Shown: one piece after another, positions 1 through 64,000 of the stretch
Layout: each line of letters opens with the position of its first letter
Numbering within the stretch: the first letter of the stretch is position 1
NCBI GenBank assembly: GCA_002709405.1
Contig: PAQV01000066.1
Coordinates: 1 to 64,000, forward strand
Reading direction: 5' to 3'
DNA from: Paracoccaceae bacterium
GTDB lineage: Bacteria; Pseudomonadota; Alphaproteobacteria; Rhodobacterales; Rhodobacteraceae
Length of the DNA stretch: 64,000 nt
The notes under the pieces: model-generated
What the model was told of the DNA's origin: nothing
Seen by the model: the letters and a program-made list of their open reading frames with translations, nothing else
The model's database searches: none
Position numbers and translations under genes: made by a program

Positions 1-390
1 ATCTTCATCAGCCACGACCTGAACGTGGTGCGCTATATCTCGGACCGGATCCTGGTGATGTACCTGGGCGAGGTGGTCGAGGTCGCGCCCGTGGGGTCAA
101 TCTGGGCGGAACAGGCGCATCCCTACACGCGCTCGCTGTTCTCGGCGATGCCGTCGATGGACCCCGATAACCGCACCAAGGAGCCGCCCCTGGCGGGCGA
201 TCCGCCGAACCCGATCAACCCGCCGAAGGGCTGCCGGTTCCACACGCGCTGCCGGTTCGCGTCCGATGTCTGCAAGACGAATGCGCCCAAGCTGGCGGGG
301 CTGGCGGCCAATGCGAAACACATGGTGGCCTGCCACCTGCACGACGCAAGCTCGGGCCATCCCAAGGCCGGGCAGGGGGTGCCCGCATGA
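1..390 (+). CDS. Oligopeptide/dipeptide ABC transporter ATPase, DppF/OppF-like (C-terminal part only)
   Basis: Only the last 129 residues lie in the window; the reading frame is open from base 1. The fragment starts at the H-loop (FISHDL) and continues into the C-terminal domain typical of peptide-importer ATPases, with HPYTRSLF followed by the cysteine motif GCRFHTRC (about residues 75-90 of the fragment). The NPINPPKGC style resembles the F-type rather than the D-type subunit. The stop overlaps the start of the next ATPase (ATGA), so both are translated from one mRNA and should form the two-ATPase motor of a peptide-type importer whose permeases and binding protein lie to the left. Confidence 0.9.
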   Translation: MFISHDLNVVRYISDRILVMYLGEVVEVAPVGSIWAEQAHPYTRSLFSAMPSMDPDNRTKEPPLAGDPPNPINPPKGCRFHTRCRFASDVCKTNAPKLAGLAANAKHMVACHLHDASSGHPKAGQGVPA

Positions 391-1364
391 CCAAGCTTGT
401 CGACATCCAGAACCTGACCCTGCGCTTCAAGGGCAAGCGCACGGTGCATGCGATCAACGACGTGTCGCTGTCGATGGAACAGGGCGAAACCCTGGCCCTG
501 CTGGGCGAATCCGGGTCCGGCAAGTCGGTGACGCTGAAGACCCTGCTGGGGCTGCTGCCGCCGAAACGGACCGACATCGAAGGGTCAATCCACGTCAACG
601 GGACGGACGTGCTGGGACTGAAGGGCAAGGCCCTGCAGCAATACCGGGGCGGAGAGGTGTCGATGGTGTTCCAGGAACCGGCGCTGGCGCTGGACCCGGT
701 GTTCACCGTCGGCCGCCAGATCGCGGAATCGGTGCGCCGACACAAGGGCGTCAGCATGGACGACGCCATGTCGACCGCGCTCGACATGCTGGACCGGGTG
801 CGGATCCCCTCGGCCAACCGGCGGCTGCACAATTACCCGCATGAACTGTCGGGGGGCATGCGCCAGCGGGTCATGATCGCCCTGGCCCTGGCCTGCCGGC
901 CCAAGCTGCTGCTGGCGGATGAACCGACCACGGCGCTGGATGCGACGGTGCAGATCCAGATCCTGCTGCTGCTGCGTGAGCTGCAGAAGGAATTTGGCAT
1001 GGGGGTGATCTTTGTCACCCATGACATCGGCGTGGCGGTCGAGATCTCGGAACGGGTGGCCGTGATGTACGCCGGCCAGATCGTCGAGGAGGGCACCACG
1101 CGCGAGATCATCCGCGAGGGGCGGCATCCCTATACGCAAGGCCTTTTGGCGGCCAACCTGCATGACGTCGAGCAGGGGCAGCGGCTGAACGCCATTCCCG
1201 GCGCGCCTCCGGCGCTGGAAACCAAGCCCGATGGCTGTTCCTTTGCGCCCCGCTGTCCGCGGGCCCTGCCGGACTGCAGCGCGGCCCTGCCGCCGGTGCT
1301 GACGCCTGCGCCGCGCCGCCGCATCGCCTGCCTGCGGGCCGAGGAGCCGATCGCGGCCGAGTAA
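387..1364 (+). CDS. Oligopeptide/dipeptide ABC transporter ATPase, DppD/OppD-like
   Basis: 325 residues, normal family length. Walker A GESGSGKS (about 38-45), Q-loop VFQEP, ABC signature LSGGMRQRV (about 154-162), Walker [10 protein letters not shown] and H-loop VTHDIG are all intact. The C-terminal peptide-transporter domain is present (HPYTQGLL, then GCSFAPRCP). The ATG overlaps the previous stop (ATGA). It ends the operon: a GC-rich hairpin with a T-run follows 25 bases downstream. The cargo cannot be inferred from the ATPase. It energises uptake at the inner membrane from the cytoplasmic side. Confidence 0.93.
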
Positions 1365-1388
1365 CGCCTGACCTTTCGAAACATGAGA

Positions 1389-1427
1389 CCCCGCGCAGCC
1401 ACCCCGGCCGCGCGGGGTTTTTCTTTT
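1389..1427 (+). terminator. Rho-independent terminator of the peptide ABC operon
   Basis: Perfect 8-bp stem CCCCGCGC (1389-1396) with GCGCGGGG (1410-1417), 13-base loop, then TTTTTCTTTT. It isolates the upstream ABC operon from the catabolic island that follows. Confidence 0.88.
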
Positions 1428-1470
1428 GGGGGGCTGCGCACAGCAAATGGGCATCCGGGGGGCGTGGGAA

Positions 1471-1490
1471 GAAATGGCATGCCACTTTTG
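1471..1490. promoter_or_regulatory. Palindromic operator, site A upstream of the island ABC transporter
   Basis: GAAATGGCATGCCACTTT carries the core TGGCATGCCA at 1475-1484. It is one of five copies in the window and lies about 160 bases upstream of the binding-protein start. Its centre is 21 bp, two helical turns, from site B, so two dimers could bind on the same DNA face. The likely reader is the FCD-type GntR protein at 19736-20422 (inference). Confidence 0.7.
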
Positions 1491-1510
1491 AAAAATGGAA
1501 TGCCATTTTT
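1491..1510. promoter_or_regulatory. Palindromic operator, site B upstream of the island ABC transporter
   Basis: AAAAATGGAATGCCATTTTT is a 20-bp palindrome with one mismatched pair. It ends one base before TTGACC (1512-1517), which could be a -35 element; a -10 at the expected distance (TCCGAT, 1535-1540) is weak. Binding here would touch RNA polymerase, consistent with either repression or class-II activation. Confidence 0.65.
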
Positions 1511-1640
1511 GTTGACCGGTAAGTTGGTTTGATTTCCGATGATCTCAGGAACGATCTTCCGAGGGTAATTTTGCCTTCAACTGGCCGCAGAGCCGGGCGG
1601 GAATGCCTGCTTTCGACCAAACCAACATGGAGACAGATAC

Positions 1641-2693
1641 ATGTGTGACCATCATGGGACTCGTAGCTTTCCGGACCTGTCGGGTGTGGATCTTGACCGC
1701 CGCGGCTTTCTGAAAGCCGCCGGTGCCACGACGCTGACCCTGGGGATTTCCGGCGGGCTGGCCGGAGAGGCGCTGGCGGCGTCGTCGGTCAAGTCGACGC
1801 ACGGGACCGGCTTCTGCAACCTGCCGCTTTTCCTGAGCCACGCGCGCCAGACGGCCCAGGAAGATGGGCTGACGCTGGAATTCGTCAACACGCCCACCTT
1901 CGCCGAACACGTGACCTTCCTGGGCACCGGCCAGGTCGACGTGGGCGTTCTGCCCTACACCAGCTTCGTCGCGCTTTACGCGGCCGGCGCGCCGGTCAAG
2001 ATCGTCGGCGGCTCGGGCATCGAGGGCTGTGCGATCGTGTCCCAGCCGGGGCTGGATTCGGCCGAGAAGCTGAAGGGCAAGACCCTTGGCACGTTCCAGC
2101 TGGATACGCTGGAAGTTCTGCCCTACGACTATCTGAAAGCCAACGGTGTCGACATGGCGGACGTCAACGTCCGCTACGTGGGCAACACGCCCGAGGCGGT
2201 CGAGGCCTTCAAGGCCGGGGCGCTGGACTGGATCTGCACGATCGAACCCTATGCATCGAGCCTGCTGCAGGATGTCGAGGGCAGCCACCTGCTGTCGGAC
2301 GGCAAGGACATCTACGGGCCGAACTACACCGACTGCGTGTTGTGCGCCCGCGACAGCCTGATCGAATCCAACCCCGACGCGATCAAGGCGCTGATCAAGG
2401 CGATGATGAAATCGCAGCTGGCCTTTGAACAGGACACCCAGACGGTGCTGGATGAGGTGGTGGGCGTCTACTACAAGACGTCGATGGAAAACGCGGTGAT
2501 CGGGGCGACCAAGCAGCCTCCGATGGTGGACCAGCGGGCCAACACCGATTTCATCCTGGGCCGGACCGACAGCCTGATGGAGATGGGCTATATCAAGGAA
2601 AAGCCCGATGCGAGCGCGATCGACTGGTCGATGCTGGAAGAGGTGATCGCCGAGAACCCCGACCTGCACGCCCAGCTGAAGTACAAGTCCTAA
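1641..2693 (+). CDS. ABC transporter substrate-binding protein, NMT1/SsuA/TauA-like, Tat signal
   Basis: 350 residues. The N-terminus carries a twin-arginine signal (DRRGFLKAAG, about residues 17-26) followed by a hydrophobic stretch, implying export of a folded protein. The body fits the NMT1/THI5-SsuA-TauA group, which binds small nitrogen or sulfur compounds (sulfonates, nitrate, pyrimidine precursors), with a typical LKGKTLGTF segment near 135. Start chosen for the GGAGA at 1629-1633. It heads an operon with permease (1-base gap), ATPase and amidohydrolase, and has two copies of the island palindrome upstream. Given the neighbours, the ligand is more likely a cyclic ureide or amide than taurine (inference). 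Confidence 0.88.
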   Translation: MCDHHGTRSFPDLSGVDLDRRGFLKAAGATTLTLGISGGLAGEALAASSVKSTHGTGFCNLPLFLSHARQTAQEDGLTLEFVNTPTFAEHVTFLGTGQVDVGVLPYTSFVALYAAGAPVKIVGGSGIEGCAIVSQPGLDSAEKLKGKTLGTFQLDTLEVLPYDYLKANGVDMADVNVRYVGNTPEAVEAFKAGALDWICTIEPYASSLLQDVEGSHLLSDGKDIYGPNYTDCVLCARDSLIESNPDAIKALIKAMMKSQLAFEQDTQTVLDEVVGVYYKTSMENAVIGATKQPPMVDQRANTDFILGRTDSLMEMGYIKEKPDASAIDWSMLEEVIAENPDLHAQLKYKS

Positions 2694-2694
2694 G

Positions 2695-3603
2695 GTGGCG
2701 TACCAGGCGACCGACGAGAGGGGCAGCTCTGCTGCCCCCTCAGGGTTTCAGGCACTGCTTGGCCGGTTCAAGGGCCCGGCGGTTGCGTTCGGATGGACCA
2801 TCGTTTCGGTGGGCCTTTTCGCGCTGATCTGGGAGTTTCTCTGGCTGGTCGGGCTGGCGGATCCCAAGCTGCTGCCGCCGCCCCACGTGTTCATGGGCAA
2901 CATCGGCGAGCAGGCGCAATATTTCAACACGGCCCAACGCTGGCAGATCGGGGCCGATCCGACCGCCGGCCCGACGCCTTACGAAGCGGTGGCGATCACC
3001 GTCTTTTCGTCGACCATGCGGGTGCTGTCGGGGCTGACGCTGGCGGCCATCATCTCGATCAGCGTGGGCATCGCGATCCGCTACTGGAAGATGGTCGAAA
3101 ACCTGACGCTGCCGACGATCACCCTGCTGGCGCCGGTGTCGCCCGTGGCCTGGCTGCCGGTGGCGATCTTCCTGTTCGGGATCGGCAATGCGCCAGCGAT
3201 CTTCATGGTGTTCATTGCGCTGTTCTTCACGATGACCCTGGCCACGATCACCCAGATCGACAGCGTCAACGTCAATTACCTGAACGTGGCCCGGACCATG
3301 GGCGCGTCCAAGCGGCAGATCTACACGCGGGTGATCCTGCCGGCGATCCTGCCGGGCCTGCTGATCGTGCTGCGGCTGAACCTGTTCGGGGCGTGGATGG
3401 TCGTACTGATCGCCGAGGCGACGGGCGTGGGATACGGGCTGGGCCAGGTGATCATGCTGGCGCGCAACACGTTCAACCCGGGCCTGGTGTTCTTCACCAT
3501 CGTGCTGATCGGCCTGCTGGGCTTCTTCTTCGATTTCGGTCTGCGCATGGCGCAGCGCCGGTTGCTGTACTGGCTGCCCAAAGGTGCGGGGTCCCTGGCA
3601 TGA
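2695..3603 (+). CDS. ABC transporter permease, SsuC/TauC-like
   Basis: 302 residues with about six hydrophobic segments and the binding-protein-dependent permease signature near residues 200-220 (ARTMGASKRQIYTRVILP), the EAA loop that docks on the ATPase. GTG start one base after the upstream stop; the longer hydrophilic N-terminus (about 25 residues) is ordinary for the group. Its stop overlaps the ATPase start (ATGA). Inner-membrane channel for the importer fed by the Tat-exported binding protein. Confidence 0.9.
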   Translation: MAYQATDERGSSAAPSGFQALLGRFKGPAVAFGWTIVSVGLFALIWEFLWLVGLADPKLLPPPHVFMGNIGEQAQYFNTAQRWQIGADPTAGPTPYEAVAITVFSSTMRVLSGLTLAAIISISVGIAIRYWKMVENLTLPTITLLAPVSPVAWLPVAIFLFGIGNAPAIFMVFIALFFTMTLATITQIDSVNVNYLNVARTMGASKRQIYTRVILPAILPGLLIVLRLNLFGAWMVVLIAEATGVGYGLGQVIMLARNTFNPGLVFFTIVLIGLLGFFFDFGLRMAQRRLLYWLPKGAGSLA

Positions 3604-4394
3604 GCATTTCCGTTTCCTGCCGCAATGTCGGCAAGACCTGGGCCGCGGGCACGCCCCGCGCCCACGAGGCGCTGCGGGGCGTCGACCTGGACGTGGCCGA
3701 TGGCGAGTTCATCGTGCTGCTGGGGCCCTCGGGCTGCGGCAAGTCCACGCTGCTTTACCTGGTGGCGGGGCTGGAAGAGGCGACCTCGGGCGAGATCCTG
3801 TCCTATGACACGCCGGTGTCGGGGCCGGCCCCGGACCGCAGCCTGATCTTCCAGGAAACGTCTTTGTTTCCCTGGCTGAGCGTCTGGCAGAACGTCACCT
3901 TCGGCCTGAGCCTGGGCGACATGCCGGCGGCCGAACGGCGCAAGATCGCCGAAGAGGTGCTGACCCGGGTTGGCCTGCGCGCGGCCATCGACAAGCGCCC
4001 GCACGAATTGTCGGGGGGCATGCGCCAGCGGGTCGCCGTGGCCCGCGCCCTGGCGATGGAGCCGAAGGTCCTGCTGATGGACGAACCCTTTGCCGCGCTC
4101 GACGTGCAGACGCGGGCCAAGATGCAGGATTTCCTGCTGGATATCTGGCGCGGGTCCGGGGCCTCGGTCCTGTTCGTCACCCATCATATCGACGAGGCGG
4201 TGGCCCTGGCCGACCAGGTTGTCGTCTTTACCTCGCGGCCCGGCCAGATCAAGGAGATCGTCCCCGTCGACCTGCCGCGCCCGCGCGACCCCTTCGCGCC
4301 CGAGGCACAGGACCTGCGCCGCCACCTGACGGCCATCCTCAGCGCCGAGGTCGACAAGGCCTTCGCCGAACAGGAACAGGAGGCCGCGTCCTGA
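3600..4394 (+). CDS. ABC transporter ATPase, SsuB/TauB-like
   Basis: 264 residues, usual length. Walker A GPSGCGKS, Q-loop IFQETSLFPWL, signature [15 protein letters not shown], Walker B VLLMDEPFAALD and H-loop VTHHIDEAV are intact. The LFPWLSV Q-loop variant is typical of the nitrate/sulfonate/taurine importers. ATG overlaps the permease stop. It powers the importer and is co-transcribed with the amidohydrolase 41 bases downstream. Confidence 0.92.
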   Translation: MSISVSCRNVGKTWAAGTPRAHEALRGVDLDVADGEFIVLLGPSGCGKSTLLYLVAGLEEATSGEILSYDTPVSGPAPDRSLIFQETSLFPWLSVWQNVTFGLSLGDMPAAERRKIAEEVLTRVGLRAAIDKRPHELSGGMRQRVAVARALAMEPKVLLMDEPFAALDVQTRAKMQDFLLDIWRGSGASVLFVTHHIDEAVALADQVVVFTSRPGQIKEIVPVDLPRPRDPFAPEAQDLRRHLTAILSAEVDKAFAEQEQEAAS

Positions 4395-4435
4395 GCGCGG
4401 CCTTCACCAACACTCAAGCAACGGAGGTCTGATCC

Positions 4436-5971
4436 ATGACCACTCTTGTCCGTGGACGGACTGTATTCACCAAGCCCAATGACCGCCATCACTGGGAGGA
4501 AATCGACGACGGCGCGGTGCTGGTCGTCGACGGCAAGGTGGCGGCGATCGGCAGCTATGACACGCTGAAGGCGGAAAACCCCGATGCCCGCGAGCTGGGC
4601 AACGGCCGCCAGATCCTGATGCCGGGCTTCATCAACGGGCACCACCACGTAGGCCTGACCCCGGTGCAGCTGGGCTCGCCCGACATGCCACTGGAGCTGT
4701 GGTTCATCACCCGGCTGGTCTGCCGGGCGGTCGATCTGTACCTTGATACGCTGTATTCGGCGTTCGAGATGATCTCGTCGGGCGTGACCACGGTTCAGCA
4801 CATCCACGGCTGGATCCCGGGCAACCTGACCCAGGTCGAGGCCGGGGCCAACGAGGTCATCCGGGCCTATGAAGACATCGGCATGCGGGTCAGCTATTCC
4901 TTTGCCCTGCGCGACCAGAACCGGCTGGTCTACATGGACGACCAGGAATTTGTGAAGCTGCTGCCCGAAGACCTGCAGCCGCAGATGCGCAACCATTTCG
5001 ACCGGTTCGGCATGGACCTGGACGATTTCATGGACATGTTCAGCCACCTGCATGAGCAGCATCACAACAAGGACCGGGTGGGCATCCAGCTGGCGCCCGC
5101 GAACCTGCACTGGTGCTCGGACGAGGCGCTGGGGCGGCTGGCCGATGCCTCGTCGAAATACGATGCGCCGATGCACATGCACCTGGTCGAAACGGCCTTC
5201 CAGAAGGAATACGCCAAGCGGCGGGGCGGGGGCACGGCGCTGGAATATATCGACCGGTTCGGGCTGGTGGGGCCGAACCTGACGCTGGGCCACGGGGTCT
5301 GGCTGAGCGAATCCGACATCGAATGCGTGGCGGCCAAGGGCGCCCATATCTGTCACAATTGTTCGTCCAACTTCCGCCTGCGCTCGGGCGTGGGGCCGTT
5401 GAACGTGTGGGAAAAATACGGGGTCAACACGGCCATGGGCATGGACGAGGCGGGCATCAACGATGACCGCGACATGCTGCAGGAAATGCGCATGGTGCTG
5501 AACGCGCACCGCACGCCGGGCCTGGACGACAGCGTGCCGACGGCCGCGCAGGTGCTGCGCATGGGCACGGCCGGCGGGGCCCAGACGACGGCGTTCCGGG
5601 GCAAGATCGGCACGCTGGAGGTCGGGCAGGGGGCCGACATGGTGCTGATGGACTGGGACAAGCTGGCCTATCCCTACCTTGATCCCGATTACCCGGTGCT
5701 GGACGCGGTCATCCAGCGGGCGAAAAGCGACGGGGTCGACATGGTCATGTGCGCGGGCGACGTGATCTACGAGGGCGGAAAGTTCGCCCACGTCGACCGG
5801 ACCGCGGCGCTGGAAAAGCTGCGCCAGGACCTGACGCGGGCGCTGACCGACGAAGAGGTCGAACGGCGCGGGCTGTCCAAGGCGCTGCTGCCCCATGTGC
5901 AGAAGTTCTACGAAAACTACTTCGACGCCGACACGCACCAGCCGTTCTACCGCCAAAGCTCGATCTACTGA
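4436..5971 (+). CDS. Metal-dependent amidohydrolase, cytosine/s-triazine/8-oxoguanine deaminase type
   Basis: 511 residues, somewhat longer than the usual 430-480. Amidohydrolase landmarks: PGFINGHHH (metal-ligand histidines, 69-71), HMHLVET (about 245), GHGVW (about 285), CHNCSSNFRLRSG and GMDEAGINDDRD (about 338, active-site Asp). The family deaminates or hydrolyses ring C-N bonds of pyrimidines, triazines, guanine derivatives or creatinine. Start preceded by ACGGAGG. It is the last gene of the ABC operon, so its substrate is probably what the importer delivers. Creatinine or cytosine-like deamination feeding HyuAB would be coherent, but the sequence does not fix the substrate. Confidence 0.85.
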   Translation: MTTLVRGRTVFTKPNDRHHWEEIDDGAVLVVDGKVAAIGSYDTLKAENPDARELGNGRQILMPGFINGHHHVGLTPVQLGSPDMPLELWFITRLVCRAVDLYLDTLYSAFEMISSGVTTVQHIHGWIPGNLTQVEAGANEVIRAYEDIGMRVSYSFALRDQNRLVYMDDQEFVKLLPEDLQPQMRNHFDRFGMDLDDFMDMFSHLHEQHHNKDRVGIQLAPANLHWCSDEALGRLADASSKYDAPMHMHLVETAFQKEYAKRRGGGTALEYIDRFGLVGPNLTLGHGVWLSESDIECVAAKGAHICHNCSSNFRLRSGVGPLNVWEKYGVNTAMGMDEAGINDDRDMLQEMRMVLNAHRTPGLDDSVPTAAQVLRMGTAGGAQTTAFRGKIGTLEVGQGADMVLMDWDKLAYPYLDPDYPVLDAVIQRAKSDGVDMVMCAGDVIYEGGKFAHVDRTAALEKLRQDLTRALTDEEVERRGLSKALLPHVQKFYENYFDADTHQPFYRQSSIY

Positions 5972-5978
5972 CGCGGTC

Positions 5979-6001
5979 GGGGGGCCTGTTGCGGGCCCCC
6001 C
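5979..6001. terminator. GC-rich hairpin between convergent genes
   Basis: GGGGGGCC (5979-5986) pairs with GGCCCCCC (5994-6001) across a 7-base loop. No T-run follows on either strand, so it is either a weak bidirectional terminator or a 3'-end stabiliser for the amidohydrolase and SDR messages. Confidence 0.5.
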
Positions 6002-6016
6002 TCTCAGGTCTTCAGG

Positions 6017-6787
6017 TTACATCGACTCGCCGCGATCGACGGAAAAGGATTGCCCGGTGATGTTGCGGGCCGCGGCGGAGGCCAGGAACAGGTACATCTC
6101 GGCCATGTCGTCCGGCTCCATCAGGCCGGGCAGGGCCTGGGCGCCGGTGATTTCGGCCAGCAGGGTGTCCTCGGTCTGGCCGCTGCGCGTGGCCATTTCC
6201 CCAAGCGAGCGCATCGAGGCCGTGGTGCGCACCCATCCCGGACAGACCGCGTTGACCGAAATGCCCCGGGGGGCCAGTTCATGGGCCAGGCTGCGGGTCA
6301 GCCCGATGACCGCGTGTTTCGAGGCGCAATAGGCCGAGAACTCGGCCACGGCGGTCTTGCCCCAGACAGAGGCGGTGTTGACGATGCGGCCGCCGTCGCG
6401 AAGCCGGGGCAGCAGGGCGCGGATGACGGAAAAGGTGCCGATCACGTTGATCTCGGTGATGCGGCGGAAGGTGGCGTCGACCTCGGGCGAGGGGTCGGCG
6501 ATCGGGGTGATCAGTTCCAGCCCGGCGTTGTTGATCAGCGCGTCGAGCGGCCCGGCCGCATCGGCCAGGCGGGCAACGTCGTCTGGCCTTGCGATGTCGG
6601 CGGTCACGCCGGTGACGGGGCGGCCGAATTCCTGAGCCCAGCGGGCGGCGGTATCGGGCACGTCGGGTTCGATCCCGGCGATGATCAACTCGGCCCCGGC
6701 GGCCAGGAACCCGCGCGCAACGCCGGCGCCCAGGCCCATGTTGCCGCCGGTGATCAGGACCCTCTGGCCGGTGAAGTCATGGGGCAT
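6017..6787 (-). CDS. SDR-family NAD(P)-dependent oxidoreductase
   Basis: 256 residues, classical short-chain dehydrogenase. Cofactor motif TGGNMGLG (13-20), NNAG (86-89), catalytic Ser140, Tyr153 and Lys157 (YCASK), and PGWVRT after the active site. Such enzymes oxidise alcohols or reduce ketones; annotation as 3-oxoacyl-ACP reductase would be automatic and unsafe. RBS GGAAAGGA precedes the ATG. It is the last gene of the - strand island run, 120 bases after the N-carbamoyl hydrolase, so it probably handles a hydroxy or keto acid released by the hydrolases. Confidence 0.87.
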   Translation of the reverse strand: MPHDFTGQRVLITGGNMGLGAGVARGFLAAGAELIIAGIEPDVPDTAARWAQEFGRPVTGVTADIARPDDVARLADAAGPLDALINNAGLELITPIADPSPEVDATFRRITEINVIGTFSVIRALLPRLRDGGRIVNTASVWGKTAVAEFSAYCASKHAVIGLTRSLAHELAPRGISVNAVCPGWVRTTASMRSLGEMATRSGQTEDTLLAEITGAQALPGLMEPDDMAEMYLFLASAAARNITGQSFSVDRGESM

Positions 6788-6907
6788 GTCGGATCCTTTC
6801 CGGTGGCTGTTCCGGCCGCGACTTTGGGGCGACAGGCGGCCTGGTTCAAGGGCGATATTGGTGTGGATTATGCCTGTTGGTCAGTGTGTTGGGGCGCGGT
6901 CTTGCCC

Positions 6908-8188
6908 TCATGGATCAGGAAAGAGCTCGGCCATGGCCCAGCCCGTCAGCACGTCGGTGGCCAGGGCGAAATCGGCAATGTCCATGTGTTCGTCAGGGTT
7001 GTGGCTGCCGTGATCGTTGCGCACGAAGATCATGCCCACGGGCACGCCCAGCCCGGCGAAGACCGCGCAATCGTGGCCCCCGCCCGAGGCGATGTCGGTA
7101 TGCGCGATGCCCGCGCGCGTGGCCGCCGCGTCCAACCCTGCGCGGATGGCCGGGCTCATCGGCGCGGGGGCGGCCCGGGTGGACGGCCCGGGGTCAATGG
7201 TCACGCCGCGCTTGGCCGAGATGCGGGCGGCCTCGCGCGCAAGGGTGGTTTCGAAGGCGTCGAGCGTGGCGGCGTCCTGGCTGCGCATGTCGATGGTGAA
7301 GCGGACCGCCCCGGGCACCTTGGTGACCCCGTGCATGGCCGGATCGGTGAAGAACTCGCCGAAGGTCAGGACCATGTCGCCGCCCGAGGAGTCGACGTCC
7401 AGCCAGAAGGTCTCTAGCGCCAGGATCAGCTCGGCCCCGGCGCGCACCGCGTCCTTGCGGGCGGCGCGGGGGACGGCGCCGGCGTGGGTGGTCTCTCCGG
7501 TGATACTCGCGAAGCGGTGGCGGATGTTGCCCCGGATGCCGGTGACGATGCCCACGGGAAAGCCGTCGTCCACCAGCACCGGCCCCTGTTCGATGTGCAG
7601 CTCGACAAAGGCGCGGATGCGGGCGGGGTCCAGCAGGCGGGTGGCGTCCCGGATCGGCTGCGGGTCGAACCCGGCCTCGGTCATGTGGTGGGCCAGCGTC
7701 TGCCCGCTGTCGGAGCGAAGCACCTTGTCCGGGGCATCGTGGGGCAGCAGGCCGAAGGCCGCGCGGCTGCCAAGGTAGTGCTGGGGGAACCAGATCATTT
7801 CCTCGGCCCGGATGGCCATCAGGGTCACGTCGCAGGGCGGTTGTGGTCCCCGGGCCAGGCGGTCCAGCATCTCGAGCCCGGCCAGGACCCCGGCGGCCCC
7901 GTCGAAATTGCCGCCGTGGGGCACGCTGTCCATGTGCGAGCCGGTCATCAGGGCGGGGGCCGAGCGGTCTCGGCCGGGCAGGGTGACGTAGAGGTTGCCC
8001 ACCGCGTCGGTGCGGTGTTCCAGTCCGATGTCGGCCGCCTCGCGCCGGATCATGTCATGGGCGGCGTTTTCCCGCGCCCCGAAGCTGGGGCGGGTGATGC
8101 CCGGGGGATCGCGGCCGATGCGCTCCAGTTCAGCAAAGAGGCGAGGGCTGCGGGAGAGGGCACCCGCGCCGGAAGGGGCGTCAGGCAT
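6908..8188 (-). CDS. M20-family Zn hydrolase: N-carbamoyl-amino-acid / allantoate amidohydrolase type
   Basis: 426 residues. Metal and active-site motifs of the AllC/AmaB/HyuC group: TGSHMDSVPHGG (about 80), RAEE followed by LGSRA, FVELHIEQGP (about 195), GGGHDC (about 373) and the terminal VRNDHGSHNPDEH. The family cleaves N-carbamoyl amino acids, ureidopropionate or allantoate, releasing CO2 and ammonia. Start taken at 8188 because it overlaps the end of the preceding gene by eight bases; the frame extends upstream only into that gene. It is the natural next step after a hydantoinase or allantoinase in the same island. Confidence 0.87.
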   Translation of the reverse strand: MPDAPSGAGALSRSPRLFAELERIGRDPPGITRPSFGARENAAHDMIRREAADIGLEHRTDAVGNLYVTLPGRDRSAPALMTGSHMDSVPHGGNFDGAAGVLAGLEMLDRLARGPQPPCDVTLMAIRAEEMIWFPQHYLGSRAAFGLLPHDAPDKVLRSDSGQTLAHHMTEAGFDPQPIRDATRLLDPARIRAFVELHIEQGPVLVDDGFPVGIVTGIRGNIRHRFASITGETTHAGAVPRAARKDAVRAGAELILALETFWLDVDSSGGDMVLTFGEFFTDPAMHGVTKVPGAVRFTIDMRSQDAATLDAFETTLAREAARISAKRGVTIDPGPSTRAAPAPMSPAIRAGLDAAATRAGIAHTDIASGGGHDCAVFAGLGVPVGMIFVRNDHGSHNPDEHMDIADFALATDVLTGWAMAELFPDP

Positions 8189-8912
8189 CGTAAAGCCGTC
8201 CCCAGCCGCGCACGCGCGCCGGATCCGCGCCAGCCGTCCGCATCGAGGTCCAGAGCGCGGTCGACACGCTGTCCAGAACCGGGATGCCGGTTTCCGCCTC
8301 GATGATTTCGGCCACGCCGGCGCCCCGGAAATTGGTGCAAAAGACCGCGATGGCATCGGGCTTGTCGGCGGCCACGGCCCGGCACATGTCCAGGATCTGG
8401 GCCTGGGAATAGGTCGCGAAGGAATAATTGCCCGCGTCGTTCAGGTGGCGCTCGGCCACGACCTCGAACCCTTCCGAGCGGTAGTTGGCCAGGATCGCGG
8501 ACTGGATTTCCGGCAGGTAGGGGGTGACGAAGGCCAGCCGTTTGGCGCCAAGGCGGCCGATGATCTCGTTCATCCCCAGCACGGCGGAACAGGCCCTGAC
8601 GCCGGTTCGGGCCTCGATCTCGGCGATCAGGGCGCGGTCGGTGTCAAAGCCCAGCCAGCCCGACGAGGTGCCGTTCCAGCAGATGGATTGGACCTGCGCA
8701 TCGGCCAGAAGCTCGGCCGCGGCAAGCATGGGGTCGTTGGTGAACTGCCCCAGCGCGTCGTCGTCCATGGAGATTTTCAGCACGCGGAACCGCCCGAAAT
8801 GGGCGCTGACATCGGGCAGGTCCGCCAGCATGGCGGCGGTCAGGGGTTCCAGGACGGTGTTGGATGACGGGGTCAGCATGCCCAGGCGGGTGCTGGCCAA
8901 TTCCTCTGTCAT
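8181..8912 (-). CDS. Asp/Glu racemase superfamily protein, arylmalonate decarboxylase / maleate isomerase-like
   Basis: 243 residues. N-terminal TPSSNTVLEP resembles maleate isomerases. In the superfamily two cysteines face each other; here the first position reads WNGTSS (Gly81) and the second FCTNFRG (Cys192). As I recall, maleate isomerase keeps both, whereas arylmalonate decarboxylase has Gly at the first (a GTS motif) and a single catalytic Cys at the second. This protein therefore matches the decarboxylase pattern. Possible reactions: decarboxylation of a malonate-type acid or a one-cysteine isomerisation. It overlaps the carbamoyl hydrolase by 8 bases; its start faces a divergent gene only 17 bases away. 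Confidence 0.72.
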   Translation of the reverse strand: MTEELASTRLGMLTPSSNTVLEPLTAAMLADLPDVSAHFGRFRVLKISMDDDALGQFTNDPMLAAAELLADAQVQSICWNGTSSGWLGFDTDRALIAEIEARTGVRACSAVLGMNEIIGRLGAKRLAFVTPYLPEIQSAILANYRSEGFEVVAERHLNDAGNYSFATYSQAQILDMCRAVAADKPDAIAVFCTNFRGAGVAEIIEAETGIPVLDSVSTALWTSMRTAGADPARVRGWGRLYDA

Positions 8913-8929
8913 GGGGGATACCTTTCGTT

Positions 8930-9577
8930 ATGAAACCTGTGCTTCTGATCAATCCCAATGGCTCGGCCGCGGCGACGCAGGCCATGGTGGGCATCGCCCG
9001 GCGTCACATCGCGGGCGTCGAGGGATGGACCAACCCGGATGGGCCGCCGATGATCACCGATGCGGTGGCCCTGGCCGAGGCGGCCGCCCAGGTCGGCGCG
9101 GCCATCCTGCCCGAGGCGCGGGGGGTGATCGTGTCGGCCTTCGGCGATCCGGGGGCAGAGGCCTTGGCCGACCGGCTGGATGTGCCGGTCGTGGGGATCG
9201 GGGCGGCGGCGGCCCGGGCGGCGTGCGTGGGGGAGCGGTTCGCCGTGGCCACGACGACGCCAGACCTTGAGGTGCCCGTCGATGCCCTGATGCGCGCCCA
9301 TGCGCAGGGGGCCGCGTACCTGGGATGTTTCCTGAGCCAAGGCGATCCGCTGGCCCTGTTGGGGGATCCCGCCGCGCTGGATGCGGCGCTGATCGGCGCG
9401 GTGCGGCGGGCGGCCGAAGCCGGGGCGGATCACGTGATTATCGGGGGCGGGCCATTGGCCGAGGCCGCAGACAGGATCGCGGACCAGGTGCCGGTCACGC
9501 TGGTGCAACCCTTGCCCGAGGCCTGCCGGGCCCTGCTGGCGGCGATGGATGGGGCGCTTAGCCGGTCGCATCCGTAG
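8930..9577 (+). CDS. Asp/Glu/hydantoin racemase-family protein lacking both catalytic cysteines
   Basis: 215 residues, family fold by LLINPNGSAAAT at the N-terminus, VSAFGDPG (about 68-75) and IIGGGPLAE (171-178). The positions that hold cysteine in hydantoin and allantoin racemases (CFGDP and LGCAGM) are Ala70 and Gly173, so ordinary two-base racemisation is not expected. ATG chosen at 8930, with GGGGGA upstream. It is a single + strand gene nested between - strand genes: 17 bases from one divergent start and overlapping the 3' end of its paralogue by 20 bases. Function unknown; a lyase, decarboxylase or binding role is possible. Confidence 0.78.
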   Translation: MKPVLLINPNGSAAATQAMVGIARRHIAGVEGWTNPDGPPMITDAVALAEAAAQVGAAILPEARGVIVSAFGDPGAEALADRLDVPVVGIGAAAARAACVGERFAVATTTPDLEVPVDALMRAHAQGAAYLGCFLSQGDPLALLGDPAALDAALIGAVRRAAEAGADHVIIGGGPLAEAADRIADQVPVTLVQPLPEACRALLAAMDGALSRSHP

Positions 9578-10328
9578 ATCCGGCGATGATGGTGGCCAGG
9601 TCCGGGCCAAGCCCGGTCGATCCCTTCCGGGCCGGGCGCGCGGCGCGACGGGCATAAGACGGTTGCATACGGGCCAGGCCAAGGGCCTGCACGACGGCGG
9701 CCGAGATCGGGTCGACCAGGATGCCGGGCGCGTCGCTGCCGATCTGCTGGGCCAGCCCGGCGAGGGGCGCTCCGCCCAGGATCACCACGTCGGCCCCGTC
9801 CTCGCAAACGGCCCGCTCGCACAGGGCGATCAACTCGGCGCGCAGGGTGACGGCCACGTTGTCCAGGTGGTCGGGCATGTGGTCGGGGCAGCGGACCCCG
9901 GTAAAGCGGGCCTCTAGCCCGGTCTGGCGCACGCAATCGACGTACCAGCGGGCCATGACCGGCGAAAAGGTGACGATGGAAAAGCGTTCGCCCAGGAGGG
10001 CGGCGGACATGATGGAGGCCTCGGCCATGCCGACGATGGGCATGTCGAAAAGTTCACGCGCGGCGACGATGCCCGGGTCGCCGAAGGCGGCGATGATGGC
10101 CGCGTCATGGCGGCTGCCGTCGCGGGCCAGCACGTCCTTGGCCAGCATGTCGAGCGCCTCGGCCCCGGCCAGCTGGGCCTCGGCGCGGGAGGCGATGTAG
10201 GGCACGCCGCGCGTGGCGGTGCGCGAGGTGACGGTGACATCGGGTCCGGCAAGGGCGCTGGCGACCGCGTGCATCTGGTCGGTCATGGCCTGCGTCGTGT
10301 TCGGATTGATCAGCAGAAGTCGCGTCAT
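9558..10328 (-). CDS. Asp/Glu/hydantoin racemase-family protein lacking both catalytic cysteines (paralogue)
   Basis: 256 residues; LLINPNTTQAMT, then IIAAFGDPG (about 78-86) and VILGGAPLAG (182-191). The two family cysteines are replaced by Ala81 and Gly186, and their spacing (105 residues) is what the family normally shows, so the alignment is secure. It shares this double loss with the neighbour at 8930-9577. Start overlaps the amidase stop (ATGA), so it belongs to the - strand operon. Automated labels such as allantoin or hydantoin racemase should be doubted; it may act on another bond of the same substrate class. Confidence 0.8.
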   Translation of the reverse strand: MTRLLLINPNTTQAMTDQMHAVASALAGPDVTVTSRTATRGVPYIASRAEAQLAGAEALDMLAKDVLARDGSRHDAAIIAAFGDPGIVAARELFDMPIVGMAEASIMSAALLGERFSIVTFSPVMARWYVDCVRQTGLEARFTGVRCPDHMPDHLDNVAVTLRAELIALCERAVCEDGADVVILGGAPLAGLAQQIGSDAPGILVDPISAAVVQALGLARMQPSYARRAARPARKGSTGLGPDLATIIAGSTDATG

Positions 10329-11662
10329 GCCAGGCCTTTCAGCAGGGGTTCAAGCCGGCGGGCCAGGCCCATTAGCGGGCCGTCCTGGCCGGCCGGGGCG
10401 ATCAGCTGCAGGCCAAGGGGCAGGCCGGCGGCCGTGGTGCCGCAGGGGATCGACAGGGCCGGGACGCCGGCGTGGTTGATCTGCGGGGTAAAGGCCGCGT
10501 GGTCGCGGGGCGCGGCGGGCTGGCCGGCGATGGTGGCGGGGTCGTTCAGCTCGGCCGGCCAGGCGGGGCAGGGCGTGGTGGGGGTGGCGATGAAACGGTG
10601 GCGGTCCAGTGCGGCACAAAGGGTTTCGCGCATCTTGTGGGACACCTGGTGGGCGGCGGCGACCTCGACCCCGGTCAGGGCCATACCCCGGGCGATCTGG
10701 TCGGCCAGGGCCGGGTCGAAGAGGTCGGGCGTGGCGGTCCAGGCCGGGCCGAACAGCTGGGCGAGCCCGGCATATTGCAGGGGCTGGATGTCGTGGCCCC
10801 GGATGCCGTCGGGCCAGGGGATGTCGGCCGGGGTGATCTGCACGCCGCCGTCGCGCAGCACGTCGCAGACCCGGGCGAAGTTCTCGGCCACTTGCGCGTC
10901 CAGGACCTGGCCGGTGCCCAGGTCTGCCGAGACGGCCAGGGCCAGTGTCCCGGGGTCGGTGGCGGGCACGCCGGCCAGGACCTCCATCGCCAGGGCGATG
11001 TCGCCCATGTCGCGGGCAATGGGGCAGATGACAGATATCCCCCAGACCGGTTCGTCGAAGCCGGGGCCGTAGGGCACAAGGTCCTGCGTGGGTTTCAGCC
11101 CGCAGAGGCCGGTGTGGGCGGGCGGGCGGCGCGATGAGCCCCCGGCATCGGTGCCCAGGGCCAGCGGCACGATCCCCGCCGCGACGGCAGCGACGGACCC
11201 GCCAGAGGAGCCTCCGGCCGTCATCGAGGGGTCGACCGGGTTGCGGGTGATCCCGTAGAGCGGTGACAGGGTGGCGCCCTTGCAGGCGAATTCCGAACAG
11301 GTGGCGATGCCCAGGACGATGGCCCCGGCCTGGCGCAGGCGGCGGACGGCGATGGCGTCGTCGGGGGCGATATGATCGGCGAAGAGGCGCGAGCCTTGCG
11401 TGATCGGCAGGCCCTTCACCCAGATGTTGTCCTTGATCAGGACCGGCACGCCGGCCAGCGGCAGGTCCTCTCCGGCAGCCAGCCGGGCGGCGACGGTTTC
11501 GGCCTCGTCCAGGGCGGCCGGGTTCAGCACGGTGATGGCATTGATCGCCGGGTTGCGCGCGCTGGCCCTGTCCTGGGCGGCCAGGACCGCGTCGCGGGGC
11601 GAGGCCTCGCCCCGGCGGATGGTGGCGGCAAGGTCCCGGGCGGTGAGGTCGGCCAGGCTCAT
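10325..11662 (-). CDS. Amidase-signature family hydrolase
   Basis: 445 residues. The Ser-cisSer-Lys triad is visible: Lys77 in LIKDN, Ser152 in GGSSGGS and nucleophile Ser176 in GTDAGGSSRRP (canonical GGSIR is GGSSR here). The family hydrolyses carboxamides, including half-amides of dicarboxylates and carbamoyl compounds. It is translationally linked on both sides (ATGA overlaps with the PuuE-like gene and the racemase homologue), so it acts in the same pathway. A half-amidase acting after a ring-opening imidase, or allophanate/biuret-type hydrolysis, are the two readings that fit best. Confidence 0.87.
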   Translation of the reverse strand: MSLADLTARDLAATIRRGEASPRDAVLAAQDRASARNPAINAITVLNPAALDEAETVAARLAAGEDLPLAGVPVLIKDNIWVKGLPITQGSRLFADHIAPDDAIAVRRLRQAGAIVLGIATCSEFACKGATLSPLYGITRNPVDPSMTAGGSSGGSVAAVAAGIVPLALGTDAGGSSRRPPAHTGLCGLKPTQDLVPYGPGFDEPVWGISVICPIARDMGDIALAMEVLAGVPATDPGTLALAVSADLGTGQVLDAQVAENFARVCDVLRDGGVQITPADIPWPDGIRGHDIQPLQYAGLAQLFGPAWTATPDLFDPALADQIARGMALTGVEVAAAHQVSHKMRETLCAALDRHRFIATPTTPCPAWPAELNDPATIAGQPAAPRDHAAFTPQINHAGVPALSIPCGTTAAGLPLGLQLIAPAGQDGPLMGLARRLEPLLKGLA

Positions 11663-12573
11663 GCGGCGGGCCCGTGGGCCCGGGCCCAGGCGGCGGCGAT
11701 GTCCCGCCGGGGGGCGATCCAGACGCCGTCGTGATGGGACATATGGGCCAGCACCGTTTCCAGCCCGCCGATCCGGGCGGGCCGGCCGATGGTGCGCAGG
11801 TGCAGGCCGATCGACAGCATCCGGGCGGCCTGGGCGCCTTCGGCATAAAGCCGGTCGAAGGCGGCGATCACGTAATCCGAGAAATCCCGGGCGTGCACGA
11901 AGGCGCCGCCGGGCGCAAAGCGCATGTCGTTGGTATCAAAGGCATAAGGCAGCACCACGTGGTCGCCGTCCATGTAGGGCGTGTCGTCGTCGTAGGCGTT
12001 GCTGTCATAGGCAAAGCCGCCGTGGGCCTTCAGCAGCTGGCGCGTCTGCGGAGAGGTCGCCGAGCGCGTGTGCCAGCCGACCGGAGCGACGCCCGTTAGC
12101 TCGGTCAGGGTGGCGTGGGTGCGGGCGATGATCTCGGCCTCCTGGTCGGGGGGCATCCCGGCATGGGTTTCCCAGCGCCAGCCATGGCACGACACCTCGT
12201 GGCCCCGCGCGATCACGTCCTGCATCAGCCAGGGCAGGCGCTGCGCCGCGCGCCCGCAGGTGGAAAAGGTGGCTTTGGCATTATGGGCCTCCAGCGCCGC
12301 CACGATGCGGCCGTAGCCCCGGCGGGGGCCATAACCGAAATGGCTTTCCATGCAGGGATCGGGCGCGCCGATGACTTCGGCCCGGGCCTCGTAGACGAAC
12401 TCGTTGCGCTCGTCGCCCTCGGCCACCGACAGCTCGGCCCCTTCCTCGACATTGACCACGAAGGACACGGCCAGGCGTGCCCCGTCCGGCCAGCAGGGAG
12501 CGGGGTCGTTGCCCCAGTACCCGCGCAGGTCCCGGGTCATGGATGGGCTTTCGGACGGCTGGTCGGCTGGCAC
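11659..12573 (-). CDS. Polysaccharide-deacetylase-fold hydrolase, PuuE allantoinase-like
   Basis: 304 residues. SFVVNVEEGAEL near the N-terminus, CHGWRWETH in the middle and a late HLRTIG segment match the PuuE/allantoinase branch of the NodB fold rather than true chitin deacetylases; no signal peptide, so cytoplasmic. Known members open allantoin, and I recall one cyclic imide hydrolase in this fold. GTG start at 12573 chosen because AGGAGG lies 7 bases upstream (12581-12586); the next ATG (12540) has a poor RBS and the farther ATG (12624) falls inside the operator. First gene of the - strand run, with a perfect 20-bp palindrome 40 bases upstream. Confidence 0.83.
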   Translation of the reverse strand: MPADQPSESPSMTRDLRGYWGNDPAPCWPDGARLAVSFVVNVEEGAELSVAEGDERNEFVYEARAEVIGAPDPCMESHFGYGPRRGYGRIVAALEAHNAKATFSTCGRAAQRLPWLMQDVIARGHEVSCHGWRWETHAGMPPDQEAEIIARTHATLTELTGVAPVGWHTRSATSPQTRQLLKAHGGFAYDSNAYDDDTPYMDGDHVVLPYAFDTNDMRFAPGGAFVHARDFSDYVIAAFDRLYAEGAQAARMLSIGLHLRTIGRPARIGGLETVLAHMSHHDGVWIAPRRDIAAAWARAHGPAA

Positions 12574-12613
12574 GCGGGATCCTCCTGGCTTGGTGGTATC
12601 TTTGGCTGGGGCC

Positions 12614-12633
12614 GAAAATGGCATGCCATTTTC
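12614..12633. promoter_or_regulatory. Perfect 20-bp palindromic operator upstream of the PuuE-like operon
   Basis: GAAAATGGCATGCCATTTTC is its own reverse complement over all 20 bases, the best copy of the island motif. It lies 41-60 bases upstream of the GTG start on the - strand, where a repressor or activator would act on the promoter of the six-gene run. Confidence 0.8.
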
Positions 12634-12893
12634 AGACAGTCAGAGCGAAATCGCCGGAAACCGGACAGGAAAATTGTCTGTGGTCAAAACTTTGGCACTT
12701 GCCCGGGGGCTGCCGGGCGGGGCTGGGCGGGGCGTTTGGCCGCGACAAGACCGCGGATTTTGGGCCGAATGTGCCGCTTTCCACGGTCCGGCCTTTCAAA
12801 AATGCCACCCGATTGGTCATTTCCCGGCCGCTTTGCATGCGCTCGGGTCATTTTCCCGCAGCCCCCGCGTCAAACGCCCGGATCAGTTGCCCT

Positions 12894-12913
12894 GAAAATG
12901 GCATGCCGTTTGG
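12894..12913. promoter_or_regulatory. Palindromic operator upstream of the TRAP transporter operon
   Basis: GAAAATGGCATGCCGTTTGG: left half identical to the perfect copy at 12614-12633, right half with two changes. Core TGGCATGCC is intact. It ends 52 bases before the TRAP binding-protein ATG. Confidence 0.75.
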
Positions 12914-12965
12914 CTGAACACACAACCACGCTCGCAGAAGCAGAACTCGCAGGGGGATACCACTG

Positions 12966-13940
12966 ATGAAATACACGCTCCGCACCGCCGCCGGCGCCGT
13001 CGCGGCCTTGGCCCTGTCGGCCGGGCTGGCCGCCGCCGAGAACTGGATCATGGCGTCCGGCTACCCGGACGACAACTTCCACACCCAGAACATCAAGATG
13101 TTCATCGAGGACGTGGCCGCGACCTCGGACCTGACCATCGACCTGCAATCCAATGACACGCTGATCAAGCTGGACGCGATCAAGACCGCCGTGCAGCGCG
13201 GCCAGGTGCCGATCGGCGAAATCCGCCTGGGCGTCTATGGCAACGAGGACCCGATGAACGTGCTGGCCGGTCTGCCCTTCGTGGCCTCGACCTATGCCGA
13301 GGCCTGGCTGCTGAAGGACCTGCAGAAGGGCTATTTCGAGGACACCTTCGGCGAGGCCGGCCTGATGATCCTGTATTTCAGCCCGTGGCCGGGGCAGGGG
13401 TTCTACACGGCCGATCCGGTCAGCGGGCTGGCCGATTTCGACGGCAAGAAGCTGCGGATCTATTCGACGGCGACCCAGAAGATGGGCGAGATGCTGGGCT
13501 TCCAGGCCACCATCCTGCCGTTTGCCGAAATCCCCCAGGCCTTTTCGACGGGCCTGATCGAGGCGCTCTTCACCTCGCCCCAGACGGGGATCGACATCCA
13601 GGCCTGGGACAACACCAAGGCCTTCACCTATGCCGGCGCGATCTTTTCCAAGAACGCGGTGGTGGTGAACAAGGCGATGTTCGACAGCCTGTCGCCGGAA
13701 ACCCAGTCGGCCGTGCTGGCCGCGGCCGAGGCGGCCGAGTTGCGGGCCTGGGAAATGAGCGCGTCGACCACCGAGGCGCAGATCGGCATCCTGGCGGAAA
13801 ACGGCATGACCACGGCGGATGCGCCGCCTGAAGTGCTGGAAAAGATGGTCGAAATCGGCGGGGCGATGATGGACGACTGGCGCGAGCAGGCCAGCCCCGA
13901 GGCGATCGCCGTGCTGGACCGCTACCTGGCGCTGCGTTGA
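12966..13940 (+). CDS. TRAP transporter substrate-binding protein (DctP family)
   Basis: 324 residues with a Sec signal peptide (hydrophobic stretch ending LAAAEN, cleavage about residue 22). The conserved GKKLRIYST region (about 158-166) carries the arginine that in DctP proteins pairs with a ligand carboxylate, so an acidic ligand is expected. RBS GGGGGA 8 bases before ATG. Followed after 13 bases by the small permease and then the large permease. Candidate ligands are N-carbamoyl amino acids, ureido acids or half-amides, given that it shares the island operator. Confidence 0.9.
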   Translation: MKYTLRTAAGAVAALALSAGLAAAENWIMASGYPDDNFHTQNIKMFIEDVAATSDLTIDLQSNDTLIKLDAIKTAVQRGQVPIGEIRLGVYGNEDPMNVLAGLPFVASTYAEAWLLKDLQKGYFEDTFGEAGLMILYFSPWPGQGFYTADPVSGLADFDGKKLRIYSTATQKMGEMLGFQATILPFAEIPQAFSTGLIEALFTSPQTGIDIQAWDNTKAFTYAGAIFSKNAVVVNKAMFDSLSPETQSAVLAAAEAAELRAWEMSASTTEAQIGILAENGMTTADAPPEVLEKMVEIGGAMMDDWREQASPEAIAVLDRYLALR

Positions 13941-13953
13941 TCCGGGGGCCGCG

Positions 13954-14517
13954 ATGCAAAGCGACATCTTGACGACGGGGCGGCCCGGTGCCCTGCGCCG
14001 GGGGCTGGACATGCTTTATGCCGTCTCGGGCGCGCTGTCGGGCGTGTTCCTGTTCGGCATCGCGGCCACGATCATCGCCCAGGTCGGCGGCCGGTTGGCC
14101 GGGCTGACCATCGATTCCACCGAGACGGCCGGGTTCTGCCTGGCCGCCTCTACCTTCCTGGGCCTGGCCTATACGCTGCGCCACGGCGGCCATATCCGCG
14201 TGACCCTGGCGATCCGCTATGCCGGCCCGCGCCTGCGCCGCTGGATCGAGCTGTGGTGCGTGACGCTGGCGGCCCTGGCCACGCTGTACTTCATTTACTG
14301 GGCCGGAGAATTCGTCCTGTTTTCCTGGAAATATAATGAGTTGAGCCCCGGTCTTCTGGCGATCCCCTTCTGGATCCCGCGTTCGGCCATGGTTGTCGGG
14401 GCGGCGGTGTTCTTCGTCGCGCTGGTCGACGAATGGGTCACCATCTGGCGCGGCGACCTGCCGGCCTATGAAACCAATGCCGAAACGGTGCTGGCACCGG
14501 AAGAGCCTCTTTCGTGA
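13954..14517 (+). CDS. TRAP transporter small permease (DctQ family)
   Basis: 187 residues with four predicted membrane segments (about 30-50, 63-80, 103-125, 140-165), the DctQ layout. It lies between the binding protein and the large permease; its stop overlaps the GTG start of DctM (GTGA). Forms the membrane complex with DctM that drives sodium- or proton-coupled uptake of the captured acid. Confidence 0.88.
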   Translation: MQSDILTTGRPGALRRGLDMLYAVSGALSGVFLFGIAATIIAQVGGRLAGLTIDSTETAGFCLAASTFLGLAYTLRHGGHIRVTLAIRYAGPRLRRWIELWCVTLAALATLYFIYWAGEFVLFSWKYNELSPGLLAIPFWIPRSAMVVGAAVFFVALVDEWVTIWRGDLPAYETNAETVLAPEEPLS

Positions 14518-15815
14518 CCGATCCTTCAAGCATTGCCATCATCCTGTTCGCGCTCATGGCGCTGCTGCTGGCCAGCGGCATCTGGGTGGCCGTCAGCCTG
14601 ACCGCCGTGGGGGCGGTGGCGCTTGCGGTGTTTTCGCCGGCCCCGGCGGGGTCGCTGCTGGCCTCGACCGTGTGGGATGCCAGCTGGAACTGGACGCTGA
14701 CCGCCCTGCCGCTGTTCATCTGGATGGGAGAGATCCTGTTCCGCACCCGCATGTCGCAGGACATGTTCCACGGGCTCAGTCCGATCGTCGGGCGGCTGCC
14801 CGGGGGGCTGTTGCACGTCAACGTGCTGGGCTGCGGGGTGATGGCGGCCGTGGCGGGGTCGAGTGCGGTGACCTGCGCGACCGTCGGCCGGATGTCCGTG
14901 CCCGAGCTGAAGAAGCGCGGCTATGACGAGCGGCTGACCATCGGGACGCTGGCGGGGTCGGGCACGCTGGGCCTGCTGATCCCGCCGTCGATCATGCTGA
15001 TCGTCTATGGCGTGATCGCCCAGCAATCCATCTCGCGCCTGTTCATTGCCGGCGTGGTGCCCGGCGTGATGCTGATCGGGCTGTTCATGGCCTACGTGGC
15101 GTTCCGGGCCTGGTTGAACCCGGCCCTGGCCCCGCGCGAAACCGTCAGCCTGGGCTGGGCAGAGACCCTGCGCCGCACCCGCCTGCTGATCCCGGTGGTC
15201 GTGCTGATCTTCGTGGTCATCGGGTCGATCTACGGCGGCTTCGCCACGCCGACCGAGGCCGCGACGATGGGCGTGCTGGGGGCCCTGGGCCTGGCGGCCT
15301 GGTCGCGCAGCCTGACATGGGCGTCCTTCGTGGATGCGCTGATGGGGGCTGTCCGGACCTCGACCATGATCGCCTTCATCCTTGTGGGCGCGGCGTTCCT
15401 GTCCATCGCAATGGGTTTCACAGGTGTCCCCAGGGTCATCGCTGCCGAGGTCGATACCTGGAACCTCAACAGCTACCAGCTGCTGGTCGTGCTGACGCTG
15501 CTCTACATCGTGCTGGGCTGTTTCCTGGACGGGGTGTCGATGATGGTGCTGACGGCCTCGGTCGTGCTGCCGATGGTCAAGGCCGCGGGCATTGACCTGT
15601 TGTGGTTCGGCATCTTCACGGTGATCGTCGTCGAGATGGCCCAGATCCCCCCGCCGGTGGGCTTCAACCTCTTCGTTCTGCAATCGCTGACCGGGCGCGA
15701 CATCCTTCAGGTCACCCGCGCCTCGATCCCGTTCTTCTTCCTGATGATCTTCGGGATCGTGCTGATCGTGATCTTCCCGCAGATCGTGCTCGCCCCGGTC
15801 GAGCTGATGCGCTAG
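14514..15815 (+). CDS. TRAP transporter large permease (DctM family)
   Basis: 433 residues, the usual length, about 12 hydrophobic segments, with typical DctM stretches such as AAVAGSSAVTCATVG (about 107-121), GSGTLGLLIPPS and PTEAA. GTG start in the DctQ stop. Its TAG shares the palindrome CTAG with the TAG of the convergent hyuB-like gene, so the two units meet with no spacer. Confidence 0.93.
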   Translation: MTDPSSIAIILFALMALLLASGIWVAVSLTAVGAVALAVFSPAPAGSLLASTVWDASWNWTLTALPLFIWMGEILFRTRMSQDMFHGLSPIVGRLPGGLLHVNVLGCGVMAAVAGSSAVTCATVGRMSVPELKKRGYDERLTIGTLAGSGTLGLLIPPSIMLIVYGVIAQQSISRLFIAGVVPGVMLIGLFMAYVAFRAWLNPALAPRETVSLGWAETLRRTRLLIPVVVLIFVVIGSIYGGFATPTEAATMGVLGALGLAAWSRSLTWASFVDALMGAVRTSTMIAFILVGAAFLSIAMGFTGVPRVIAAEVDTWNLNSYQLLVVLTLLYIVLGCFLDGVSMMVLTASVVLPMVKAAGIDLLWFGIFTVIVVEMAQIPPPVGFNLFVLQSLTGRDILQVTRASIPFFFLMIFGIVLIVIFPQIVLAPVELMR

Positions 15816-17455
15816 CGCGGGTCGTAGGCCCGCGCGCCCGCGTCCGAGATCAGCTGTTCCTCCAGGTCGGCGGCCAGGGCGTCCGGGTCGCGGGTTTCGG
15901 GCGCACCGATGCCGCCGCCGCCCGGGGTCAGCACCACCAGCCGCTCGCCCGGGGGCACGGTCTGAAACCCCTTGCCCTGGAACACCCGGCCCGAGGCCAG
16001 TCCGACCGCCCCCGCCGCGCCATCCTGCCCGCCGTCGTGGCCGCGCGCGGGATGGTCGATGCGGTCATAGGCGGCCAGCAGTTCGAACGGCTCACCGATG
16101 CGGCTTTCGACCTCGATCACCTGGCCCAGCCCGCCGCGATGGCGGCCCGCGCCCCCCGAATCCGGGCGCAGCTCCTTCTTCCAGAAGACCAGCGGGGTGA
16201 CGGCCTCGGCGATTTCCACCGGCGTGCCCTTCACGCCTGAAGGATAGGCCGTGGCCGACAGCCCGTCGAGCGTCGGCCGTGCGCCGGTGCCGCCGTTCGA
16301 GGTGACGGCCATGGTGAACCCGTAATTGCCCCCGTCGCGCGCGGCCACGCCCCGCACGTTCAGGTTCCACAGGCACGAGGTCCCCTCGGCCGGGGTCCGG
16401 TCTGGGGCGGCCTGGCGCAGGGCGCCGAAGACCACGTCGGGCAGCATCTGGCCGACCACGTGGCGTGAGGCCACGGGCGCGGGCTTGATGGCATTGACGA
16501 TGGATCCCTCGGGCCCGGTCACGCGGAAGGGCTTCAGGGACCCTGCATTGTTGGGCACGTCCGGGGCGATCGCGCAGCCCAGGCCAAAGACGGTATAGGC
16601 CGTGGTATAGGACAGGGGCACGTTGATGCCGCGACCGACCTGGGGCGAGGTGCCGTCGAAATCCACGGTCACGCCGGTGTCGTCGATGGTCAGGCTCAGC
16701 GCCAGGGTGACCGGCGCGTCATAGCCGTCGACGACCATCTGGTTGCGCCAGGTGCCCTTGGGCAGCCGGGCGATTTCCGCCATCACGGCCGCCTCGGAGC
16801 GGGTCAGGATATGGGCGGCCAGGGTATCCAGGTCGGCCAGGCCGAACTCGCTCATCATCTCGGACAGGCGCTTGCAGCCCACGTCGTTGCAGGCGGCCAG
16901 CGAATAGACGTCGCCCTCGGTGTCGATGGGCAGGCGGGTGTTGGCCCGGATCATGGCCATCAGCGTGTCGTTCAGCACGCCGCCTTCGGCCAGTTTCAGG
17001 AAGGGGATCGACAGGCCCTCCATGAAGACATCCGTGGCATCCGGGCCAAAGCCGATGCCGCCGATGTCCATCAGGTGCGAGGTGCAGGAAAACAGCCCGA
17101 CCAGGTTGCCGTCGTGGAAGGCCGGGGTGGTCAGGACGAAGTCGTTCAGGTGGCCGGTGCCCATCCAGGGATCGTTGGTGATGTAGATGTCGCCCGGCTG
17201 CATGGTGTCGCAGGGGAAATGGTCGAGGAAATGCTTCACCGATTCCGCCATCGAATTGACGTGGCCCGGGGTGCCCGTCACGGCCTGGGCCAGCATCCTG
17301 CCCTGGGTGTCGAAGACCCCGGCCGACAGGTCGCCGCATTCGCGCACGATGGGGCTGAAGGCGGTGCGCAGCAGCACCTGGGCCTGTTCCTCGACAACGG
17401 CGATCAGCCTTTGCCACATGATCTGCAAATCGAGGGGCGAGAGCGTGTCGGTCAT
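15812..17455 (-). CDS. hyuB: Hydantoinase / N-methylhydantoinase B subunit (HyuB, ATP-dependent type)
   Basis: 547 residues, the family length. The hydantoinase_B domain spans the protein; recognisable stretches are FSPIVRECGDLSAGVFD (about 31-47), HVNSMAESVKHF and NDPWMGTGHLND (about 109-120). With HyuA it forms the 5-oxoprolinase/acetophenone-carboxylase/N-methylhydantoinase class, which uses ATP to activate a ring amide or ketone. The ATG overlaps the HyuA stop (TGATG). Substrate candidates from context are hydantoins such as N-methylhydantoin. Confidence 0.9.
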   Translation of the reverse strand: MTDTLSPLDLQIMWQRLIAVVEEQAQVLLRTAFSPIVRECGDLSAGVFDTQGRMLAQAVTGTPGHVNSMAESVKHFLDHFPCDTMQPGDIYITNDPWMGTGHLNDFVLTTPAFHDGNLVGLFSCTSHLMDIGGIGFGPDATDVFMEGLSIPFLKLAEGGVLNDTLMAMIRANTRLPIDTEGDVYSLAACNDVGCKRLSEMMSEFGLADLDTLAAHILTRSEAAVMAEIARLPKGTWRNQMVVDGYDAPVTLALSLTIDDTGVTVDFDGTSPQVGRGINVPLSYTTAYTVFGLGCAIAPDVPNNAGSLKPFRVTGPEGSIVNAIKPAPVASRHVVGQMLPDVVFGALRQAAPDRTPAEGTSCLWNLNVRGVAARDGGNYGFTMAVTSNGGTGARPTLDGLSATAYPSGVKGTPVEIAEAVTPLVFWKKELRPDSGGAGRHRGGLGQVIEVESRIGEPFELLAAYDRIDHPARGHDGGQDGAAGAVGLASGRVFQGKGFQTVPPGERLVVLTPGGGGIGAPETRDPDALAADLEEQLISDAGARAYDPR

Positions 17456-19542
17456 CAGGGGGCCTCTGTCTTGCGGTCCAGAATAAGGGCGTTCAGGCCA
17501 TCGACCCGGGCATCGAACCGGGCGGTGACATAGGTCGAGGTTGCATTTTCCACGATCAGGGCCGGGCCGGGCAGGCAGGTGCCCGGGTGGAGGGCGTCGC
17601 GTTCGTGCACGGGCACCTCGCCCCAGCTGCGTGTGGTGGCGTCGAAGATCCGGCGGTGGCCCGGGGCCTCTGGCGCGGGCAGGGGAGGCACCGGGTCGGG
17701 CGGGGTCGGCGCTTCGGTCTCGGCGCCGACGAAGACCGACCAGGACAGGATCTCGATCGCGGCGCTGGGGATGTGGCGTTCGAACAGCCGCCGGTAGGCG
17801 GTTTCGAAGGCGGTGCGCAGGGTGTCGGCATCGGCCCCGGTCAGGGGGGCGATGGGCAGGTCGACGCTGATTTCGTGGCCCTGGCCGGCATAGCGCATGA
17901 AGGCGGTGCGGCGCTGGACCAGCGGGCCGGTCGCGCCCGAGGCAAGGTCCGTGGTCTCGGCGGTCATCTCGTCCAGAAGGGCGGTGGCGGCGGCAGCATC
18001 GAAGGTGTCGAGCCGCATGAACCGGCTGCGGGTGGATTCGAAGGCCACCGGCGCGCGCAGGAAGCCCACGGCCGATCCCACGCCCGCATCGGCGGGGATG
18101 ATCACGCGCGCCAGGCCCAGCTTTTCGGCCACCCGGGCGGCATGCAGGGGGGCCGCGCCGCCAAAGGCGATCAGGCTGTGGGTCTTCAGCGTGGCCCCGC
18201 GTTCCACAGCGTGGACCCGGGCGGCGTTCGACATGGTTTCGTCGACCATCTCGGTCACGCCAAGCGCGCCCATTTCGGTCTCAAGGCCCAGGGGTGTCGC
18301 GATGGTGTCGTTCAGCGCCTTTGCCGCGGCATCGGCGTTCAGCGACAGGGTGCGCCCGGCAAAGCGGTCAGGCGCGATGCGGCCCAGGACCACATCGGCA
18401 TCGGTCACCGTCGGCTGGGTGCCTCCGCGCCCATAGGCCGCCGGGCCGGGTTCAGAGCCTGCGCTTTCGGGGCCCACGGTGATCGACTGGGTGGCGTCGA
18501 TGGCGGCGATGGAGCCACCGCCCGCGCCGATCTCGATCATCTCGATCACGGGGATGCGGATCGGCAAGCCGCTGCCTTTCAGGAAGCGGGCGGTGCGGTC
18601 GACCTCGAAGGTGCGGGCGGTCTGCGGGCGGCCGTCCTCGATCAGGCAGATCTTGGCCGTGGTGCCGCCCATGTCGAAGGACAGGACCCGGTCCTCGCCG
18701 CTGGCCGCGGCGATGTGGCCGGCCAGGATCGCGCCGCCGGCCGGGCCGGATTCGACCAGGCGCACCGGAAATCGGCAGGCCGCGTCGATGCTGGCCAGCG
18801 CGCCGCCCGAGGTCATCAGCCGCAGCGGCGCCTGGCAGCCCCGGTCGGCCAGGGCCCGGGCCAGCCGGGTCAGGTAGCCGGCCATCAGCGGCTGGACATA
18901 GGCATTGGCGATGGTGGTCGAGGTGCGTTCGTATTCGCGGATCTCGGGGCAGACCTCGGAGGAAATCGACACCGGCAGGTCGGGGGCGATATCGGCCAGA
19001 ATCTCGCGGGCCCGGCGTTCATGGGCGGGGTTGGCATAGGCGTGCAGGAAGGCCACGGCGATGGCCTGCGCGCCCGCGGCGAGGGCGTCCCGGGCCACCT
19101 GCCGCAGGGCGTCTTCGTCCAGCTCCAGCAGGGGCTGGCCGGTGACATCCATCCGCTCGGGCACGGTAAAGCGCAGCCGGCGCGGGACCAGGGGCGGGTT
19201 GCGTTCGATGTTCAGGTCGTACTGGGCGTGGCGGCTTTCGTCGGCAATGGCGATCACGTCGCGAAAGCCCTCGGTGGCGATCAGGGCGGTCACCGCGCCC
19301 TTGCGCTCGATGATGGCATTGGTGGCCAGGGTGGTGCCATGGACGAACTGGGCGACCTCGGCAAACGAGGCCCCGAGCGCGTCGAGCGCCTGGGTGACCC
19401 CGTCAAGCAGGGCCCGTTCGGGGGCGTCATGGGTCGTGAGCACCTTGGCGCTGACCCGCTGGTGGCCGCGTTCGGCCACGACATCCGTGAAAGTGCCGCC
19501 GATATCAGCGGCGAGCCCGAGAGGGGCACTTGCGCCTGTCAT
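17455..19542 (-). CDS. hyuA: Hydantoinase / N-methylhydantoinase A subunit (HyuA, ATP-dependent type)
   Basis: 695 residues. The N-terminal domain opens with ADIGGTFTD (12-20), the phosphate-binding motif of this ATPase family; ATNAIIERKG follows near 75 and DMGGTTAKICL near 285. Start placed at 19542, which has AAGGAG six bases upstream; an upstream in-frame ATG at 19665 lies inside the island palindrome and is rejected. Two-gene operon with hyuB, downstream of the GntR gene and separated from it by the operator at 19650-19669. ATP-dependent ring opening of a hydantoin, oxoproline or similar lactam. Confidence 0.9.
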   Translation of the reverse strand: MTGASAPLGLAADIGGTFTDVVAERGHQRVSAKVLTTHDAPERALLDGVTQALDALGASFAEVAQFVHGTTLATNAIIERKGAVTALIATEGFRDVIAIADESRHAQYDLNIERNPPLVPRRLRFTVPERMDVTGQPLLELDEDALRQVARDALAAGAQAIAVAFLHAYANPAHERRAREILADIAPDLPVSISSEVCPEIREYERTSTTIANAYVQPLMAGYLTRLARALADRGCQAPLRLMTSGGALASIDAACRFPVRLVESGPAGGAILAGHIAAASGEDRVLSFDMGGTTAKICLIEDGRPQTARTFEVDRTARFLKGSGLPIRIPVIEMIEIGAGGGSIAAIDATQSITVGPESAGSEPGPAAYGRGGTQPTVTDADVVLGRIAPDRFAGRTLSLNADAAAKALNDTIATPLGLETEMGALGVTEMVDETMSNAARVHAVERGATLKTHSLIAFGGAAPLHAARVAEKLGLARVIIPADAGVGSAVGFLRAPVAFESTRSRFMRLDTFDAAAATALLDEMTAETTDLASGATGPLVQRRTAFMRYAGQGHEISVDLPIAPLTGADADTLRTAFETAYRRLFERHIPSAAIEILSWSVFVGAETEAPTPPDPVPPLPAPEAPGHRRIFDATTRSWGEVPVHERDALHPGTCLPGPALIVENATSTYVTARFDARVDGLNALILDRKTEAP

Positions 19543-19649
19543 TCTGTCTCCTTCGGCGGCCGGTTCTGGGCGCGCCCGGTCCGACCCTATGGCAGGGGCC
19601 TGTCCAGCCCAGAGCGGACCCGGCCGCGACAGGCAAAACGTGCGGATGT

Positions 19650-19669
19650 CGCGATGGCATGCCAAACTG
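19650..19669. promoter_or_regulatory. Palindromic operator upstream of hyuA
   Basis: CGATGGCATGCCAAACT around the core TGGCATGCCA (19655-19664), with less AT-rich flanks than the other copies. It lies between the GntR gene and hyuA, about 115 bases before the hyuA start. Confidence 0.65.
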
Positions 19670-19735
19670 CGCGGCAGTCTGCGGGAATTTTTCGCACAGA
19701 AGGGATGGGGCGCGGGATAGGCGGGGGGGGCGGGG

Positions 19736-20422
19736 TCAGTCGGCGGCCTTTGACAGTGCCTCGGAGACCGACAGGCCGGTGTTCAGCAGGTGCCGTTCCC
19801 AGATCTCTCCGGCGGCGGCGCTGTCGCGGGCCTTGAGGGCGGTCAGCATGTCCTGGTGTTCGTCCATGGACTGGTCCCACCGGCCCCGGTCGAAGATCGC
19901 CATGTAGCGCCCGCGATGGGCCAGCAACATCAGCCGTTCGCGGCTGGCGGCCAGGACCGGGTTGTCGGCGATGCGCACGATGGCGTCATGGGTGGCGCTG
20001 TTCAGGGCAAAGTAGGGGTCAAGGTTGTCGTCCGCGTGATGGCGGGCCATCTCGTCATGCATGCGGGCGAGGTCTTCCCATTCGGCATCGGTGATCCGCC
20101 GGGCGGCGCGGGCGGCGGCCTGGCTTTCCAGGGCCGAGATGACCTCGAACAGGTCCTGGGCGTCCTGGGCGGTATAGGGGGCCACGCGCGCGCCCCGGTT
20201 CTTGAAGATCTCGACCAGCCCGTCCTGGCGCAGCAGTTTCAGGGCCTCGCGCATGGGGGTTCGGGACACCTGTAATTCAGCGCAGAGCTTGCGTTCGACC
20301 ACGTGTTCCCCCGGCTTGAGCTGGCCGCGCACGATCATGTCCCGAAGAATGTCGGCCACGTCTTCGGTCAGCGACAGCGACGGGCGGGTGGAACCGGCGG
20401 GCTGGGGGTCAGGTGCAAGCAA
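19736..20422 (-). CDS. GntR-family transcriptional regulator, FCD (FadR) subfamily
   Basis: 228 residues. The winged helix (about 20-80) includes VVERKLCAELQVSRTPMREAL, and the C-terminal FCD domain keeps its likely metal/ligand histidines (THDAI, DEHQDM, ERHLL). FCD regulators usually sense carboxylic acids. A TTG start at 20422 is the only option upstream of the DNA-binding helices, because an in-frame stop lies two codons before it; AGAGAG sits about 8 bases upstream. It is next to hyuA and is the only regulator inside the island, hence the best candidate to bind the TGGCATGCCA palindromes. Confidence 0.88.
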   Translation of the reverse strand: MLAPDPQPAGSTRPSLSLTEDVADILRDMIVRGQLKPGEHVVERKLCAELQVSRTPMREALKLLRQDGLVEIFKNRGARVAPYTAQDAQDLFEVISALESQAAARAARRITDAEWEDLARMHDEMARHHADDNLDPYFALNSATHDAIVRIADNPVLAASRERLMLLAHRGRYMAIFDRGRWDQSMDEHQDMLTALKARDSAAAGEIWERHLLNTGLSVSEALSKAAD

Positions 20423-20423
20423 G

Positions 20424-20439
20424 TGTCATCTCTCTGACA
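20424..20439. promoter_or_regulatory. Short inverted repeat at the GntR translation start
   Basis: TGTCA (20424-20428) and TGACA (20435-20439) frame the RBS of the GntR gene with a 6-base centre. It differs from the TGGCATGCCA motif; a half-site ATGGCA occurs further upstream at 20461-20466. Autoregulation is possible but weakly supported. Confidence 0.35.
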
Positions 20440-20547
20440 GTTGAGATCTCGGCCAAAACGATGGCAAATCTGCGCGGCGGCAACAATCGTAAAATCGCAG
20501 GTTGTGCCCGTCCCGTGCTGACCTGTGGGGGCGGGCGCGCAAAGGGG

Positions 20548-21477
20548 TCAGCCCCGCGACCGGAGTGCGCTGTGCTGCTCGGCATGGCGGGCCTGAAAGA
20601 AGTCGTGCACCAGCTGCGACAGGTCGGCCAGCTGCTTGGACAGCGGCGAGGTCTTGCGCCAGACCATGCCGATGACCCGCGTCGGCCGGGGCGTGGCCAG
20701 GCGGGCGACCGACACCTGGGCCGACCGCGATTCCACCGCCACGGCCATTTCCGGGATCAGCGTGACACCGATGCCCGCGCCGACCATCTGGACCAGGGTG
20801 GTCAGCGAGCTGGCCTCCATCAGGTCGCGGGACCGGGTCGGGGTGAGCTGGCAGAAGGACAGGGCCTGGTCGCGGAAGCAATGGCCCTCTTCCAGCAGCA
20901 GCAGGCGCATTTCGCGCAAGGCCCCGGGCTGGGGCACCGGCTTGGCCGCATCCGCGACCGGGCGGACCAGAACGAATTCCTCTTCGAAGAGCCGCTGTTC
21001 GAACAGCGTCGGTTCCGACACCGGCAGGGCGACAATGGCCGTGTCCAGCAGGCCGTTTTCCAGGTCCTCGATCAGCTTGCTGGTCACCGCCTCGCGCGGG
21101 TGGGGGTCAAGCCCGGGGAAGCGGGCGTTCAGCTCGCCGATCAAAAGGGGCAGCATGTAGGGGGCCACGGTGGGAATGACCCCGATCCGCAGGCGCCCGG
21201 TCAGGGGCCCTTGCGCGGTGCGGGCCAGGTCGCCGATTTCATCCACCGAGCGCAGGATCTCGCGCGCACGCTCGACCAGGGTTTCGCCCAGCCCGGTCAG
21301 CTGGATCTGCCGCTTGGTGCGTTCGATCAGGGGCGAGCCGATGAGGGTTTCCAGTTCCTTGATTTGCACGGACAGGGCCGGCTGCGAGATCGAACAGGCA
21401 TCGGCGGCCCGCCCGAAATGCCTGTGGCGGGCGAGCGCTTCGAAGTAGCGCAGGTGTTTCAGGGTCAGGCCATTCAT
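20548..21477 (-). CDS. oxyR: OxyR, hydrogen-peroxide-sensing LysR-type regulator
   Basis: 309 residues. N-terminal LysR helix-turn-helix (about 20-60) and a regulatory domain with LLEEGHCFRDQALSFC: Cys200 and Cys209, the same spacing as the redox cysteines Cys199/Cys208 of E. coli OxyR, which is diagnostic. It is divergent from katG with a 155-base shared region, the classical arrangement. Peroxide oxidises the pair to a disulfide and the protein then activates katG. Slightly longer than E. coli OxyR, with a basic C-terminal tail. Confidence 0.95.
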   Translation of the reverse strand: MNGLTLKHLRYFEALARHRHFGRAADACSISQPALSVQIKELETLIGSPLIERTKRQIQLTGLGETLVERAREILRSVDEIGDLARTAQGPLTGRLRIGVIPTVAPYMLPLLIGELNARFPGLDPHPREAVTSKLIEDLENGLLDTAIVALPVSEPTLFEQRLFEEEFVLVRPVADAAKPVPQPGALREMRLLLLEEGHCFRDQALSFCQLTPTRSRDLMEASSLTTLVQMVGAGIGVTLIPEMAVAVESRSAQVSVARLATPRPTRVIGMVWRKTSPLSKQLADLSQLVHDFFQARHAEQHSALRSRG

Positions 21478-21479
21478 AA

Positions 21480-23801
<2,322 letters not shown>

Positions 23802-23821
23802 TCGCCAAGGGCTCCCCGTGG

Positions 23822-23847
23822 CTCCCCGTGCTGTGCGGCACGGGGAG
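23822..23847 (+). terminator. First hairpin after katG
   Basis: CTCCCCGTG (23822-23830) pairs with CACGGGGAG (23839-23847), 8-base loop, no T-run. The left arm is preceded by a direct repeat GGCTCCCCGT, so an alternative register exists. Probably stabilises the katG 3' end ahead of the true terminator. Confidence 0.5.
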
Positions 23848-23894
23848 ACCCGCGGTTTACGGTTGCGCCAAGCGGCCGGGATCATTTGATTTTC

Positions 23895-23928
23895 AAGCCC
23901 GGCCCGTCATTGGGCCGGGCTTTCTTGT
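23895..23928 (+). terminator. Rho-independent terminator of katG
   Basis: Perfect 11-bp stem AAGCCCGGCCC (23895-23905) with GGGCCGGGCTT (23912-23922), 6-base loop, followed by TCTTGTCT. It separates katG from the convergent LysR gene. Confidence 0.8.
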
Positions 23929-23940
23929 CTCAGCCCTTTG

Positions 23941-24813
23941 TCAGGTTTTCGTAAGGGCGGCGGGCAAGGCCCGGGCCAGGTAGCCCATCAGCAAGGACAC
24001 GCGGGGCAGGGACCTGAGGTCCGGGTGGGTCAGGACCCACAGGCTGTTTTCGGGCACGTCCGGCAGGGGGAAGAGACGCTCCAGCCCGGGCTGGCCCAGG
24101 TCGTCGGGCAGCAGGCCCAGCCCGTGACCGGCCCGGGCCAGCTGGGCAATATTGGCCAGGTCATCGCTGTGAACGGCCGTAAGCGGCTGGGCCTTGTCCA
24201 GCGCCGCCCGGTAGGCCGGGTGGGCGGCCAGGGGACCGGCCGGCGCGATCACCCGGTGGTCGGCCAGGTCCTGCGGGCCGTCGGGCCGGCCGTAGGCGTC
24301 AAGGTACGCGGGCGCGCCGTGGATGGCCCAGGCGATGCCCAGGATGCGCCGGCCCCACAGGTGATCGGACGGCGCATGGGCCACCCGCAGGGCAACATCG
24401 GCATCGCGCGAGCTCATGTTCGCCTCTTGGTTCGACACCAGCAATTCGACGGTGATCTCGGGGTGCTGCGCGGCGAACCGAGCCAGGACATCGGGCAGGT
24501 GCAGGTCGGCGAAACTGCGCGGCGCGGTCAGCCGGACGATGCCCGCCGCCCCCATGTCGCGCCCGGCCACCCGCCGTTCGATGTCGTCGAAGGACCGGGC
24601 GATCGACTGGCCGATGACCTGCATCTCGCGGCCCGCGTCGGTCAGCACGTAGCGGCCCTTGACCCGGTCGAACAACCGCGTGCCCAGGTCGGTTTCCAGG
24701 GCGGCCATGTGGCGAAAGGCGGTGGCATGGCTGACCCCGGTCCGGTCCGCCGCGCCCGCCAGGGTGCCGCTGTCGCACAAGGCCAGGAAGATCCGGATCG
24801 CGTTCCAGTCCAT
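23941..24813 (-). CDS. LysR-family transcriptional regulator
   Basis: 290 residues. N-terminal winged helix FLALCDSGTLAGAADRTGVSHATAFRHM in the usual place (about 9-36), then a LysR substrate domain. The variant SHATAFRHM instead of SQPAVS is seen in LysR proteins that control small detoxification genes. It is divergent from the VOC-GST pair, 108 bases away, so it probably regulates them. The inducer is unknown. Confidence 0.9.
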   Translation of the reverse strand: MDWNAIRIFLALCDSGTLAGAADRTGVSHATAFRHMAALETDLGTRLFDRVKGRYVLTDAGREMQVIGQSIARSFDDIERRVAGRDMGAAGIVRLTAPRSFADLHLPDVLARFAAQHPEITVELLVSNQEANMSSRDADVALRVAHAPSDHLWGRRILGIAWAIHGAPAYLDAYGRPDGPQDLADHRVIAPAGPLAAHPAYRAALDKAQPLTAVHSDDLANIAQLARAGHGLGLLPDDLGQPGLERLFPLPDVPENSLWVLTHPDLRSLPRVSLLMGYLARALPAALTKT

Positions 24814-24820
24814 GATTCCA

Positions 24821-24834
24821 TTTCATTTATGAAA
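24821..24834. promoter_or_regulatory. Inverted repeat at the LysR/VOC divergent promoter
   Basis: TTTCAT-TT-ATGAAA, a perfect 6-bp dyad seven bases upstream of the LysR start. Autoregulatory binding site candidate; AT-rich against a GC-rich background. Confidence 0.45.
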
Positions 24835-24921
24835 CACTGGCCGTCATTTCTGTCTATCGAGATCATATTTGCAACAGAATACCTCTGTCCTCAGACGCAA
24901 CACTGACCCGGAGGATCACAC

Positions 24922-25293
24922 ATGATTGGGTACACGTCTTTGGGCACGGGCGACCTGGCCCGCTCGGCCGCATTTTACGACAGGCTGCTGGCCGCGTTCG
25001 GCGCCCGGCGCATCATGGAGTTCGACGATTTCATCGTCTGGGCCTCGGCCAACGGGGGGCCGGGCTTTTCCATCCACATCCCCGAGGACGGCTGGCCCTA
25101 TTCGGTGGGCAACGGGGTGATGATCGCCCTCGCGGCGGCGGACAAGGCCCAGGTCGAGGCCGTCCACGCCCTGGCGCTGGAGCTGGGCGGAACCGACGAA
25201 GGCGCGCCGGGCGACCGGGCCGAGGGCTTTTACGCGGCCTACTTCCGCGATCCCGACGGCAACAAGCTGAACGTTCACCACATGGGGGGCTGA
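24922..25293 (+). CDS. VOC-superfamily (glyoxalase/dioxygenase fold) protein
   Basis: 123 residues, one VOC module pair: GYTSLGTGDLARSAAFYDRLL at the N-terminus and YAAYFRDPDGNKLNVHH at the C-terminus, the two half-site signatures. Metal ligands cannot be assigned safely because the first His of many glyoxalases is absent from the N-terminal strand. RBS CGGAGG. Followed after two bases by a glutathione transferase, suggesting joint detoxification of an electrophile. Not a proven lactoylglutathione lyase. Confidence 0.85.
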   Translation: MIGYTSLGTGDLARSAAFYDRLLAAFGARRIMEFDDFIVWASANGGPGFSIHIPEDGWPYSVGNGVMIALAAADKAQVEAVHALALELGGTDEGAPGDRAEGFYAAYFRDPDGNKLNVHHMGG

Positions 25294-25295
25294 GG

Positions 25296-25991
25296 ATGGA
25301 TGCCCAGGGCTACAAGGTCATCGGCCACCGGCTGTGTCCTTACGTGCAGCGGGTGGTCATCACCCTGGACGAACACGGGCTTGCGTTCACGCGCGAGGAC
25401 ATCGACCTGGATCGCAAACCGGCCTGGCTGGAGGACCTGTCGCCCAACCGCGAAGTGCCTGTGCTGCGCCTGGCCGAGGGCGATTGGCTGGTCGAGTCCG
25501 GTGTGATCGCGCGCTACCTGGATCGTGTCTCGGGCGGGGGGCTGCTGCCCCGCGATGCGCGCGACGCGGCGCGGCACGAGGCCTGGATCGCCCATGCCGA
25601 CGGCATGTTGTCCCTGGTGGCGGGCGTCATCTACCTCGACCAGGATGCGCGGGCCGTCGAACGTTCGGTGCAGGCTCTGGCCGGGCGGTTGGACCGGATG
25701 GTCACGCGCCTGCCGCCCGATCCCTATTTCTCGGGGTCCGAGTTCGGGCTGGTCGACATCGTTATGGCCACCCTGGTGCGCTATTTCGAGGTGATTGACC
25801 TGGTGTCCGATACGGCGCTGGCTCCGCCGCCGGACACGCCGCTGGGGGTCTGGTGGGCCAGGGTACGTGGCCGTCGTTCCGTCGCGCGGGCAGTGCCTGC
25901 GGAGTACGAGGCCGAGCTGCGCCGGTTCATCGCCGCCAAGCCCAGCCACGCCGGCCGTGTCCTGGCCGGGATGGAACTGGCGGGCATCTAG
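25296..25991 (+). CDS. Glutathione S-transferase family protein, omega-like
   Basis: 231 residues. Thioredoxin-fold N-terminal domain with Cys14 in LCPYVQR, the omega/DHAR-type catalytic cysteine, and REVPVLRLAEGDWLVESGVIARYL (about 47-70, cis-Pro and the glutamate/serine that bind glutathione), then an all-helical C-terminal domain. Cysteine-type members act as thiol transferases or dehalogenase/reductase-like enzymes rather than conjugating transferases. ATG two bases after the VOC stop; co-translated. Probably controlled by the divergent LysR protein. Confidence 0.88.
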   Translation: MDAQGYKVIGHRLCPYVQRVVITLDEHGLAFTREDIDLDRKPAWLEDLSPNREVPVLRLAEGDWLVESGVIARYLDRVSGGGLLPRDARDAARHEAWIAHADGMLSLVAGVIYLDQDARAVERSVQALAGRLDRMVTRLPPDPYFSGSEFGLVDIVMATLVRYFEVIDLVSDTALAPPPDTPLGVWWARVRGRRSVARAVPAEYEAELRRFIAAKPSHAGRVLAGMELAGI

Positions 25992-26028
25992 GGCGGCCGT
26001 CTAAGGCGGGCAATCCGGATGGCTCCTT

Positions 26029-26090
26029 GGCCCGGTCCCTTCATCGGGGGCCGGGCCTTTCGGTTTGGACCGGTGCCCGATGAAGGGGCC
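26029..26090. terminator. Complex hairpin between convergent gst and mipA-like genes
   Basis: Two competing structures: GGCCCGG (26029-26035) with CCGGGCC (26051-26057) followed by TTTCGGTTT, and a longer arm 26034-26048 pairing with 26076-26090 (15 bp, one G-U). A bidirectional terminator is likely. Confidence 0.6.
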
Positions 26091-26094
26091 GATC

Positions 26095-26874
26095 CTAGAA
26101 GCGATAGCCGAAGAAGAACGCGAAGGTGGATTGCGTCTTGTCCTGCACGATGGGGCTGTCGGCGGCATCGCCAAGCAGTTGGCCGAGCCCCAGTTCTCCG
26201 TAGACGAACCAGTTCTGGGTCAGGGCGTAGCGGGCGGTCAGGTTGATATCGACCCGCTGGAACCCGGACGACGCGTCGTGGATGGCACGGCCCGAGGATG
26301 CGGACTGGGCAGGGGTCACGCCGAAATAGCCGGTCATGTAGTTGTTGTCCGCATAGGTGATGGACGCTCCGGCGGACCAGCTGAAGCGGCGCGACACGTC
26401 CCATTCGTATTCAAAGCCCAGGCTGGCGGTGGTGCCCTCGGCGCCGTCGAAATAGCGGTCGAGCAGCAGGAACACCCGGGCATCGCCCGAGCGATAGCCC
26501 AGTTCCGCGCCCAGGATGAGGCCATCGTCGATATCGGCAAAGCCCACCAGATCGTCGGCGTCGCGCGCGCCGTCGTAGGACAGGTCGATGGTGCCGTAAT
26601 AGCTGTCGGTGGTCAGAAGGTTCACGGCGATCAGGTCCGGGCCAAGCTGAAGGCGGCCATAGGTCAGGATGATCGTGGGAAGGGCCTCGATCTCGTTCTC
26701 GTCGCTGCCCTCGAAGGTGGGTTCCGATTCCACGCGCCCGCCCAGGATCAGCCCCCATTTGCGGTCCGGGTTGCCGTCGTCCTGGGCGCGGGCGGGGGCG
26801 GTAGTGAGGGCGGCGAGCGACAGGCCGAGGCCGGCCGCCAGCAGGCGTGGGGTGATCGGTGTGAAACGGTTCAT
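26095..26874 (-). CDS. MipA/OmpV-family outer-membrane protein
   Basis: 259 residues. Sec signal peptide with cleavage after APARAQ (about residue 30), then alternating beta strands and a terminal aromatic signature FFFGYRF, as expected for insertion by the BAM complex. MipA proteins interact with lytic transglycosylases in E. coli, and several are induced by antibiotics or envelope stress. A box 85 bases upstream is almost the same as the one in front of the two-component operon at 28048-30161, so the gene is probably in that regulon. Confidence 0.87.
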   Translation of the reverse strand: MNRFTPITPRLLAAGLGLSLAALTTAPARAQDDGNPDRKWGLILGGRVESEPTFEGSDENEIEALPTIILTYGRLQLGPDLIAVNLLTTDSYYGTIDLSYDGARDADDLVGFADIDDGLILGAELGYRSGDARVFLLLDRYFDGAEGTTASLGFEYEWDVSRRFSWSAGASITYADNNYMTGYFGVTPAQSASSGRAIHDASSGFQRVDINLTARYALTQNWFVYGELGLGQLLGDAADSPIVQDKTQSTFAFFFGYRF

Positions 26875-26958
26875 TGCGGTCCCTTTCTCCGCGCCGGGAC
26901 GGCACGGACATCATTGCCGGCTGACAGATGGCAGGCGGTTGGGGGGCGCGATGTGTTC

Positions 26959-26979
26959 TTTTGTTAAGATGTGTTGCGC
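26959..26979 (-). promoter_or_regulatory. Candidate response-regulator box upstream of the mipA-like gene
   Basis: On the + strand TTTTGTT-AAGATG-TGTTGCGC: two TGTT elements 10 bp apart, the direct-repeat layout used by OmpR-type regulators. 18 of 21 bases match the box at 30241-30261, and distance and orientation relative to the controlled start codon are alike (85 and 80 bases). Confidence 0.7.
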
Positions 26980-27016
26980 AGGTTTCGGGCGGCCCGGCGA
27001 CGCTCGGCCAGACACA

Positions 27017-27033
27017 TTTCTTAACCTAAGAAA
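27017..27033. promoter_or_regulatory. Perfect 7-bp inverted repeat
   Basis: TTTCTTA (27017-27023) and TAAGAAA (27027-27033) with a 3-base centre. It lies 38 bases beyond the response-regulator box. Possible second operator of the mipA-like gene or of the DUF2306 gene. Confidence 0.4.
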
Positions 27034-27261
27034 GCGCAAGGGCTCCGGTTCGGGTCCTACCTTGGGCCTGCCGCCGGCCCCGTGGGGTGTCCGCTGTGTG
27101 CCGGGGCGGGCAGCACAGGAGTTCGGATCATGATCACCCCCGTCATCCCTTGCGGCAGGACAGGCACGTGTTGCGTTGCACACCGTCGGGCCCCGCCAGG
27201 CCGCCAGAGGCCACAAGCCCCGCCCTTCGAACGACCCGACCGGCAAACCACCGGGCGGGCA

Positions 27262-27281
27262 CGTTTTTTTCCAAAAAAACG
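27262..27281. promoter_or_regulatory. T7/A7 palindrome upstream of the DUF2306 gene
   Basis: CGTTTTTTTCCAAAAAAACG, 9-bp arms and a 2-base centre, striking in DNA of this composition. It ends 45 bases before the DUF2306 ATG. It may be a curved promoter/UP-like element, a regulator site, or a hairpin leader; I cannot decide between them. Confidence 0.4.
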
Positions 27282-27326
27282 GGCGCGGGGATCATGGGTT
27301 CTGCGCCAAAGACAAGAGGTTTCCTG

Positions 27327-28001
27327 ATGTCTCTGAATTCGTCCTTGGACTCGGTTGCACGGCGGGACAGCGCGCGCCGGCTGGGTCGCGCGTTGGGCCT
27401 GTCGTGGTCCGCATCATTGTGGTTTCTGACCCTGGCCATCGCCTTCGGCTCGTGGGCCCTGGTGACGATCGGCATCGAACGGGCGATGCCGCACATGGCC
27501 TACCACGCGCGCCTGCGCCCGGTGGCCCTGTATTCCCACGTCATATTGGCTCCGGCCGCGTTGGCCCTGGTGCCGTTCCAGCTGTGGCACGGGCTGCGGC
27601 GGCGGCGCGCCGCCCTGCACCGATGGCTGGGACGGGTCTACGGGGTGGTCATCCTGCTGGCCAGCCTCAGCGGGTTCTGGCTGGCGGTCACCACCGAGGC
27701 GGGGTCCATCGCGGCCTTTGGCTTTGGCCTGCTGGCCATCGTCTGGCTGGGCACCACGGTCATTGGCATCGGTGAGGCCATGCAGGGCGACTACATCGCG
27801 CATCGGCGCTGGATCATCCGGTCGGTCGCGGCCACCCTTGCCGCGGTGACGCTGCGCTTGCTCATCATTGGCAGCGAGGTCGCGGGTTGGGATTCGGACG
27901 GCGTTTACCAGGCGATTGCCTGGCTGTGCTGGGTGCCCAACATGATCCTGGCCGAGCTTTACCTGCGCCTTGGTCCCACCCGGCAGCGCCGCGTGGCCTA
28001 A
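27327..28001 (+). CDS. DUF2306-like multi-pass membrane protein
   Basis: 224 residues, about six hydrophobic segments. Features of the DUF2306 family: an LHRWLGRVYG stretch near 92-101 and an IAHRRWIIRS stretch near 154-163, giving conserved histidines next to membrane helices that could bind haem or metal. Start at 27327 with AGAGG upstream; the frame is open further upstream but without codon bias. Function unknown. It is convergent with the sensor kinase across a strong hairpin. Confidence 0.75.
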   Translation: MSLNSSLDSVARRDSARRLGRALGLSWSASLWFLTLAIAFGSWALVTIGIERAMPHMAYHARLRPVALYSHVILAPAALALVPFQLWHGLRRRRAALHRWLGRVYGVVILLASLSGFWLAVTTEAGSIAAFGFGLLAIVWLGTTVIGIGEAMQGDYIAHRRWIIRSVAATLAAVTLRLLIIGSEVAGWDSDGVYQAIAWLCWVPNMILAELYLRLGPTRQRRVA

Positions 28002-28017
28002 GCCGATGGGCCCGTTG

Positions 28018-28044
28018 CGGTCCGCCCTTGCCAGGGGCGGACCG
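28018..28044. terminator. Bidirectional hairpin between DUF2306 and the sensor kinase
   Basis: Perfect 10-bp stem CGGTCCGCCC (28018-28027) with GGGCGGACCG (28035-28044), 7-base loop, no T-run. Sits in the 46-base gap between convergent stops. Confidence 0.6.
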
Positions 28045-28047
28045 TCG

Positions 28048-29439
28048 TCACGGGTGTTGGGGCCGGGCGGGCAGGGTCAGGCGCATGAGCGTCCCCCGGG
28101 GTGCGATGTCGTCAATGTCCAGCCGGCCCTGGTGGCCGGTGGCGATGTCCCGGACGATGGCCAGGCCCAGGCCGAAGCCGGATGCGACACCATACGGGCC
28201 GCCAGACGGGCCGGAACGCCCGCGCGCCGGATCGAGCGAAAAGAACGGCTCGGTCACCTTGTCCTTCATGTCGTCCGGGATACCCGGCCCGTTGTCGCGC
28301 ACCTCGATGGTCACGTCCTCGGGCCCGGGCACCAGCGCGACACGGGCCAGCGTGCCGAACCTCAGGGCATTGTCGCACAGGTTGGTTACGGCCCGGGTGA
28401 TTTCCGTGGCGGAACAGGCAATGACGCACTGGCCGGGCCCCTCGTAAAGGATATCCGCGCCCAGGTCGGCGAAATCGGCGCAGATCGTCTGCAGCAGGCT
28501 GGGCAGGTCGACCCGCTGGCTCCGGTCATGGGCCGGGCCGGTGTCGCGCAGGTAGTCCAGGGTCTCGTCGATCAGCCCGTTGATCCGGTCGATATCGGCC
28601 AGGATGGGCTGGGGCACATCGTCGGGGCAATTGCGCTCGATGCGCAGGCGCAGGCGGGTCAGGGGGGTGCGAAGATCATGGCTGATGCTGCGGATCATCC
28701 GCGTGCGCCCGTCCAGCATGGCCTGGATCCGCGCGCGCATGTCGTCCAGGGCCGAGGCCAGGCGGAGGATCTCGGCCGACCCGCTTTCCCGGACCGACCC
28801 GTTCTGGGCCAGGAACCGGTCGGTGTTTTCAAGCGTCCGGGAAATCCGGTCGAGCGGCGCGGTGATGGCGCGCACCGAGAAGACCGAAAACAGGCTGACC
28901 AGCACGATGAAGGCCACCAGGTAATAGCTGAGCGGGCTGAAGAAATCGGTCGGAAAGAAACTGGCGGGCAGCGAGGACAGGACCAGCCCCTGGGTCGCGT
29001 CGAGCGGAAAGACCAGGACGGGCCGGCCGTTGTCGACCGCCTGTACCGCGCCCTTGGGGATCAGGGTTTCCTGCGGAAACAGCAGGGCCATCACGGTGGC
29101 GCCAGAGCGGCGGTCCGCGCCGCCCGGTGGCCCGCCGGGCAGGGGGCGGGGGGCGAAATCGAAGCCCAGGTCGCGGGCCTGGCGGATCATCCGGGGGCGG
29201 TCCTGCAGGTCAGAGGCAGCGATCAGGTCCGCGATCGCCCCGGCCCGCTGGACATAGCGTTCGGCGCTGCCCACCCCCAGCCGTTCGGAATTGGCCAGGA
29301 GCTCGCCCACGCCGCCGCCCAGGTGGACCAGCAGGATGGCAAAGAGGATCAGCGCCATGATCTGCCGGCGCAGGGTCGACGGCCAGAGCCACCGGAAGAT
29401 CCGCCCCATCCAAAGCCCCGGCCCGGTCATGGGCGTCAC
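28048..29439 (-). CDS. Sensor histidine kinase of an OmpR-type two-component system
   Basis: 463 residues. First membrane helix about 25-45, periplasmic part to about 170, second helix about 172-190, HAMP linker, HisKA with His254 (SISHDLRTPL), then the ATPase domain with DNALRFG (N box), DNGPGIP (G1) and GLGLAIV (G2). The proline-rich periplasmic loop is not a known sensor fold. ATG overlaps the regulator stop (ATGA). The partner regulator is upstream; the proposed regulon includes a MipA/OmpV porin-like protein, so an envelope or antimicrobial signal is plausible. Confidence 0.92.
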   Translation of the reverse strand: MTPMTGPGLWMGRIFRWLWPSTLRRQIMALILFAILLVHLGGGVGELLANSERLGVGSAERYVQRAGAIADLIAASDLQDRPRMIRQARDLGFDFAPRPLPGGPPGGADRRSGATVMALLFPQETLIPKGAVQAVDNGRPVLVFPLDATQGLVLSSLPASFFPTDFFSPLSYYLVAFIVLVSLFSVFSVRAITAPLDRISRTLENTDRFLAQNGSVRESGSAEILRLASALDDMRARIQAMLDGRTRMIRSISHDLRTPLTRLRLRIERNCPDDVPQPILADIDRINGLIDETLDYLRDTGPAHDRSQRVDLPSLLQTICADFADLGADILYEGPGQCVIACSATEITRAVTNLCDNALRFGTLARVALVPGPEDVTIEVRDNGPGIPDDMKDKVTEPFFSLDPARGRSGPSGGPYGVASGFGLGLAIVRDIATGHQGRLDIDDIAPRGTLMRLTLPARPQHP

Positions 29440-30161
29440 CCCTCGGTCACGTCGGCGGCGAAGACATAGCCGCCCAGCCGCACGGTCTTGAGCAGCACCG
29501 GGTTCTTCGGGTCGGGCTCGATGCGCTGGCGGATGCGGCTGACATGCACGTCGATGCTGCGCTCGACCGGGCCGGCCAGGCCGGCGTGGGTCAGGGACAA
29601 CAATTCGTCGCGGGCCAGGATGCGGCCGGGATTGGTGCAGAAGACCACCAGCAGGTCGAACTCGGCCGTGGTCATCGTGACCAGCGTGTTGGCCGGATCG
29701 TGCAGCTGACGCCTTCGGGGATCGATCCGCCAGCCCTCGAACCGCAGCGGGCGGGTGCGCCGGGCCGGGGCCGGGGCACAGGCTGCCCGGCGCAACAGGC
29801 TGCGCACCCGGGCCAGAAGCTCGCGCAGGCTGAAGGGCTTGGCGATGTAGTCGTCGGCGCCCAGTTCCAGCCCGACGATTCGGTCCGGTTCCTCGTTCAA
29901 GGCGGTCAGCATGATGATGGGCGTCATCTTTTCGGCCCGTATCCTTCGGCAGAGGCTCAGCCCGTCCTCGCCCGGCAGCATGATGTCGAGGATGATCAGG
30001 CTGAAGTCCCGCTGGCGCAGCTGGGAATCCATCTGGCGGCCGTCGCGAGCGATCCGGGTCTGCAGACCGGCGGCCTCCAGGCCCTCGGCGACCATGGCGG
30101 CGATTTCCGGGTCGTCCTCGACGATCAGGACGTGGGGCGTGTCGAACGGGTCACCGGGCAT
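29436..30161 (-). CDS. OmpR/PhoB-family response regulator
   Basis: 241 residues. Receiver domain with acidic pair EDD (15-17), phosphoacceptor Asp59 (LIILDIMLPG) and the switch Lys in YIAKPF (about 108); C-terminal winged helix from about 145, ending GGYVFAAD. First gene of the operon. Its own promoter region carries the TTTTGTT...TGTTGCGC box, 80 bases upstream, also found before the mipA-like gene, pointing to autoregulation. Confidence 0.94.
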   Translation of the reverse strand: MPGDPFDTPHVLIVEDDPEIAAMVAEGLEAAGLQTRIARDGRQMDSQLRQRDFSLIILDIMLPGEDGLSLCRRIRAEKMTPIIMLTALNEEPDRIVGLELGADDYIAKPFSLRELLARVRSLLRRAACAPAPARRTRPLRFEGWRIDPRRRQLHDPANTLVTMTTAEFDLLVVFCTNPGRILARDELLSLTHAGLAGPVERSIDVHVSRIRQRIEPDPKNPVLLKTVRLGGYVFAADVTEG

Positions 30162-30240
30162 GTCGGGGGCTCTGGTTGGAAGGCGGGTCGCCCGGGTCTA
30201 TCACGTGGGCCGCGCGGCTGTCCGACCCCGCCCTGTTGCG

Positions 30241-30261
30241 TTTTGTTGAGAGATGTTGCGC
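30241..30261 (-). promoter_or_regulatory. Candidate response-regulator box upstream of the two-component operon
   Basis: + strand TTTTGTT-GAGAGA-TGTTGCGC, with TGTT elements 10 bp apart and a third TGTTGCG ten bases before them. 18 of 21 bases are shared with 26959-26979. Confidence 0.7.
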
Positions 30262-30275
30262 CTTGGGTGAGGCAA

Positions 30276-30307
30276 GGCGGCCCGGGGCAGGACAGGCCCG
30301 GGCCGCC
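30276..30307 (-). terminator. Hairpin just after azoR
   Basis: GGCGGCCCGGG (30276-30286) pairs with CCCGGGCCGCC (30297-30307), a perfect 11-bp stem that starts 7 bases after the azoR stop on the - strand. No T-run. It likely ends or protects the azoR message before the two-component promoter. Confidence 0.6.
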
Positions 30308-30314
30308 CCTTGGG

Positions 30315-30914
30315 TCAGGCCACCAGGGTCTGCCGCAAATCGGCGGCGATACGGTCGGCCTCCTGGCCGGCCTGGGCGGGCTTTTCGGGGTCGAACATCA
30401 GCCGGTCGGCATTGACGAATTCGACGTCGTGCACGCCGATGAAGCCCAGGATGTGGCGCAGGTAGCCGCTGGCAAAGTCGATGTCCGATCCCATCTCGGT
30501 GCCGCCCGAGGCATAGACGACCACCGCGCGCTTGCCTGTCATCAGCCCGACCTGCTGGCCGTCGGCATAGGTGAAGGTCAGGCGCGCCCGGCAGATCTGG
30601 TCGATCCAGGCGCGCAACCCGATGGGCACGCTGAAATTGTAGACGGGCAGGCCGAAGACCAGCAGATCGGCCTGGTCTATCTCGGCAACCAGGGTGTCGG
30701 ACAGGGCCAGCACCTGGCGCTGATCGGCCGTGCGGTCCTCGGCCGGGGTGCCGTTGGCCCGGACCCAGGCCGCGTCGATATGGGCCGGGGGCGTGGCCAG
30801 GTCGCGGGTCGTGACCCGGATGTCGGGGCCCAGCCCCGCGATCAGGCGATCCGTGAGGGCCCGGGATTGCGAGCTGTCGGTCTGCGGGCTGGCATCTAGT
30901 CTGAGGACGTTCAT
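30315..30914 (-). CDS. azoR: FMN-dependent NADH:quinone reductase / azoreductase AzoR
   Basis: 199 residues, flavodoxin-like fold. Typical AzoR stretches: LRLDASPQTDSSQSR (phosphate-binding loop, about 4-18), FGLPVYNFSVPIGLRAWID (about 86-104) and YLRHILGFIGV. It reduces quinones and azo compounds by two-electron transfer from NAD(P)H in the cytoplasm. Start 30914 preferred to 30926 because GGAGA lies 7 bases upstream of it. Divergent from a LysR gene, the usual arrangement for quinone-responsive azoR genes. Confidence 0.9.
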   Translation of the reverse strand: MNVLRLDASPQTDSSQSRALTDRLIAGLGPDIRVTTRDLATPPAHIDAAWVRANGTPAEDRTADQRQVLALSDTLVAEIDQADLLVFGLPVYNFSVPIGLRAWIDQICRARLTFTYADGQQVGLMTGKRAVVVYASGGTEMGSDIDFASGYLRHILGFIGVHDVEFVNADRLMFDPEKPAQAGQEADRIAADLRQTLVA

Positions 30915-30989
30915 CGGTGTCTCCATCGGTTTGGGTGTCGATGACCGAAAGGCTATTCCTTGCCGTCGGCGATAATAATGATGTAGTTT

Positions 30990-31006
30990 CAGAAGGTACT
31001 ATTCTG
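30990..31006. promoter_or_regulatory. LysR-type operator candidate between azoR and its divergent regulator
   Basis: CAGAA-N7-TTCTG, perfect 5-bp arms in a 17-bp dyad, compatible with the LysR T-N11-A pattern. It lies 14 bases before the LysR start and about 75 bases upstream of azoR. Confidence 0.5.
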
Positions 31007-31020
31007 GAATCAGCAAGAAC

Positions 31021-31965
31021 ATGTCCCGCCTGGACGAGATCGAAACCTTTGTTGCCATTGTCGAGGCGGGATCGCTGAGCGGGGCGGCCCGCGCGGACGG
31101 GATCGCCCTGTCGGCGGTCAGCCGGCGGCTGAAGGACCTGGAATTGCGGGTGGGCACGACGCTGCTGCAACGCTCGACCCGCAGCCTGAGCCTGACGGAC
31201 CAGGGGCGGGATTACTTCCTGCGCTGCCGCCAGGTGCTGGCCGATCTGGCCGAGGCGGAAACCCATTTGCGGGACGTGGCGGGGCAGTTGACCGGCACAA
31301 TCCGGATCGCCGCCCCGGTGACCTTTTCGACCCTGCACCTGGCACCGTTGTTTTCGGCGTTCATGGATCAACACCCCGAGGTGGCCCTGGACATTGACCT
31401 GAGCGACCGGCGCGTCGACCTGATCGAGGAGGGCTTTGACCTGGCGGTGCGCATCGGCCGGTTGAAGGATTCGACCCTGGTGGCCCGGCGCCTGACCCCC
31501 GTGCGCCATGTGCCGACCGCCGCGCCAGCCCTGCTGGACCGGCTGGGCGTGCCCGACACGCCCGAGGCGATGGGGGATTTCCCGGTGCTGCGCTACAGCT
31601 CGACCCGGGCGGCCGGGCGCTGGGATTTCATCCGGCCCGATGGCACCGGAGGTTCGGTGACGCTGACCGGGCGGATGCGCTGCAACAACGGCGATCTGCT
31701 GGTCAGCGCGGCGGCCCAGGGGCTTGGCCTGTGCCTTGAGCCGACCTTCGTGACCGGTCCGCTGGTGCGCGACGGCCGGCTGGTGCCGCTGTTCGCCGAT
31801 CACATCTGGTCCGACAATGCCGCCTACGTGGTCTATGCCGGGGGCCGCCAATTGCCCCGGCGGGTGCGGGCCTTCATCGACCACCTGGCCGCGGGCCTGT
31901 CCGCCGATCCCTGGTGGGACAGGGCCATCAACGACGCCCCGACGCCCGGCGCCCCCGCGCGCTGA
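31021..31965 (+). CDS. LysR-family transcriptional regulator, divergent from azoR
   Basis: 314 residues. Winged helix with FVAIVEAGSLSGAARADGIALSAVSRRL and the wing TLLQRSTRSLSLT (about 46-58), of the DhcR/AaeR-like group with RSTRSL; the effector domain follows. Start at the ATG right after GCAAGAAC; the RBS is poor. Likely controls azoR across 106 bases and perhaps the NTF2-like gene 39 bases downstream. Confidence 0.9.
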   Translation: MSRLDEIETFVAIVEAGSLSGAARADGIALSAVSRRLKDLELRVGTTLLQRSTRSLSLTDQGRDYFLRCRQVLADLAEAETHLRDVAGQLTGTIRIAAPVTFSTLHLAPLFSAFMDQHPEVALDIDLSDRRVDLIEEGFDLAVRIGRLKDSTLVARRLTPVRHVPTAAPALLDRLGVPDTPEAMGDFPVLRYSSTRAAGRWDFIRPDGTGGSVTLTGRMRCNNGDLLVSAAAQGLGLCLEPTFVTGPLVRDGRLVPLFADHIWSDNAAYVVYAGGRQLPRRVRAFIDHLAAGLSADPWWDRAINDAPTPGAPAR

Positions 31966-32004
31966 TCCCGGGCGGGGAATTTCAGTCAACCAAGGAGACG
32001 GACC

Positions 32005-32349
32005 ATGCAGCCACGCGAGTTTGCCGCGGAATGGGAACGGGGGTGGAACAGCCACGATCTCGACCTGATCATGAGCCATTACAGCGACGACATCGTCTTT
32101 CGCTCGCGCAAGGCGGTGGCCCTGACCGGCGACGGAGAGATGCGGGGCAAGGACGCTTTGCAGGCCTATTGGGCCGCCGCCCTGCAGAAACAGCCCGACT
32201 TGGCGTTCCGGGTTCAGACGGTGTTCGAAGGGCATGGCATGATCGTCATCGTCTACCTCAACCATCGTGATGTGCTGGCCGCCGAAACGCTATATTTCGG
32301 GGCCGACGGGCTGGTCTATCAGGCGGCCGCCTGTCACGAATTGACCTGA
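32005..32349 (+). CDS. NTF2-like / SnoaL-like small protein
   Basis: 114 residues with the cone-fold pattern WERGWNSHDLDLIMSHYSDDIVF, then MRGKDALQAYW and a beta-rich tail. The fold hosts isomerases, hydrolases and binding proteins; the usual Asp-His pair is not identifiable, so no reaction is assigned. RBS AAGGAGA. Same direction as the LysR gene and followed by the TetR gene. Confidence 0.8.
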   Translation: MQPREFAAEWERGWNSHDLDLIMSHYSDDIVFRSRKAVALTGDGEMRGKDALQAYWAAALQKQPDLAFRVQTVFEGHGMIVIVYLNHRDVLAAETLYFGADGLVYQAAACHELT

Positions 32350-32402
32350 CGCCCCGCGCCGGTGCTGCCGGACAGGGTGTCCTTCGGCACTTTAGATGGG
32401 AG

Positions 32403-32417
32403 CTTTACAGTGTCAAG
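32403..32417. promoter_or_regulatory. TetR operator candidate overlapping its own start codon
   Basis: CTTTACAGTGTCAAG: 15-bp dyad, six of seven pairs matched, centred on the G of the proposed GTG start (32410). Fourteen of 15 bases match, in the opposite orientation, the site at 33674-33688 upstream of the DoxX-like gene. Confidence 0.65.
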
Positions 32418-33027
32418 TATTCAGCCCGACACCGCCGGGCCGCCGCCGGGCGGGGCCCGCAAGACCGGCGACCTGCCGGACCGCCTGATCGCTTCGGGGC
32501 TGGAGATCCTGGCCGAAGAGGGGCTGGGCAAGCTGACGCTGCGCCGGGTCGCGGCGCGGGCAGGGGTGTCGCATGCGGCCCCCGCCCATCACTTCAAGGG
32601 TCTGCCGCAGCTTCTGGGGTGCATCTGCCGGGTGGGCTATGACAACCTGACCGAGGCCATGGTGACGCGGCGCGACCGGGCCGGGCTTGCCCCCCGGGCG
32701 CGGCTGATCGCGATCTGTGAGGGCTACTTGGCCTTTGCCCGGGACAATCCGGGGCTGGTGCAGCTGATGTTCAACGCGCTGCCCGAGGCCGTGTCCCGAC
32801 CTGAGATGCAGGAGGCCGCCGACCGGGCCTATGGCGTCCTGCAAGAGACCTGCGCGGCTTTCGAGCCGGTCGGGGACGCGGCCGATTCCACCGAAACGAT
32901 GGTCTGGTCGCTGGTCCATGGCTTTGCCTTTCTTGGGCTGGGCTACGGGTTCGAACAGGCCCGGCGGGTGACGCGGGCCCCTGATTTCGAGGACATCCTG
33001 CCCGCTTTGACCGTGCGCTTGGCATGA
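32410..33027 (+). CDS. TetR-family transcriptional regulator
   Basis: 205 residues. Helix-turn-helix near 45-75 (LRRVAARAGVSHAAPAHHF) in the normal place after LIASGLEILAEEG; ligand domain with an all-helical pattern. GTG at 32410 chosen for GGGAG seven bases upstream. The operator overlaps this codon, so bound repressor would block its own transcription or translation start. The second operator is ahead of the convergent DoxX-like gene, which suggests the two form a small self-contained module. Confidence 0.85.
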   Translation: MSSIQPDTAGPPPGGARKTGDLPDRLIASGLEILAEEGLGKLTLRRVAARAGVSHAAPAHHFKGLPQLLGCICRVGYDNLTEAMVTRRDRAGLAPRARLIAICEGYLAFARDNPGLVQLMFNALPEAVSRPEMQEAADRAYGVLQETCAAFEPVGDAADSTETMVWSLVHGFAFLGLGYGFEQARRVTRAPDFEDILPALTVRLA

Positions 33028-33052
33028 GGGCTTGCGGCCCGGGCGCAGTGGC

Positions 33053-33553
33053 TTAGCCGGCGCTGCTCAGGGGGTCTTGGTGCTGTCCGCTGTCCCGGGT
33101 CGGCAGGATGGCGAACCAGACGGCCCATGCGATCAGCAGCAGCTGGATCGGGGCCCGCACGGCCAGGTAAACCGCCCCCCATTGATGCCCGCCGGGGCCG
33201 CTGTGCTGAAGCGCGGCGTAGATGTTGGCCGGGAAAAACAGCACGAAGACTGCCACGCAGGCCAGCCCGACGACCCTTTGCAGGCCGGGGACCAGCAGCA
33301 GGGCGGCCAGGGCGAATTCCAGCAGGCCGGTGGCGATGACGATGGCCCTGCGGGCGGGCAGGGCATCGGGCAGCATGGCGACCATGTCCTCGGTCATGAT
33401 GAAATGGCCGACGCCGAAAAACACGAAGGCCGCCGACAGGGCCCAGAGGCCTCCGGTCCGGTAGGTGCCCGGGCGTCCGGTCCACAGGCCGAATGCGGCG
33501 GCCAGCAGGGTCGGCAGGAACAGGATCGACAGGATGATCAGGGGCGTTTGCAT
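33053..33553 (-). CDS. DoxX-like four-helix membrane protein
   Basis: 166 residues with four to five hydrophobic helices; the pattern GHFIMTEDMVAMLPDALP (about 49-66) then GLLEFALAALLLVP is typical of the DoxX/DUF4345-like families. No enzymatic role is established; relatives have been linked to redox and electrophile stress. ATG at 33553. Convergent with the TetR gene (25-base gap) and carrying the TetR dyad 120 bases upstream. Confidence 0.78.
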   Translation of the reverse strand: MQTPLIILSILFLPTLLAAAFGLWTGRPGTYRTGGLWALSAAFVFFGVGHFIMTEDMVAMLPDALPARRAIVIATGLLEFALAALLLVPGLQRVVGLACVAVFVLFFPANIYAALQHSGPGGHQWGAVYLAVRAPIQLLLIAWAVWFAILPTRDSGQHQDPLSSAG

Positions 33554-33673
33554 GGCGGGGTCCGGACCTTGGGTGAGAGGGGCCGGCAGGCCGGCAGAGG
33601 GCCTGCGCGGGGCGCGCGCGCGGTCCGGAGCATGGGCATCCGGCCCGGGGGTGGTCCCAGCCTATCGGTTCAC

Positions 33674-33688
33674 CTTGACAGTGTAAAG
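33674..33688. promoter_or_regulatory. TetR operator candidate upstream of the DoxX-like gene
   Basis: CTTGACAGTGTAAAG, a 15-bp dyad matching the TetR start-site operator in reverse orientation. It lies in the 182-base spacer (33554-33735) between DoxX-like and the ABC permease, which otherwise holds only a weak GCGGGC hairpin (33700-33720). Confidence 0.65.
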
Positions 33689-33735
33689 CAGACGTTCTGG
33701 CGGGCCCGCTTCAGGCCCGCGACGAGCTGGATCCG

Positions 33736-34617
33736 TTACCGGATCGTCGGGTCCAGCTTGTCGCGCAGCCAGTCTCCGGCCAGCGAGATCGACAGGGTGG
33801 TCAGCATGATCACGACGGCGGGGGCCAACATGATCCAGGGCGCTGTGGTCAGGTATTCTCGGCCGAAGCCCACCATGTTGCCCAGGCTCGATTCCGGGGG
33901 TTGCACGCCCAGGCCCAGGAAGGACAGGCCGGATTCCATCAAGATGATTTCAGGGAAGGTGAGGGTCATCGACACGATCAGGGTCGAGGCTACGTTGGGC
34001 AGGATGTGGTGCAGGTAGACCCGTCGCGGTGTCGCGCCCAGCTGGACCACGGCCGCCGCGTAGCCCTGGGCTCCGGCCGAAATCGCCAGGCCCCGGGCGA
34101 TGCGGGCATAGCGTTCCCAGCCGTAAAAGCCCATCAGGGCCACCAGCAGCCACATGGACGTGCCGAAAAAGGCAAGCACCGCCAAGGACATGATCAGGAA
34201 CGGCAGGGCCGCCTGGAAGTCGGCCAGCATGACGACGAAATGTTCGACCGCGCCCCGGAACTGGGCGGCCAGGAAGCCCAGGGTCGTGCCGAAGAGGGCC
34301 GACAGAAGGGTCGCTCCGAAGGCGATGATCAGCGACACGCGGATCGACTGGATCAGGCGCGACAGCACGTCTCGGCCAAGCTCGTCGGTGCCCAGCCAGT
34401 GGCCGGGGGTGCCTGGGGGCGACAGGCGGGCCATCAGGTCCATCTGTGTCACGTCATAGGGCCGGAGCCAGTCGGCCAGGGCGGCGCACAGCAGCATCAG
34501 CGCCAGCCAGGTCAGGCTGAGGCCCACGGCCACGGGCAGGCGCGTCACCCGGCGCAGGGCCCGATGTGCTGCGTTCCGGGCGGCGGTCTCGGTTGCGGGG
34601 GGCGGGGCTAGCGTCAT
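33736..34617 (-). CDS. Dipeptide-type ABC transporter permease, DppC-like
   Basis: 293 residues. N-terminal extension with one helix, then the five-helix permease core with the EAA-type loop around RVYLHHILPNV (about 200). LSPPGTPGHWLGTDELGRDVLSRL (about 65-88) is the DppC/OppC hallmark. Last gene of the five-gene - strand operon; the upstream permease ends 10 bases before its start. Confidence 0.93.
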   Translation of the reverse strand: MTLAPPPATETAARNAAHRALRRVTRLPVAVGLSLTWLALMLLCAALADWLRPYDVTQMDLMARLSPPGTPGHWLGTDELGRDVLSRLIQSIRVSLIIAFGATLLSALFGTTLGFLAAQFRGAVEHFVVMLADFQAALPFLIMSLAVLAFFGTSMWLLVALMGFYGWERYARIARGLAISAGAQGYAAAVVQLGATPRRVYLHHILPNVASTLIVSMTLTFPEIILMESGLSFLGLGVQPPESSLGNMVGFGREYLTTAPWIMLAPAVVIMLTTLSISLAGDWLRDKLDPTIR

Positions 34618-34627
34618 GGGGGACCTC

Positions 34628-35554
34628 TTAATGCGCGGGCTGGGCGCGCAGGCGCGGGTCGAGCCAGCCGTAGAGCAGGTCGACGACCAGGTTCGACACG
34701 ACCATCACGGCGGCGATGATCAGCAGGATGCACTGCACCACGGCCAGGTCGCGGTTGGCGACCGACACGATCAGCAGCCGGCCGATGCCGGGCCAGGAGA
34801 AGATGGTTTCCACCACCACCGCGCCCGAGATCACCGAGCCCACCATGAAGCCCACGATGGTCACGATGGGCACGGCCGCGTTGGGCAGGGCATGGCCGCG
34901 CACCACGTCCTGCCAGCGCACGCCCTTGGCCGAGGCGGTGCGGATGTAGGGCTGGCCCATGACCTCGATCATGGCCGAGCGCGAGAACCGGGCGAGGATG
35001 CCGATGCCCCCGATGGACATGGTGATGGCGGGCAGAAGCGCATGCTGCCAGGTGCCGATCCCGCCCGAGGGCAGCCAGTGCAGGGTGACGGCGAAGATCA
35101 GGACCAGCACCAGGCCCATCACGAACGAGGGGATGGTAAAGCCCAGGATGGCCAGGAAGATCACGCCCCGGTCGACGGCGCTGTCGCGGTGCAGGGCGGC
35201 GTAGATACCGGCCGGGATGCCGATGCCCAGTTTCAGCAGCAGGGCCGGAAGGGTCAGCTGCAGGGTGGCGGGCACGCGGTCCAGCACCAGCTCGATCGCC
35301 GGTGACCGGTCGCGCATCGACAGGCCGAAATCCCCCGACAGGATGGCCCTGAAATAGGACAGGTATTGCTGCCACAAGGGCGCATCCAGCCCCCATTCCT
35401 TGCGGAAGGCGTCCACCGCCTCCTGCGGCAGGTCGGGACCCAGCAGCACCTGGGCGGGGTCTCCGGACATGCGCAGGACCACGAAGGCAAAGGTCATGAC
35501 GGCCAGGACCGTCACCACGGCGCGGACCAGGCGGATGAGGACGAATGTGATCAT
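34628..35554 (-). CDS. Dipeptide-type ABC transporter permease, DppB-like
   Basis: 308 residues, six helices. N-terminal LIRLVRAVVTVLAVMTFAFV and the LGLDAPLWQQYLSYFRAILSGDFGLSM-type segment (in pieces around 53-80) are the DppB signature, as is YIRTASAKGVRW (about 200) for ATPase docking. Ten-base gaps separate it from both the ATPase upstream and DppC downstream. Confidence 0.93.
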   Translation of the reverse strand: MITFVLIRLVRAVVTVLAVMTFAFVVLRMSGDPAQVLLGPDLPQEAVDAFRKEWGLDAPLWQQYLSYFRAILSGDFGLSMRDRSPAIELVLDRVPATLQLTLPALLLKLGIGIPAGIYAALHRDSAVDRGVIFLAILGFTIPSFVMGLVLVLIFAVTLHWLPSGGIGTWQHALLPAITMSIGGIGILARFSRSAMIEVMGQPYIRTASAKGVRWQDVVRGHALPNAAVPIVTIVGFMVGSVISGAVVVETIFSWPGIGRLLIVSVANRDLAVVQCILLIIAAVMVVSNLVVDLLYGWLDPRLRAQPAH

Positions 35555-35564
35555 CGGGGGCTCC

Positions 35565-36548
35565 TCAGGCGGCCTGCGACGCGGGCGCGCCGGTCACGTG
35601 GTGGCAGGCGGCGGTCTGGCCGGGGGCGGTGGCGCGCAGAGGGGGCGCCTTGGCCCGGCAGATGTCGGTGGCGATGGCACAGCGGGGATGAAAGGCGCAG
35701 CCCGGGGGCCGTTTGGCCGGGTTGGGCGGCTCGCCCTGCAGGATCACGCGGGTCTCCAGCGGCCGCCCCGGTTCGGGCACGGACGAGATCAGGGCCTGCG
35801 TGTAGGGGTGCTGCGGGTTGGCAAAGAGCCGCTCGGCCGGGCCGTCCTCGACGATGCGGCCCAGGTACATGACGGCCACGCGGTCGCACAGGTTGCGCAC
35901 CACTTTCAGGTCGTGGGAGATGAAGACCATGGCCAGGCGGCGGCCCCCTTGCAGGTCGCGCAGCAGGTTCACCACCTGGGCCTGGATCGACACGTCCAGG
36001 CCCGAGACGGGCTCGTCGCAGACCAGCAGGTCGGGGTTGGTGGCCAGCGCCCGGGCGATCACCACCCGCTGGCGCTGGCCGCCGGACAATTCATGCGGGT
36101 AGCGGTCGGCCTGGTCGGGCCGCAGACCGACCGAGCGCATCAGGTCGTGCACGCGGGCGTCGCGCTCGGCCGGGGTGCCAAAGGCATGGACATCCAGCGG
36201 CTCGCGGATCTGCACCGAAATCGTCAGCCGCCGGTCGAGCGCGGCCAGCGGGTCCTGGTAGACCATCTGCATCCGGGCCCGCAGCGCCCGCCACTCGGGC
36301 GTTTTCGGCGCGGGCAGGGGGCAGCCGTTGAACCGCACCTCGCCCTCTTGCGCGGGATCGACGCCCAACAGCATCCGCCCCAGCGTGGATTTGCCCGATC
36401 CGCTTTCGCCGACAATGCCCAGGGTCTCGCCCGGATGCACCGCCAGGCTGACGCCGTCGACGGCCCGGATGGGCGTGGGGCGGGCAAAGAGGCCCTGCCG
36501 GCCTTGGTAGATGCGGACAAGGTCCCGCGCGTCCAGAACGGGGGTCAT
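35565..36548 (-). CDS. Dipeptide-type ABC transporter ATPase, OppF/DppF-like
   Basis: 327 residues. Walker [10 protein letters not shown]-loop VYQDP, signature LSGGQRQRVVIARAL, Walker B LLVCDEPVSGLD and H-loop ISHDL are intact; C-terminal PYTQALISSVPEP followed by GCAFHPRC. The SGLDVSIQAQVVNLLRDLQ stretch is typical of the F subunit. ATG overlaps the stop of the D-type ATPase. Confidence 0.93.
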   Translation of the reverse strand: MTPVLDARDLVRIYQGRQGLFARPTPIRAVDGVSLAVHPGETLGIVGESGSGKSTLGRMLLGVDPAQEGEVRFNGCPLPAPKTPEWRALRARMQMVYQDPLAALDRRLTISVQIREPLDVHAFGTPAERDARVHDLMRSVGLRPDQADRYPHELSGGQRQRVVIARALATNPDLLVCDEPVSGLDVSIQAQVVNLLRDLQGGRRLAMVFISHDLKVVRNLCDRVAVMYLGRIVEDGPAERLFANPQHPYTQALISSVPEPGRPLETRVILQGEPPNPAKRPPGCAFHPRCAIATDICRAKAPPLRATAPGQTAACHHVTGAPASQAA

Positions 36549-37549
36549 GGGTGCACTCCTTCCCGGGGCGCGTGCACGTCTTCGCGGGCGGCCGGGGCTT
36601 CGGGCAGGGGGTAGGCGCAGGCCAGGTGGCGGCCGTCCCGCTGGGCCAGCAGGTCGGGCCGTTCACCGTGGCAGAAGTCGCGCGCATGGGTGCAGCGGGG
36701 CGCAAAGGCGCAGCCGGCGGGCAGCTTGCGCGGGTCGGGGACGGTGCCCTGGATCGGGGTCAGGGCCACGCGCGGCCCGTCCAGCCGGGGCAGGGCATCG
36801 AACAGGCCCCGCGTGTAGGGATGACGCGGCCGGTCGAACAGCTGGCCGACGGCACCCTGTTCGACGATGCGCCCGGCATACATCACGCAGACCCGTTCGC
36901 AGACCTGGGCCACCGCGCCCAGGTCGTGGCTGATGAAGACGGTGGCCATGTTCATCTCGGCCCGCAGCCGGACCAGCAGGTCGAGGATCTGCGCCTGGAT
37001 CGTGGCATCAAGCGCCGTCGTGGGTTCATCGGCGATCAGCAGGTCGGGTTCGCCCGCCAGGGCCATGGCGATCATCAGGCGCTGGCACTGGCCGCCGGAA
37101 AATTCGTGGGGATAAAGCGCAAACCGCCCCCGCGCGTCGGGAATGCCGACCATGTCCATCAGGCGCAGGGCTTCTTGCTTTGCTGGCTTGCCGGTCAGGC
37201 CGCGATGCAGTTTCAGCGCCTCGCACAGCTGCCGGCCGACCTTCAGCACCGGGTTCAACGCGCTGGAGGGATCCTGGAAGATCATCGCGATGCGCCCGCC
37301 GCGGACCTGTTCCAGCTGGGTGCGGGGAGCGCCGGTCAGGTCGGTGTCCCCCAGCGTGACCCGGCCCGACACAGAGGCCTTGGACGGCAGCAACCCCAGC
37401 GCGGCCAGCCAGGTCACCGACTTGCCGCAGCCGCTTTCGCCGACCAGCCCCAGGGCCTCGCCCGGACGGACATCAAGGTCGATGCCGTGCAGCACCGGTA
37501 CGCTGTCGAAGGCGACCTTCAGGTCCCGGATCTCGACCAGGTTGGTCAT
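36545..37549 (-). CDS. Dipeptide-type ABC transporter ATPase, OppD/DppD-like
   Basis: 334 residues. Walker [10 protein letters not shown]-loop [11 protein letters not shown], signature [15 protein letters not shown] (Cys replaces the usual Met/Arg), Walker [14 protein letters not shown]-loop ISHDL and C-terminal GCAFAPRC. Start set at 37549, MTNLVEI, with AAAGA upstream; the open frame upstream to 37621 runs into the inter-gene hairpin. Separated from the binding-protein gene by a 104-base spacer with that hairpin. Confidence 0.92.
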
Positions 37550-37608
37550 TGGCTGTCTTTCTTTTTCAGGGCTTTGGGGCGTTGGTTGGGGGGGCAAAAA
37601 CGGCAAAT

Positions 37609-37634
37609 CCCCGGCGGGCACGGACCCGCCGGGG
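37609..37634 (-). terminator. Strong intra-operon hairpin after the binding-protein gene
   Basis: Perfect 10-bp stem CCCCGGCGGG (37609-37618) with CCCGCCGGGG (37625-37634). On the - strand it is followed by ATTTGCCGTTTTTGCC. Placed 20 bases after the binding-protein stop, it should act as an attenuator and 3' stabiliser, giving far more binding protein than permease/ATPase. Confidence 0.75.
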
Positions 37635-37653
37635 AGCGCGTATCACGGCCGGA

Positions 37654-39297
37654 TCAGCCGTCGACGCGCCAGTTCTCGGCCCGGAAATCCATGGCAAAGG
37701 CGGGGGCCGCCTTCCAGTTCAGGTCTGACCGCATGCCGGTGAAGACGGCGTTCTGGTGCAGCAGCTGATAGGCCGGATCCTCGCGTTCGCAGATCTCCAG
37801 CATGCGGGCGAAGGCCTGCTTGCGCTTTGCCCGGTCGGTCGAGGTCTCCATGACCTGCGACAGGGTGTTGACCTCGTCGTTGGTCCATTCGCCGCGCTGC
37901 TGGGGCACGCTGTTGGGCCCGAACTGGGTGACCATCGGCGTGATCGGATCGTTGATCGTGTTCGAGGCCGACCAGTCGCGCACACCGGCCTGGGTGCTGA
38001 AGTCCATGATCTGGCCCCAGTTTTCCTTCATCTCGATCTCGACGTTCAGACCGGCCTGTTTCCACATCTCGACCAGGATCTGCCCGGTGGGCACCTGGTT
38101 GGTGTAGTAGTTGTTCAGCAGCCGGTAAGGGATCGCGTCGCCCTTGTAGCCGGCCTGTTTCAGCAGGTCGCGGGCCAGCTGGGGGTTGTATTCGGGCACC
38201 GTCCAGCCCTCGATGAACATGTCCGAGCTGCGGAAGCTTTCGAACTGCAACCCGGCCGGGATCACCGTCATGCCGCCCCAAAGCGCCTGCACGATGGCAT
38301 CGCGGTCGATCGCATGGGTCATGGCCCGGCGCACCAGCGGGTCGGCCAGGATCTCGTTGCCGGTATTGAAGACCGAGATGCGGTGGTTCCAGATGGTCGA
38401 GTTCTGGACCTCGAAACCGTCGGTGTTCATCACCACGCCGATCTGGTCGGGGGGCAAGTCGCAGGCGAAATCGTATTCGCCCGACAGCAGGCCATTCACG
38501 CGGCTGGCGACCTCGGGGACCTCGACGAAGGTGATGCGCTCCAGCGGCGGGCGGCCGCCCCAGTAGTCGTCGAAGGCATGCAGGGTCAGCGACACGTCCG
38601 GGCGGTGGTCCTCGACGTAATAGGGGCCGGTGGTGACGGGCTTGTCGGCCCAGGCGGCATAGCTGTCGGCCTCGTCCCAGGCGCGGCGGTTCAGGATCTG
38701 GCTGCCCCCGGAATAAAGCCGGCCTTCCAGCGTGACGTCGGGCGTCGCGTTGTGGAAGCGCACGGTGTACCTGTCGACGATTTCCACGCCGGCCAGCGAC
38801 GGCCACTTGCGCCGGCCGATCCCGGGCAGCGAGGCGGGAATGTCCTTGGCGGTCTCGGGCTTGTAATCCGCCGCGAAGATGGTCTTGCCGCCGGCCGGCT
38901 CGGTGTCGCCAAAGACCCGCTCGGGCGAGAACGAGAAGGCCACGTCCTCGGCCGTCATCTCGTCTCCGTTATGGAACTTGACGCCCTGCCGCAGCTTCAG
39001 TTCCAGCGTCTGGTCGTCGACGCGGTGCCATTCGGTGGCCAGGCCCGGGACGGGACCCTGGTCGCCCATCCAGTCGCGCAGGATCAGGCCTTCCCAGAGG
39101 TTGGGGTAGAACACGCGCTCGCCGACGTTGGATTGTTCGTTCCAGACGTCCAGCGTGTTGTTGTTGGTGATCTTCTGCACGGCGATGGTGATCGACGGGC
39201 GAGCCGCGCCTTGCGCGCGCAGGTAGCCGGGCAGCACCAGGGTGCCGGCGGTGGCGCCCATCAGGCCAAGCGCGTGCCGTCTGTTCAGTCGGATCAT
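37654..39297 (-). CDS. Dipeptide-type ABC transporter substrate-binding protein (SBP family 5), Tat signal
   Basis: 547 residues. N-terminus MIRLNRRHALGLMG with twin arginines and a hydrophobic stretch, cleavage near residue 30, so probably Tat-exported. SBP5 signatures: LRQGVKFHNGDEMTAEDVAFS (in pieces, about 115-135), DPLVRRAMTHAIDRDAI (about 300-320). Start 39297 chosen for GGAGA 7 bases upstream; upstream frame lacks coding character. First gene of its operon; the cargo could be a peptide, glycoside or other small compound, and the divergent TIM-barrel enzyme hints at a sugar-like or inositol-like ligand. Confidence 0.9.
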   Translation of the reverse strand: MIRLNRRHALGLMGATAGTLVLPGYLRAQGAARPSITIAVQKITNNNTLDVWNEQSNVGERVFYPNLWEGLILRDWMGDQGPVPGLATEWHRVDDQTLELKLRQGVKFHNGDEMTAEDVAFSFSPERVFGDTEPAGGKTIFAADYKPETAKDIPASLPGIGRRKWPSLAGVEIVDRYTVRFHNATPDVTLEGRLYSGGSQILNRRAWDEADSYAAWADKPVTTGPYYVEDHRPDVSLTLHAFDDYWGGRPPLERITFVEVPEVASRVNGLLSGEYDFACDLPPDQIGVVMNTDGFEVQNSTIWNHRISVFNTGNEILADPLVRRAMTHAIDRDAIVQALWGGMTVIPAGLQFESFRSSDMFIEGWTVPEYNPQLARDLLKQAGYKGDAIPYRLLNNYYTNQVPTGQILVEMWKQAGLNVEIEMKENWGQIMDFSTQAGVRDWSASNTINDPITPMVTQFGPNSVPQQRGEWTNDEVNTLSQVMETSTDRAKRKQAFARMLEICEREDPAYQLLHQNAVFTGMRSDLNWKAAPAFAMDFRAENWRVDG

Positions 39298-39587
39298 GTC
39301 GAAATCTCCTGGGACCCCGGGGCGGATGCTGGATCGTCCGGGCTGAAAAGGGGGCAGGGCTGGCCGCGTGCCGGTGTCTCTGACGGGGCCCTTCAAACCT
39401 GCCGCCATGACAGCCGAGAGACGGTTTCTTGAAGCTTCCACGACGTGCGGATTACGTCTTCATGACGGAGCGGTCTGGCGCCTGTCCTGCAATCTAAATG
39501 TCATGATCCGGGCCTATCGGGGGCCCAGGTGCCCGGCCCGGCCAGCCCGGGGCGCGCGGGCCCTGATCCCATCTGACGGAGCCTTCC

Positions 39588-40406
39588 ATGACCTCACTAC
39601 CCGTATTGGGCGCGGCGATACCGCTGGACGCCCTGGACACCCACCGCGACTGGCTGATCGCCGACCAGCGCGACCTGGAGCTGCAGGATTTCATCTCGGC
39701 CGACGTGCTGAACGGTGACTGGCAGCCGCTGGTTGACCGGGCCCTGGCGCTGCTGGACGGCTACTCCGGCCGGCTGGGGATTCACGGGCCGTTCTGGGGG
39801 CTCAACATCGCCAATCCCGATCCGGACATGCGCGCGCTGACCACGAGGCGGATGACCCAGGGCCTGGCCGTGTGCGAGGCGCTCGGGGCCACCCAGATGG
39901 TCATCCACAGCCCCTATTCGACCTGGATGTACAACAACCTGGACAATATCGCCGGGCAACGCCAGGCCGTCATCGACCTGACCCATGACACGCTGGATCC
40001 GGTCGTTGCCCGGGCCGAGGCCGCCGGCGTGACCATGGTCATCGAGAACATCGAGGACAAGGACCCCGAGGCCCGCCGCACCCTGGCCCAAAGCTTCGAC
40101 AGCGCGGCCGTCCAGGTGTCGATCGACACGGGCCACGCGCATTATGCCCATGGCTCCACCGGCGCGCCGCCGGTCGATTACTATGTCAAGTCGGCCGGAG
40201 AGATGCTGCACCACATCCACCTTCAGGACGCCGACGGCTATGCCGACCGGCATTGGGCGATCGGCAAGGGCACGGTCAACTGGCCCGCGGTCTTCGCGGC
40301 CCTGGCGCCCCTGGGCGACCGGCCCCGCCTGATCATGGAGCTGCGCGACAAGGCCGGCATCCTGCCATCGGCGGCCTATCTCGAAGGGCTGGGCTTGGCG
40401 CGCTGA
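39588..40406 (+). CDS. Sugar-phosphate isomerase/epimerase-like TIM-barrel protein
   Basis: 272 residues, xylose-isomerase-like AP2 endonuclease fold: IHGPFWGLN (about 64-72), MVIENIEDKD (about 145-154), VSIDTGHAHYAHG (about 176-188, metal ligands D and H), and HHIHLQDADGYADRHWAIGKGTVNW (split around 205-229) with the histidine and the final glutamate in LIMELRDK. These bind a divalent metal and isomerise, epimerise or dehydrate polyols or keto acids. ACGGAG upstream of the ATG. Divergent from the ABC operon (290-base spacer). Confidence 0.87.
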   Translation: MTSLPVLGAAIPLDALDTHRDWLIADQRDLELQDFISADVLNGDWQPLVDRALALLDGYSGRLGIHGPFWGLNIANPDPDMRALTTRRMTQGLAVCEALGATQMVIHSPYSTWMYNNLDNIAGQRQAVIDLTHDTLDPVVARAEAAGVTMVIENIEDKDPEARRTLAQSFDSAAVQVSIDTGHAHYAHGSTGAPPVDYYVKSAGEMLHHIHLQDADGYADRHWAIGKGTVNWPAVFAALAPLGDRPRLIMELRDKAGILPSAAYLEGLGLAR

Positions 40407-40652
40407 ATGCCTGGAGCGGGAGCGGGGGTGGGGCCGGTTGATCCGCGGCCCTGTCCCACCTCGCGGCTGGTCGTCTGGCCAGCGACCCCGAAAGCGCTGT
40501 CCCCGGAAAAGCGCCGCCATCCGCTTGACCACGCCGGCCATTGCGGCAAGTCTCGCGCCCCGGATACAGCCCCCACCGCGGGACCGGGGGCCAAGCGAGG
40601 GACACATGATCAGCCACACGTGGACAGGGACCGGCCGGGGGCACCGGACCGG

Positions 40653-41408
40653 ATGAGCACGCCCGACACCGACTGGATCGCCGCGCTTTGCGCGGCCGAC
40701 ACCGATCCCAACCGGGCCGTTCTGGACGGGGCCGATTTCGACCTCGCGGGGGTGCGTGCCCAGCTGGACAGCTACACGCGCACCGATCTGGGCGACGGAA
40801 ACGTGGCCTGGTGCCATCCGGACGCCAGGCTGCCGAAGATCTCGTTCCTGCTGGGCGGGTCGGGTAACATCATCGTCTGGGGCGCGCAGATGCAATCGCG
40901 CCAGCCGGTGGTGGTGAATGGCCATGGCAACCGGATCATCGTCGGGCCCACCCGCCGGTTCAACGCACGGATCGGCGTGACCGGGGACAACAACCTGTTC
41001 TTTTCGGGCAAGGGCTCGACCTGCAACGAGGCCAATTGCGTCCTGCAGGGCACCGGGCGGTCCATCCTGATGGGCAAGGATTGCATGCTGTCCTTCGACG
41101 TGGCCCTGAGGGCGACCGACAGTCACGCGATCGTCGACCTTGATGCGCTGGCGGTCATCAACGAGCCCGACAGCATTCTTCTGGGCGCTCATGTCTGGCT
41201 GGGCGAGGGCGCCTCGGTGCTCAAGGGCGTGCGGATAGGGCGCGGATCCATCCTGGCCTCGCGCGGGCTGGCCGTTTCGGATCTGCCCGCGCGGGTTCTG
41301 GCCGTTGGTGCTCCGGCGAAGGTGCAGCGCCAGAACGTGTCTTGGACCCGCCAGCCGGATCCCGACCAGGAGGCCATAGAGGCGCTGGCCCGCAGGTACC
41401 CGGACTGA
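40653..41408 (+). CDS. Left-handed beta-helix (hexapeptide) protein, acetyltransferase-like
   Basis: 251 residues. The middle and C-terminal parts show the repeated [LIV]-G-x4 pattern (NIIVWGAQ, RIIVGPTR, HVWLGEGASVLKGVRIGRGSILASRG) ending in VLAVGAPAKVQR, as in O-acetyltransferases that modify sugars or polysaccharides; a catalytic His is not obvious other than His near AHVWLG. Start 40653 chosen at MSTPDT since the 246-base stretch before it (40407-40652) has no codon bias. The acceptor is unknown. Confidence 0.8.
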   Translation: MSTPDTDWIAALCAADTDPNRAVLDGADFDLAGVRAQLDSYTRTDLGDGNVAWCHPDARLPKISFLLGGSGNIIVWGAQMQSRQPVVVNGHGNRIIVGPTRRFNARIGVTGDNNLFFSGKGSTCNEANCVLQGTGRSILMGKDCMLSFDVALRATDSHAIVDLDALAVINEPDSILLGAHVWLGEGASVLKGVRIGRGSILASRGLAVSDLPARVLAVGAPAKVQRQNVSWTRQPDPDQEAIEALARRYPD

Positions 41409-41687
41409 CGGCATCCCTGCTGATCAGCTGGTGAAAAGACGACCCGTCCTTCGACATACGCGGCCGTCGCCTGCTGGACGGTCCGACCCTGACCTGGCCG
41501 GCAGGGCGCTTGATCGGGCCGATGGCAGCCCGGAGGCCCTGCCGCTTTGATGGGCGATTGGGCCCGGGACGGGGACCCGGGGGCCGCGCGTGCCTTCTGC
41601 CCGGCCGCATAACCCTGTAGGGGCTGGGCAAAGTCCGGGCAGATGGCGTCATGCAGCCCTCGCCCGGTTTCGCGACCGGAGACCCCA

Positions 41688-42752
41688 ATGACCGACGACC
41701 GCATGGGCCTGCCCCAAGACACCGACCACGCGGGGCAATCCCGAAACACTTACCGCGTGGGGCTGTCCCCAAACACCTACCGCGTGGGGCTCTCCCACGA
41801 CATCTTCCGGCCGGACGGCGCGCCCGTCATGTCCCCGGCCAATTATGACAAGCTGGCCGAAGCCGGCTGCATCCCTGTCCCCCTGCCGGAAACCCGGGCC
41901 TTTTCGCCCGCCGACCTGGCCGGGCTGGACGCGGTCATCGTGCGCACCGCCCAGGTGCCGGGCGACACGCTGGAGGCGGCGGCGAAAGACGGGTTCCGGC
42001 ACGTGGCCCGCTTCGGCGCGGGCTACGACAAGGTCGACATCGGCGCGGCCAACCGGGCGGGCGTGGCCGTCACCACGACCCCCGACGCCGTCACCCGCCC
42101 GATCGCGGTGGCCAACATCACGCTGATGCTGACCCTGCTGGCCCAGGTCTCGCGGTTCGATGCCATGGTGCGGGCGGGCCGCTGGGCCGAGCGCGGCTCG
42201 GTCACGGCGCTGACCCCGACTGGCCGGACCCTGGGCATTGTCGGGCTGGGCCGGATCGGCAAGGAAACCGCGCGGCTGGCCCTTGGGCTGGGGATGCGCG
42301 TCGTGGCCTGCACCGGCTCGGGTACGGGCGGGGCCGAAGGGGTCGAGATGATGGGCCTCGACGCGGTCATCGCCCGCTCGGATGTGCTGTGCCTGGCCTG
42401 CCCCCTGACCGAGACCAACCGGGGCATGATGGGGGCCGCGCAATTTGCCGCGATGAAGCCCGGGGCCTATTTCGTCAATACTGCTCGGGGCGGGCTGGTG
42501 GACGAGACCGCGCTGCATGCCGCCTTGACCGAGGGCCCGCTGGCCGGGGCGGCCCTGGACGTCTTTGAAACAGAACCCGTTGCGGCCGATAACCCCTTGT
42601 TGGGGCTGGACAATGTCCTTTTGTCACCCCATGCGGTGGGCACCAGCGACGAGATGTTCAACGTCTGCTGGTTGGGCTGTATCGACGCCGTGACGGCCAT
42701 CCGCGACGGCCGCCCGCCTGCCAGCCTGATCACCGATCCCCCGGCGGGCTGA
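41688..42752 (+). CDS. D-isomer-specific 2-hydroxyacid dehydrogenase
   Basis: 354 residues. NAD-binding GLGRIGKE (about 187-194), catalytic Arg in VNTARGGLVDE (about 268), Glu in FETEP (about 293) and His in LSPHAVG (about 312). Reduces a 2-keto acid to the D-hydroxy acid or the reverse. Start at 41688 after GGAGA. The first 45 codons contain a tandemly repeated 9-codon unit (NTYRVGLS appears twice, with a degenerate third copy before it) ahead of the normal start of homology at VGLSHDIFRP, so the N-terminal extension arose by duplication. Confidence 0.9.
   Translation: MTDDRMGLPQDTDHAGQSRNTYRVGLSPNTYRVGLSHDIFRPDGAPVMSPANYDKLAEAGCIPVPLPETRAFSPADLAGLDAVIVRTAQVPGDTLEAAAKDGFRHVARFGAGYDKVDIGAANRAGVAVTTTPDAVTRPIAVANITLMLTLLAQVSRFDAMVRAGRWAERGSVTALTPTGRTLGIVGLGRIGKETARLALGLGMRVVACTGSGTGGAEGVEMMGLDAVIARSDVLCLACPLTETNRGMMGAAQFAAMKPGAYFVNTARGGLVDETALHAALTEGPLAGAALDVFETEPVAADNPLLGLDNVLLSPHAVGTSDEMFNVCWLGCIDAVTAIRDGRPPASLITDPPAG
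41717..41797 (+). repeat. Three-copy 27-bp tandem repeat inside the dehydrogenase 5' end
   Basis: Copies at 41717-41743 (about 19 of 27 matches), 41744-41770 and 41771-41797 (24 of 27 matches between the last two), unit built around ACCGCGTGGGGCT. Nine codons per unit, so copy-number change keeps frame. An obvious spot for slippage. Confidence 0.8.
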
Positions 42753-42860
42753 CCGGCCCGGGTCCGTCTTCGGGGGCTGATTACAGGGCGCGGGCGTGGG
42801 CCGCCAAACCCGCTGGCGGCATTTCAAAATCGCCCAGGAAATCGGCGTCCGTCACCGAAT

Positions 42861-42953
42861 GTGCATTTTTCGAAATCCACAAGAATGATGGCATAAGATT
42901 TTCCGGTTCAAACTCTGGTGGCGCGTCATTTTTCAGATCACAGGAAAATGCAC
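42861..42953. promoter_or_regulatory. Inverted pair of GTGCATTTT elements upstream of the Lrp gene
   Basis: GTGCATTTT (42861-42869) and its complement AAAATGCAC (42945-42953), centres 84 bp (eight turns) apart, in the control region 42753-42968. Spaced, phased sites of this sort suit Lrp proteins, which wrap DNA. The second copy ends 15 bases before the Lrp ATG. Confidence 0.45.
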
Positions 42954-42968
42954 CCGCCGGAGCCCTTG

Positions 42969-43469
42969 ATGAACCGCACCCTCCTTGATCCCGTCGAACG
43001 CAAGATTGCCCTGCTGTTGCAGGAAGATGGCCGGATGACCACGGCCGAGCTTGCCCGCCGCAGCGGTGCGTCCGAACCGACCGTGCGCAAGAAGTTGCAG
43101 GCGATGCAGGCCAGCGGCGTGCTGAAGGTCCGCGCCTCGGTCGAGCCGGTGCACATGGGCTACCAGGCCTCGGCCTATATCGGGCTGGACGTGGACCGGG
43201 CGCGGATCACCGACGTGGCCAAGTGCCTGGCGGCCTTTCCCTTCATCGACAGCGTATCCGTCACGACGGGACCCTACGACCTGATGCTGAAAGGGAATTT
43301 CGAAACGATTCCAGACCTTTACGACTTTCTCTTCGGTGAGCTGGCCGACATCGAGGGCATCACCGACACCAATTCCTTCCTGGTGTTCCAGAATTTCAAA
43401 TACGAGGGGCATATCCCCGGCATGCCGGCCCCCTCGACCCAGACACTCCCTGAAACCGACGAGGACTGA
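42969..43469 (+). CDS. Lrp/AsnC-family transcriptional regulator
   Basis: 166 residues. Helix-turn-helix LDPVERKIALLLQEDGRMTTAELARRSGASEPTVRKKLQAM (given in order, about 6-46) and a C-terminal RAM domain with SVSVTTGPYDLMLKG (about 98-112). GGAG seven bases before the ATG. The stop is two bases from the LLM monooxygenase start, so regulator and enzyme are co-expressed; an amino-acid-like or related nitrogenous substrate is a fair guess. Confidence 0.9.
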   Translation: MNRTLLDPVERKIALLLQEDGRMTTAELARRSGASEPTVRKKLQAMQASGVLKVRASVEPVHMGYQASAYIGLDVDRARITDVAKCLAAFPFIDSVSVTTGPYDLMLKGNFETIPDLYDFLFGELADIEGITDTNSFLVFQNFKYEGHIPGMPAPSTQTLPETDED

Positions 43470-43471
43470 CC

Positions 43472-44794
43472 ATGGCGCAGCCGTTCCACCTTTCATACTT
43501 CCTGCAGGGATCCAGCGTGCATTCCTGGGGGGCCCCCTTTACCGGCACGATCGGGCAGGATTGGCAAAGTGCAAGCTTTTTCAAGGACCTGGCCCAGGGT
43601 CTTGAACGGGCCTGCTTCGACTACCTGCTGATCGAGGATTCGATCTACGTGGGCGAGAACTGGCAGGGTTCGCGCGATCTGTTCCTGAAGACCGGCCTGT
43701 GCATCCCGCGCCAGGAGCCCTCGGTCGTGGCGACGCTGCTGGCGGCCTCGACCTCGCGCCTGGGGATCGTGCCGACCCTGTCGACCTTCGCCTATCACCC
43801 CTACCTGACGGCCCGGATCACCGGATCGCTCGACCAGATCTCGGGCGGGCGCGCGGGCTGGAACATGGTGACCGGCTCGTCGGATTTCGCCGCACAGAAC
43901 TTTGGCATGCCGGGGATGCCGGAACATGACCAGCGCTACGTCATGGCCGAGGAATACGTCGAGATCGTCAAGGGCCTGTGGGGCAGCTGGGAGCCGGGCG
44001 CGCAGGTCGGCGGGCTGGTCGCGGGCGAGGATTCGGGGCAGCTGTTCGACCCCGAGAAGGTCAAGACGATCGACTTCGAGGGCGAATACTATGCGTCGCG
44101 CGGGCCGCTGAATTCGGGGCCGACGGTGCAGGATCAGCCGGTGATCGCCCAGGCGGGCGGGTCCAAGATGGGCATCAGCTTTGCCGCGCGCCATGCCGAC
44201 ACCATCGTGGCCGCGCCGCACGGGGCCGAGAACATGAAGGCCTACCGCGACCAGGTCCGGGCCCAGATGGTCGAGAACGGCCGCGATCCGGACAGCTGCA
44301 AGGTGCTGTTCCTGGTGTCGCCCATCGTCGAGGAGACCGAGGAAATGGCCCGCTACAAGGCCGACCAGCGCCGGATCGACGCCGAAAAGAACATGGACCT
44401 GCGCCTGGCCCGGCTGGGCTGGTCGATCAACGTCGACTTTTCCGAGTTCGACCTGGACCAGCCGGTGGGCGAGCTGACGACCAACGGCCACCAGACCACT
44501 TTGAAGCAGTTCCTGGAACGGGCCGGCAAGCAGACCCTGCGCGAGGCGGTTCTGGACAGCGCCAGCAAGGGCTACGGCGTCGACCTGGTGGGCACACCCG
44601 AAAGCGTGGCCGGGCAGATGGAAGAGGTCATGGAAACGGCCGGGGGCGATGGCTTCCTGATCGCTCTGGGTGACATGTCGCGCCGGTCGCTGGCCACGAT
44701 CACCGACGGGCTGGTCCCGGCGCTGCAACGGCGCGGGCTGGTGCGGCGCAAGTACGAACACGAAACGCTGCGCGACAACCTGCTGGCGTTCTGA
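43472..44794 (+). CDS. LLM-class flavin-dependent monooxygenase, NtaA/SnaA/DszA-like
   Basis: 440 residues, the NtaA branch length. Bacterial-luciferase fold with TLSTFAYHPYLTARITGSLDQISGGRAGWNMVTG (pieces, about 103-137) and AQAGGSKMGISFAA (about 224-237), both FMN-pocket signatures. Members oxidise chelators, sulfides, alkyl thiols or amines using reduced FMN supplied by a separate reductase; no reductase gene is adjacent. Co-transcribed with the Lrp regulator and closed by a hairpin. Confidence 0.88.
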   Translation: MAQPFHLSYFLQGSSVHSWGAPFTGTIGQDWQSASFFKDLAQGLERACFDYLLIEDSIYVGENWQGSRDLFLKTGLCIPRQEPSVVATLLAASTSRLGIVPTLSTFAYHPYLTARITGSLDQISGGRAGWNMVTGSSDFAAQNFGMPGMPEHDQRYVMAEEYVEIVKGLWGSWEPGAQVGGLVAGEDSGQLFDPEKVKTIDFEGEYYASRGPLNSGPTVQDQPVIAQAGGSKMGISFAARHADTIVAAPHGAENMKAYRDQVRAQMVENGRDPDSCKVLFLVSPIVEETEEMARYKADQRRIDAEKNMDLRLARLGWSINVDFSEFDLDQPVGELTTNGHQTTLKQFLERAGKQTLREAVLDSASKGYGVDLVGTPESVAGQMEEVMETAGGDGFLIALGDMSRRSLATITDGLVPALQRRGLVRRKYEHETLRDNLLAF

Positions 44795-44853
44795 TCAGAA
44801 CCTCCCGGCGCCCGTCGCGGCGCCGGGGTCTTCCCCGGGCGTTTCCCGGTCCG

Positions 44854-44880
44854 CGCGCGGGGTTTCCCGCGCGTTATTCC
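44854..44880 (+). terminator. Terminator after the LLM monooxygenase
   Basis: Perfect 8-bp stem CGCGCGGG (44854-44861) with CCCGCGCG (44866-44873), tetraloop, then TTATTCC. The 224-base spacer to the molybdenum hydroxylase operon (44795-45018) holds no gene. Confidence 0.65.
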
Positions 44881-45018
44881 TTCGCCTGCCGGGGGCAGGA
44901 CAGAATCCGCTTGTGCAGCAACGGTGTGGATGGTCACAATGGCGCCCGGAAGGATCCAGGCCACAGCAACGGCCTCTGCCCCGATCGGGCAGGCAGGCTG
45001 CAGCCGAAAGGAGTTCAC

Positions 45019-45885
45019 ATGCGATACCATTCCCCGTCCACCTTCGAGGACGCCGCACGCATCGCCGCGGCCGCCCAAGGTGTGACCCGCTTTCTTGCCG
45101 GGGGCACCGATGTGCTGGTCCAGTTGCGGTCCGGGCACGTGCTGCCCGACGACCTGATCGACCTCAAGAAAATCCCCGGCACCTACGATATCGCGCAGAC
45201 CGAAGACGGCGGCTGGCGCATCGGCATCGCCGTGCCGGGGGCTGCACTTGGCGCGCATGCAGGCCTCTGCAAGGACTGGCCGGGCGTTGTCGAGGGCATG
45301 GAACTGGTAGGCTCGACCCAGGTGCAGGGCCGGGCCACGCTGGCTGGCAACCTGTGCAACGGCTCTCCGGCGGCCGACAGCGTGCCGGGGCTGGTTGCGG
45401 CGGGCGCCACGGTCGAAATCACTGGCCCCGAGGGCACGCGCAGCCTGCCTGTGGCCGAGGTGCCCGTAGGTCCGGGCAAGACGGCCCTGACGGCGGGCGA
45501 GGTCATTTCCGCCATCGTCCTGCCGCCGCGCGGGGACAAGGCCGGTGACGCCTACCTGCGCTTCATTCCGCGCACCGAAATGGACATTGCCGTGGTCGGC
45601 GCGGCGGTCAGCCTGCGCCTGGACGGCGACACCATCGCAGAGGCCCGCGTGGCCCTGGGCGCGGTGGCCCCCACCGTCCTGCTGGTGGCCGAGGCGGCCG
45701 AGGCCATCGTCGGCACCACCCTGGACGACAGCGCCATGGATGCGCTGGCAGCCGCGGCAAGTGCCGCATGCAACCCCATCGACGACAAGCGCGGCACGGC
45801 AGCCTTCCGCATCGAGGTGGCCGGGGTCATGGCCAAGCGGGCCGCCCGCATCGCCTACGACCGCGCGAAAGGAGCATCCGCATGA
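45019..45885 (+). CDS. Molybdenum hydroxylase FAD subunit (CoxM-like)
   Basis: 288 residues. FAD-binding stretches FLAGGTDVLVQLRSG (about 28-42) and LAGNLCNGSPAADS (about 111-124), CODH-type C-terminal domain. It passes electrons from the 2Fe-2S subunit to a quinone or NAD acceptor. AAAGGAG before the ATG. Order FAD, FeS, Mo matches CoxMSL operons; ATGA overlap with the next gene. Confidence 0.92.
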   Translation: MRYHSPSTFEDAARIAAAAQGVTRFLAGGTDVLVQLRSGHVLPDDLIDLKKIPGTYDIAQTEDGGWRIGIAVPGAALGAHAGLCKDWPGVVEGMELVGSTQVQGRATLAGNLCNGSPAADSVPGLVAAGATVEITGPEGTRSLPVAEVPVGPGKTALTAGEVISAIVLPPRGDKAGDAYLRFIPRTEMDIAVVGAAVSLRLDGDTIAEARVALGAVAPTVLLVAEAAEAIVGTTLDDSAMDALAAAASAACNPIDDKRGTAAFRIEVAGVMAKRAARIAYDRAKGASA

Positions 45886-46364
45886 GCAAGATCCACGTCA
45901 CGACGACGGTAAACGGCGACGAGGTCGAATTCCTGGCCGACCCGCGTGAAACCCTGCTGGATTGCCTGCGCGACAAGCTGGGCATGACCGGGTCCAAGGA
46001 AGGCTGCGGCACCGGCGATTGCGGGGCCTGCTCGGTCACGCTGGACGGTACGCTGGTCTGTTCCTGCCTGGTGCTGGGGGTCGAGGCCGACGGCAAGCAG
46101 GTGGGCACCATCGAGGGCGTGGCCGAAGGCGGCGTCCTGCACCCCCTGCAGAAGAAGTTCATCGAACATGCCGCCCTGCAATGCGGCTTTTGCACGCCGG
46201 GGATCCTGGTCGCGGCCAAGGCGCTGCTGGAGCAGAACCCGAACCCGACCGAAACCGAGGTGCGCTATTGGCTGGCGGGCAACCTGTGCCGCTGCACCGG
46301 ATATGACAAGATCGTCCGTGCCGTGATGGATGCGGCGGCGGACCTGCGCGGGGAGGCTGCGTAA
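45882..46364 (+). CDS. Molybdenum hydroxylase 2Fe-2S subunit (CoxS-like)
   Basis: 160 residues. Plant-type 2Fe-2S cluster cysteines in [10 protein letters not shown] (Cys42, 47, 50) and LVCSC; second cluster in CGFCTPG and LCRCTGY. Normal length. It shuttles electrons between molybdopterin and FAD. TAATG junction with the large subunit. Confidence 0.94.
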
Positions 46365-48598
46365 TGCCGAAGGATGAGCTGAAGGAACTTCACCTGGTCG
46401 GAACCCGGCCGGACCGGCCCGACGGGCTTGACAAGGTCACCGGTCGGGCGCGCTATGGCGCGGATATCTCGGCGCCGGGGATGCTGTGGGCCGCGGTGGT
46501 CCGCTCGCCCCATGCCCATGCCAGGATCCTCAAGATCGACAGCACCAAGGCCGAGGCCCTCGACGGGGTCAAGGCTGTGGTCACGCGGGCGGATTTCCCC
46601 ACCGGTCTGACCGGCGAGGACTGGAACCTGCAGGAAAACACCATGGCCGGCGAGGTGGCCTTGTATGACGGCCATGCGGTGGCCGCTGTCGCCGCGACAT
46701 CGGCCCTGATCGCGCAAGAGGCCGCCCGCCTGATCGAGGTGGACTACGAGGTCCTGCCCCATGTCACCGACGTGGATGACGCGATCAAGCCCGACGCGCC
46801 GGCGATCCGCCCGGGCGCGGCCGATGCGTCGGTCCCCGAGGGCATGCCGCCCAACGTGGTGCGCTACATCGAGTTCGGTCACGGCGACGTGGCGGCGGGC
46901 TTCGACGATGCCGACCTGGTCATGGAGAAAAGCTACAAGACCGAGGCCACGCACCAGGGCTATATCGAACCCCATGCCTGCCTGGGCCAGCTGGGCGAAG
47001 ACGGCCGGGGCGAAATGTGGGTCTGTACCCAGGGTCACTGGTTCATCCGGCGCATGTGCACGGCCGTTCTGGGCATCGAGGCCGCGCAACTGCGCGTGAC
47101 CCCGTCCGAGATCGGCGGCGGCTTCGGCGGCAAGACCACGATCTTCATGGAACCTCTGTCGCTGGCGCTTAGCCGCAAGGCGGGCGGGCGTCCGGTCAAG
47201 CTGGTCATGAGCCGCTCCGAAGTGCTGCGGGCGACCGGTCCGACCGCCTCGGCGTCGATGGACGTCAAGATCGGCATGAAGAAGGATGGCTCGATCACCG
47301 CGGGCCGGGCCGAGTTCCGCATGCAGGGCGGGGCCTTCCCCGACGCGCCGGTGGACATGGCGCTGTATTGCGCCTTCGCGGGCTACAAGATGCCGGCGGT
47401 GGAACACATCGGTTACGACGTGCTGGCCAACCGGCCCAAATGCGCGGCCTACCGGGCTCCGGGCTCGCCCATGGGAGCCTTCGCGGTGGAAAGTCTGGTG
47501 GACGAGATGTCCCGAGATCTGGGTCTTGACCCGATCGATGTGCGCCTGAAGAACGCCGTTGTCGAAGGCGACCGGGCGTCTTACGGGCCCAAGTTCGGCT
47601 CGATCGGGCTGGTCGAATGCCTGGAGGCCGCCAAGGCCCATCCCAACCTGCAAGCACCGCTGGGCCCCAACCAGGGCCGGGGCGTGGCCTGCGGATACTG
47701 GTTTAACCACGGCGGCGAAACCTCTGTTTCCATGGCGATTTCCGAAGACGGCACCGCCCAGGTGTCGATCGGCACGCCGGACATCGGCGGGCTGCGCGCG
47801 TCCATCGCGCTGATGACGGCGGAAACGCTGGGCATTCCCTACGAGGACGTGCGCGTGAACGTCGTGGAAACCGGCGCGCTTGGGGTGAACGAACCGACCC
47901 ACGGCAGCCGGGCGACCTTTGCCAGCGGCCTGGGCGCGGTCGAGGCGGCCCGGCAGGCCATCGGCGAGATGTGCAAGCGGGCGGCCAACGAATGGGGCAT
48001 CGATGCCGAGGCCGTGGAATGGGTCGACGGCGCGGCGCAGCCGGCCGGGCCGAACGCGGGCAAGTTCCCTCCGATGACCATCGCCGAGATCGCGGGCAAG
48101 ATGGGATCGACTGGCGGGCCGATCTCGGGCCACCATGAATCGGTGCCCGAGGGCGTGGGCGCCAGCTTTGGCACCCATGTCGTCGATGTCGAGGTCGACC
48201 CGGAGACGGGCCGCACCACGATCCTGCGCTACCTGGTTGTCCAGGACGCGGGCCGCGCGATCCACCCGTCCTATGTCGAGGGCCAGTACCAGGGCGGGGC
48301 CGCCCAGGGCATCGGCTGGGCGCTGAACGAGGAATACGTCTATGGCGAGGACGGGCGGTTGCAGAACCCGATCTTCCTCGACTACCGCGTGCCCGTGGCG
48401 TCCGACCTGCCGATGATCGACACGGTGATCGTCGAAGTGCCGAACCCGGGCCACCCCTACGGTGTGCGCGGGGTGGGCGAGACGGGGATCACCCCGCCGC
48501 TGCCGGCCATCGCCAACGCCATCCACGCGGCCACCGGCGCGCGGATGCGGCACCTGCCGATGACCCCGGCCAAGGTGCTGGCGGCGCTGAAGGCGTAA
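46364..48598 (+). CDS. Molybdenum hydroxylase catalytic (Mo) subunit
   Basis: 744 residues. Molybdopterin-binding signatures GGGFGGKTT (about 250), AYRAPGSPMGAFAVES (about 363-378) and GVGETGITPPLPAIANAI (about 705-722, the catalytic Glu). It lacks the Ser-Cys-Phe-Arg loop of true CO dehydrogenases, so it hydroxylates an N-heterocycle, aldehyde or CoA ester instead. With its Fe-S and FAD partners it could act on a purine- or pyridine-like ring; no other gene here fixes the substrate. Confidence 0.92.
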   Translation: MPKDELKELHLVGTRPDRPDGLDKVTGRARYGADISAPGMLWAAVVRSPHAHARILKIDSTKAEALDGVKAVVTRADFPTGLTGEDWNLQENTMAGEVALYDGHAVAAVAATSALIAQEAARLIEVDYEVLPHVTDVDDAIKPDAPAIRPGAADASVPEGMPPNVVRYIEFGHGDVAAGFDDADLVMEKSYKTEATHQGYIEPHACLGQLGEDGRGEMWVCTQGHWFIRRMCTAVLGIEAAQLRVTPSEIGGGFGGKTTIFMEPLSLALSRKAGGRPVKLVMSRSEVLRATGPTASASMDVKIGMKKDGSITAGRAEFRMQGGAFPDAPVDMALYCAFAGYKMPAVEHIGYDVLANRPKCAAYRAPGSPMGAFAVESLVDEMSRDLGLDPIDVRLKNAVVEGDRASYGPKFGSIGLVECLEAAKAHPNLQAPLGPNQGRGVACGYWFNHGGETSVSMAISEDGTAQVSIGTPDIGGLRASIALMTAETLGIPYEDVRVNVVETGALGVNEPTHGSRATFASGLGAVEAARQAIGEMCKRAANEWGIDAEAVEWVDGAAQPAGPNAGKFPPMTIAEIAGKMGSTGGPISGHHESVPEGVGASFGTHVVDVEVDPETGRTTILRYLVVQDAGRAIHPSYVEGQYQGGAAQGIGWALNEEYVYGEDGRLQNPIFLDYRVPVASDLPMIDTVIVEVPNPGHPYGVRGVGETGITPPLPAIANAIHAATGARMRHLPMTPAKVLAALKA

Positions 48599-48601
48599 GC
48601 G

Positions 48602-48844
48602 ATGGTGGCCGTCAATCTCTGGTCGAGCCTGACGCGGTTCACCGACGGCGCCCGCGTGGTCGAGATCGAGGCCACCACGGTGGCCGAAGTCCTCAACGGG
48701 CTGGTCACGGCCTATCCCGGCCTCGCCCCGATCATCGAGGGCGGGGTGTCGGTGGTGATCGACGGGGATGTCGCCTCGGGGCGGCATACGCCGGTCGCCC
48801 CCGAAAACGAGGTCTTCCTGATGCAGCGGCTGAAGGGCGGCTAG
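48602..48844 (+). CDS. MoaD/ThiS-like beta-grasp sulfur carrier
   Basis: 80 residues, ending in KGG, the di-glycine tail that is adenylated and thiocarboxylated in MoaD/ThiS proteins. Beta-grasp pattern VNLWSSLTRF, then NEVFLMQRLKGG. Three bases after the Mo subunit stop, so it is part of the operon. It may supply sulfur for the dithiolene or the terminal sulfido ligand of this enzyme. No moaE, thiF or sulfurtransferase gene is nearby. Confidence 0.8.
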   Translation: MVAVNLWSSLTRFTDGARVVEIEATTVAEVLNGLVTAYPGLAPIIEGGVSVVIDGDVASGRHTPVAPENEVFLMQRLKGG

Positions 48845-48880
48845 CCCGGGCCTAGGCAGGCGGGACGTCAGACCCCACAC

Positions 48881-48915
48881 CGGGCCGGCCGCATCGCGGA
48901 TCCGGCCCGTTTTTT
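48881..48915 (+). terminator. Rho-independent terminator of the molybdenum hydroxylase operon
   Basis: CGGGCCGG (48881-48888) pairs with CCGGCCCG (48902-48909), followed by TTTTTT. The loop (13 bases) contains a smaller CGC-GCG pairing. Confidence 0.85.
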
Positions 48916-49117
48916 CGCCATTGCCCCGGCGGCCTGGCCGGTTCGGGGGGCGGTTGGGCCCGGGGACGGGGCCGACGGCCGTTTTGCGTGTTGACACCGG
49001 CCCGCTCGTGGCAAATGCCGGACCCAACCGCCGCCTCGCGGCCCTCGGCCTAGCGCCAGTACGGGGCCAGTATGGGGCCGCCTGCACACCACCCGTCCGT
49101 ATCGGAGCCAATCGCCC

Positions 49118-50386
49118 ATGGCGCTATCGCTGAGCCCGGCGTTTCTTTCGCCGTCCCCCCGCATGGAACCGTCACGGTCGCGCACGCGGGATTTCTTCAT
49201 GGGCCGGGCCTTTTGTGCCCTGGCGATCTTTGCGGCCCTGATGGCCAGCACGACGCCCAGCCCGCTGTACCCGGTCTACATCGCCGAATGGGGCCTGCCG
49301 CAAAGCGCCGGGACAACGATCTTCGCCGTTTATGCCATCGGCACGCTCTTGTCGTTGTTCCTGGCCGGCTGGCTGGACCGGCTGGCGTCGGACCGGCGGC
49401 AGATCCTGTTGCCCGCGCTGGTCTTCACCATGCTGGGCGCGCTGATGTTCGCCGCCGCGGACGAGGTCTGGATGCTGCTGGTCGGCCGCTTCCTGTCCGG
49501 GGCGAGCACCGGTCTGATCACCTCGACCGCGTCCACCGCGATATTCGAGCTCGACAGCGAAGAGAAGCGCGGCCGGGCGGCGACAGTGTCGACGGTGGCG
49601 TTCACCGGGGGCGCGGCCTCGGGGCCGTGCCTGTCCTCGGCGGCCCTGGCGGCGGGTGTTGCTCCGCTGGTCACGCCGTTCCTGTGCATCGCGGCGCTGG
49701 CCCTGGTGGCCTTTGTCGGGCTGAGCCTGGCGCCCTGGCCCAAGGGGCGTAATCCGGCGGCATCCTCGGCCCGCAAGCCAAGCGAGATCCGGCCCGACCT
49801 GTCCGACGGGGACCGGGCGCGCTACCTGGCGCTGGCCTGCCTGTCGGTGGCCGTGGCCTGGATGCTGGGTTCGATGCTGATGGCGGCGTCGGTCAGCCTG
49901 GCCACGGAATTGTTCCACCTGCAGGTCTATGCCCTGGCCGGGTTGTTGCCCGCGCTCTTTCAGCTGGCCGGCGGGATCGGCCAGGTGCTGGCCGGACGAA
50001 TCCAGCCGTTGCGGGCGATCCTTCTGGGCTGTGGTCTTCTGGCGGTGTTACAGCTCGGCACGCTCGCCGGAGCCTGGGCGGGGATCACGGCCGTCTTCAT
50101 CCTGGCCATGCCGCTGTGCGGGCTGGCCTACGGGGCGGCCTTTGTCGGTGGGGCCTCGCTGGTCAACCGGACGGCGGCGCAGGGGACGCTCGCGCGCAAG
50201 ATCGCGCGGTTCTACGTGGTGGGCTACCTGTCCAATTCCATTCCGACCTTCGCATTCGGCCTGATGATCGACAGCCACGGGCTGGCCACGGCCTTCACGG
50301 TCTTTTCGCTGGTCTTCGTCCTGCTGGCCCTGACCGGAACCGTCATAGCGGCTTCGTGGATCCGCAAGGGCGGCGCAGGGGCCTGA
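49118..50386 (+). CDS. Major facilitator superfamily transporter
   Basis: 422 residues, about 12 helices in two halves with a hydrophilic loop near 210-235 (KGRNPAASSARKPSEIRPD). STTPSPLYPVYIAEWGL (about 42-58) and GWLDRLASDRR in the first intracellular loop are MFS features. Two ATG choices (49118, 49163); 49118 has GGAG ten bases upstream. Drug/metabolite exporter type is likelier than a sugar symporter, but substrate unknown. 273 bases upstream hold only the preceding terminator. Confidence 0.88.
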   Translation: MALSLSPAFLSPSPRMEPSRSRTRDFFMGRAFCALAIFAALMASTTPSPLYPVYIAEWGLPQSAGTTIFAVYAIGTLLSLFLAGWLDRLASDRRQILLPALVFTMLGALMFAAADEVWMLLVGRFLSGASTGLITSTASTAIFELDSEEKRGRAATVSTVAFTGGAASGPCLSSAALAAGVAPLVTPFLCIAALALVAFVGLSLAPWPKGRNPAASSARKPSEIRPDLSDGDRARYLALACLSVAVAWMLGSMLMAASVSLATELFHLQVYALAGLLPALFQLAGGIGQVLAGRIQPLRAILLGCGLLAVLQLGTLAGAWAGITAVFILAMPLCGLAYGAAFVGGASLVNRTAAQGTLARKIARFYVVGYLSNSIPTFAFGLMIDSHGLATAFTVFSLVFVLLALTGTVIAASWIRKGGAGA

Positions 50387-50489
50387 ACCTGGCCGGGCTG
50401 GGTCTGCCCGGGGGTCTGGGGCGTCTCAGGGTCCCCGGCCGCATGGGGATGGCAGCAGGGTGCGGCCGGGGAGAAACGCCGGGCGGGGA

Positions 50490-51320
50490 TCAGGCCCGGC
50501 GGATGATGATCTCGGCGTATTCGGCCGGCACGATCATCTGAACGGGGTCACGGGACTGGGCCACTGCCACGGCGATCAGGTCCTCTTGCAACGCAGTGGT
50601 GGCAGCGGCACCGGCCGCGCCCACGGCTTCGAAGGCCTTGGCCATGGGCCCGTAGATGCGGCTCCAATCCTCGACCCAGGCAGCAGGAGACCGGTAGCGG
50701 AACACGAAGGTCCGGCGGCGGAAGGTCACCTCGGCGGCCGAGGCGCCGAACAGCTCTTCGATGCGGTCCTCGGTGCCCCATTGCAGGGGCGAGCGCACGC
50801 CAGCGGGCGGCGGGACATGGCGGCCGATGGTGCGGAAGACCTCTCCGATGAAGCCCTCGGGCGTCCAGTTGACAAGGCCGATGCGGCCGCCGGGGCGGCA
50901 GACACGGGCCAGTTCCCCCGCAGCGGCGGACTGGTCGGCGGTGAACATGACGCCGAAGGTGGACATCACGGCGTCGAAGGCGCCCGTGTCGAAGGGCAGA
51001 TCCTCGGCATCGGCTTCGCGGAAGGCGACGGCCAGGCGTTCGGCCTCGGCCCGGGCCTTGCCGGCCTGAAGCCAGGCGGGGACATAATCGGTCGACACAA
51101 CGTCGCAGCCGCGCCGGGCAGCAGCCAGGGTGGCGTTTCCGTTGCCGGCAGCCACGTCGAGCACGCGGGCATCGGGGCGCAGGTCCAGCGCCTCGGCCAG
51201 GCGTTCGCCGACGATCTGCAGGGACGTGCCGATGGCGGGGTAATCGCCGGTGGCCCAGGTGATCTGCTGCTTTGACTTGACTGCGGCCAGGTCGGGCGAG
51301 GGGGTCTGTGCAATGTTCAT
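50490..51320 (-). CDS. Class I SAM-dependent methyltransferase
   Basis: 276 residues. SAM motif VLDVAAGNGNATL (about 49-61), acidic STDYVPAWL (about 72-80), EADAEDLPFD and FGVMF further on. UbiE/UbiG-type small-molecule methyltransferase. GGAGA upstream of ATG 51320. Divergent from the CadC-like regulator across 231 bases with repeats, so probably its target. Substrate unknown. Confidence 0.88.
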   Translation of the reverse strand: MNIAQTPSPDLAAVKSKQQITWATGDYPAIGTSLQIVGERLAEALDLRPDARVLDVAAGNGNATLAAARRGCDVVSTDYVPAWLQAGKARAEAERLAVAFREADAEDLPFDTGAFDAVMSTFGVMFTADQSAAAGELARVCRPGGRIGLVNWTPEGFIGEVFRTIGRHVPPPAGVRSPLQWGTEDRIEELFGASAAEVTFRRRTFVFRYRSPAAWVEDWSRIYGPMAKAFEAVGAAGAAATTALQEDLIAVAVAQSRDPVQMIVPAEYAEIIIRRA

Positions 51321-51385
51321 GTCGGTCTCCAATGTGTTTTCGTGTTTCAGTGACAGGGGTGTGCCTGAAGCGGGGCGGCAGCGCT

Positions 51386-51427
51386 TGCAGACGCCCTGCA
51401 GATCGCATGGAGACTTGTGCAGATCGC
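51386..51427. promoter_or_regulatory. Direct-repeat array in the methyltransferase/regulator spacer
   Basis: TGCAGATCGC at 51397-51406 and 51418-51427 (21 bp apart, two turns) with a variant TGCAGACGC at 51386-51394 (11 bp before). Phased direct repeats suit an OmpR/CadC-type winged helix, and the divergent regulator is of that type. Confidence 0.55.
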
Positions 51428-51447
51428 TTGAAAATTCAGAGCGACGC

Positions 51448-51468
51448 CCGTTTTCCGCCGGAAAACGG
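51448..51468. promoter_or_regulatory. 21-bp inverted repeat before the CadC-like gene
   Basis: CCGTTTTCCG - C - CGGAAAACGG, perfect 10-bp arms with a single central base, 83 bases before the regulator ATG. It could be a dimer operator; as RNA the one-base loop makes a hairpin unlikely without opening the inner pairs. Confidence 0.5.
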
Positions 51469-51551
51469 CCTCTGGCGGGTGGATCGAGATGCACGGCCGA
51501 TAGGAAATTGGCGGGTTTCGCGCTAAGCTAGGTTCCGACCGGGGGGATCGC

Positions 51552-53156
51552 ATGACCTACGTTTTTGACGATTTCGAGCTGGATCCGGACCGGGCCGAGT
51601 TGCGCCGGGCGGGAAAGGTCGTGCGGATCGAACCGCAAGTCTTCGATCTGCTGCGCCTGCTGGTTTCGGCCGGGGATCGGGTCGTGACCCGGGACGAAAT
51701 CTTCGAAGCGATCTGGGGCAATCGTGTTGTGTCGGATGCCGCATTGTCCAGCCGGATCCGCGATGCGCGCAAGGCGCTTGGCGATGACGGCAGCACGCAG
51801 AGGTTCATCCGTACCGTCCAGCGCCGGGGTCTGCGCTTTGTCGGGGCCGCAAGAGAGCTTCGCGCGCCGGCCGAACCGGCAGGGGTGCCCGAGGCGGTTT
51901 GCGGGACCGATACGGCCCCTGTTGACCGCGCCACGCCTTTCGACCGCCCGGCCGTGGCGGTGCTGCCGTTCGTCGACCTGTCCGACGGGGCGCCGCCACC
52001 GGACGGGGCGACGACTTCGGTCCTCGCCCTGGGCCTGACCGACGAATTGGTGGCCGCCCTGTCAGCCTGGCGCCACTTTCCGGTGATCGCGCGCCATTCG
52101 GTGCAACGCTTCGCGGGGGCGGGGTTGGATGCGGCCGCTTTGGGCCGGGCCCTGAACGCGCGCTACTTGGTCGAGGGGCGGTTCCGGACGGCCGGCACCC
52201 GGCTCAAGGTCCAGATCGGCCTGACCGATGCCGAGGCGGGTTGTCAGATCTGGAGCCACCGGATCCTCTGCGATCCGGGCGAGCTGATCGACTTGGAAGA
52301 GGACATCGCCGCCCAGATCGCCACCGTTATCGCGCCGGAACTGGAAGGGGCCGAAGCCCGCCGCGTCCTGCGCAAGGGCCCCCAGGACATGTCCGCCTGG
52401 GAGCTGGCGATACGTGCGGCCTGGCTGATCTCGCAGCGCGACAGCGAGGGGCTGATCGAGGCCGAAACCCTGGCCACCCAGGCCGCCGCCCGCAGTCCCG
52501 ACTGGTCGATGCCCCTGTGTCTTGTGGCCATGGCCCGGTTCCAGCAGGCGATGGCCGGGTTTTCGGCTGCCGACAGTGCGACCGCCTTTTCGTCAACTTT
52601 GGTGGCCGCCCGGGCGGCCCTCGACATCGACCGGGGCGCGTGGCTGGCCCATGCCCTCTCTGCGGTCGGAGAGCTTTGGACCAACCGCAACCACGACCTG
52701 GCCCTCTTGCACGTGGAAAAGGCGATTTCGCTCAATCCCAGCGCGGCGATGAATTACCACTTCGGGGGCTGCATCACCGGCTTTTCCGGTCATCCCGAGC
52801 GGGCCAGGGACTACCAGGAGCGTCTGTTCCGGGTCGATCCAGTCTACACCTACCGTGCCGTGATCGAGGCCGATCTGGGCCTGTGGCACATGCTGGATGC
52901 CCAATTCGACCGGGCCGACGACCGGTTGACCCGTGCAATGTCGTGGGATCCGACCTATGGCCGGGCGTTGCAACGCCGGATCGCCTTGTCTGGCCTGATG
53001 GGGGACCGCGATGCCGCCCGCGAGGCCGGGGCCCGGTTGACGGCCCTGGGCATGGTCTTTGACCCTCAGGCCATCGCCATGTCCTACCCGTTCAAGCGCG
53101 ACGATCACCGCGAGATGTTCCTGGATGGCCTGCGCCGGGCGGGTGTGAACCTGTAG
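51552..53156 (+). CDS. CadC-like transcriptional regulator: winged helix plus TolB-like and TPR domains
   Basis: 534 residues. N-terminal OmpR-type winged helix (about 1-98: YVFDDFELDPDRAELRR ... RFIRTVQRRGLRF), linker, a domain opening AVAVLPFVDLSDG (about 135) that in relatives resembles an adenylate-cyclase-associated or TolB-like module, then TPR-like helices to the end. Unlike CadC it shows no transmembrane helix, so it should be cytosolic. It faces a methyltransferase gene over a spacer with repeated TGCAGATCGC. Ligand or partner unknown. Confidence 0.85.
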   Translation: MTYVFDDFELDPDRAELRRAGKVVRIEPQVFDLLRLLVSAGDRVVTRDEIFEAIWGNRVVSDAALSSRIRDARKALGDDGSTQRFIRTVQRRGLRFVGAARELRAPAEPAGVPEAVCGTDTAPVDRATPFDRPAVAVLPFVDLSDGAPPPDGATTSVLALGLTDELVAALSAWRHFPVIARHSVQRFAGAGLDAAALGRALNARYLVEGRFRTAGTRLKVQIGLTDAEAGCQIWSHRILCDPGELIDLEEDIAAQIATVIAPELEGAEARRVLRKGPQDMSAWELAIRAAWLISQRDSEGLIEAETLATQAAARSPDWSMPLCLVAMARFQQAMAGFSAADSATAFSSTLVAARAALDIDRGAWLAHALSAVGELWTNRNHDLALLHVEKAISLNPSAAMNYHFGGCITGFSGHPERARDYQERLFRVDPVYTYRAVIEADLGLWHMLDAQFDRADDRLTRAMSWDPTYGRALQRRIALSGLMGDRDAAREAGARLTALGMVFDPQAIAMSYPFKRDDHREMFLDGLRRAGVNL

Positions 53157-53303
53157 GGCCGTGCGGCCCGGATTGAACTGCCTAAAATCTGTGCTCTTGA
53201 TGAAAGTTCGGCCGTTTGGCGTGGCTCAACACTTCCTTTACGGGTGCTGGCGTAGGACGTTGCCCCAAGGGAGGAACACACCTTTTCCAAAAGGAACGTT
53301 CCG

Positions 53304-53909
53304 TTGAAATATGTCCTACTGGTCCTGGCGGCGTGTCTGTCGCTGACCGCCCGCGCCGGGCAGGCAGAACCGCATACGATATTCCTGCTCGACCTGTCGC
53401 GCAGCATGGAATTCCCCGTTGCGGGGGCAAAACGCATCGACATCGCCAAGTCCGCGCTGGTCGAAACCCTGGCCACCAGCCGCTATCCCGGGTCAGAGCT
53501 GATCATGTGGAACACCGGCAAGCTGCAGGAAAGCTATGGCAACGGGTCGCAATTGTCCGCCCTGATCATGGCCGCGCCTGAAGGCGACAGCGGGTCCGAA
53601 CTGGGATCGGCGTTTCTGAGCATCAGCGATGCGGGCTATGCCTGTGCGCACGTGATCTTCGTCACCGATGAATATCCCGATGATGCGGGCAATTTCCAAC
53701 AGGCGATCGACCGGCTGCTGGCGCCTGTGGGCCAGAACGCCGTCACGGTCTACGTCGTGCGCCATCCCGAATCCTACTACTACGCCGATCGGTTTCGGGC
53801 GGTGTCCTCGGATGATCGGTATCGGGTGATCGACGGCAGCCGGACTGCTTCCTTGTCGGGGTATCTGGAAGACAACCCGGTCACGGCCTCATGCGGTTTC
53901 CTGTCCTGA
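53304..53909 (+). CDS. Secreted von Willebrand factor A-domain protein
   Basis: 201 residues. Signal peptide (LLVLAACLSLTARAGQA, cleavage about 22). The vWA fold follows directly: DLSRSM (MIDAS DxSxS, about 30-35), then a mid-domain GSELGSAFL and VIFVTDEYPDD. TTG start at 53304 chosen because AAGGAA precedes it and the signal peptide begins there; no ATG gives a full signal. It has no other domain and no moxR or BatA-like neighbour. Metal-dependent protein binding in the periplasm is the likely role. Three cysteines are present (one in the signal, others near 111 and 197). Confidence 0.78.
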   Translation: MKYVLLVLAACLSLTARAGQAEPHTIFLLDLSRSMEFPVAGAKRIDIAKSALVETLATSRYPGSELIMWNTGKLQESYGNGSQLSALIMAAPEGDSGSELGSAFLSISDAGYACAHVIFVTDEYPDDAGNFQQAIDRLLAPVGQNAVTVYVVRHPESYYYADRFRAVSSDDRYRVIDGSRTASLSGYLEDNPVTASCGFLS

Positions 53910-54001
53910 CAGTCGTGTGATGGCGGCAGGGCCCCTGGTGGCCCGGCTGCCATTTCTCCTGCGAAGGCTCGGTCCCTTGCGGCCTATGACGCATGGGACG
54001 A

Positions 54002-54030
54002 GGCCCCGGCAAATCGCACCTGCCGGGGCC
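54002..54030. terminator. Bidirectional hairpin between the vWA and J-protein genes
   Basis: Perfect 10-bp stem GGCCCCGGCA (54002-54011) with TGCCGGGGCC (54021-54030), 9-base loop, no T-run; lies between convergent stops. Confidence 0.6.
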
Positions 54031-54040
54031 GTTCAGCCGT

Positions 54041-55003
54041 CTAGCACACCTTGGTTTCCATATCCGCCCGGGGATCGAAATCCGAGACGGCGCGCCAGCG
54101 CTCGGCGATCTCGCGGATGTCGTCGTCGATCTCCTTGGGCAGCACGATCTTCAGCCGGACAACCTGGTCGCCGGTGGTCGTACCGCGTTGGATGCCCTTG
54201 CCCTTCAGTCGCAGCCGCCGCCCCGAAGAGGCGCCTTCGGGGATCGTCATCGTCAGCTTGCCGGATATCGTCGGAACCGAGACCCGCGCGCCCAACACGG
54301 CCTCGTCCAGGGTGATGGGCAAATCCAGCGCGATATCGTCACCCTCGCGGGTGAAGATCGGATGCGGTTTGACCGTGACGGTGACCAGCGCATCCCCGGC
54401 CGGGGCGGGGCCGGTCCCGGGCGCGCCCTTGCCGCGCAGGCGCAGGGTCTGGCCATCGCGCACGCCGGCGGGGATCGCGATCTCGATGAACGCGCCGTCG
54501 GACATGGTGACCTTGCGCTTTGCGCCCCGTGCGGCATCCAGGAAATCCACCTCGATTTCATAGCGCAGATCGGCCCCTTTCGCGGCGGGCTTCGGGCGCA
54601 TGCCGGCCCGGGCGCGCTGACCAAAGAAGTCCGAGAAGAGATCCTGAAGATTGTCGTCGGCCTTGCCTCCGAACCCCGGGCCATAGCCCCTGCCATAGCC
54701 CTGGCGGGCAAAGCCTTCGGTGAAGGCCGAGGCGTCCTCGTGCCCGGCATACTGGCGATGATAGGCCTGTGCCCGTTCCTGCCCCGAGCTGTCGATCTCT
54801 CCGGCATCGAAACGCCGGCGCTTTTCGGGGTCGCGCAGCAGATCATGGGCCGCCGTAACGGCCTGAAACGCCGCCTGCTTTTCGGGGTCGTCGGGATGCA
54901 GGTCGGGGTGAAGCGACTTGGCGAGTTTCCGGTACGCCGCCTTGATGTCATCCTGGCTGGCCGTTCGGGACACGCCCAGCGTCACATACGGGTCTTTGCT
55001 CAT
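54041..55003 (-). CDS. J-domain co-chaperone, CbpA-like (no zinc finger)
   Basis: 320 residues. J domain at the N-terminus with LAKSLHPDLHPDD (HPD about 33-35), Gly/Phe-rich linker (GYGRGYGPGFGG, about 100-111), then the DnaJ C-terminal beta domains. The cysteine-rich CxxCxGxG zinc finger is absent, so it is a type II (CbpA/DnaJ-class B) protein that stimulates DnaK ATPase. Ends in Cys. About 200 bases of promoter region (55004-55207) precede it; convergent with the vWA gene. Confidence 0.92.
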   Translation of the reverse strand: MSKDPYVTLGVSRTASQDDIKAAYRKLAKSLHPDLHPDDPEKQAAFQAVTAAHDLLRDPEKRRRFDAGEIDSSGQERAQAYHRQYAGHEDASAFTEGFARQGYGRGYGPGFGGKADDNLQDLFSDFFGQRARAGMRPKPAAKGADLRYEIEVDFLDAARGAKRKVTMSDGAFIEIAIPAGVRDGQTLRLRGKGAPGTGPAPAGDALVTVTVKPHPIFTREGDDIALDLPITLDEAVLGARVSVPTISGKLTMTIPEGASSGRRLRLKGKGIQRGTTTGDQVVRLKIVLPKEIDDDIREIAERWRAVSDFDPRADMETKVC

Positions 55004-55207
55004 GGTCTCGTTGTCATCCTGTCACGTTCCGGCCCGCGCCGAAGCGATAATTCGCCCCTGGTTGCCCCTGCCGTTGCTCCTGTCTTTCACGAGGGCGGCG
55101 CATTGGGTGCCGAATAATTCACCTTGATGAATATATAGTAAGCCGTTGCCGTAGCGTAAGGGGCCAGACCCATTTCCGGCGTCCCATGCCCCTAGTGCGA
55201 AGTGACG

Positions 55208-55897
55208 TCAGCGGTCCCCGAACAGCCGCTCGGCGACTGAGCCCAGGTGGTCGCGCATGGCGGCCTGGGCCTCGGCCGGGGCACGGGCCGCGATGGCGGC
55301 GACGATGCGGTCATGTTCGGCGAAACTGGGGTGATCGCGGGGCGGGTGGGCCGCCGTGCGCACGACAGAGTTCCAGGCCACGGCCCGGCGCACCTGGTTC
55401 ATCTGGTCGAAAAGCTCCAGCAACAGGACATTGCCGGTCGCCACGGCGACAGAGCGGTGGAAGGCATCGTCGCTGGCCTCGTAGGTGTCCCATTCCGAGG
55501 CGTCACGGGCCGTGTCGCGGGCGGTGCGCAGCGTGTCGATCGCGGCCTCGGTCGCGTTGAGCGCGGCATCGCGCGCCAGAGCAGGTTCCAGGGCCAGCCG
55601 CGCGCGCATCATCTGCGCCGGCGTGACCTGCTTGCTGAGCGTGGCCAACCGACCGGGCTGATCGTGGACGGGAGCCGAGGCGATGAAGGTGCCCTTGCCG
55701 ACATGCCGCCATATCCGGCCATCGTGTTCCAGCCGGTCCAGCGCCTTGCGCAGCGCGGTGCGGGTCAGGCCCAATTGCACCATCAGCGCGCGTTCCGGGG
55801 GCAGGCGGTCGCCCGGCGCGAACTGCCCGGTGTCGATGAAGTCCCGCAGGGCCTTGCCCGCTGCCTGCTGATCGGCCGGTTCCGGTGTCTCTGTCAC
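55208..55897 (-). CDS. GntR-family transcriptional regulator, FCD subfamily
   Basis: 229 residues. Winged helix LPPERALMVQLGLTRTALRKALDRLEHDG (about 33-61) and an FCD domain with DDAFHRSVAVATGN and EHDRIVAAI. GTG start at 55897 since no ATG fits and the HTH begins soon after. Divergent from the FAH-family gene over 141 bases containing three TTGGTTG repeats. FCD regulators usually answer to organic acids, which fits the neighbour enzyme. Confidence 0.87.
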   Translation of the reverse strand: MTETPEPADQQAAGKALRDFIDTGQFAPGDRLPPERALMVQLGLTRTALRKALDRLEHDGRIWRHVGKGTFIASAPVHDQPGRLATLSKQVTPAQMMRARLALEPALARDAALNATEAAIDTLRTARDTARDASEWDTYEASDDAFHRSVAVATGNVLLLELFDQMNQVRRAVAWNSVVRTAAHPPRDHPSFAEHDRIVAAIAARAPAEAQAAMRDHLGSVAERLFGDR

Positions 55898-55907
55898 GGC
55901 TGCCCCG

Positions 55908-55938
55908 ATTGGTTGATCATTTTGGTTGCATTGGTTGA
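55908..55938. promoter_or_regulatory. Repeated TTGGTTG elements between GntR and FAH genes
   Basis: TTGGTTG at 55909, 55922 and 55931; ATTGGTTGA occurs twice exactly 22 bp apart (55908 and 55930). TTGGT half-sites are common in FadR/FCD operators, though those are normally inverted rather than direct. Confidence 0.5.
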
Positions 55939-56038
55939 GGGTATGGCTAGGGTCGCCCCGATTGCAAACAAGATCGTGCCAGGGGCCAGGCCGGACCGTT
56001 TCGGCAGGGCAGGGCGGCACGGACCAGGAGACCGGCTG

Positions 56039-56737
56039 ATGACTGACGACAAGATGGACTTTGCCATTGAAAGGCCGGCTTTGACGGTGCTGCCCGTGGC
56101 CGGATCGGACCTGATGTTCCCAGTGCGCCGGGTCTATTGCATCGGGCGCAACTACGCGGCCCACGCCATCGAGATGGGCCATGATCCCGACCGCGAGGAT
56201 CCGTTCTTCTTCCAGAAAAATGCCGACAACCTGGATCCCAGCGGGCGTTTTCCCTATCCGCCCAAGACCAGCGACGTGCACCACGAAATCGAGATGGCGG
56301 TGATGCTGAAATCGGGTGGGCGCGACATTGCGGTCGAGAGCGCTCTGGACCACGTGTTCGGCTATGCGCTGGCGCTCGACATGACGCGGCGGGATCTGCA
56401 GGGCATCCAGAAAAAGCTGGGCCGGCCCTGGGAAATCGGCAAGGCGTTCGAAAGCTCGGCACCGGTGGGGCCGGTGCATCCGGTGGCCGAGGTCGGGCAT
56501 CTGGACGAGGGGGCTATCACGCTGCGGGTCAACGGGGATCTGCGCCAGGAAGGCGACCTGAACCAGATGATCTGGAAGGTGCCCGAACAGATTGCCTACC
56601 TGTCGGAATACTACGAGCTGGCGGGCGGGGACGTGATCCTGTCGGGCACGCCCTCGGGCGTGGCGGCGGTGGAAAGGGGCGACACGATGGAGCTGGACAT
56701 CGCGGGCCTGGGCCAGATGACCGTGACCGTGGTCTGA
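56039..56737 (+). CDS. Fumarylacetoacetate-hydrolase-family protein, fumarylpyruvate-hydrolase-like
   Basis: 232 residues. FAH signatures: RVYCIGRNYAAHAIEMG (about 31-47), HHEIEMAVML (metal-binding Glu pair, about 83-92), GYALALDMTRRDLQ (Asp, about 109-122) and GDVILSGTPSGV (about 202-213). Such enzymes cleave acylpyruvates or decarboxylate/isomerise aromatic ring-cleavage products. CAGGAGA upstream of ATG 56039. Probably controlled by the divergent GntR protein; a TauE/SafE exporter follows 7 bases later. Confidence 0.88.
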   Translation: MTDDKMDFAIERPALTVLPVAGSDLMFPVRRVYCIGRNYAAHAIEMGHDPDREDPFFFQKNADNLDPSGRFPYPPKTSDVHHEIEMAVMLKSGGRDIAVESALDHVFGYALALDMTRRDLQGIQKKLGRPWEIGKAFESSAPVGPVHPVAEVGHLDEGAITLRVNGDLRQEGDLNQMIWKVPEQIAYLSEYYELAGGDVILSGTPSGVAAVERGDTMELDIAGLGQMTVTVV

Positions 56738-56744
56738 TCGCGCG

Positions 56745-57494
56745 ATGGACTGGCTGCACGCCGGGCTGGGATGGCCGATTGCGCTGGTGCTGACGGGGAT
56801 GAGCTTTCTGGGCTCGTTCGTCACGGCGGCCTTCGGGCTGGGTGGCGGGCAGTTGATGCTGGCGGTCTTTGCCTCGCTGCTGCCGGCCCCGGCGATCATT
56901 CCGGTGCATGGCCTGGTGCAGCTGGGCTCGAACGCCGGGCGGGCGGCGATGACCTTTCGCCACGTGGCCGCCGGGGTGGTGGGCCCGTTCGCCGTTGGCG
57001 CGCTGATCGGCGCAGCCCTTGGCGGGCTGTTCGTCATCCAGCTTGAACCGGCGGTGCTGCAGGTGGCTGTCGGGGTCTTCGTGCTGTGGTCCGTGGCGAT
57101 GAAGCCGCCGGGCTTCCTGCGCCGTTCGGCCGGGCTGGCAGGGGCGATATCCAGCTTCCTGACCATGTTCTTCGGAGCGACCGGCCCCTTCGTGGCGACC
57201 TTCGTCAAGTCGTTGCAGCTGGACCGGATGAGCCACACGGCCACCCATGCCACGCTGATGACCATTCAGCACCTGCTGAAGACGCTTGTCTTCGGGTTCC
57301 TGGGCTTCACCTTTTCGGTCTGGGGCGGGTTGGTCGCCCTGCTGATCCTGGCCGGGCTGGCGGGCACCTATGTTGGCCGGCACGTGCTGCTGAAGATCGA
57401 CGAAACGCGGTTCCGGCAATCCCTGAACCTGATCCTGGTGCTGCTGGCCTTGCGCCTGATCTATGCCGGAGGGCGCAGCCTGTTGATGGGCTGA
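56745..57494 (+). CDS. TauE/SafE-family membrane transporter
   Basis: 249 residues, seven to eight hydrophobic segments in the duplicated TauE/SafE layout (GSFVTAAFGLGGGQLMLAV near 21-39 and SSFLTMFFGATGPF near 131-144). Family members export sulfite, sulfoacetate or other organic anions. Seven bases after the FAH gene, so co-expressed; it may move the acid made or used by that enzyme. Confidence 0.88.
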   Translation: MDWLHAGLGWPIALVLTGMSFLGSFVTAAFGLGGGQLMLAVFASLLPAPAIIPVHGLVQLGSNAGRAAMTFRHVAAGVVGPFAVGALIGAALGGLFVIQLEPAVLQVAVGVFVLWSVAMKPPGFLRRSAGLAGAISSFLTMFFGATGPFVATFVKSLQLDRMSHTATHATLMTIQHLLKTLVFGFLGFTFSVWGGLVALLILAGLAGTYVGRHVLLKIDETRFRQSLNLILVLLALRLIYAGGRSLLMG

Positions 57495-57620
57495 TGTGCG
57501 CGTCACGGCCGGGCAGGAGAGGGCGCATGGTGTCATAAGTCCTTTCGGCTCGTGCCAAAACCGCCATCCGCCCCAAGGAACGGGCTTTCCCGGCGCAAGA
57601 GGGGTCGCTATCGTCCCGGA

Positions 57621-59474
57621 ATGCGAGTCCTGATGTCCCCGTCCGACGCCTTCCGCGATGCCCTGCCGCGACTGGCCCAGTTTACCGCCCTTCATTTCGC
57701 CATCCGCCTTGTGGCGGCGGCCATTCTCGTCCCGCTGATGGGCGGGCTGATGACGCTGGCCATCGCGACCTCGGGGCAGGGGGCGCTGACCGACCAGGAC
57801 ATCGCCATGTTCCTGCTGACCCCGGCCGGAGCGCTTGGGGCCATTGCCCTGGCCGGGCTGGGCATCGTGTCGGCGGTGCTGGACGTGACGCTGATGACCC
57901 ATGCCCTGCGCCAGGGCGGAGGCGTGCTGGCCGTGCTGGGATCGGGGCTGGCGCTGGTGGTGCGCCGGGTCTCGGCGCTGTTCCGGTTCGGGGCGGGTCT
58001 GACCCTGCGAGTGCTGGCCTTCGTGTTGCCGGCGGCGTTGGTGTGCGGGGGCCTGTGGCTGCTGCGGGTGTCGGATTATGACATCAACTATTACCTGACC
58101 ACGCGGCCTCCGGTCTTTCTGACCACGGTGGCCGTCATCGGGGCGATCCTGGCGGTGGTGGGCATCATTCTGCTGGTCCGGCTGACCAACTGGGCGATTG
58201 CGCTGCACCTGGTGTTGTTCCGCGACACCGCGCCCACGGCGGCCTTCCGTGAAAGCACCGAGCTGATGCGCTCGGCCCGGCGGGCCCTGCTGGGGCGGCT
58301 GGTCGGATGGGGGATCATCTTCTGGGGGATCAAGGCGGGCCTGGCCCTGATCGCGGGCCTGCTGTCGTCCTGGGCCTATGCCTATTACGGCGATGCCCTG
58401 GGCGCGGTGGCCCGGGTGTCGCTGGCGATCACGGCGGTCTGGCTGCTGGCCGACGGCGTGGCCTCGGCATGGGGCAACGGGGCGCTGTCGGTCCTGCTGC
58501 TGGACACCTACACGCTGCGCACCGGGGACGAACCGGCGCCCGCGGCCGAACCCGGCCGGCAGCGCAACGCGGCGCTGGTGGCCGTCCTGCTCATCGCCGC
58601 GCTGGCCCTGGCGGGCGGCGGGCTGAGCACCACGGTGCGCCAGATGAACGATGCCACGGCGGTGCGCACGGTCGAGATCATCGCCCATCGCGGGGCGGCG
58701 GGCAGCCGGCCGGAAAACACCATGGCCTCGGTCGAAAAGGCGCTGGACGACCGGGCCGACTGGGTCGAAATCGACGTGCAGGAAACGGCCGATGGCGAAG
58801 TCGTCGTGGCCCATGACAGCGATTTCATGAAGCTCGGGGGCAATCCGCTGAAGGTGTGGGATGCCACGATGGAGGATATCTCGGAGATCGACATCGGCAG
58901 CTGGTACGACGCGGCCTATGCCGACCAGCGCACGCCGACCCTGCGCGAGGTGCTGGAGCTGGCCAGGGACCGGGGCGGCAAGGTGCTGATCGAGTTGAAG
59001 TACTACGGCCATGACGTTGCCCTGGAACAGAAAGTGGCCGATATCGTCGACAGCCTGGACATGGGCGACCAGATCGCGGTGATGTCGCTGAAGCTGCCCG
59101 GGCTGCGCAAGATGCAAGAGCTGCGGCCGGACTGGATCTCGGGGATCCTGGCGGCGCGTGCGATTGGCGACCTGTCGGGGCTGGACGCGGATTTCCTGGC
59201 GGTGAACACCGGCGCGGCGACCCTGACGCTGATCGACCGGGCGCATGACCAGGGGCAAAAGCTGTATGTCTGGACGGTGGATGACGCGGCCTCGATGTCG
59301 CGGATGATTTCCATGGGAGTCGACGGGCTGATCACCAATGAACCGGCCCTGGCCCGGCAGGTGATGGAGGCGCGCAATGCGCTGACCACGGCCGAACGCC
59401 TGCTGCTTTGGCTGGGCGACCGGTTCCGGATCGGCAACGGGGTGACGCTGGTGGCCGAGGAACGGGATGCCTAG
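57621..59474 (+). CDS. Membrane-anchored glycerophosphodiester phosphodiesterase
   Basis: 617 residues. N-terminal half with about eight hydrophobic segments (to about residue 330), C-terminal GDPD domain: IAHRGAAGSRPENT (about 355-368, His-Arg-Glu), WVEIDVQETADGEVVVAHD (about 378-396, Glu-Asp and His), then LIELKYYG and VWTVDD. It hydrolyses deacylated phospholipids to glycerol-3-phosphate and alcohol. Start 57621 or 57633, neither with a strong RBS. It overlaps the next gene by 8 bases. Confidence 0.88.
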   Translation: MRVLMSPSDAFRDALPRLAQFTALHFAIRLVAAAILVPLMGGLMTLAIATSGQGALTDQDIAMFLLTPAGALGAIALAGLGIVSAVLDVTLMTHALRQGGGVLAVLGSGLALVVRRVSALFRFGAGLTLRVLAFVLPAALVCGGLWLLRVSDYDINYYLTTRPPVFLTTVAVIGAILAVVGIILLVRLTNWAIALHLVLFRDTAPTAAFRESTELMRSARRALLGRLVGWGIIFWGIKAGLALIAGLLSSWAYAYYGDALGAVARVSLAITAVWLLADGVASAWGNGALSVLLLDTYTLRTGDEPAPAAEPGRQRNAALVAVLLIAALALAGGGLSTTVRQMNDATAVRTVEIIAHRGAAGSRPENTMASVEKALDDRADWVEIDVQETADGEVVVAHDSDFMKLGGNPLKVWDATMEDISEIDIGSWYDAAYADQRTPTLREVLELARDRGGKVLIELKYYGHDVALEQKVADIVDSLDMGDQIAVMSLKLPGLRKMQELRPDWISGILAARAIGDLSGLDADFLAVNTGAATLTLIDRAHDQGQKLYVWTVDDAASMSRMISMGVDGLITNEPALARQVMEARNALTTAERLLLWLGDRFRIGNGVTLVAEERDA

Positions 59475-60003
59475 GCTGGCGCTGCTGGCCGCGCTGGTGC
59501 TGGCGGGGCCGGCGGTGGCGCAGGACGGGCTGGGCCATGCGTTGGAAATCGGGTCCCATGTCCGGCTGATGAGCGTCATGGCAGAGAACGAGCCATCCCC
59601 GTTTGTCACCGACGGATGCAGCGGAGGCCTGTCCGTCGGCTGGTCCTTCGCGGCAGAGGCCTTTCCGGGCTTTGCCGATCTGCACGGCAACCGCCCGCCC
59701 TGGGAAGAGTGTTGCATCACCCATGACCGGGCCTACCACGACCCCGATGCCTTGGATGCCGAAGCGAGTTTCACCGCCCGGCGCGCCGCCGATGTCACCT
59801 TGCGCGCCTGTGTCGTGGCCTCGGCCCAAGAGCGGTCAGAGGAGTTGCAGGCGGCCTACGGGCTGACGCCCGAGGGCGTTGTGCAGGTCTACAAGGGGAT
59901 TGCGGATACCATGTTCAACGCGGTGCGGCTTGGTGGCGGTCCCTGCACGTTGCTGCCCTGGCGGTGGGGCTATGGCTATCCCCTGTGCCCCCTGGTCGAG
60001 TGA
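59467..60003 (+). CDS. Secreted phospholipase A2-like protein
   Basis: 178 residues. Signal peptide LALLAALVLAGPAVAQ (cleavage about 19). The core ECCITHDRAYHD (81-92) preserves the phospholipase A2 signature CCxxHDxxY: Cys82, Cys83, His86, Asp87 and Tyr90 at the places of the catalytic His48, Asp49 and Tyr52, while the following cysteine is Ala. DGCSGG upstream resembles the calcium loop. I infer calcium-dependent lipid deacylation. The 8-base overlap with the glycerophosphodiesterase supports a two-step lipid turnover pair. Confidence 0.7.
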   Translation: MPRLALLAALVLAGPAVAQDGLGHALEIGSHVRLMSVMAENEPSPFVTDGCSGGLSVGWSFAAEAFPGFADLHGNRPPWEECCITHDRAYHDPDALDAEASFTARRAADVTLRACVVASAQERSEELQAAYGLTPEGVVQVYKGIADTMFNAVRLGGGPCTLLPWRWGYGYPLCPLVE

Positions 60004-60191
60004 CCCTGTCCGGCGCGGTGCCCAACAAGTGGACGCCGGGGCTGCGTCGCGACGCCACAGCCGCGTGGGTGACGCCAGATACCGGTTGCAGTTCCCGGAT
60101 CTATCCGCCGACCTGCGCGCGATGACAGAAGATGCCGGTCCGGCGCACCTTTGGAAGGGCCGGGCGGCATCGTGAAGAACGGGGCACCGAA

Positions 60192-61253
60192 ATGACCGAC
60201 GCGATGATCGACAAGGGTATCTTTTTCGACGGCCACAATGACACCGTGCTGCGCGTCATGCGGGGCAGGGCGACGGTCGAGGGCGTGGCAGGCGGGCTGC
60301 CGGACGGGCATATCGATACGCCCCGCGCGGTCTCGGGCGGGTTCGGGGGCGGCATGTTCGCCATATTCGTGCCGGGGCCCGCGGGCGATGACCGCGACGC
60401 ACAGATGAAGCTGCCCCGATACGACGTGCCCAAGCCCGCACCGCTGGATTTCGACATGGCGCTGGACTGGACGCGGCGGGGTTTTGAGACGCTCGACGCG
60501 CTTCAGGCCGCCGGGGCCATCACGCTCTGCCGTACATCGGCCGAGATCGCTAGCGCCCTGCCAACCGGGCGCATGGCCGCCGTGGCCCATATCGAAGGGG
60601 CCGAGGCCATCGACCCGGCCTTCGAGACCCTGCACGAATTTCATGCCCGCGGCCTACGCTCGCTGGGGCCGGTCTGGAGCCGGGACACGATCTTTGGCCA
60701 CGGGGTGCCGTTCCGCTACCCGTCCGATCCCGACATCGGGCCGGGGCTGACGGACATGGGCAAGGCCCTGGTGCGCGAGTGCAACCGGCTGAAGATCATG
60801 ATCGACCTGTCGCATCTGAATGCCGCCGGGGTCGAGGACGTGGCCCGCATCACCGACGCGCCGCTGGTGGCCACCCATTCCAATGCCTGGGCGATCTGCC
60901 CCCATGCGCGCAACCTGACGGACCGGCAGCTGGACATGATCCGAGACAGCGACGGCATGGTCGGCATCAACCTGGCCTCGGCCTTCCTGAGGCCCGACGG
61001 GCGCAAGGATGACGACTTCGAGCTTGACATCCTGCTCAGACATTTTGACCATCTGGTCGAAAAACTGGGGGAAGACCGCGTGGGACTGGGATCGGACTTT
61101 GACGGCTCGCTTGTGCCGCGCCCGATCGGCGATTGCGCGGGCTTGCCCAAACTTGTGGCGGCCCTTGCGGCGCATGGCGTGGACGATGCGCTGATGAGCA
61201 AGGTGACGCACGGAAACTGGTTGCGCGTCCTGCGACAGACGTGGGGAGAATGA
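60192..61253 (+). CDS. Membrane dipeptidase (peptidase family M19)
   Basis: 353 residues. Binuclear zinc site motifs: FDGHND (about 12-17, His and Asp), the bridging Glu in VAHIEGAEAI (about 137), ATHSNAWAICPHARNLTD (His, about 228-245) and GLGSDFDGS (Asp, about 300). No signal peptide, so cytosolic despite the family name. It hydrolyses dipeptides, often with D-residues. ATG 60192 lies in a weak RBS context. The dipeptide-type ABC operon starts 46 bases downstream, so import and hydrolysis are coupled. Confidence 0.9.
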   Translation: MTDAMIDKGIFFDGHNDTVLRVMRGRATVEGVAGGLPDGHIDTPRAVSGGFGGGMFAIFVPGPAGDDRDAQMKLPRYDVPKPAPLDFDMALDWTRRGFETLDALQAAGAITLCRTSAEIASALPTGRMAAVAHIEGAEAIDPAFETLHEFHARGLRSLGPVWSRDTIFGHGVPFRYPSDPDIGPGLTDMGKALVRECNRLKIMIDLSHLNAAGVEDVARITDAPLVATHSNAWAICPHARNLTDRQLDMIRDSDGMVGINLASAFLRPDGRKDDDFELDILLRHFDHLVEKLGEDRVGLGSDFDGSLVPRPIGDCAGLPKLVAALAAHGVDDALMSKVTHGNWLRVLRQTWGE

Positions 61254-61299
61254 CGCGCGCCATGCACCAAAGACAACGATACCAACTGGGAGTTTAACC

Positions 61300-62898
61300 A
61301 TGAACATGCGCACTTCTTTCGTCGCCGCCGCAGTGGCCGCGATGCTGGCAGGGACGGCCGTTGCGCCGGTCTCGGCCGAGACACCGCCGAACATGCTTGT
61401 GATCGCCAACCGCATCGACGACATCAAGACCTTCGATCCGGCCGAAAGCTTTGAATTCGCGGGCGCCGACGTGTCGCGCAACGTCTATGAAAAGCTGGTC
61501 AACTTCGACCCGCTCGACCTGGACGCAGGCTTTGGCCCGCAGCTGGCCGAAAGCTGGGAAATCAGCGAAGACGGCATGACCATCACCTTCACCATGGCGG
61601 AAGGTCACGTGTTCTCGTCGGGCAACCCGGTGACGGCCAAGGACGCGGAATATTCGCTGCGCCGGGCGGTTCTGCTGAACAAGACCCCGTCGTTCATCCT
61701 GACCCAGTTCGGCTTTACCGCCGACAATGTCGAGGAGACCATCAAGGCCACCGACGACATGACGCTGGTGATCACGCTGGACAAGCCCTACGCGCTGTCC
61801 TTCGTGCTGAACTGCCTGACCGCCACCATCGGGGGCATCGTCGACAGCGAAACGGTCATGGCCAATGCCGGCGAGGACATGGGCAACGAATGGCTGCGCA
61901 CGAGCACCGCAGGCTCGGGCCCCTACAAGGTTGTCGACTGGAAGCCCAATGAAAGCGTCCTGATGGACCTGAACCCCAACTACGGCGGCGAGAAGCCGGC
62001 GATGGAACGGGTCATCGTCCAGCACATCCAGGAAAGCGCCACCCAGCGGCTGATGCTGGAACGCGGCGACATCGACGTGGCACGCAACCTGTCGCCCGAA
62101 GACGTGGCCGGCCTGGCCGATGTCGACAGCGTCAAGATCATCGACGAGCTGCGCGGCCGGCTGATGTATTTCTCGGCCAACCAGAAGGTCGAGATGATGG
62201 CCGATCCCAAGGTCATCGAGGCTCTGAAATACGCGACCGACTACAAGGGCATGGCGGACAGCTTCCTGTCGGGCCAGTACACCGTGCACCAGGCCTTCCT
62301 GCCGCTGACCTTCCTGGGCGCGCTGGAAGACAAGCCGTTCTCGTATGACATGGAGGCCGCGAAGGCCGCCTTGGCGGAATCGAGCTTCCCCGATTGCGGG
62401 CCGATCAAGATCTCGGTGCGTGAAGCGCAGGAACGCCTGGACATCGCCCAGAGCCTGCAGAACACCTGGGGCCAGCTGGGCTGCGAGGTCGAGCTGATCG
62501 TCGGCACCGGCGCGCAGACGCTGGACCGCTACCGGGCGCGTGAACACGACATCTACCTTGGTGCCTGGGGCCCGGATTACCCGGACCCGAACACCAACGC
62601 CGGCACCTTCGCCTACAACCCCGACAACAGCGACGAAGCGGGCGCGACCGGTCTGCTGGCCTGGCGGAACGCCTGGGGCATCCCGGAGATGAGCGAAGAG
62701 ACCCTGGCCGCCGTGGTCGAAAACGACACGGCCAAGCGGGCCGAGATGTACCTGGCTCTGCAGGCCGAGCACCAGAAGGTCAGCCCTTTCGGCGTGATGT
62801 TCCAGCAGATCGAACAGAACGGCATGGGCGCCAGCGTCGAGAACTTTGTCGCGGGCGGGGCCACCACGGCCGTGTCCTACTGGGTCATCACGAAGTAA
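61300..62898 (+). CDS. Dipeptide-type ABC transporter substrate-binding protein (SBP family 5)
   Basis: 532 residues. Sec signal peptide (VAAAVAAMLAGTAVAPVSA, cleavage about 26). SBP5 pattern: DDIKTFDPAESFEFAGADVSR and ALKYATDYKGMADS (about 308-321). GGGAG upstream of the ATG. Leads the operon with DppB/DppC-like permeases. With the dipeptidase upstream, peptide uptake is likely. Confidence 0.9.
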   Translation: MNMRTSFVAAAVAAMLAGTAVAPVSAETPPNMLVIANRIDDIKTFDPAESFEFAGADVSRNVYEKLVNFDPLDLDAGFGPQLAESWEISEDGMTITFTMAEGHVFSSGNPVTAKDAEYSLRRAVLLNKTPSFILTQFGFTADNVEETIKATDDMTLVITLDKPYALSFVLNCLTATIGGIVDSETVMANAGEDMGNEWLRTSTAGSGPYKVVDWKPNESVLMDLNPNYGGEKPAMERVIVQHIQESATQRLMLERGDIDVARNLSPEDVAGLADVDSVKIIDELRGRLMYFSANQKVEMMADPKVIEALKYATDYKGMADSFLSGQYTVHQAFLPLTFLGALEDKPFSYDMEAAKAALAESSFPDCGPIKISVREAQERLDIAQSLQNTWGQLGCEVELIVGTGAQTLDRYRAREHDIYLGAWGPDYPDPNTNAGTFAYNPDNSDEAGATGLLAWRNAWGIPEMSEETLAAVVENDTAKRAEMYLALQAEHQKVSPFGVMFQQIEQNGMGASVENFVAGGATTAVSYWVITK

Positions 62899-62902
62899 GC
62901 GC

Positions 62903-63961
62903 GTGGCAAACCCGACCACAAACATGGGGGGGCGTTCGGCGCCCCCCCTCAAGACCTGGGGCGGGAAGATCCTGCGACTGGTCGTCACCGTGGCGATCAC
63001 GCTGCTGGGCCTTCTCTTTGTCACCTTCATGATCGGCCGCGTCATGCCGATCGACCCCGTCCTGGCCGTGATCGGCGAACGGGCGACACAGGAACAATAC
63101 GACCAGACCTTCATAGAGCTTGGGCTCGACAAGCCGCTGATCGTGCAATTCGGCATCTACGTGCGCGACGTGCTGCAGGGCGATTTCGGGACATCCATCC
63201 GCACTGGCCAGAACGTGGCCGACGATATCGCCCGGGTGTTTCCCGCCACGCTGGAACTGGCCACGCTGGGCACGCTGATCGGCGTCGTCCTGGGCGTTCC
63301 ACTGGGGGTGCTGGCCGCCGTGCGCAAGGGCACCTGGATCGACCAGCTGGCCCGCCTTGTCGGGCTGATCGGCTATTCCATCCCGGTGTTCTGGCTGGGC
63401 CTCGTGGGCCTGCTGGTCTTTTACGGCATCCTCGGCTGGGTCGCCGGGCCGGGCCGGCTGGGCATCTTCTACCAGGGGCTGGTCGAACCTGTCACCGGGC
63501 TCTTGCTGGTCGACAGCCTGCTGCGCGGCAACATGACCGTCTTCAAGGACGCCTTCAGCCACATCATCCTGCCCGCCTCGATCCTGGCCTATTACTCGAT
63601 GGCCTATATCAGCCGCATGACCCGGTCGTTCATGCTGGAACAGCTGAGTTCCGAATACGTGACCACCGCCCGGGTCAAGGGCCTGTCGGAATGGAAGGTC
63701 GTCTGGCACCATGCCTTCCGCAACATCCGCGTGCAGCTGATCACCGTCATCGCCCTGGCCTATGCCAACCTGCTGGAAGGCTCGGTCCTGACCGAGATCA
63801 TCTTTGCCTGGCCGGGCATCGGCAGCTACATCACGACCTCGCTGCTGGCCAATGACATGAATTCGGTCCTGGGTGGCACCATCGTGATCGGCACCATCTT
63901 CGTCGGTCTGAACATCTTTTCGGACCTTCTCTACCGCTTCCTTGATCCGAGGTCGAAATGA
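62903..63961 (+). CDS. Dipeptide-type ABC transporter permease, DppB-like
   Basis: 352 residues. Core with six helices and the DppB features IDPVLAVIGERATQEQYD (about 52-69), FGTSIRTGQNVAD and EYVTTARVKGLSEWKV (about 250-265). GTG start at 62903, four bases after the binding-protein stop, chosen over ATG 62924 for position; RBS modest. Stop overlaps the next ATG (ATGA). Confidence 0.9.
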   Translation: MANPTTNMGGRSAPPLKTWGGKILRLVVTVAITLLGLLFVTFMIGRVMPIDPVLAVIGERATQEQYDQTFIELGLDKPLIVQFGIYVRDVLQGDFGTSIRTGQNVADDIARVFPATLELATLGTLIGVVLGVPLGVLAAVRKGTWIDQLARLVGLIGYSIPVFWLGLVGLLVFYGILGWVAGPGRLGIFYQGLVEPVTGLLLVDSLLRGNMTVFKDAFSHIILPASILAYYSMAYISRMTRSFMLEQLSSEYVTTARVKGLSEWKVVWHHAFRNIRVQLITVIALAYANLLEGSVLTEIIFAWPGIGSYITTSLLANDMNSVLGGTIVIGTIFVGLNIFSDLLYRFLDPRSK

Positions 63962-64000
63962 GCAGCGAAAGCCTCAAGGACTGGCTGCTCGCCGAAGAGC
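63958..64000 (+). CDS. Start of the next ABC permease gene, DppC-like (partial)
   Basis: Only 14 codons (MSSESLKDWLLAEE) before the window ends. ATG overlaps the DppB stop, the usual DppB-DppC junction. Identity is inferred from position alone. Confidence 0.6.
   Translation, partial: MSSESLKDWLLAEE

Follow-up and report, generated by a model that had tools for sequence, protein, structure and literature searches.

Two hydantoin/allantoin-racemase-like proteins with alanine and glycine in place of the catalytic cysteines: conserved subfamilies, one probably acting in cyclic ureide or imide breakdown

INTRODUCTION

In the allantoin racemase of K. pneumoniae (KpAllR, structure 3qvj), the catalytic pair consists of Cys79 and Cys184, and Asn12 binds the substrate (PMC12661438). 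For arylmalonate decarboxylase (AMDase), the criteria given in the excerpts of PMC4996985 used here are Pro15, Gly189 and the pocket residues Leu40, Val43, Tyr48, Val156 and Met159; the same excerpts describe its natural role as little known and its gene neighbours as enolase-superfamily (MR/MLE) genes, transporters and transposases.

We analysed a 64,000-nt stretch of DNA from a Paracoccaceae bacterium (contig PAQV01000066.1, hereafter the window), in which an earlier note had singled out two homologues of these racemases, here called P1 and P2. Searches of open-access literature listed no recognisable account of a cysteine-free branch or of the gene module described below; as they covered open-access papers only, this is weak evidence of absence.

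RESULTS

Genes and fold of P1 and P2

The relevant features of the window are the following:

1641 to 4394, plus strand: NMT1-type ABC transporter (binding protein, permease, ATPase), with PF13379/PF09084 on the binding protein
4436 to 5971, plus strand: TRZ/ATZ-type amidohydrolase (PF01979)
6908 to 8356, minus strand: M20 hydantoinase/carbamoylase-family amidase-like hydrolase (TIGR01879, 280 bits, cut-off 204)
8181 to 8912, minus strand: P3, a 243-aa protein resembling arylmalonate decarboxylase and sharing its one-cysteine layout (PF17645 Amdase, 74 bits)
8930 to 9577, plus strand: P1, a 215-aa hydantoin/allantoin-racemase-like protein with Ala70/Gly173 at the catalytic-cysteine sites
9558 to 10328, minus strand: P2, a 256-aa hydantoin/allantoin-racemase-like protein with Ala81/Gly186 at these sites
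10325 to 11662, minus strand: amidase-signature amidase (PF01425), which shares 4 bases with the beginning of P2
11659 to 12624, minus strand: PuuE-like protein of the polysaccharide-deacetylase fold, a candidate cyclic amide hydrolase (TIGR03212; 247 bits to PuuE structure 3cl6)
12966 to 15815, plus strand: putative TRAP transporter (DctP, DctQ, DctM)

Both the P1 and P2 ORFs were confirmed at these coordinates; the mechanical ORF of P1 begins at 8864, 8930 being a sensible later ATG. The two genes are convergent, with 3' ends overlapping by 20 bases, and their products are about 32% identical. The PuuE-like protein scores 268.9 bits against TIGR03212, below the cut-off for PuuE allantoinase (424.6), and the M20 hydrolase 453.8 against NF009527, slightly below 461. 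The start of the M20 ORF is a mechanical one that overlaps P3, and the real start is probably further in. The NMT1-type transporter lies upstream of the TRZ/ATZ amidohydrolase.

P2 and P1 match Pfam PF01177 with 145.9 and 96.2 bits, respectively (cut-off 31). The AF2 model of P2 (pLDDT 86.4) aligns to 3qvj with a Z score of 29.1 over 242 residues, and that of P1 (pLDDT 93.8) to 5lg5 with 27.1 over 209 residues and to 3qvj with 24.9 over 211 residues. Both predicted models thus match AllR structures in their two-domain pseudo-symmetric racemase fold (Z 29 for P2, 25–27 for P1). Among the Foldseek matches listed, folds other than that of Asp/Glu racemases appear only at ranks 43, 48 and 49.

Both catalytic cysteines are replaced

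In the HMMER alignment to 3qvj, Cys79/Cys184 correspond to Ala81/Gly186 of P2 and Ala70/Gly173 of P1, and the replaced sites are flanked in both by FGDPG and GGxPL. The cysteine pair that marks HyuE and AllR is therefore absent from P1 and P2, with Ala/Gly in both. To count residues, clades were delimited at ≥40% identity to P2 and ≥44% identity to P1. Homology searches without motif filter gave Ala/Gly in 11/11 P2-clade and 12/12 P1-clade rows. In a larger set the pair was found in 88/88 P2-clade rows among the matches listed, a count biased at site 1 because most of these rows came from a search with two seed patterns, one of which contained Ala81. Five further P1-like rows (four from class-level genomes and one from a Paracoccus plasmid) are all Ala/Gly; remoter P1-like rows fall outside the identity-defined clade, such as L022, which groups with P1 in trees and is Gly/Gly.

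No column of the P1 or P2 clade alignment holds a cysteine conserved clade-wide. The best ones, residues 110 and 132 in the P2 clade, are Cys in 60/88 rows among the matches listed (the P2 of the window has Cys at 132), and the best in the P1 clade is Cys in 8/12. Replacement by another cysteine was accordingly dismissed. The alignment, with checked numbering, and the clade counts thus confirm what the earlier note had claimed, namely that both paralogues lack both catalytic cysteines and keep the flanking FGDPG and GGxPL. Structure prediction, a check that it had proposed, gave models that match allantoin racemase.

Conserved residues of the P2 and P1 clades

The cleft scaffold of allantoin racemase is retained, the substrate-binding Asn included: its equivalent (Asn10) is present in 88/88 P2-clade rows among the matches listed and in 12/12 P1-clade rows. 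The sites of the substrate-binding KpAllR Thr118 and Thr119, each Thr in 21/29 Cys/Cys rows, are Thr in 12/12 and 10/12 P1-clade rows; in the P2 clade the former is Thr/Ser in 87/88 and the latter Phe in 88/88 rows among the matches listed. Within that same set Tyr44, Glu50, Phe121 and Trp128 are each found in 88/88 rows, Arg48 and Tyr129 each in 85/88. Tyr44, Phe121, Trp128 and Tyr129 occur in 0/29 Cys/Cys rows, and all six residues are missing or uncommon in P1. Glu50 and Phe121 need not be new catalysts, since an acid is usual at the former position in Cys/Cys racemases too (Asp in 23/29) and the latter is also found in the Ser/Gly clade (7/7). Lys235, present in 86/88 P2-clade rows among the matches listed, is not shown to be P2-specific because it sits in a C-terminal stretch that was trimmed from most other rows. 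The alignment, together with the loop description of PMC12661438, suggests that Tyr44, Arg48 and Glu50 are placed in the P2 pocket.

In the P1 clade the polar residues fixed in 12/12 rows are Asn8, Asn10, Thr16, Thr34, Asp73, Thr108 and Thr110, several of them family-wide; no His, Glu, Lys or Arg is fixed among the 12 rows. Arg182, Asp118, Asp139, Asp151 and Tyr130 are each found in 11/12.

Selection and tree

The median dN/dS was 0.126 over 66 pairs of close P2 relatives, taken from 20 loci picked for closeness (pairs more than 78% identical); this set covers P2 relatives only, the P2 of the window falling outside it as its own relatives are not close enough. Selection on the P2 clade is purifying.

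For the rooted tree, 156 rows were thinned to 95 at 70% identity, four long-flagged rows and L105_739 were omitted, and the P2 clade was reduced to 19 rows. In this tree, whose bootstrap had not converged and whose outgroup was one long branch, the rows that are not Cys/Cys form one group with moderate support (84/79). Site 2 in this group is Gly (once Ala) and site 1 varies, the patterns Cys/Gly, Ser/Gly, Ala/Gly and Ile/Gly being constant within clades across the branch. A single Ala/Gly clade was not rejected (P = 0.112). Most simply, the cysteine at site 2 would have been lost once for the whole group; the parallel loss in two paralogues put forward in the earlier note is not shown by these results.

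Gene neighbours of P2

The neighbourhoods of the best 80 P2 loci among the matches listed, drawn from wider taxa (59/80 with full flanks), were compared with those of 20 controls, hand-picked Cys/Cys rows from the window's own family only (17/20 with full flanks). Statistics were computed for all and for full-flank loci, over 14 gene kinds, and the P-values given are uncorrected. A P3-like gene was found at 41/80 best P2 loci against 0/20 controls (P = 5e-5, full-flank loci); an earlier count of 43 became 41 when the dihydropyrimidinase query changed gene picking. Dihydropyrimidinase was found at 47/80 against 5/20 (P = 0.013) when counted by homology over the whole locus (32 of the best 80 by clustering within 7 kb), the amidase at 31/80 against 0/20 (P = 0.004) and a PuuE-like gene at 23/80 against 0/20 (P = 0.017). 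Of the two neighbours that the earlier note had proposed to count, the PuuE-like one is thus enriched, whereas HyuAB, at 1/80 best loci against 3/20 controls, was dismissed as a partner. Four other kinds did not reach significance at the best 80 loci: the TRZ amidohydrolase (18/80 against 1/20, P = 0.098), the M20 hydrolase (8/80 against 0/20, P = 0.33), the NMT1-type gene (9/80 against 0/20, P = 0.19) and TRAP (DctM; P = 0.058). All nine NMT1-bearing loci have a TRZ amidohydrolase nearby; nine of the best 80 have none of the five hydrolases and no P3.

Among 295 genomes of the family, P3 is present in 8/11 with P2 and in 9/284 others (P = 2.9e-9). P2, dihydropyrimidinase and a P3-like gene occur together in 5/5 plasmid regions examined, of 10 matches; these belong to Alpha-, Beta- and Gammaproteobacteria and an actinomycete. 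The 470-aa dihydropyrimidinase/D-hydantoinase neighbour was scanned in two copies, both above cut-off: that of L100 scores 723.4 against NF009941 (cut-off 647) and 498.3 against TIGR02033 (cut-off 393), that of L131 764.8 and 535.1. In four Methylobacterium loci among the matches listed, a homologue of the TRZ/ATZ amidohydrolase (764–781 bits) adjoins P2 and P3; close homologues of the TRAP genes adjoin PuuE-like genes in L080 and L094–L096, which are regions around Cys/Gly homologues. The atrazine strain ZXY-2, considered as a clue to the substrate, led nowhere.

P3, the AMDase-like partner

The P3 of the window keeps the equivalents of AMDase G74, T75, S76, Y126 and C188. Over 54 P3-like rows, Gly74, Thr75 and Tyr126 are found in 54, Cys188 in 53 (one gap) and Ser76 in 48. 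At the positions of Pro15, Gly189, Leu40, Val43, Tyr48, Val156 and Met159 it has Ser, Thr, Arg, Val, Met, Asn and Phe, so that only Val43 is kept. With most pocket residues gone and 62.8 bits against NF052327 (AMDase), far under the cut-off of 225, P3 was not taken for a true AMDase. Nor was it taken for EutA (ectoine utilisation), its best NCBIfam match (TIGR02990, 71.8 bits, cut-off 318). Maleate isomerase aligns with P3 in the region of the second Cys; its first Cys is paired with P3 Cys77 by HMMER and with Gly by the GTS motif (MAFFT misplaced this stretch of the isomerase). The label was not accepted.

Context of P1

At least five further genomes (L068, L069, L140, L161 and L183) have a P1-like gene close to a P2 gene, a raw count. 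An oligopeptide-type ABC transporter adjoins most of the P1 orthologues examined in the window's own family: in 7/9 P1 regions the ATPase scores at least 459 bits to that of the window, against 0/20 controls above 294. The shared different chemistry suggested in the earlier note is doubtful, because the residues fixed or nearly fixed in P2 are absent or scarce in P1 and P1 has its separate transporter neighbours.

DISCUSSION

On balance, we lean towards the reading that P1 and P2 are old, separately conserved, cysteine-free subfamilies of the hydantoin/allantoin racemase branch of PF01177, and that P2 carries out another reaction in the breakdown of cyclic ureides or imides. Both probably do another job than hydantoin racemisation, because they belong to well-preserved groups, one of which accompanies ring-opening enzymes. 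P2 probably works in this breakdown, and it is probably an enzyme that catalyses a reaction other than racemisation; for P1, both an enzymatic and a purely binding role are conceivable. Two-thiol 1,1-proton transfer would be impossible in P2, which would therefore not be a classical racemase. Its cleft, presumably re-lined by Tyr44, Arg48, Glu50, Phe121, Trp128 and Tyr129, would most likely hold a cyclic ureide or imide of planar shape, or the ring-opened product, and P2 would most likely catalyse another kind of step, by lyase, hydrolytic or decarboxylative chemistry, via non-thiol groups. P3, beside it, would decarboxylate a malonate-like intermediate, and P1 would probably serve a related amide or ureide pathway. 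More speculatively, and with more doubt than belief, one may see here a widespread, undescribed catabolic module for a cyclic ureide or imide, composed of dihydropyrimidinase, P2 and P3, frequently joined by PuuE-like or amidase genes and at times by P1, in which P2 would represent a novel thiol-free type of reaction for the racemase fold and P3 a natural role of AMDase-like decarboxylation.

Alternatively, P1 and P2 could be non-catalytic: pseudo-enzymes that bind the cyclic compound, be it substrate or product, and serve the neighbouring hydrolases as subunits or chaperones or work as sensors. Both acid/base residues are missing from each, the polar residues fixed throughout the P1 clade are only Asn, Thr and Asp, and the two genes sit amid hydrolase and transporter genes. 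We hold this to be rather unlikely: P2 has the clade-specific, reactive Tyr44 and Arg48, P1 has its five nearly invariant residues (Arg182, Asp118, Asp139, Asp151 and Tyr130), and P2 recurs across phyla, encoded by a gene of its own within a compact set that includes two enzymes, as would be expected of an enzyme. Less probable still is that P1 and P2 remain racemases or epimerases, acting via other acid/base groups, for instance Tyr, Glu or Lys, or only assisting a substrate with an easily exchanging alpha-proton. Hydantoin alpha-protons do exchange easily, and the fold and the substrate-binding Asn are retained; according to the excerpts of PMC4113996 used here, a Ser/Cys pair is still able to epimerise in proline racemase relatives of that superfamily. 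However, Ala and Gly are unable to carry a proton, and OpaE with Ser at both cysteine sites has ≤0.3% activity (PMC12661438).

That P1 and P2 are decaying duplicates whose function is lost is hardly credible, even if the loss of both catalytic residues is a classic sign. Decay is unlikely because the same residue pair is found throughout both clades (88/88 rows among the matches listed for P2, 12/12 for P1) and because dN/dS among P2 relatives is about 0.13; in addition, neighbourhoods are conserved at P2 loci, the case for P1 relying on conservation of its orthologues only. On this point the earlier note, which had argued against decay, was right.

If P2 is catalytic, as in the reading that we prefer, it would be a natural racemase scaffold that took on a different reaction once both acid/base groups were gone, and concrete candidate substrates would follow from its recurrent partners. 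For genome annotation, caution is advisable with the name 'hydantoin racemase' for such proteins. An AMDase-like protein tied to hydantoinase clusters is also a lead on the natural role of such decarboxylases.

Comparison with known systems

P1 and P2 have in common with AllR/HpxA (3qvj, 5lfd) and HyuE, all of PF01177, the fold, the INPN motif with the substrate-binding Asn, and FGDPG. They differ from AllR and HyuE by Ala and Gly in place of the cysteine pair; in P2, moreover, the substrate-binding Thr119 of AllR is replaced by Phe121 (88/88 rows among the matches listed), and its aromatic residues are absent from the 29 Cys/Cys racemase rows. The proline racemase superfamily is a separate family, with a fold unrelated to PF01177. 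Its dehydratases (t3HypD) offer an analogy only: the excerpts of PMC4113996 describe a change of Cys to Thr/Ser accompanied by a changed reaction, but these replacements retain hydroxyl side chains, whereas P1 and P2 have Ala/Gly. A precedent within the same superfamily for a member with one cysteine is AMDase, with Gly74/Cys188 (PMC4996985, in excerpts). AMDase keeps the second cysteine, which P1 and P2 lack too; P3 shares its one-cysteine layout without most of the hydrophobic-pocket residues. Finally, OpaE (9qbx), which is of the same subfamily and fold as P1 and P2 (Z 20.7 and 19.5), has and requires Cys90 and Cys199 (PMC12661438), whereas P1 and P2 do without both.

Loss of both catalytic cysteines within a retained fold

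The two window proteins resembling hydantoin/allantoin racemases, P1 and P2, adjoin P3, which resembles arylmalonate decarboxylase (AMDase):

8181-8912, minus strand: P3, 243 aa, Amdase (PF17645) match
8930-9577, plus strand: P1, 215 aa, PF01177 match
9558-10328, minus strand: P2, 256 aa, PF01177 match
15812-19665: HyuA and HyuB, a caprolactamase/oxoprolinase-like pair scoring 456 and 210 bits where the NCBIfam cut-offs are 1000, outside the conserved P2 neighbourhood

The P1 and P2 genes run towards each other and share 20 bases at their 3' ends. The P3 and P1 starts, in opposite directions, are separated by 17 bases (8912-8930), so that either the promoters lie inside the opposite genes or the transcripts overlap; the same spacing was seen in another genus (L068, 11976-11994). 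The 5.4 Mb host genome, to which contig C66 with the window belongs, has 10 PF01177 places, nine of them above the family cut-off.

As the earlier note had read, both catalytic cysteines of KpAllR, the Klebsiella pneumoniae allantoin racemase (3qvj), are missing: Cys79 (site 1) is replaced by Ala81 in P2 and Ala70 in P1, and Cys184 (site 2) by Gly186 and Gly173 (HMMER against 3qvj; the multiple alignment agrees). The fold is retained. In the structural comparison which that note had proposed, the AlphaFold2 model of P2 (pLDDT 86.4) matched allantoin racemase with Z 29.1 and rmsd 2.2 over 242 residues, and that of P1 (pLDDT 93.8) matched 3qvj (Z 24.9, 211 residues) and 5lg5 (Z 27.1, 209 residues). 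The predicted residue correspondence with the KpAllR cysteines rests on sequence alignments inside this common fold.

Distribution and history of the variant

A survey of 295 genomes from the window's family gave a P2-clade member in 11 (E at or below 2e-53) and one of the P1 clade in 12 (E at or below about 2e-37), every one of them Ala/Gly (sites 1 and 2). Among 385 genomes of the class, a P1 relative (E 1e-25) was found in the window's genome and four others; these four and one Paracoccus plasmid row are also Ala/Gly. Judging from record titles, the best 80 P2 relatives from the named-contig scan (47-63% identity) belong chiefly to Alphaproteobacteria, with a few Beta- and Gammaproteobacteria. 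The 156 aligned rows (reference included) comprised 106 Ala/Gly, 29 Cys/Cys, 7 Ser/Gly, 6 Cys/Gly, 4 Ile/Gly, 2 Ala/Ala, 1 Gly/Gly and 1 Val/Gly, shares which mirror the search design and not natural frequencies.

A few arrangements stood apart. Three different non-Cys/Cys homologues (Ala/Gly, Ala/Ala, Ile/Gly) adjoin in L074, L150 and L171, the first two possibly being one locus seen via two collections. L101-L104, L023, L025 and L031 contain members of a Ser/Gly clade belonging to this family; in L101-L104 the member precedes the P2 cluster's TRZ amidohydrolase. Around Cys/Gly homologues, which have the first cysteine only (L080, L094, L095, L096), the PuuE-like and TRAP genes strongly resemble window 11659-15815.

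In a 70-row tree, built without the two catalytic columns and with the Cys/Cys hydantoin racemase of Pyrococcus as outgroup, all 50 non-Cys/Cys rows formed one group with moderate support (84/79); in a 95-row quick tree, one branch (82) had the Cys/Cys rows all on one side. Since site 2 within the group is Gly (Ala in one row) and site 1 is in several states, the simplest history is a single loss of the second cysteine, with site 1 altered later. The P1 and P2 clades are separate in the tree; a constraint joining P1, P2 and the Gly/Gly row was not rejected (p-AU 0.112), and the 'parallel loss in two paralogues' of the earlier note is thus not established.

Constraint and pocket residues

P2 is evolutionarily constrained, with dN/dS of 0.03-0.20 (median 0.126, 66 pairs of close relatives). 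Invariant in the 88 P2-clade rows (at least 40% identical to P2) are, among others, Asn8, Asn10, Thr16, Thr37, Tyr44, Glu50, Asp75, Ala81 (a count biased by the seed pattern), Asp84, Arg91, Phe121, Trp128 and Gly186; Arg48 and Tyr129 are each in 85/88. Tyr44, Phe121, Trp128 and Tyr129 were each in 0/29 Cys/Cys rows; Phe121 recurs in 7/7 Ser/Gly rows and Tyr44 in 2/6 Cys/Gly rows. At the Glu50 position, 23/29 Cys/Cys rows have Asp. Lys235 is in 86/88 rows, a comparison made unfair by the trimming of that stretch from most other rows.

PMC12661438 gives Asn12, Thr118 and Thr119 as substrate contacts of KpAllR, and residues 49-59 as the loop shaping the OpaE active site. In the alignment, Asn12 is retained as Asn10 of P2, whereas Thr119 is replaced by Phe121; P2 Tyr44-Glu50 would fall within the equivalent loop. 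Tyr44, Arg48, Glu50, Phe121, Trp128 and Tyr129 of P2 are absent or rare in P1, whose clade (at least 44% identical, 12 rows) has its own fixed polar residues (Asn8, Asn10, Thr16, Thr34, Asp73, Thr108 and Thr110 in 12/12; Arg182, Asp118, Asp139, Asp151 and Tyr130 in 11/12).

Gene neighbourhoods

P2 is linked to its neighbour genes. The best 80 P2 loci, from wider taxa, were compared with 20 control regions around Cys/Cys racemases of the window's own family, p values being taken from full-flank loci. A P3-like gene (41/80 versus 0/20), a dihydropyrimidinase (47/80 versus 5/20), an amidase resembling the window's (31/80 versus 0/20), a PuuE-like gene (23/80 versus 0/20) and a GntR regulator (50/80 versus 0/20) all differed with p 0.017 or lower. 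The PuuE association raised in the earlier note therefore stood, but not that with HyuAB, commoner in controls (1/80 versus 3/20, p 0.033), as was OppD (p 0.0017). P2 loci and controls did not differ significantly for TRZ amidohydrolase (18/80 versus 1/20, p 0.098), M20 (0.33), NMT1 (0.19) or DctM (0.058). Of five hydrolase types, one or more were present in 70/80 loci versus 6/20 controls; 9/80 had neither these nor P3, and 13/80 had an additional non-Cys/Cys homologue of one kind or another.

Within the window, P2 neighbours an amidase and a PuuE-like gene, and profile matches revealed no dihydropyrimidinase among the genes beside it. The window TRZ, PuuE-like and M20 proteins are below the equivalog cut-offs shown, M20 being above the broad TIGR01879 model. 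Elsewhere, two copies of the 470-aa neighbour were scanned, both above the NCBIfam dihydropyrimidinase cut-offs.

At E 1e-40 or below, P3 is present in 17/295 family genomes and in 8/11 family P2 genomes (p 2.9e-9); by listed coordinates it is on P2's contig within about 10 kb in 6/11. Ten plasmid records hold a P2 relative; in the five regions examined (Arthrobacter, Klebsiella, Salipiger, Paraburkholderia, Diaphorobacter), it is Ala/Gly and has both an annotated hydA gene and one resembling P3 nearby. The 54 P3-like rows retain the AMDase core (Gly74, Thr75 and Tyr126 in 54, Cys188 in 53 with one gap, Ser76 in 48) with an altered pocket: Pro15 to Ser (54), Leu40 to Arg (54), Val156 to Asn (52), Met159 to Phe (51). 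This residue pattern fits a candidate cofactor-free decarboxylase acting on a small polar malonate-like compound.

Around P1, seven of nine own-family P1-clade regions (L081-L089) have an oligopeptide-type ATPase scoring 459-623 bits to window gene 387-1364, and an eighth has one at 234 bits (control maximum, 294). Amidase-family genes (57-234 bits) are in eight of the nine, the ninth (L089) having a PuuE-like gene instead. Three of four farther relatives adjoin PuuE-like genes and the fourth a TRZ amidohydrolase; one such locus repeats the window's convergent P1-P2 arrangement. Both are also present in L068 and L069, and L140 and L161 contain P1-like rows; these are individual instances, not a rate for the pair. 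P1 and P2 thus have surroundings in common in several genomes, yet each is also found without the other nearby.

Possible roles and comparison with known systems

P1 and P2 are a real, well-conserved variant of a known family, undescribed as far as our searches went; the finding corrects a common annotation and suggests a testable pathway, short of proof of new chemistry. P2 would carry out no thiol proton transfer and, with a re-lined cleft, probably catalyses another step, acting on a cyclic ureide or imide or on the product of its ring opening. The strongest competing reading is that the proteins only bind, which is likelier for P1 than for P2.

OpaE with Ser at both cysteines loses nearly all activity (PMC12661438). 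AMDase is a precedent for a changed reaction following cysteine loss (PMC4996985); a second is the proline racemase superfamily, in which epimerisation is still possible with a Ser/Cys pair (PMC4113996). The association of single-cysteine, AMDase-like P3 with hydantoinase-type clusters is a lead on the natural role of AMDase-like decarboxylases, and the Cys/Gly homologues show the AMDase cysteine arrangement in mirror image.
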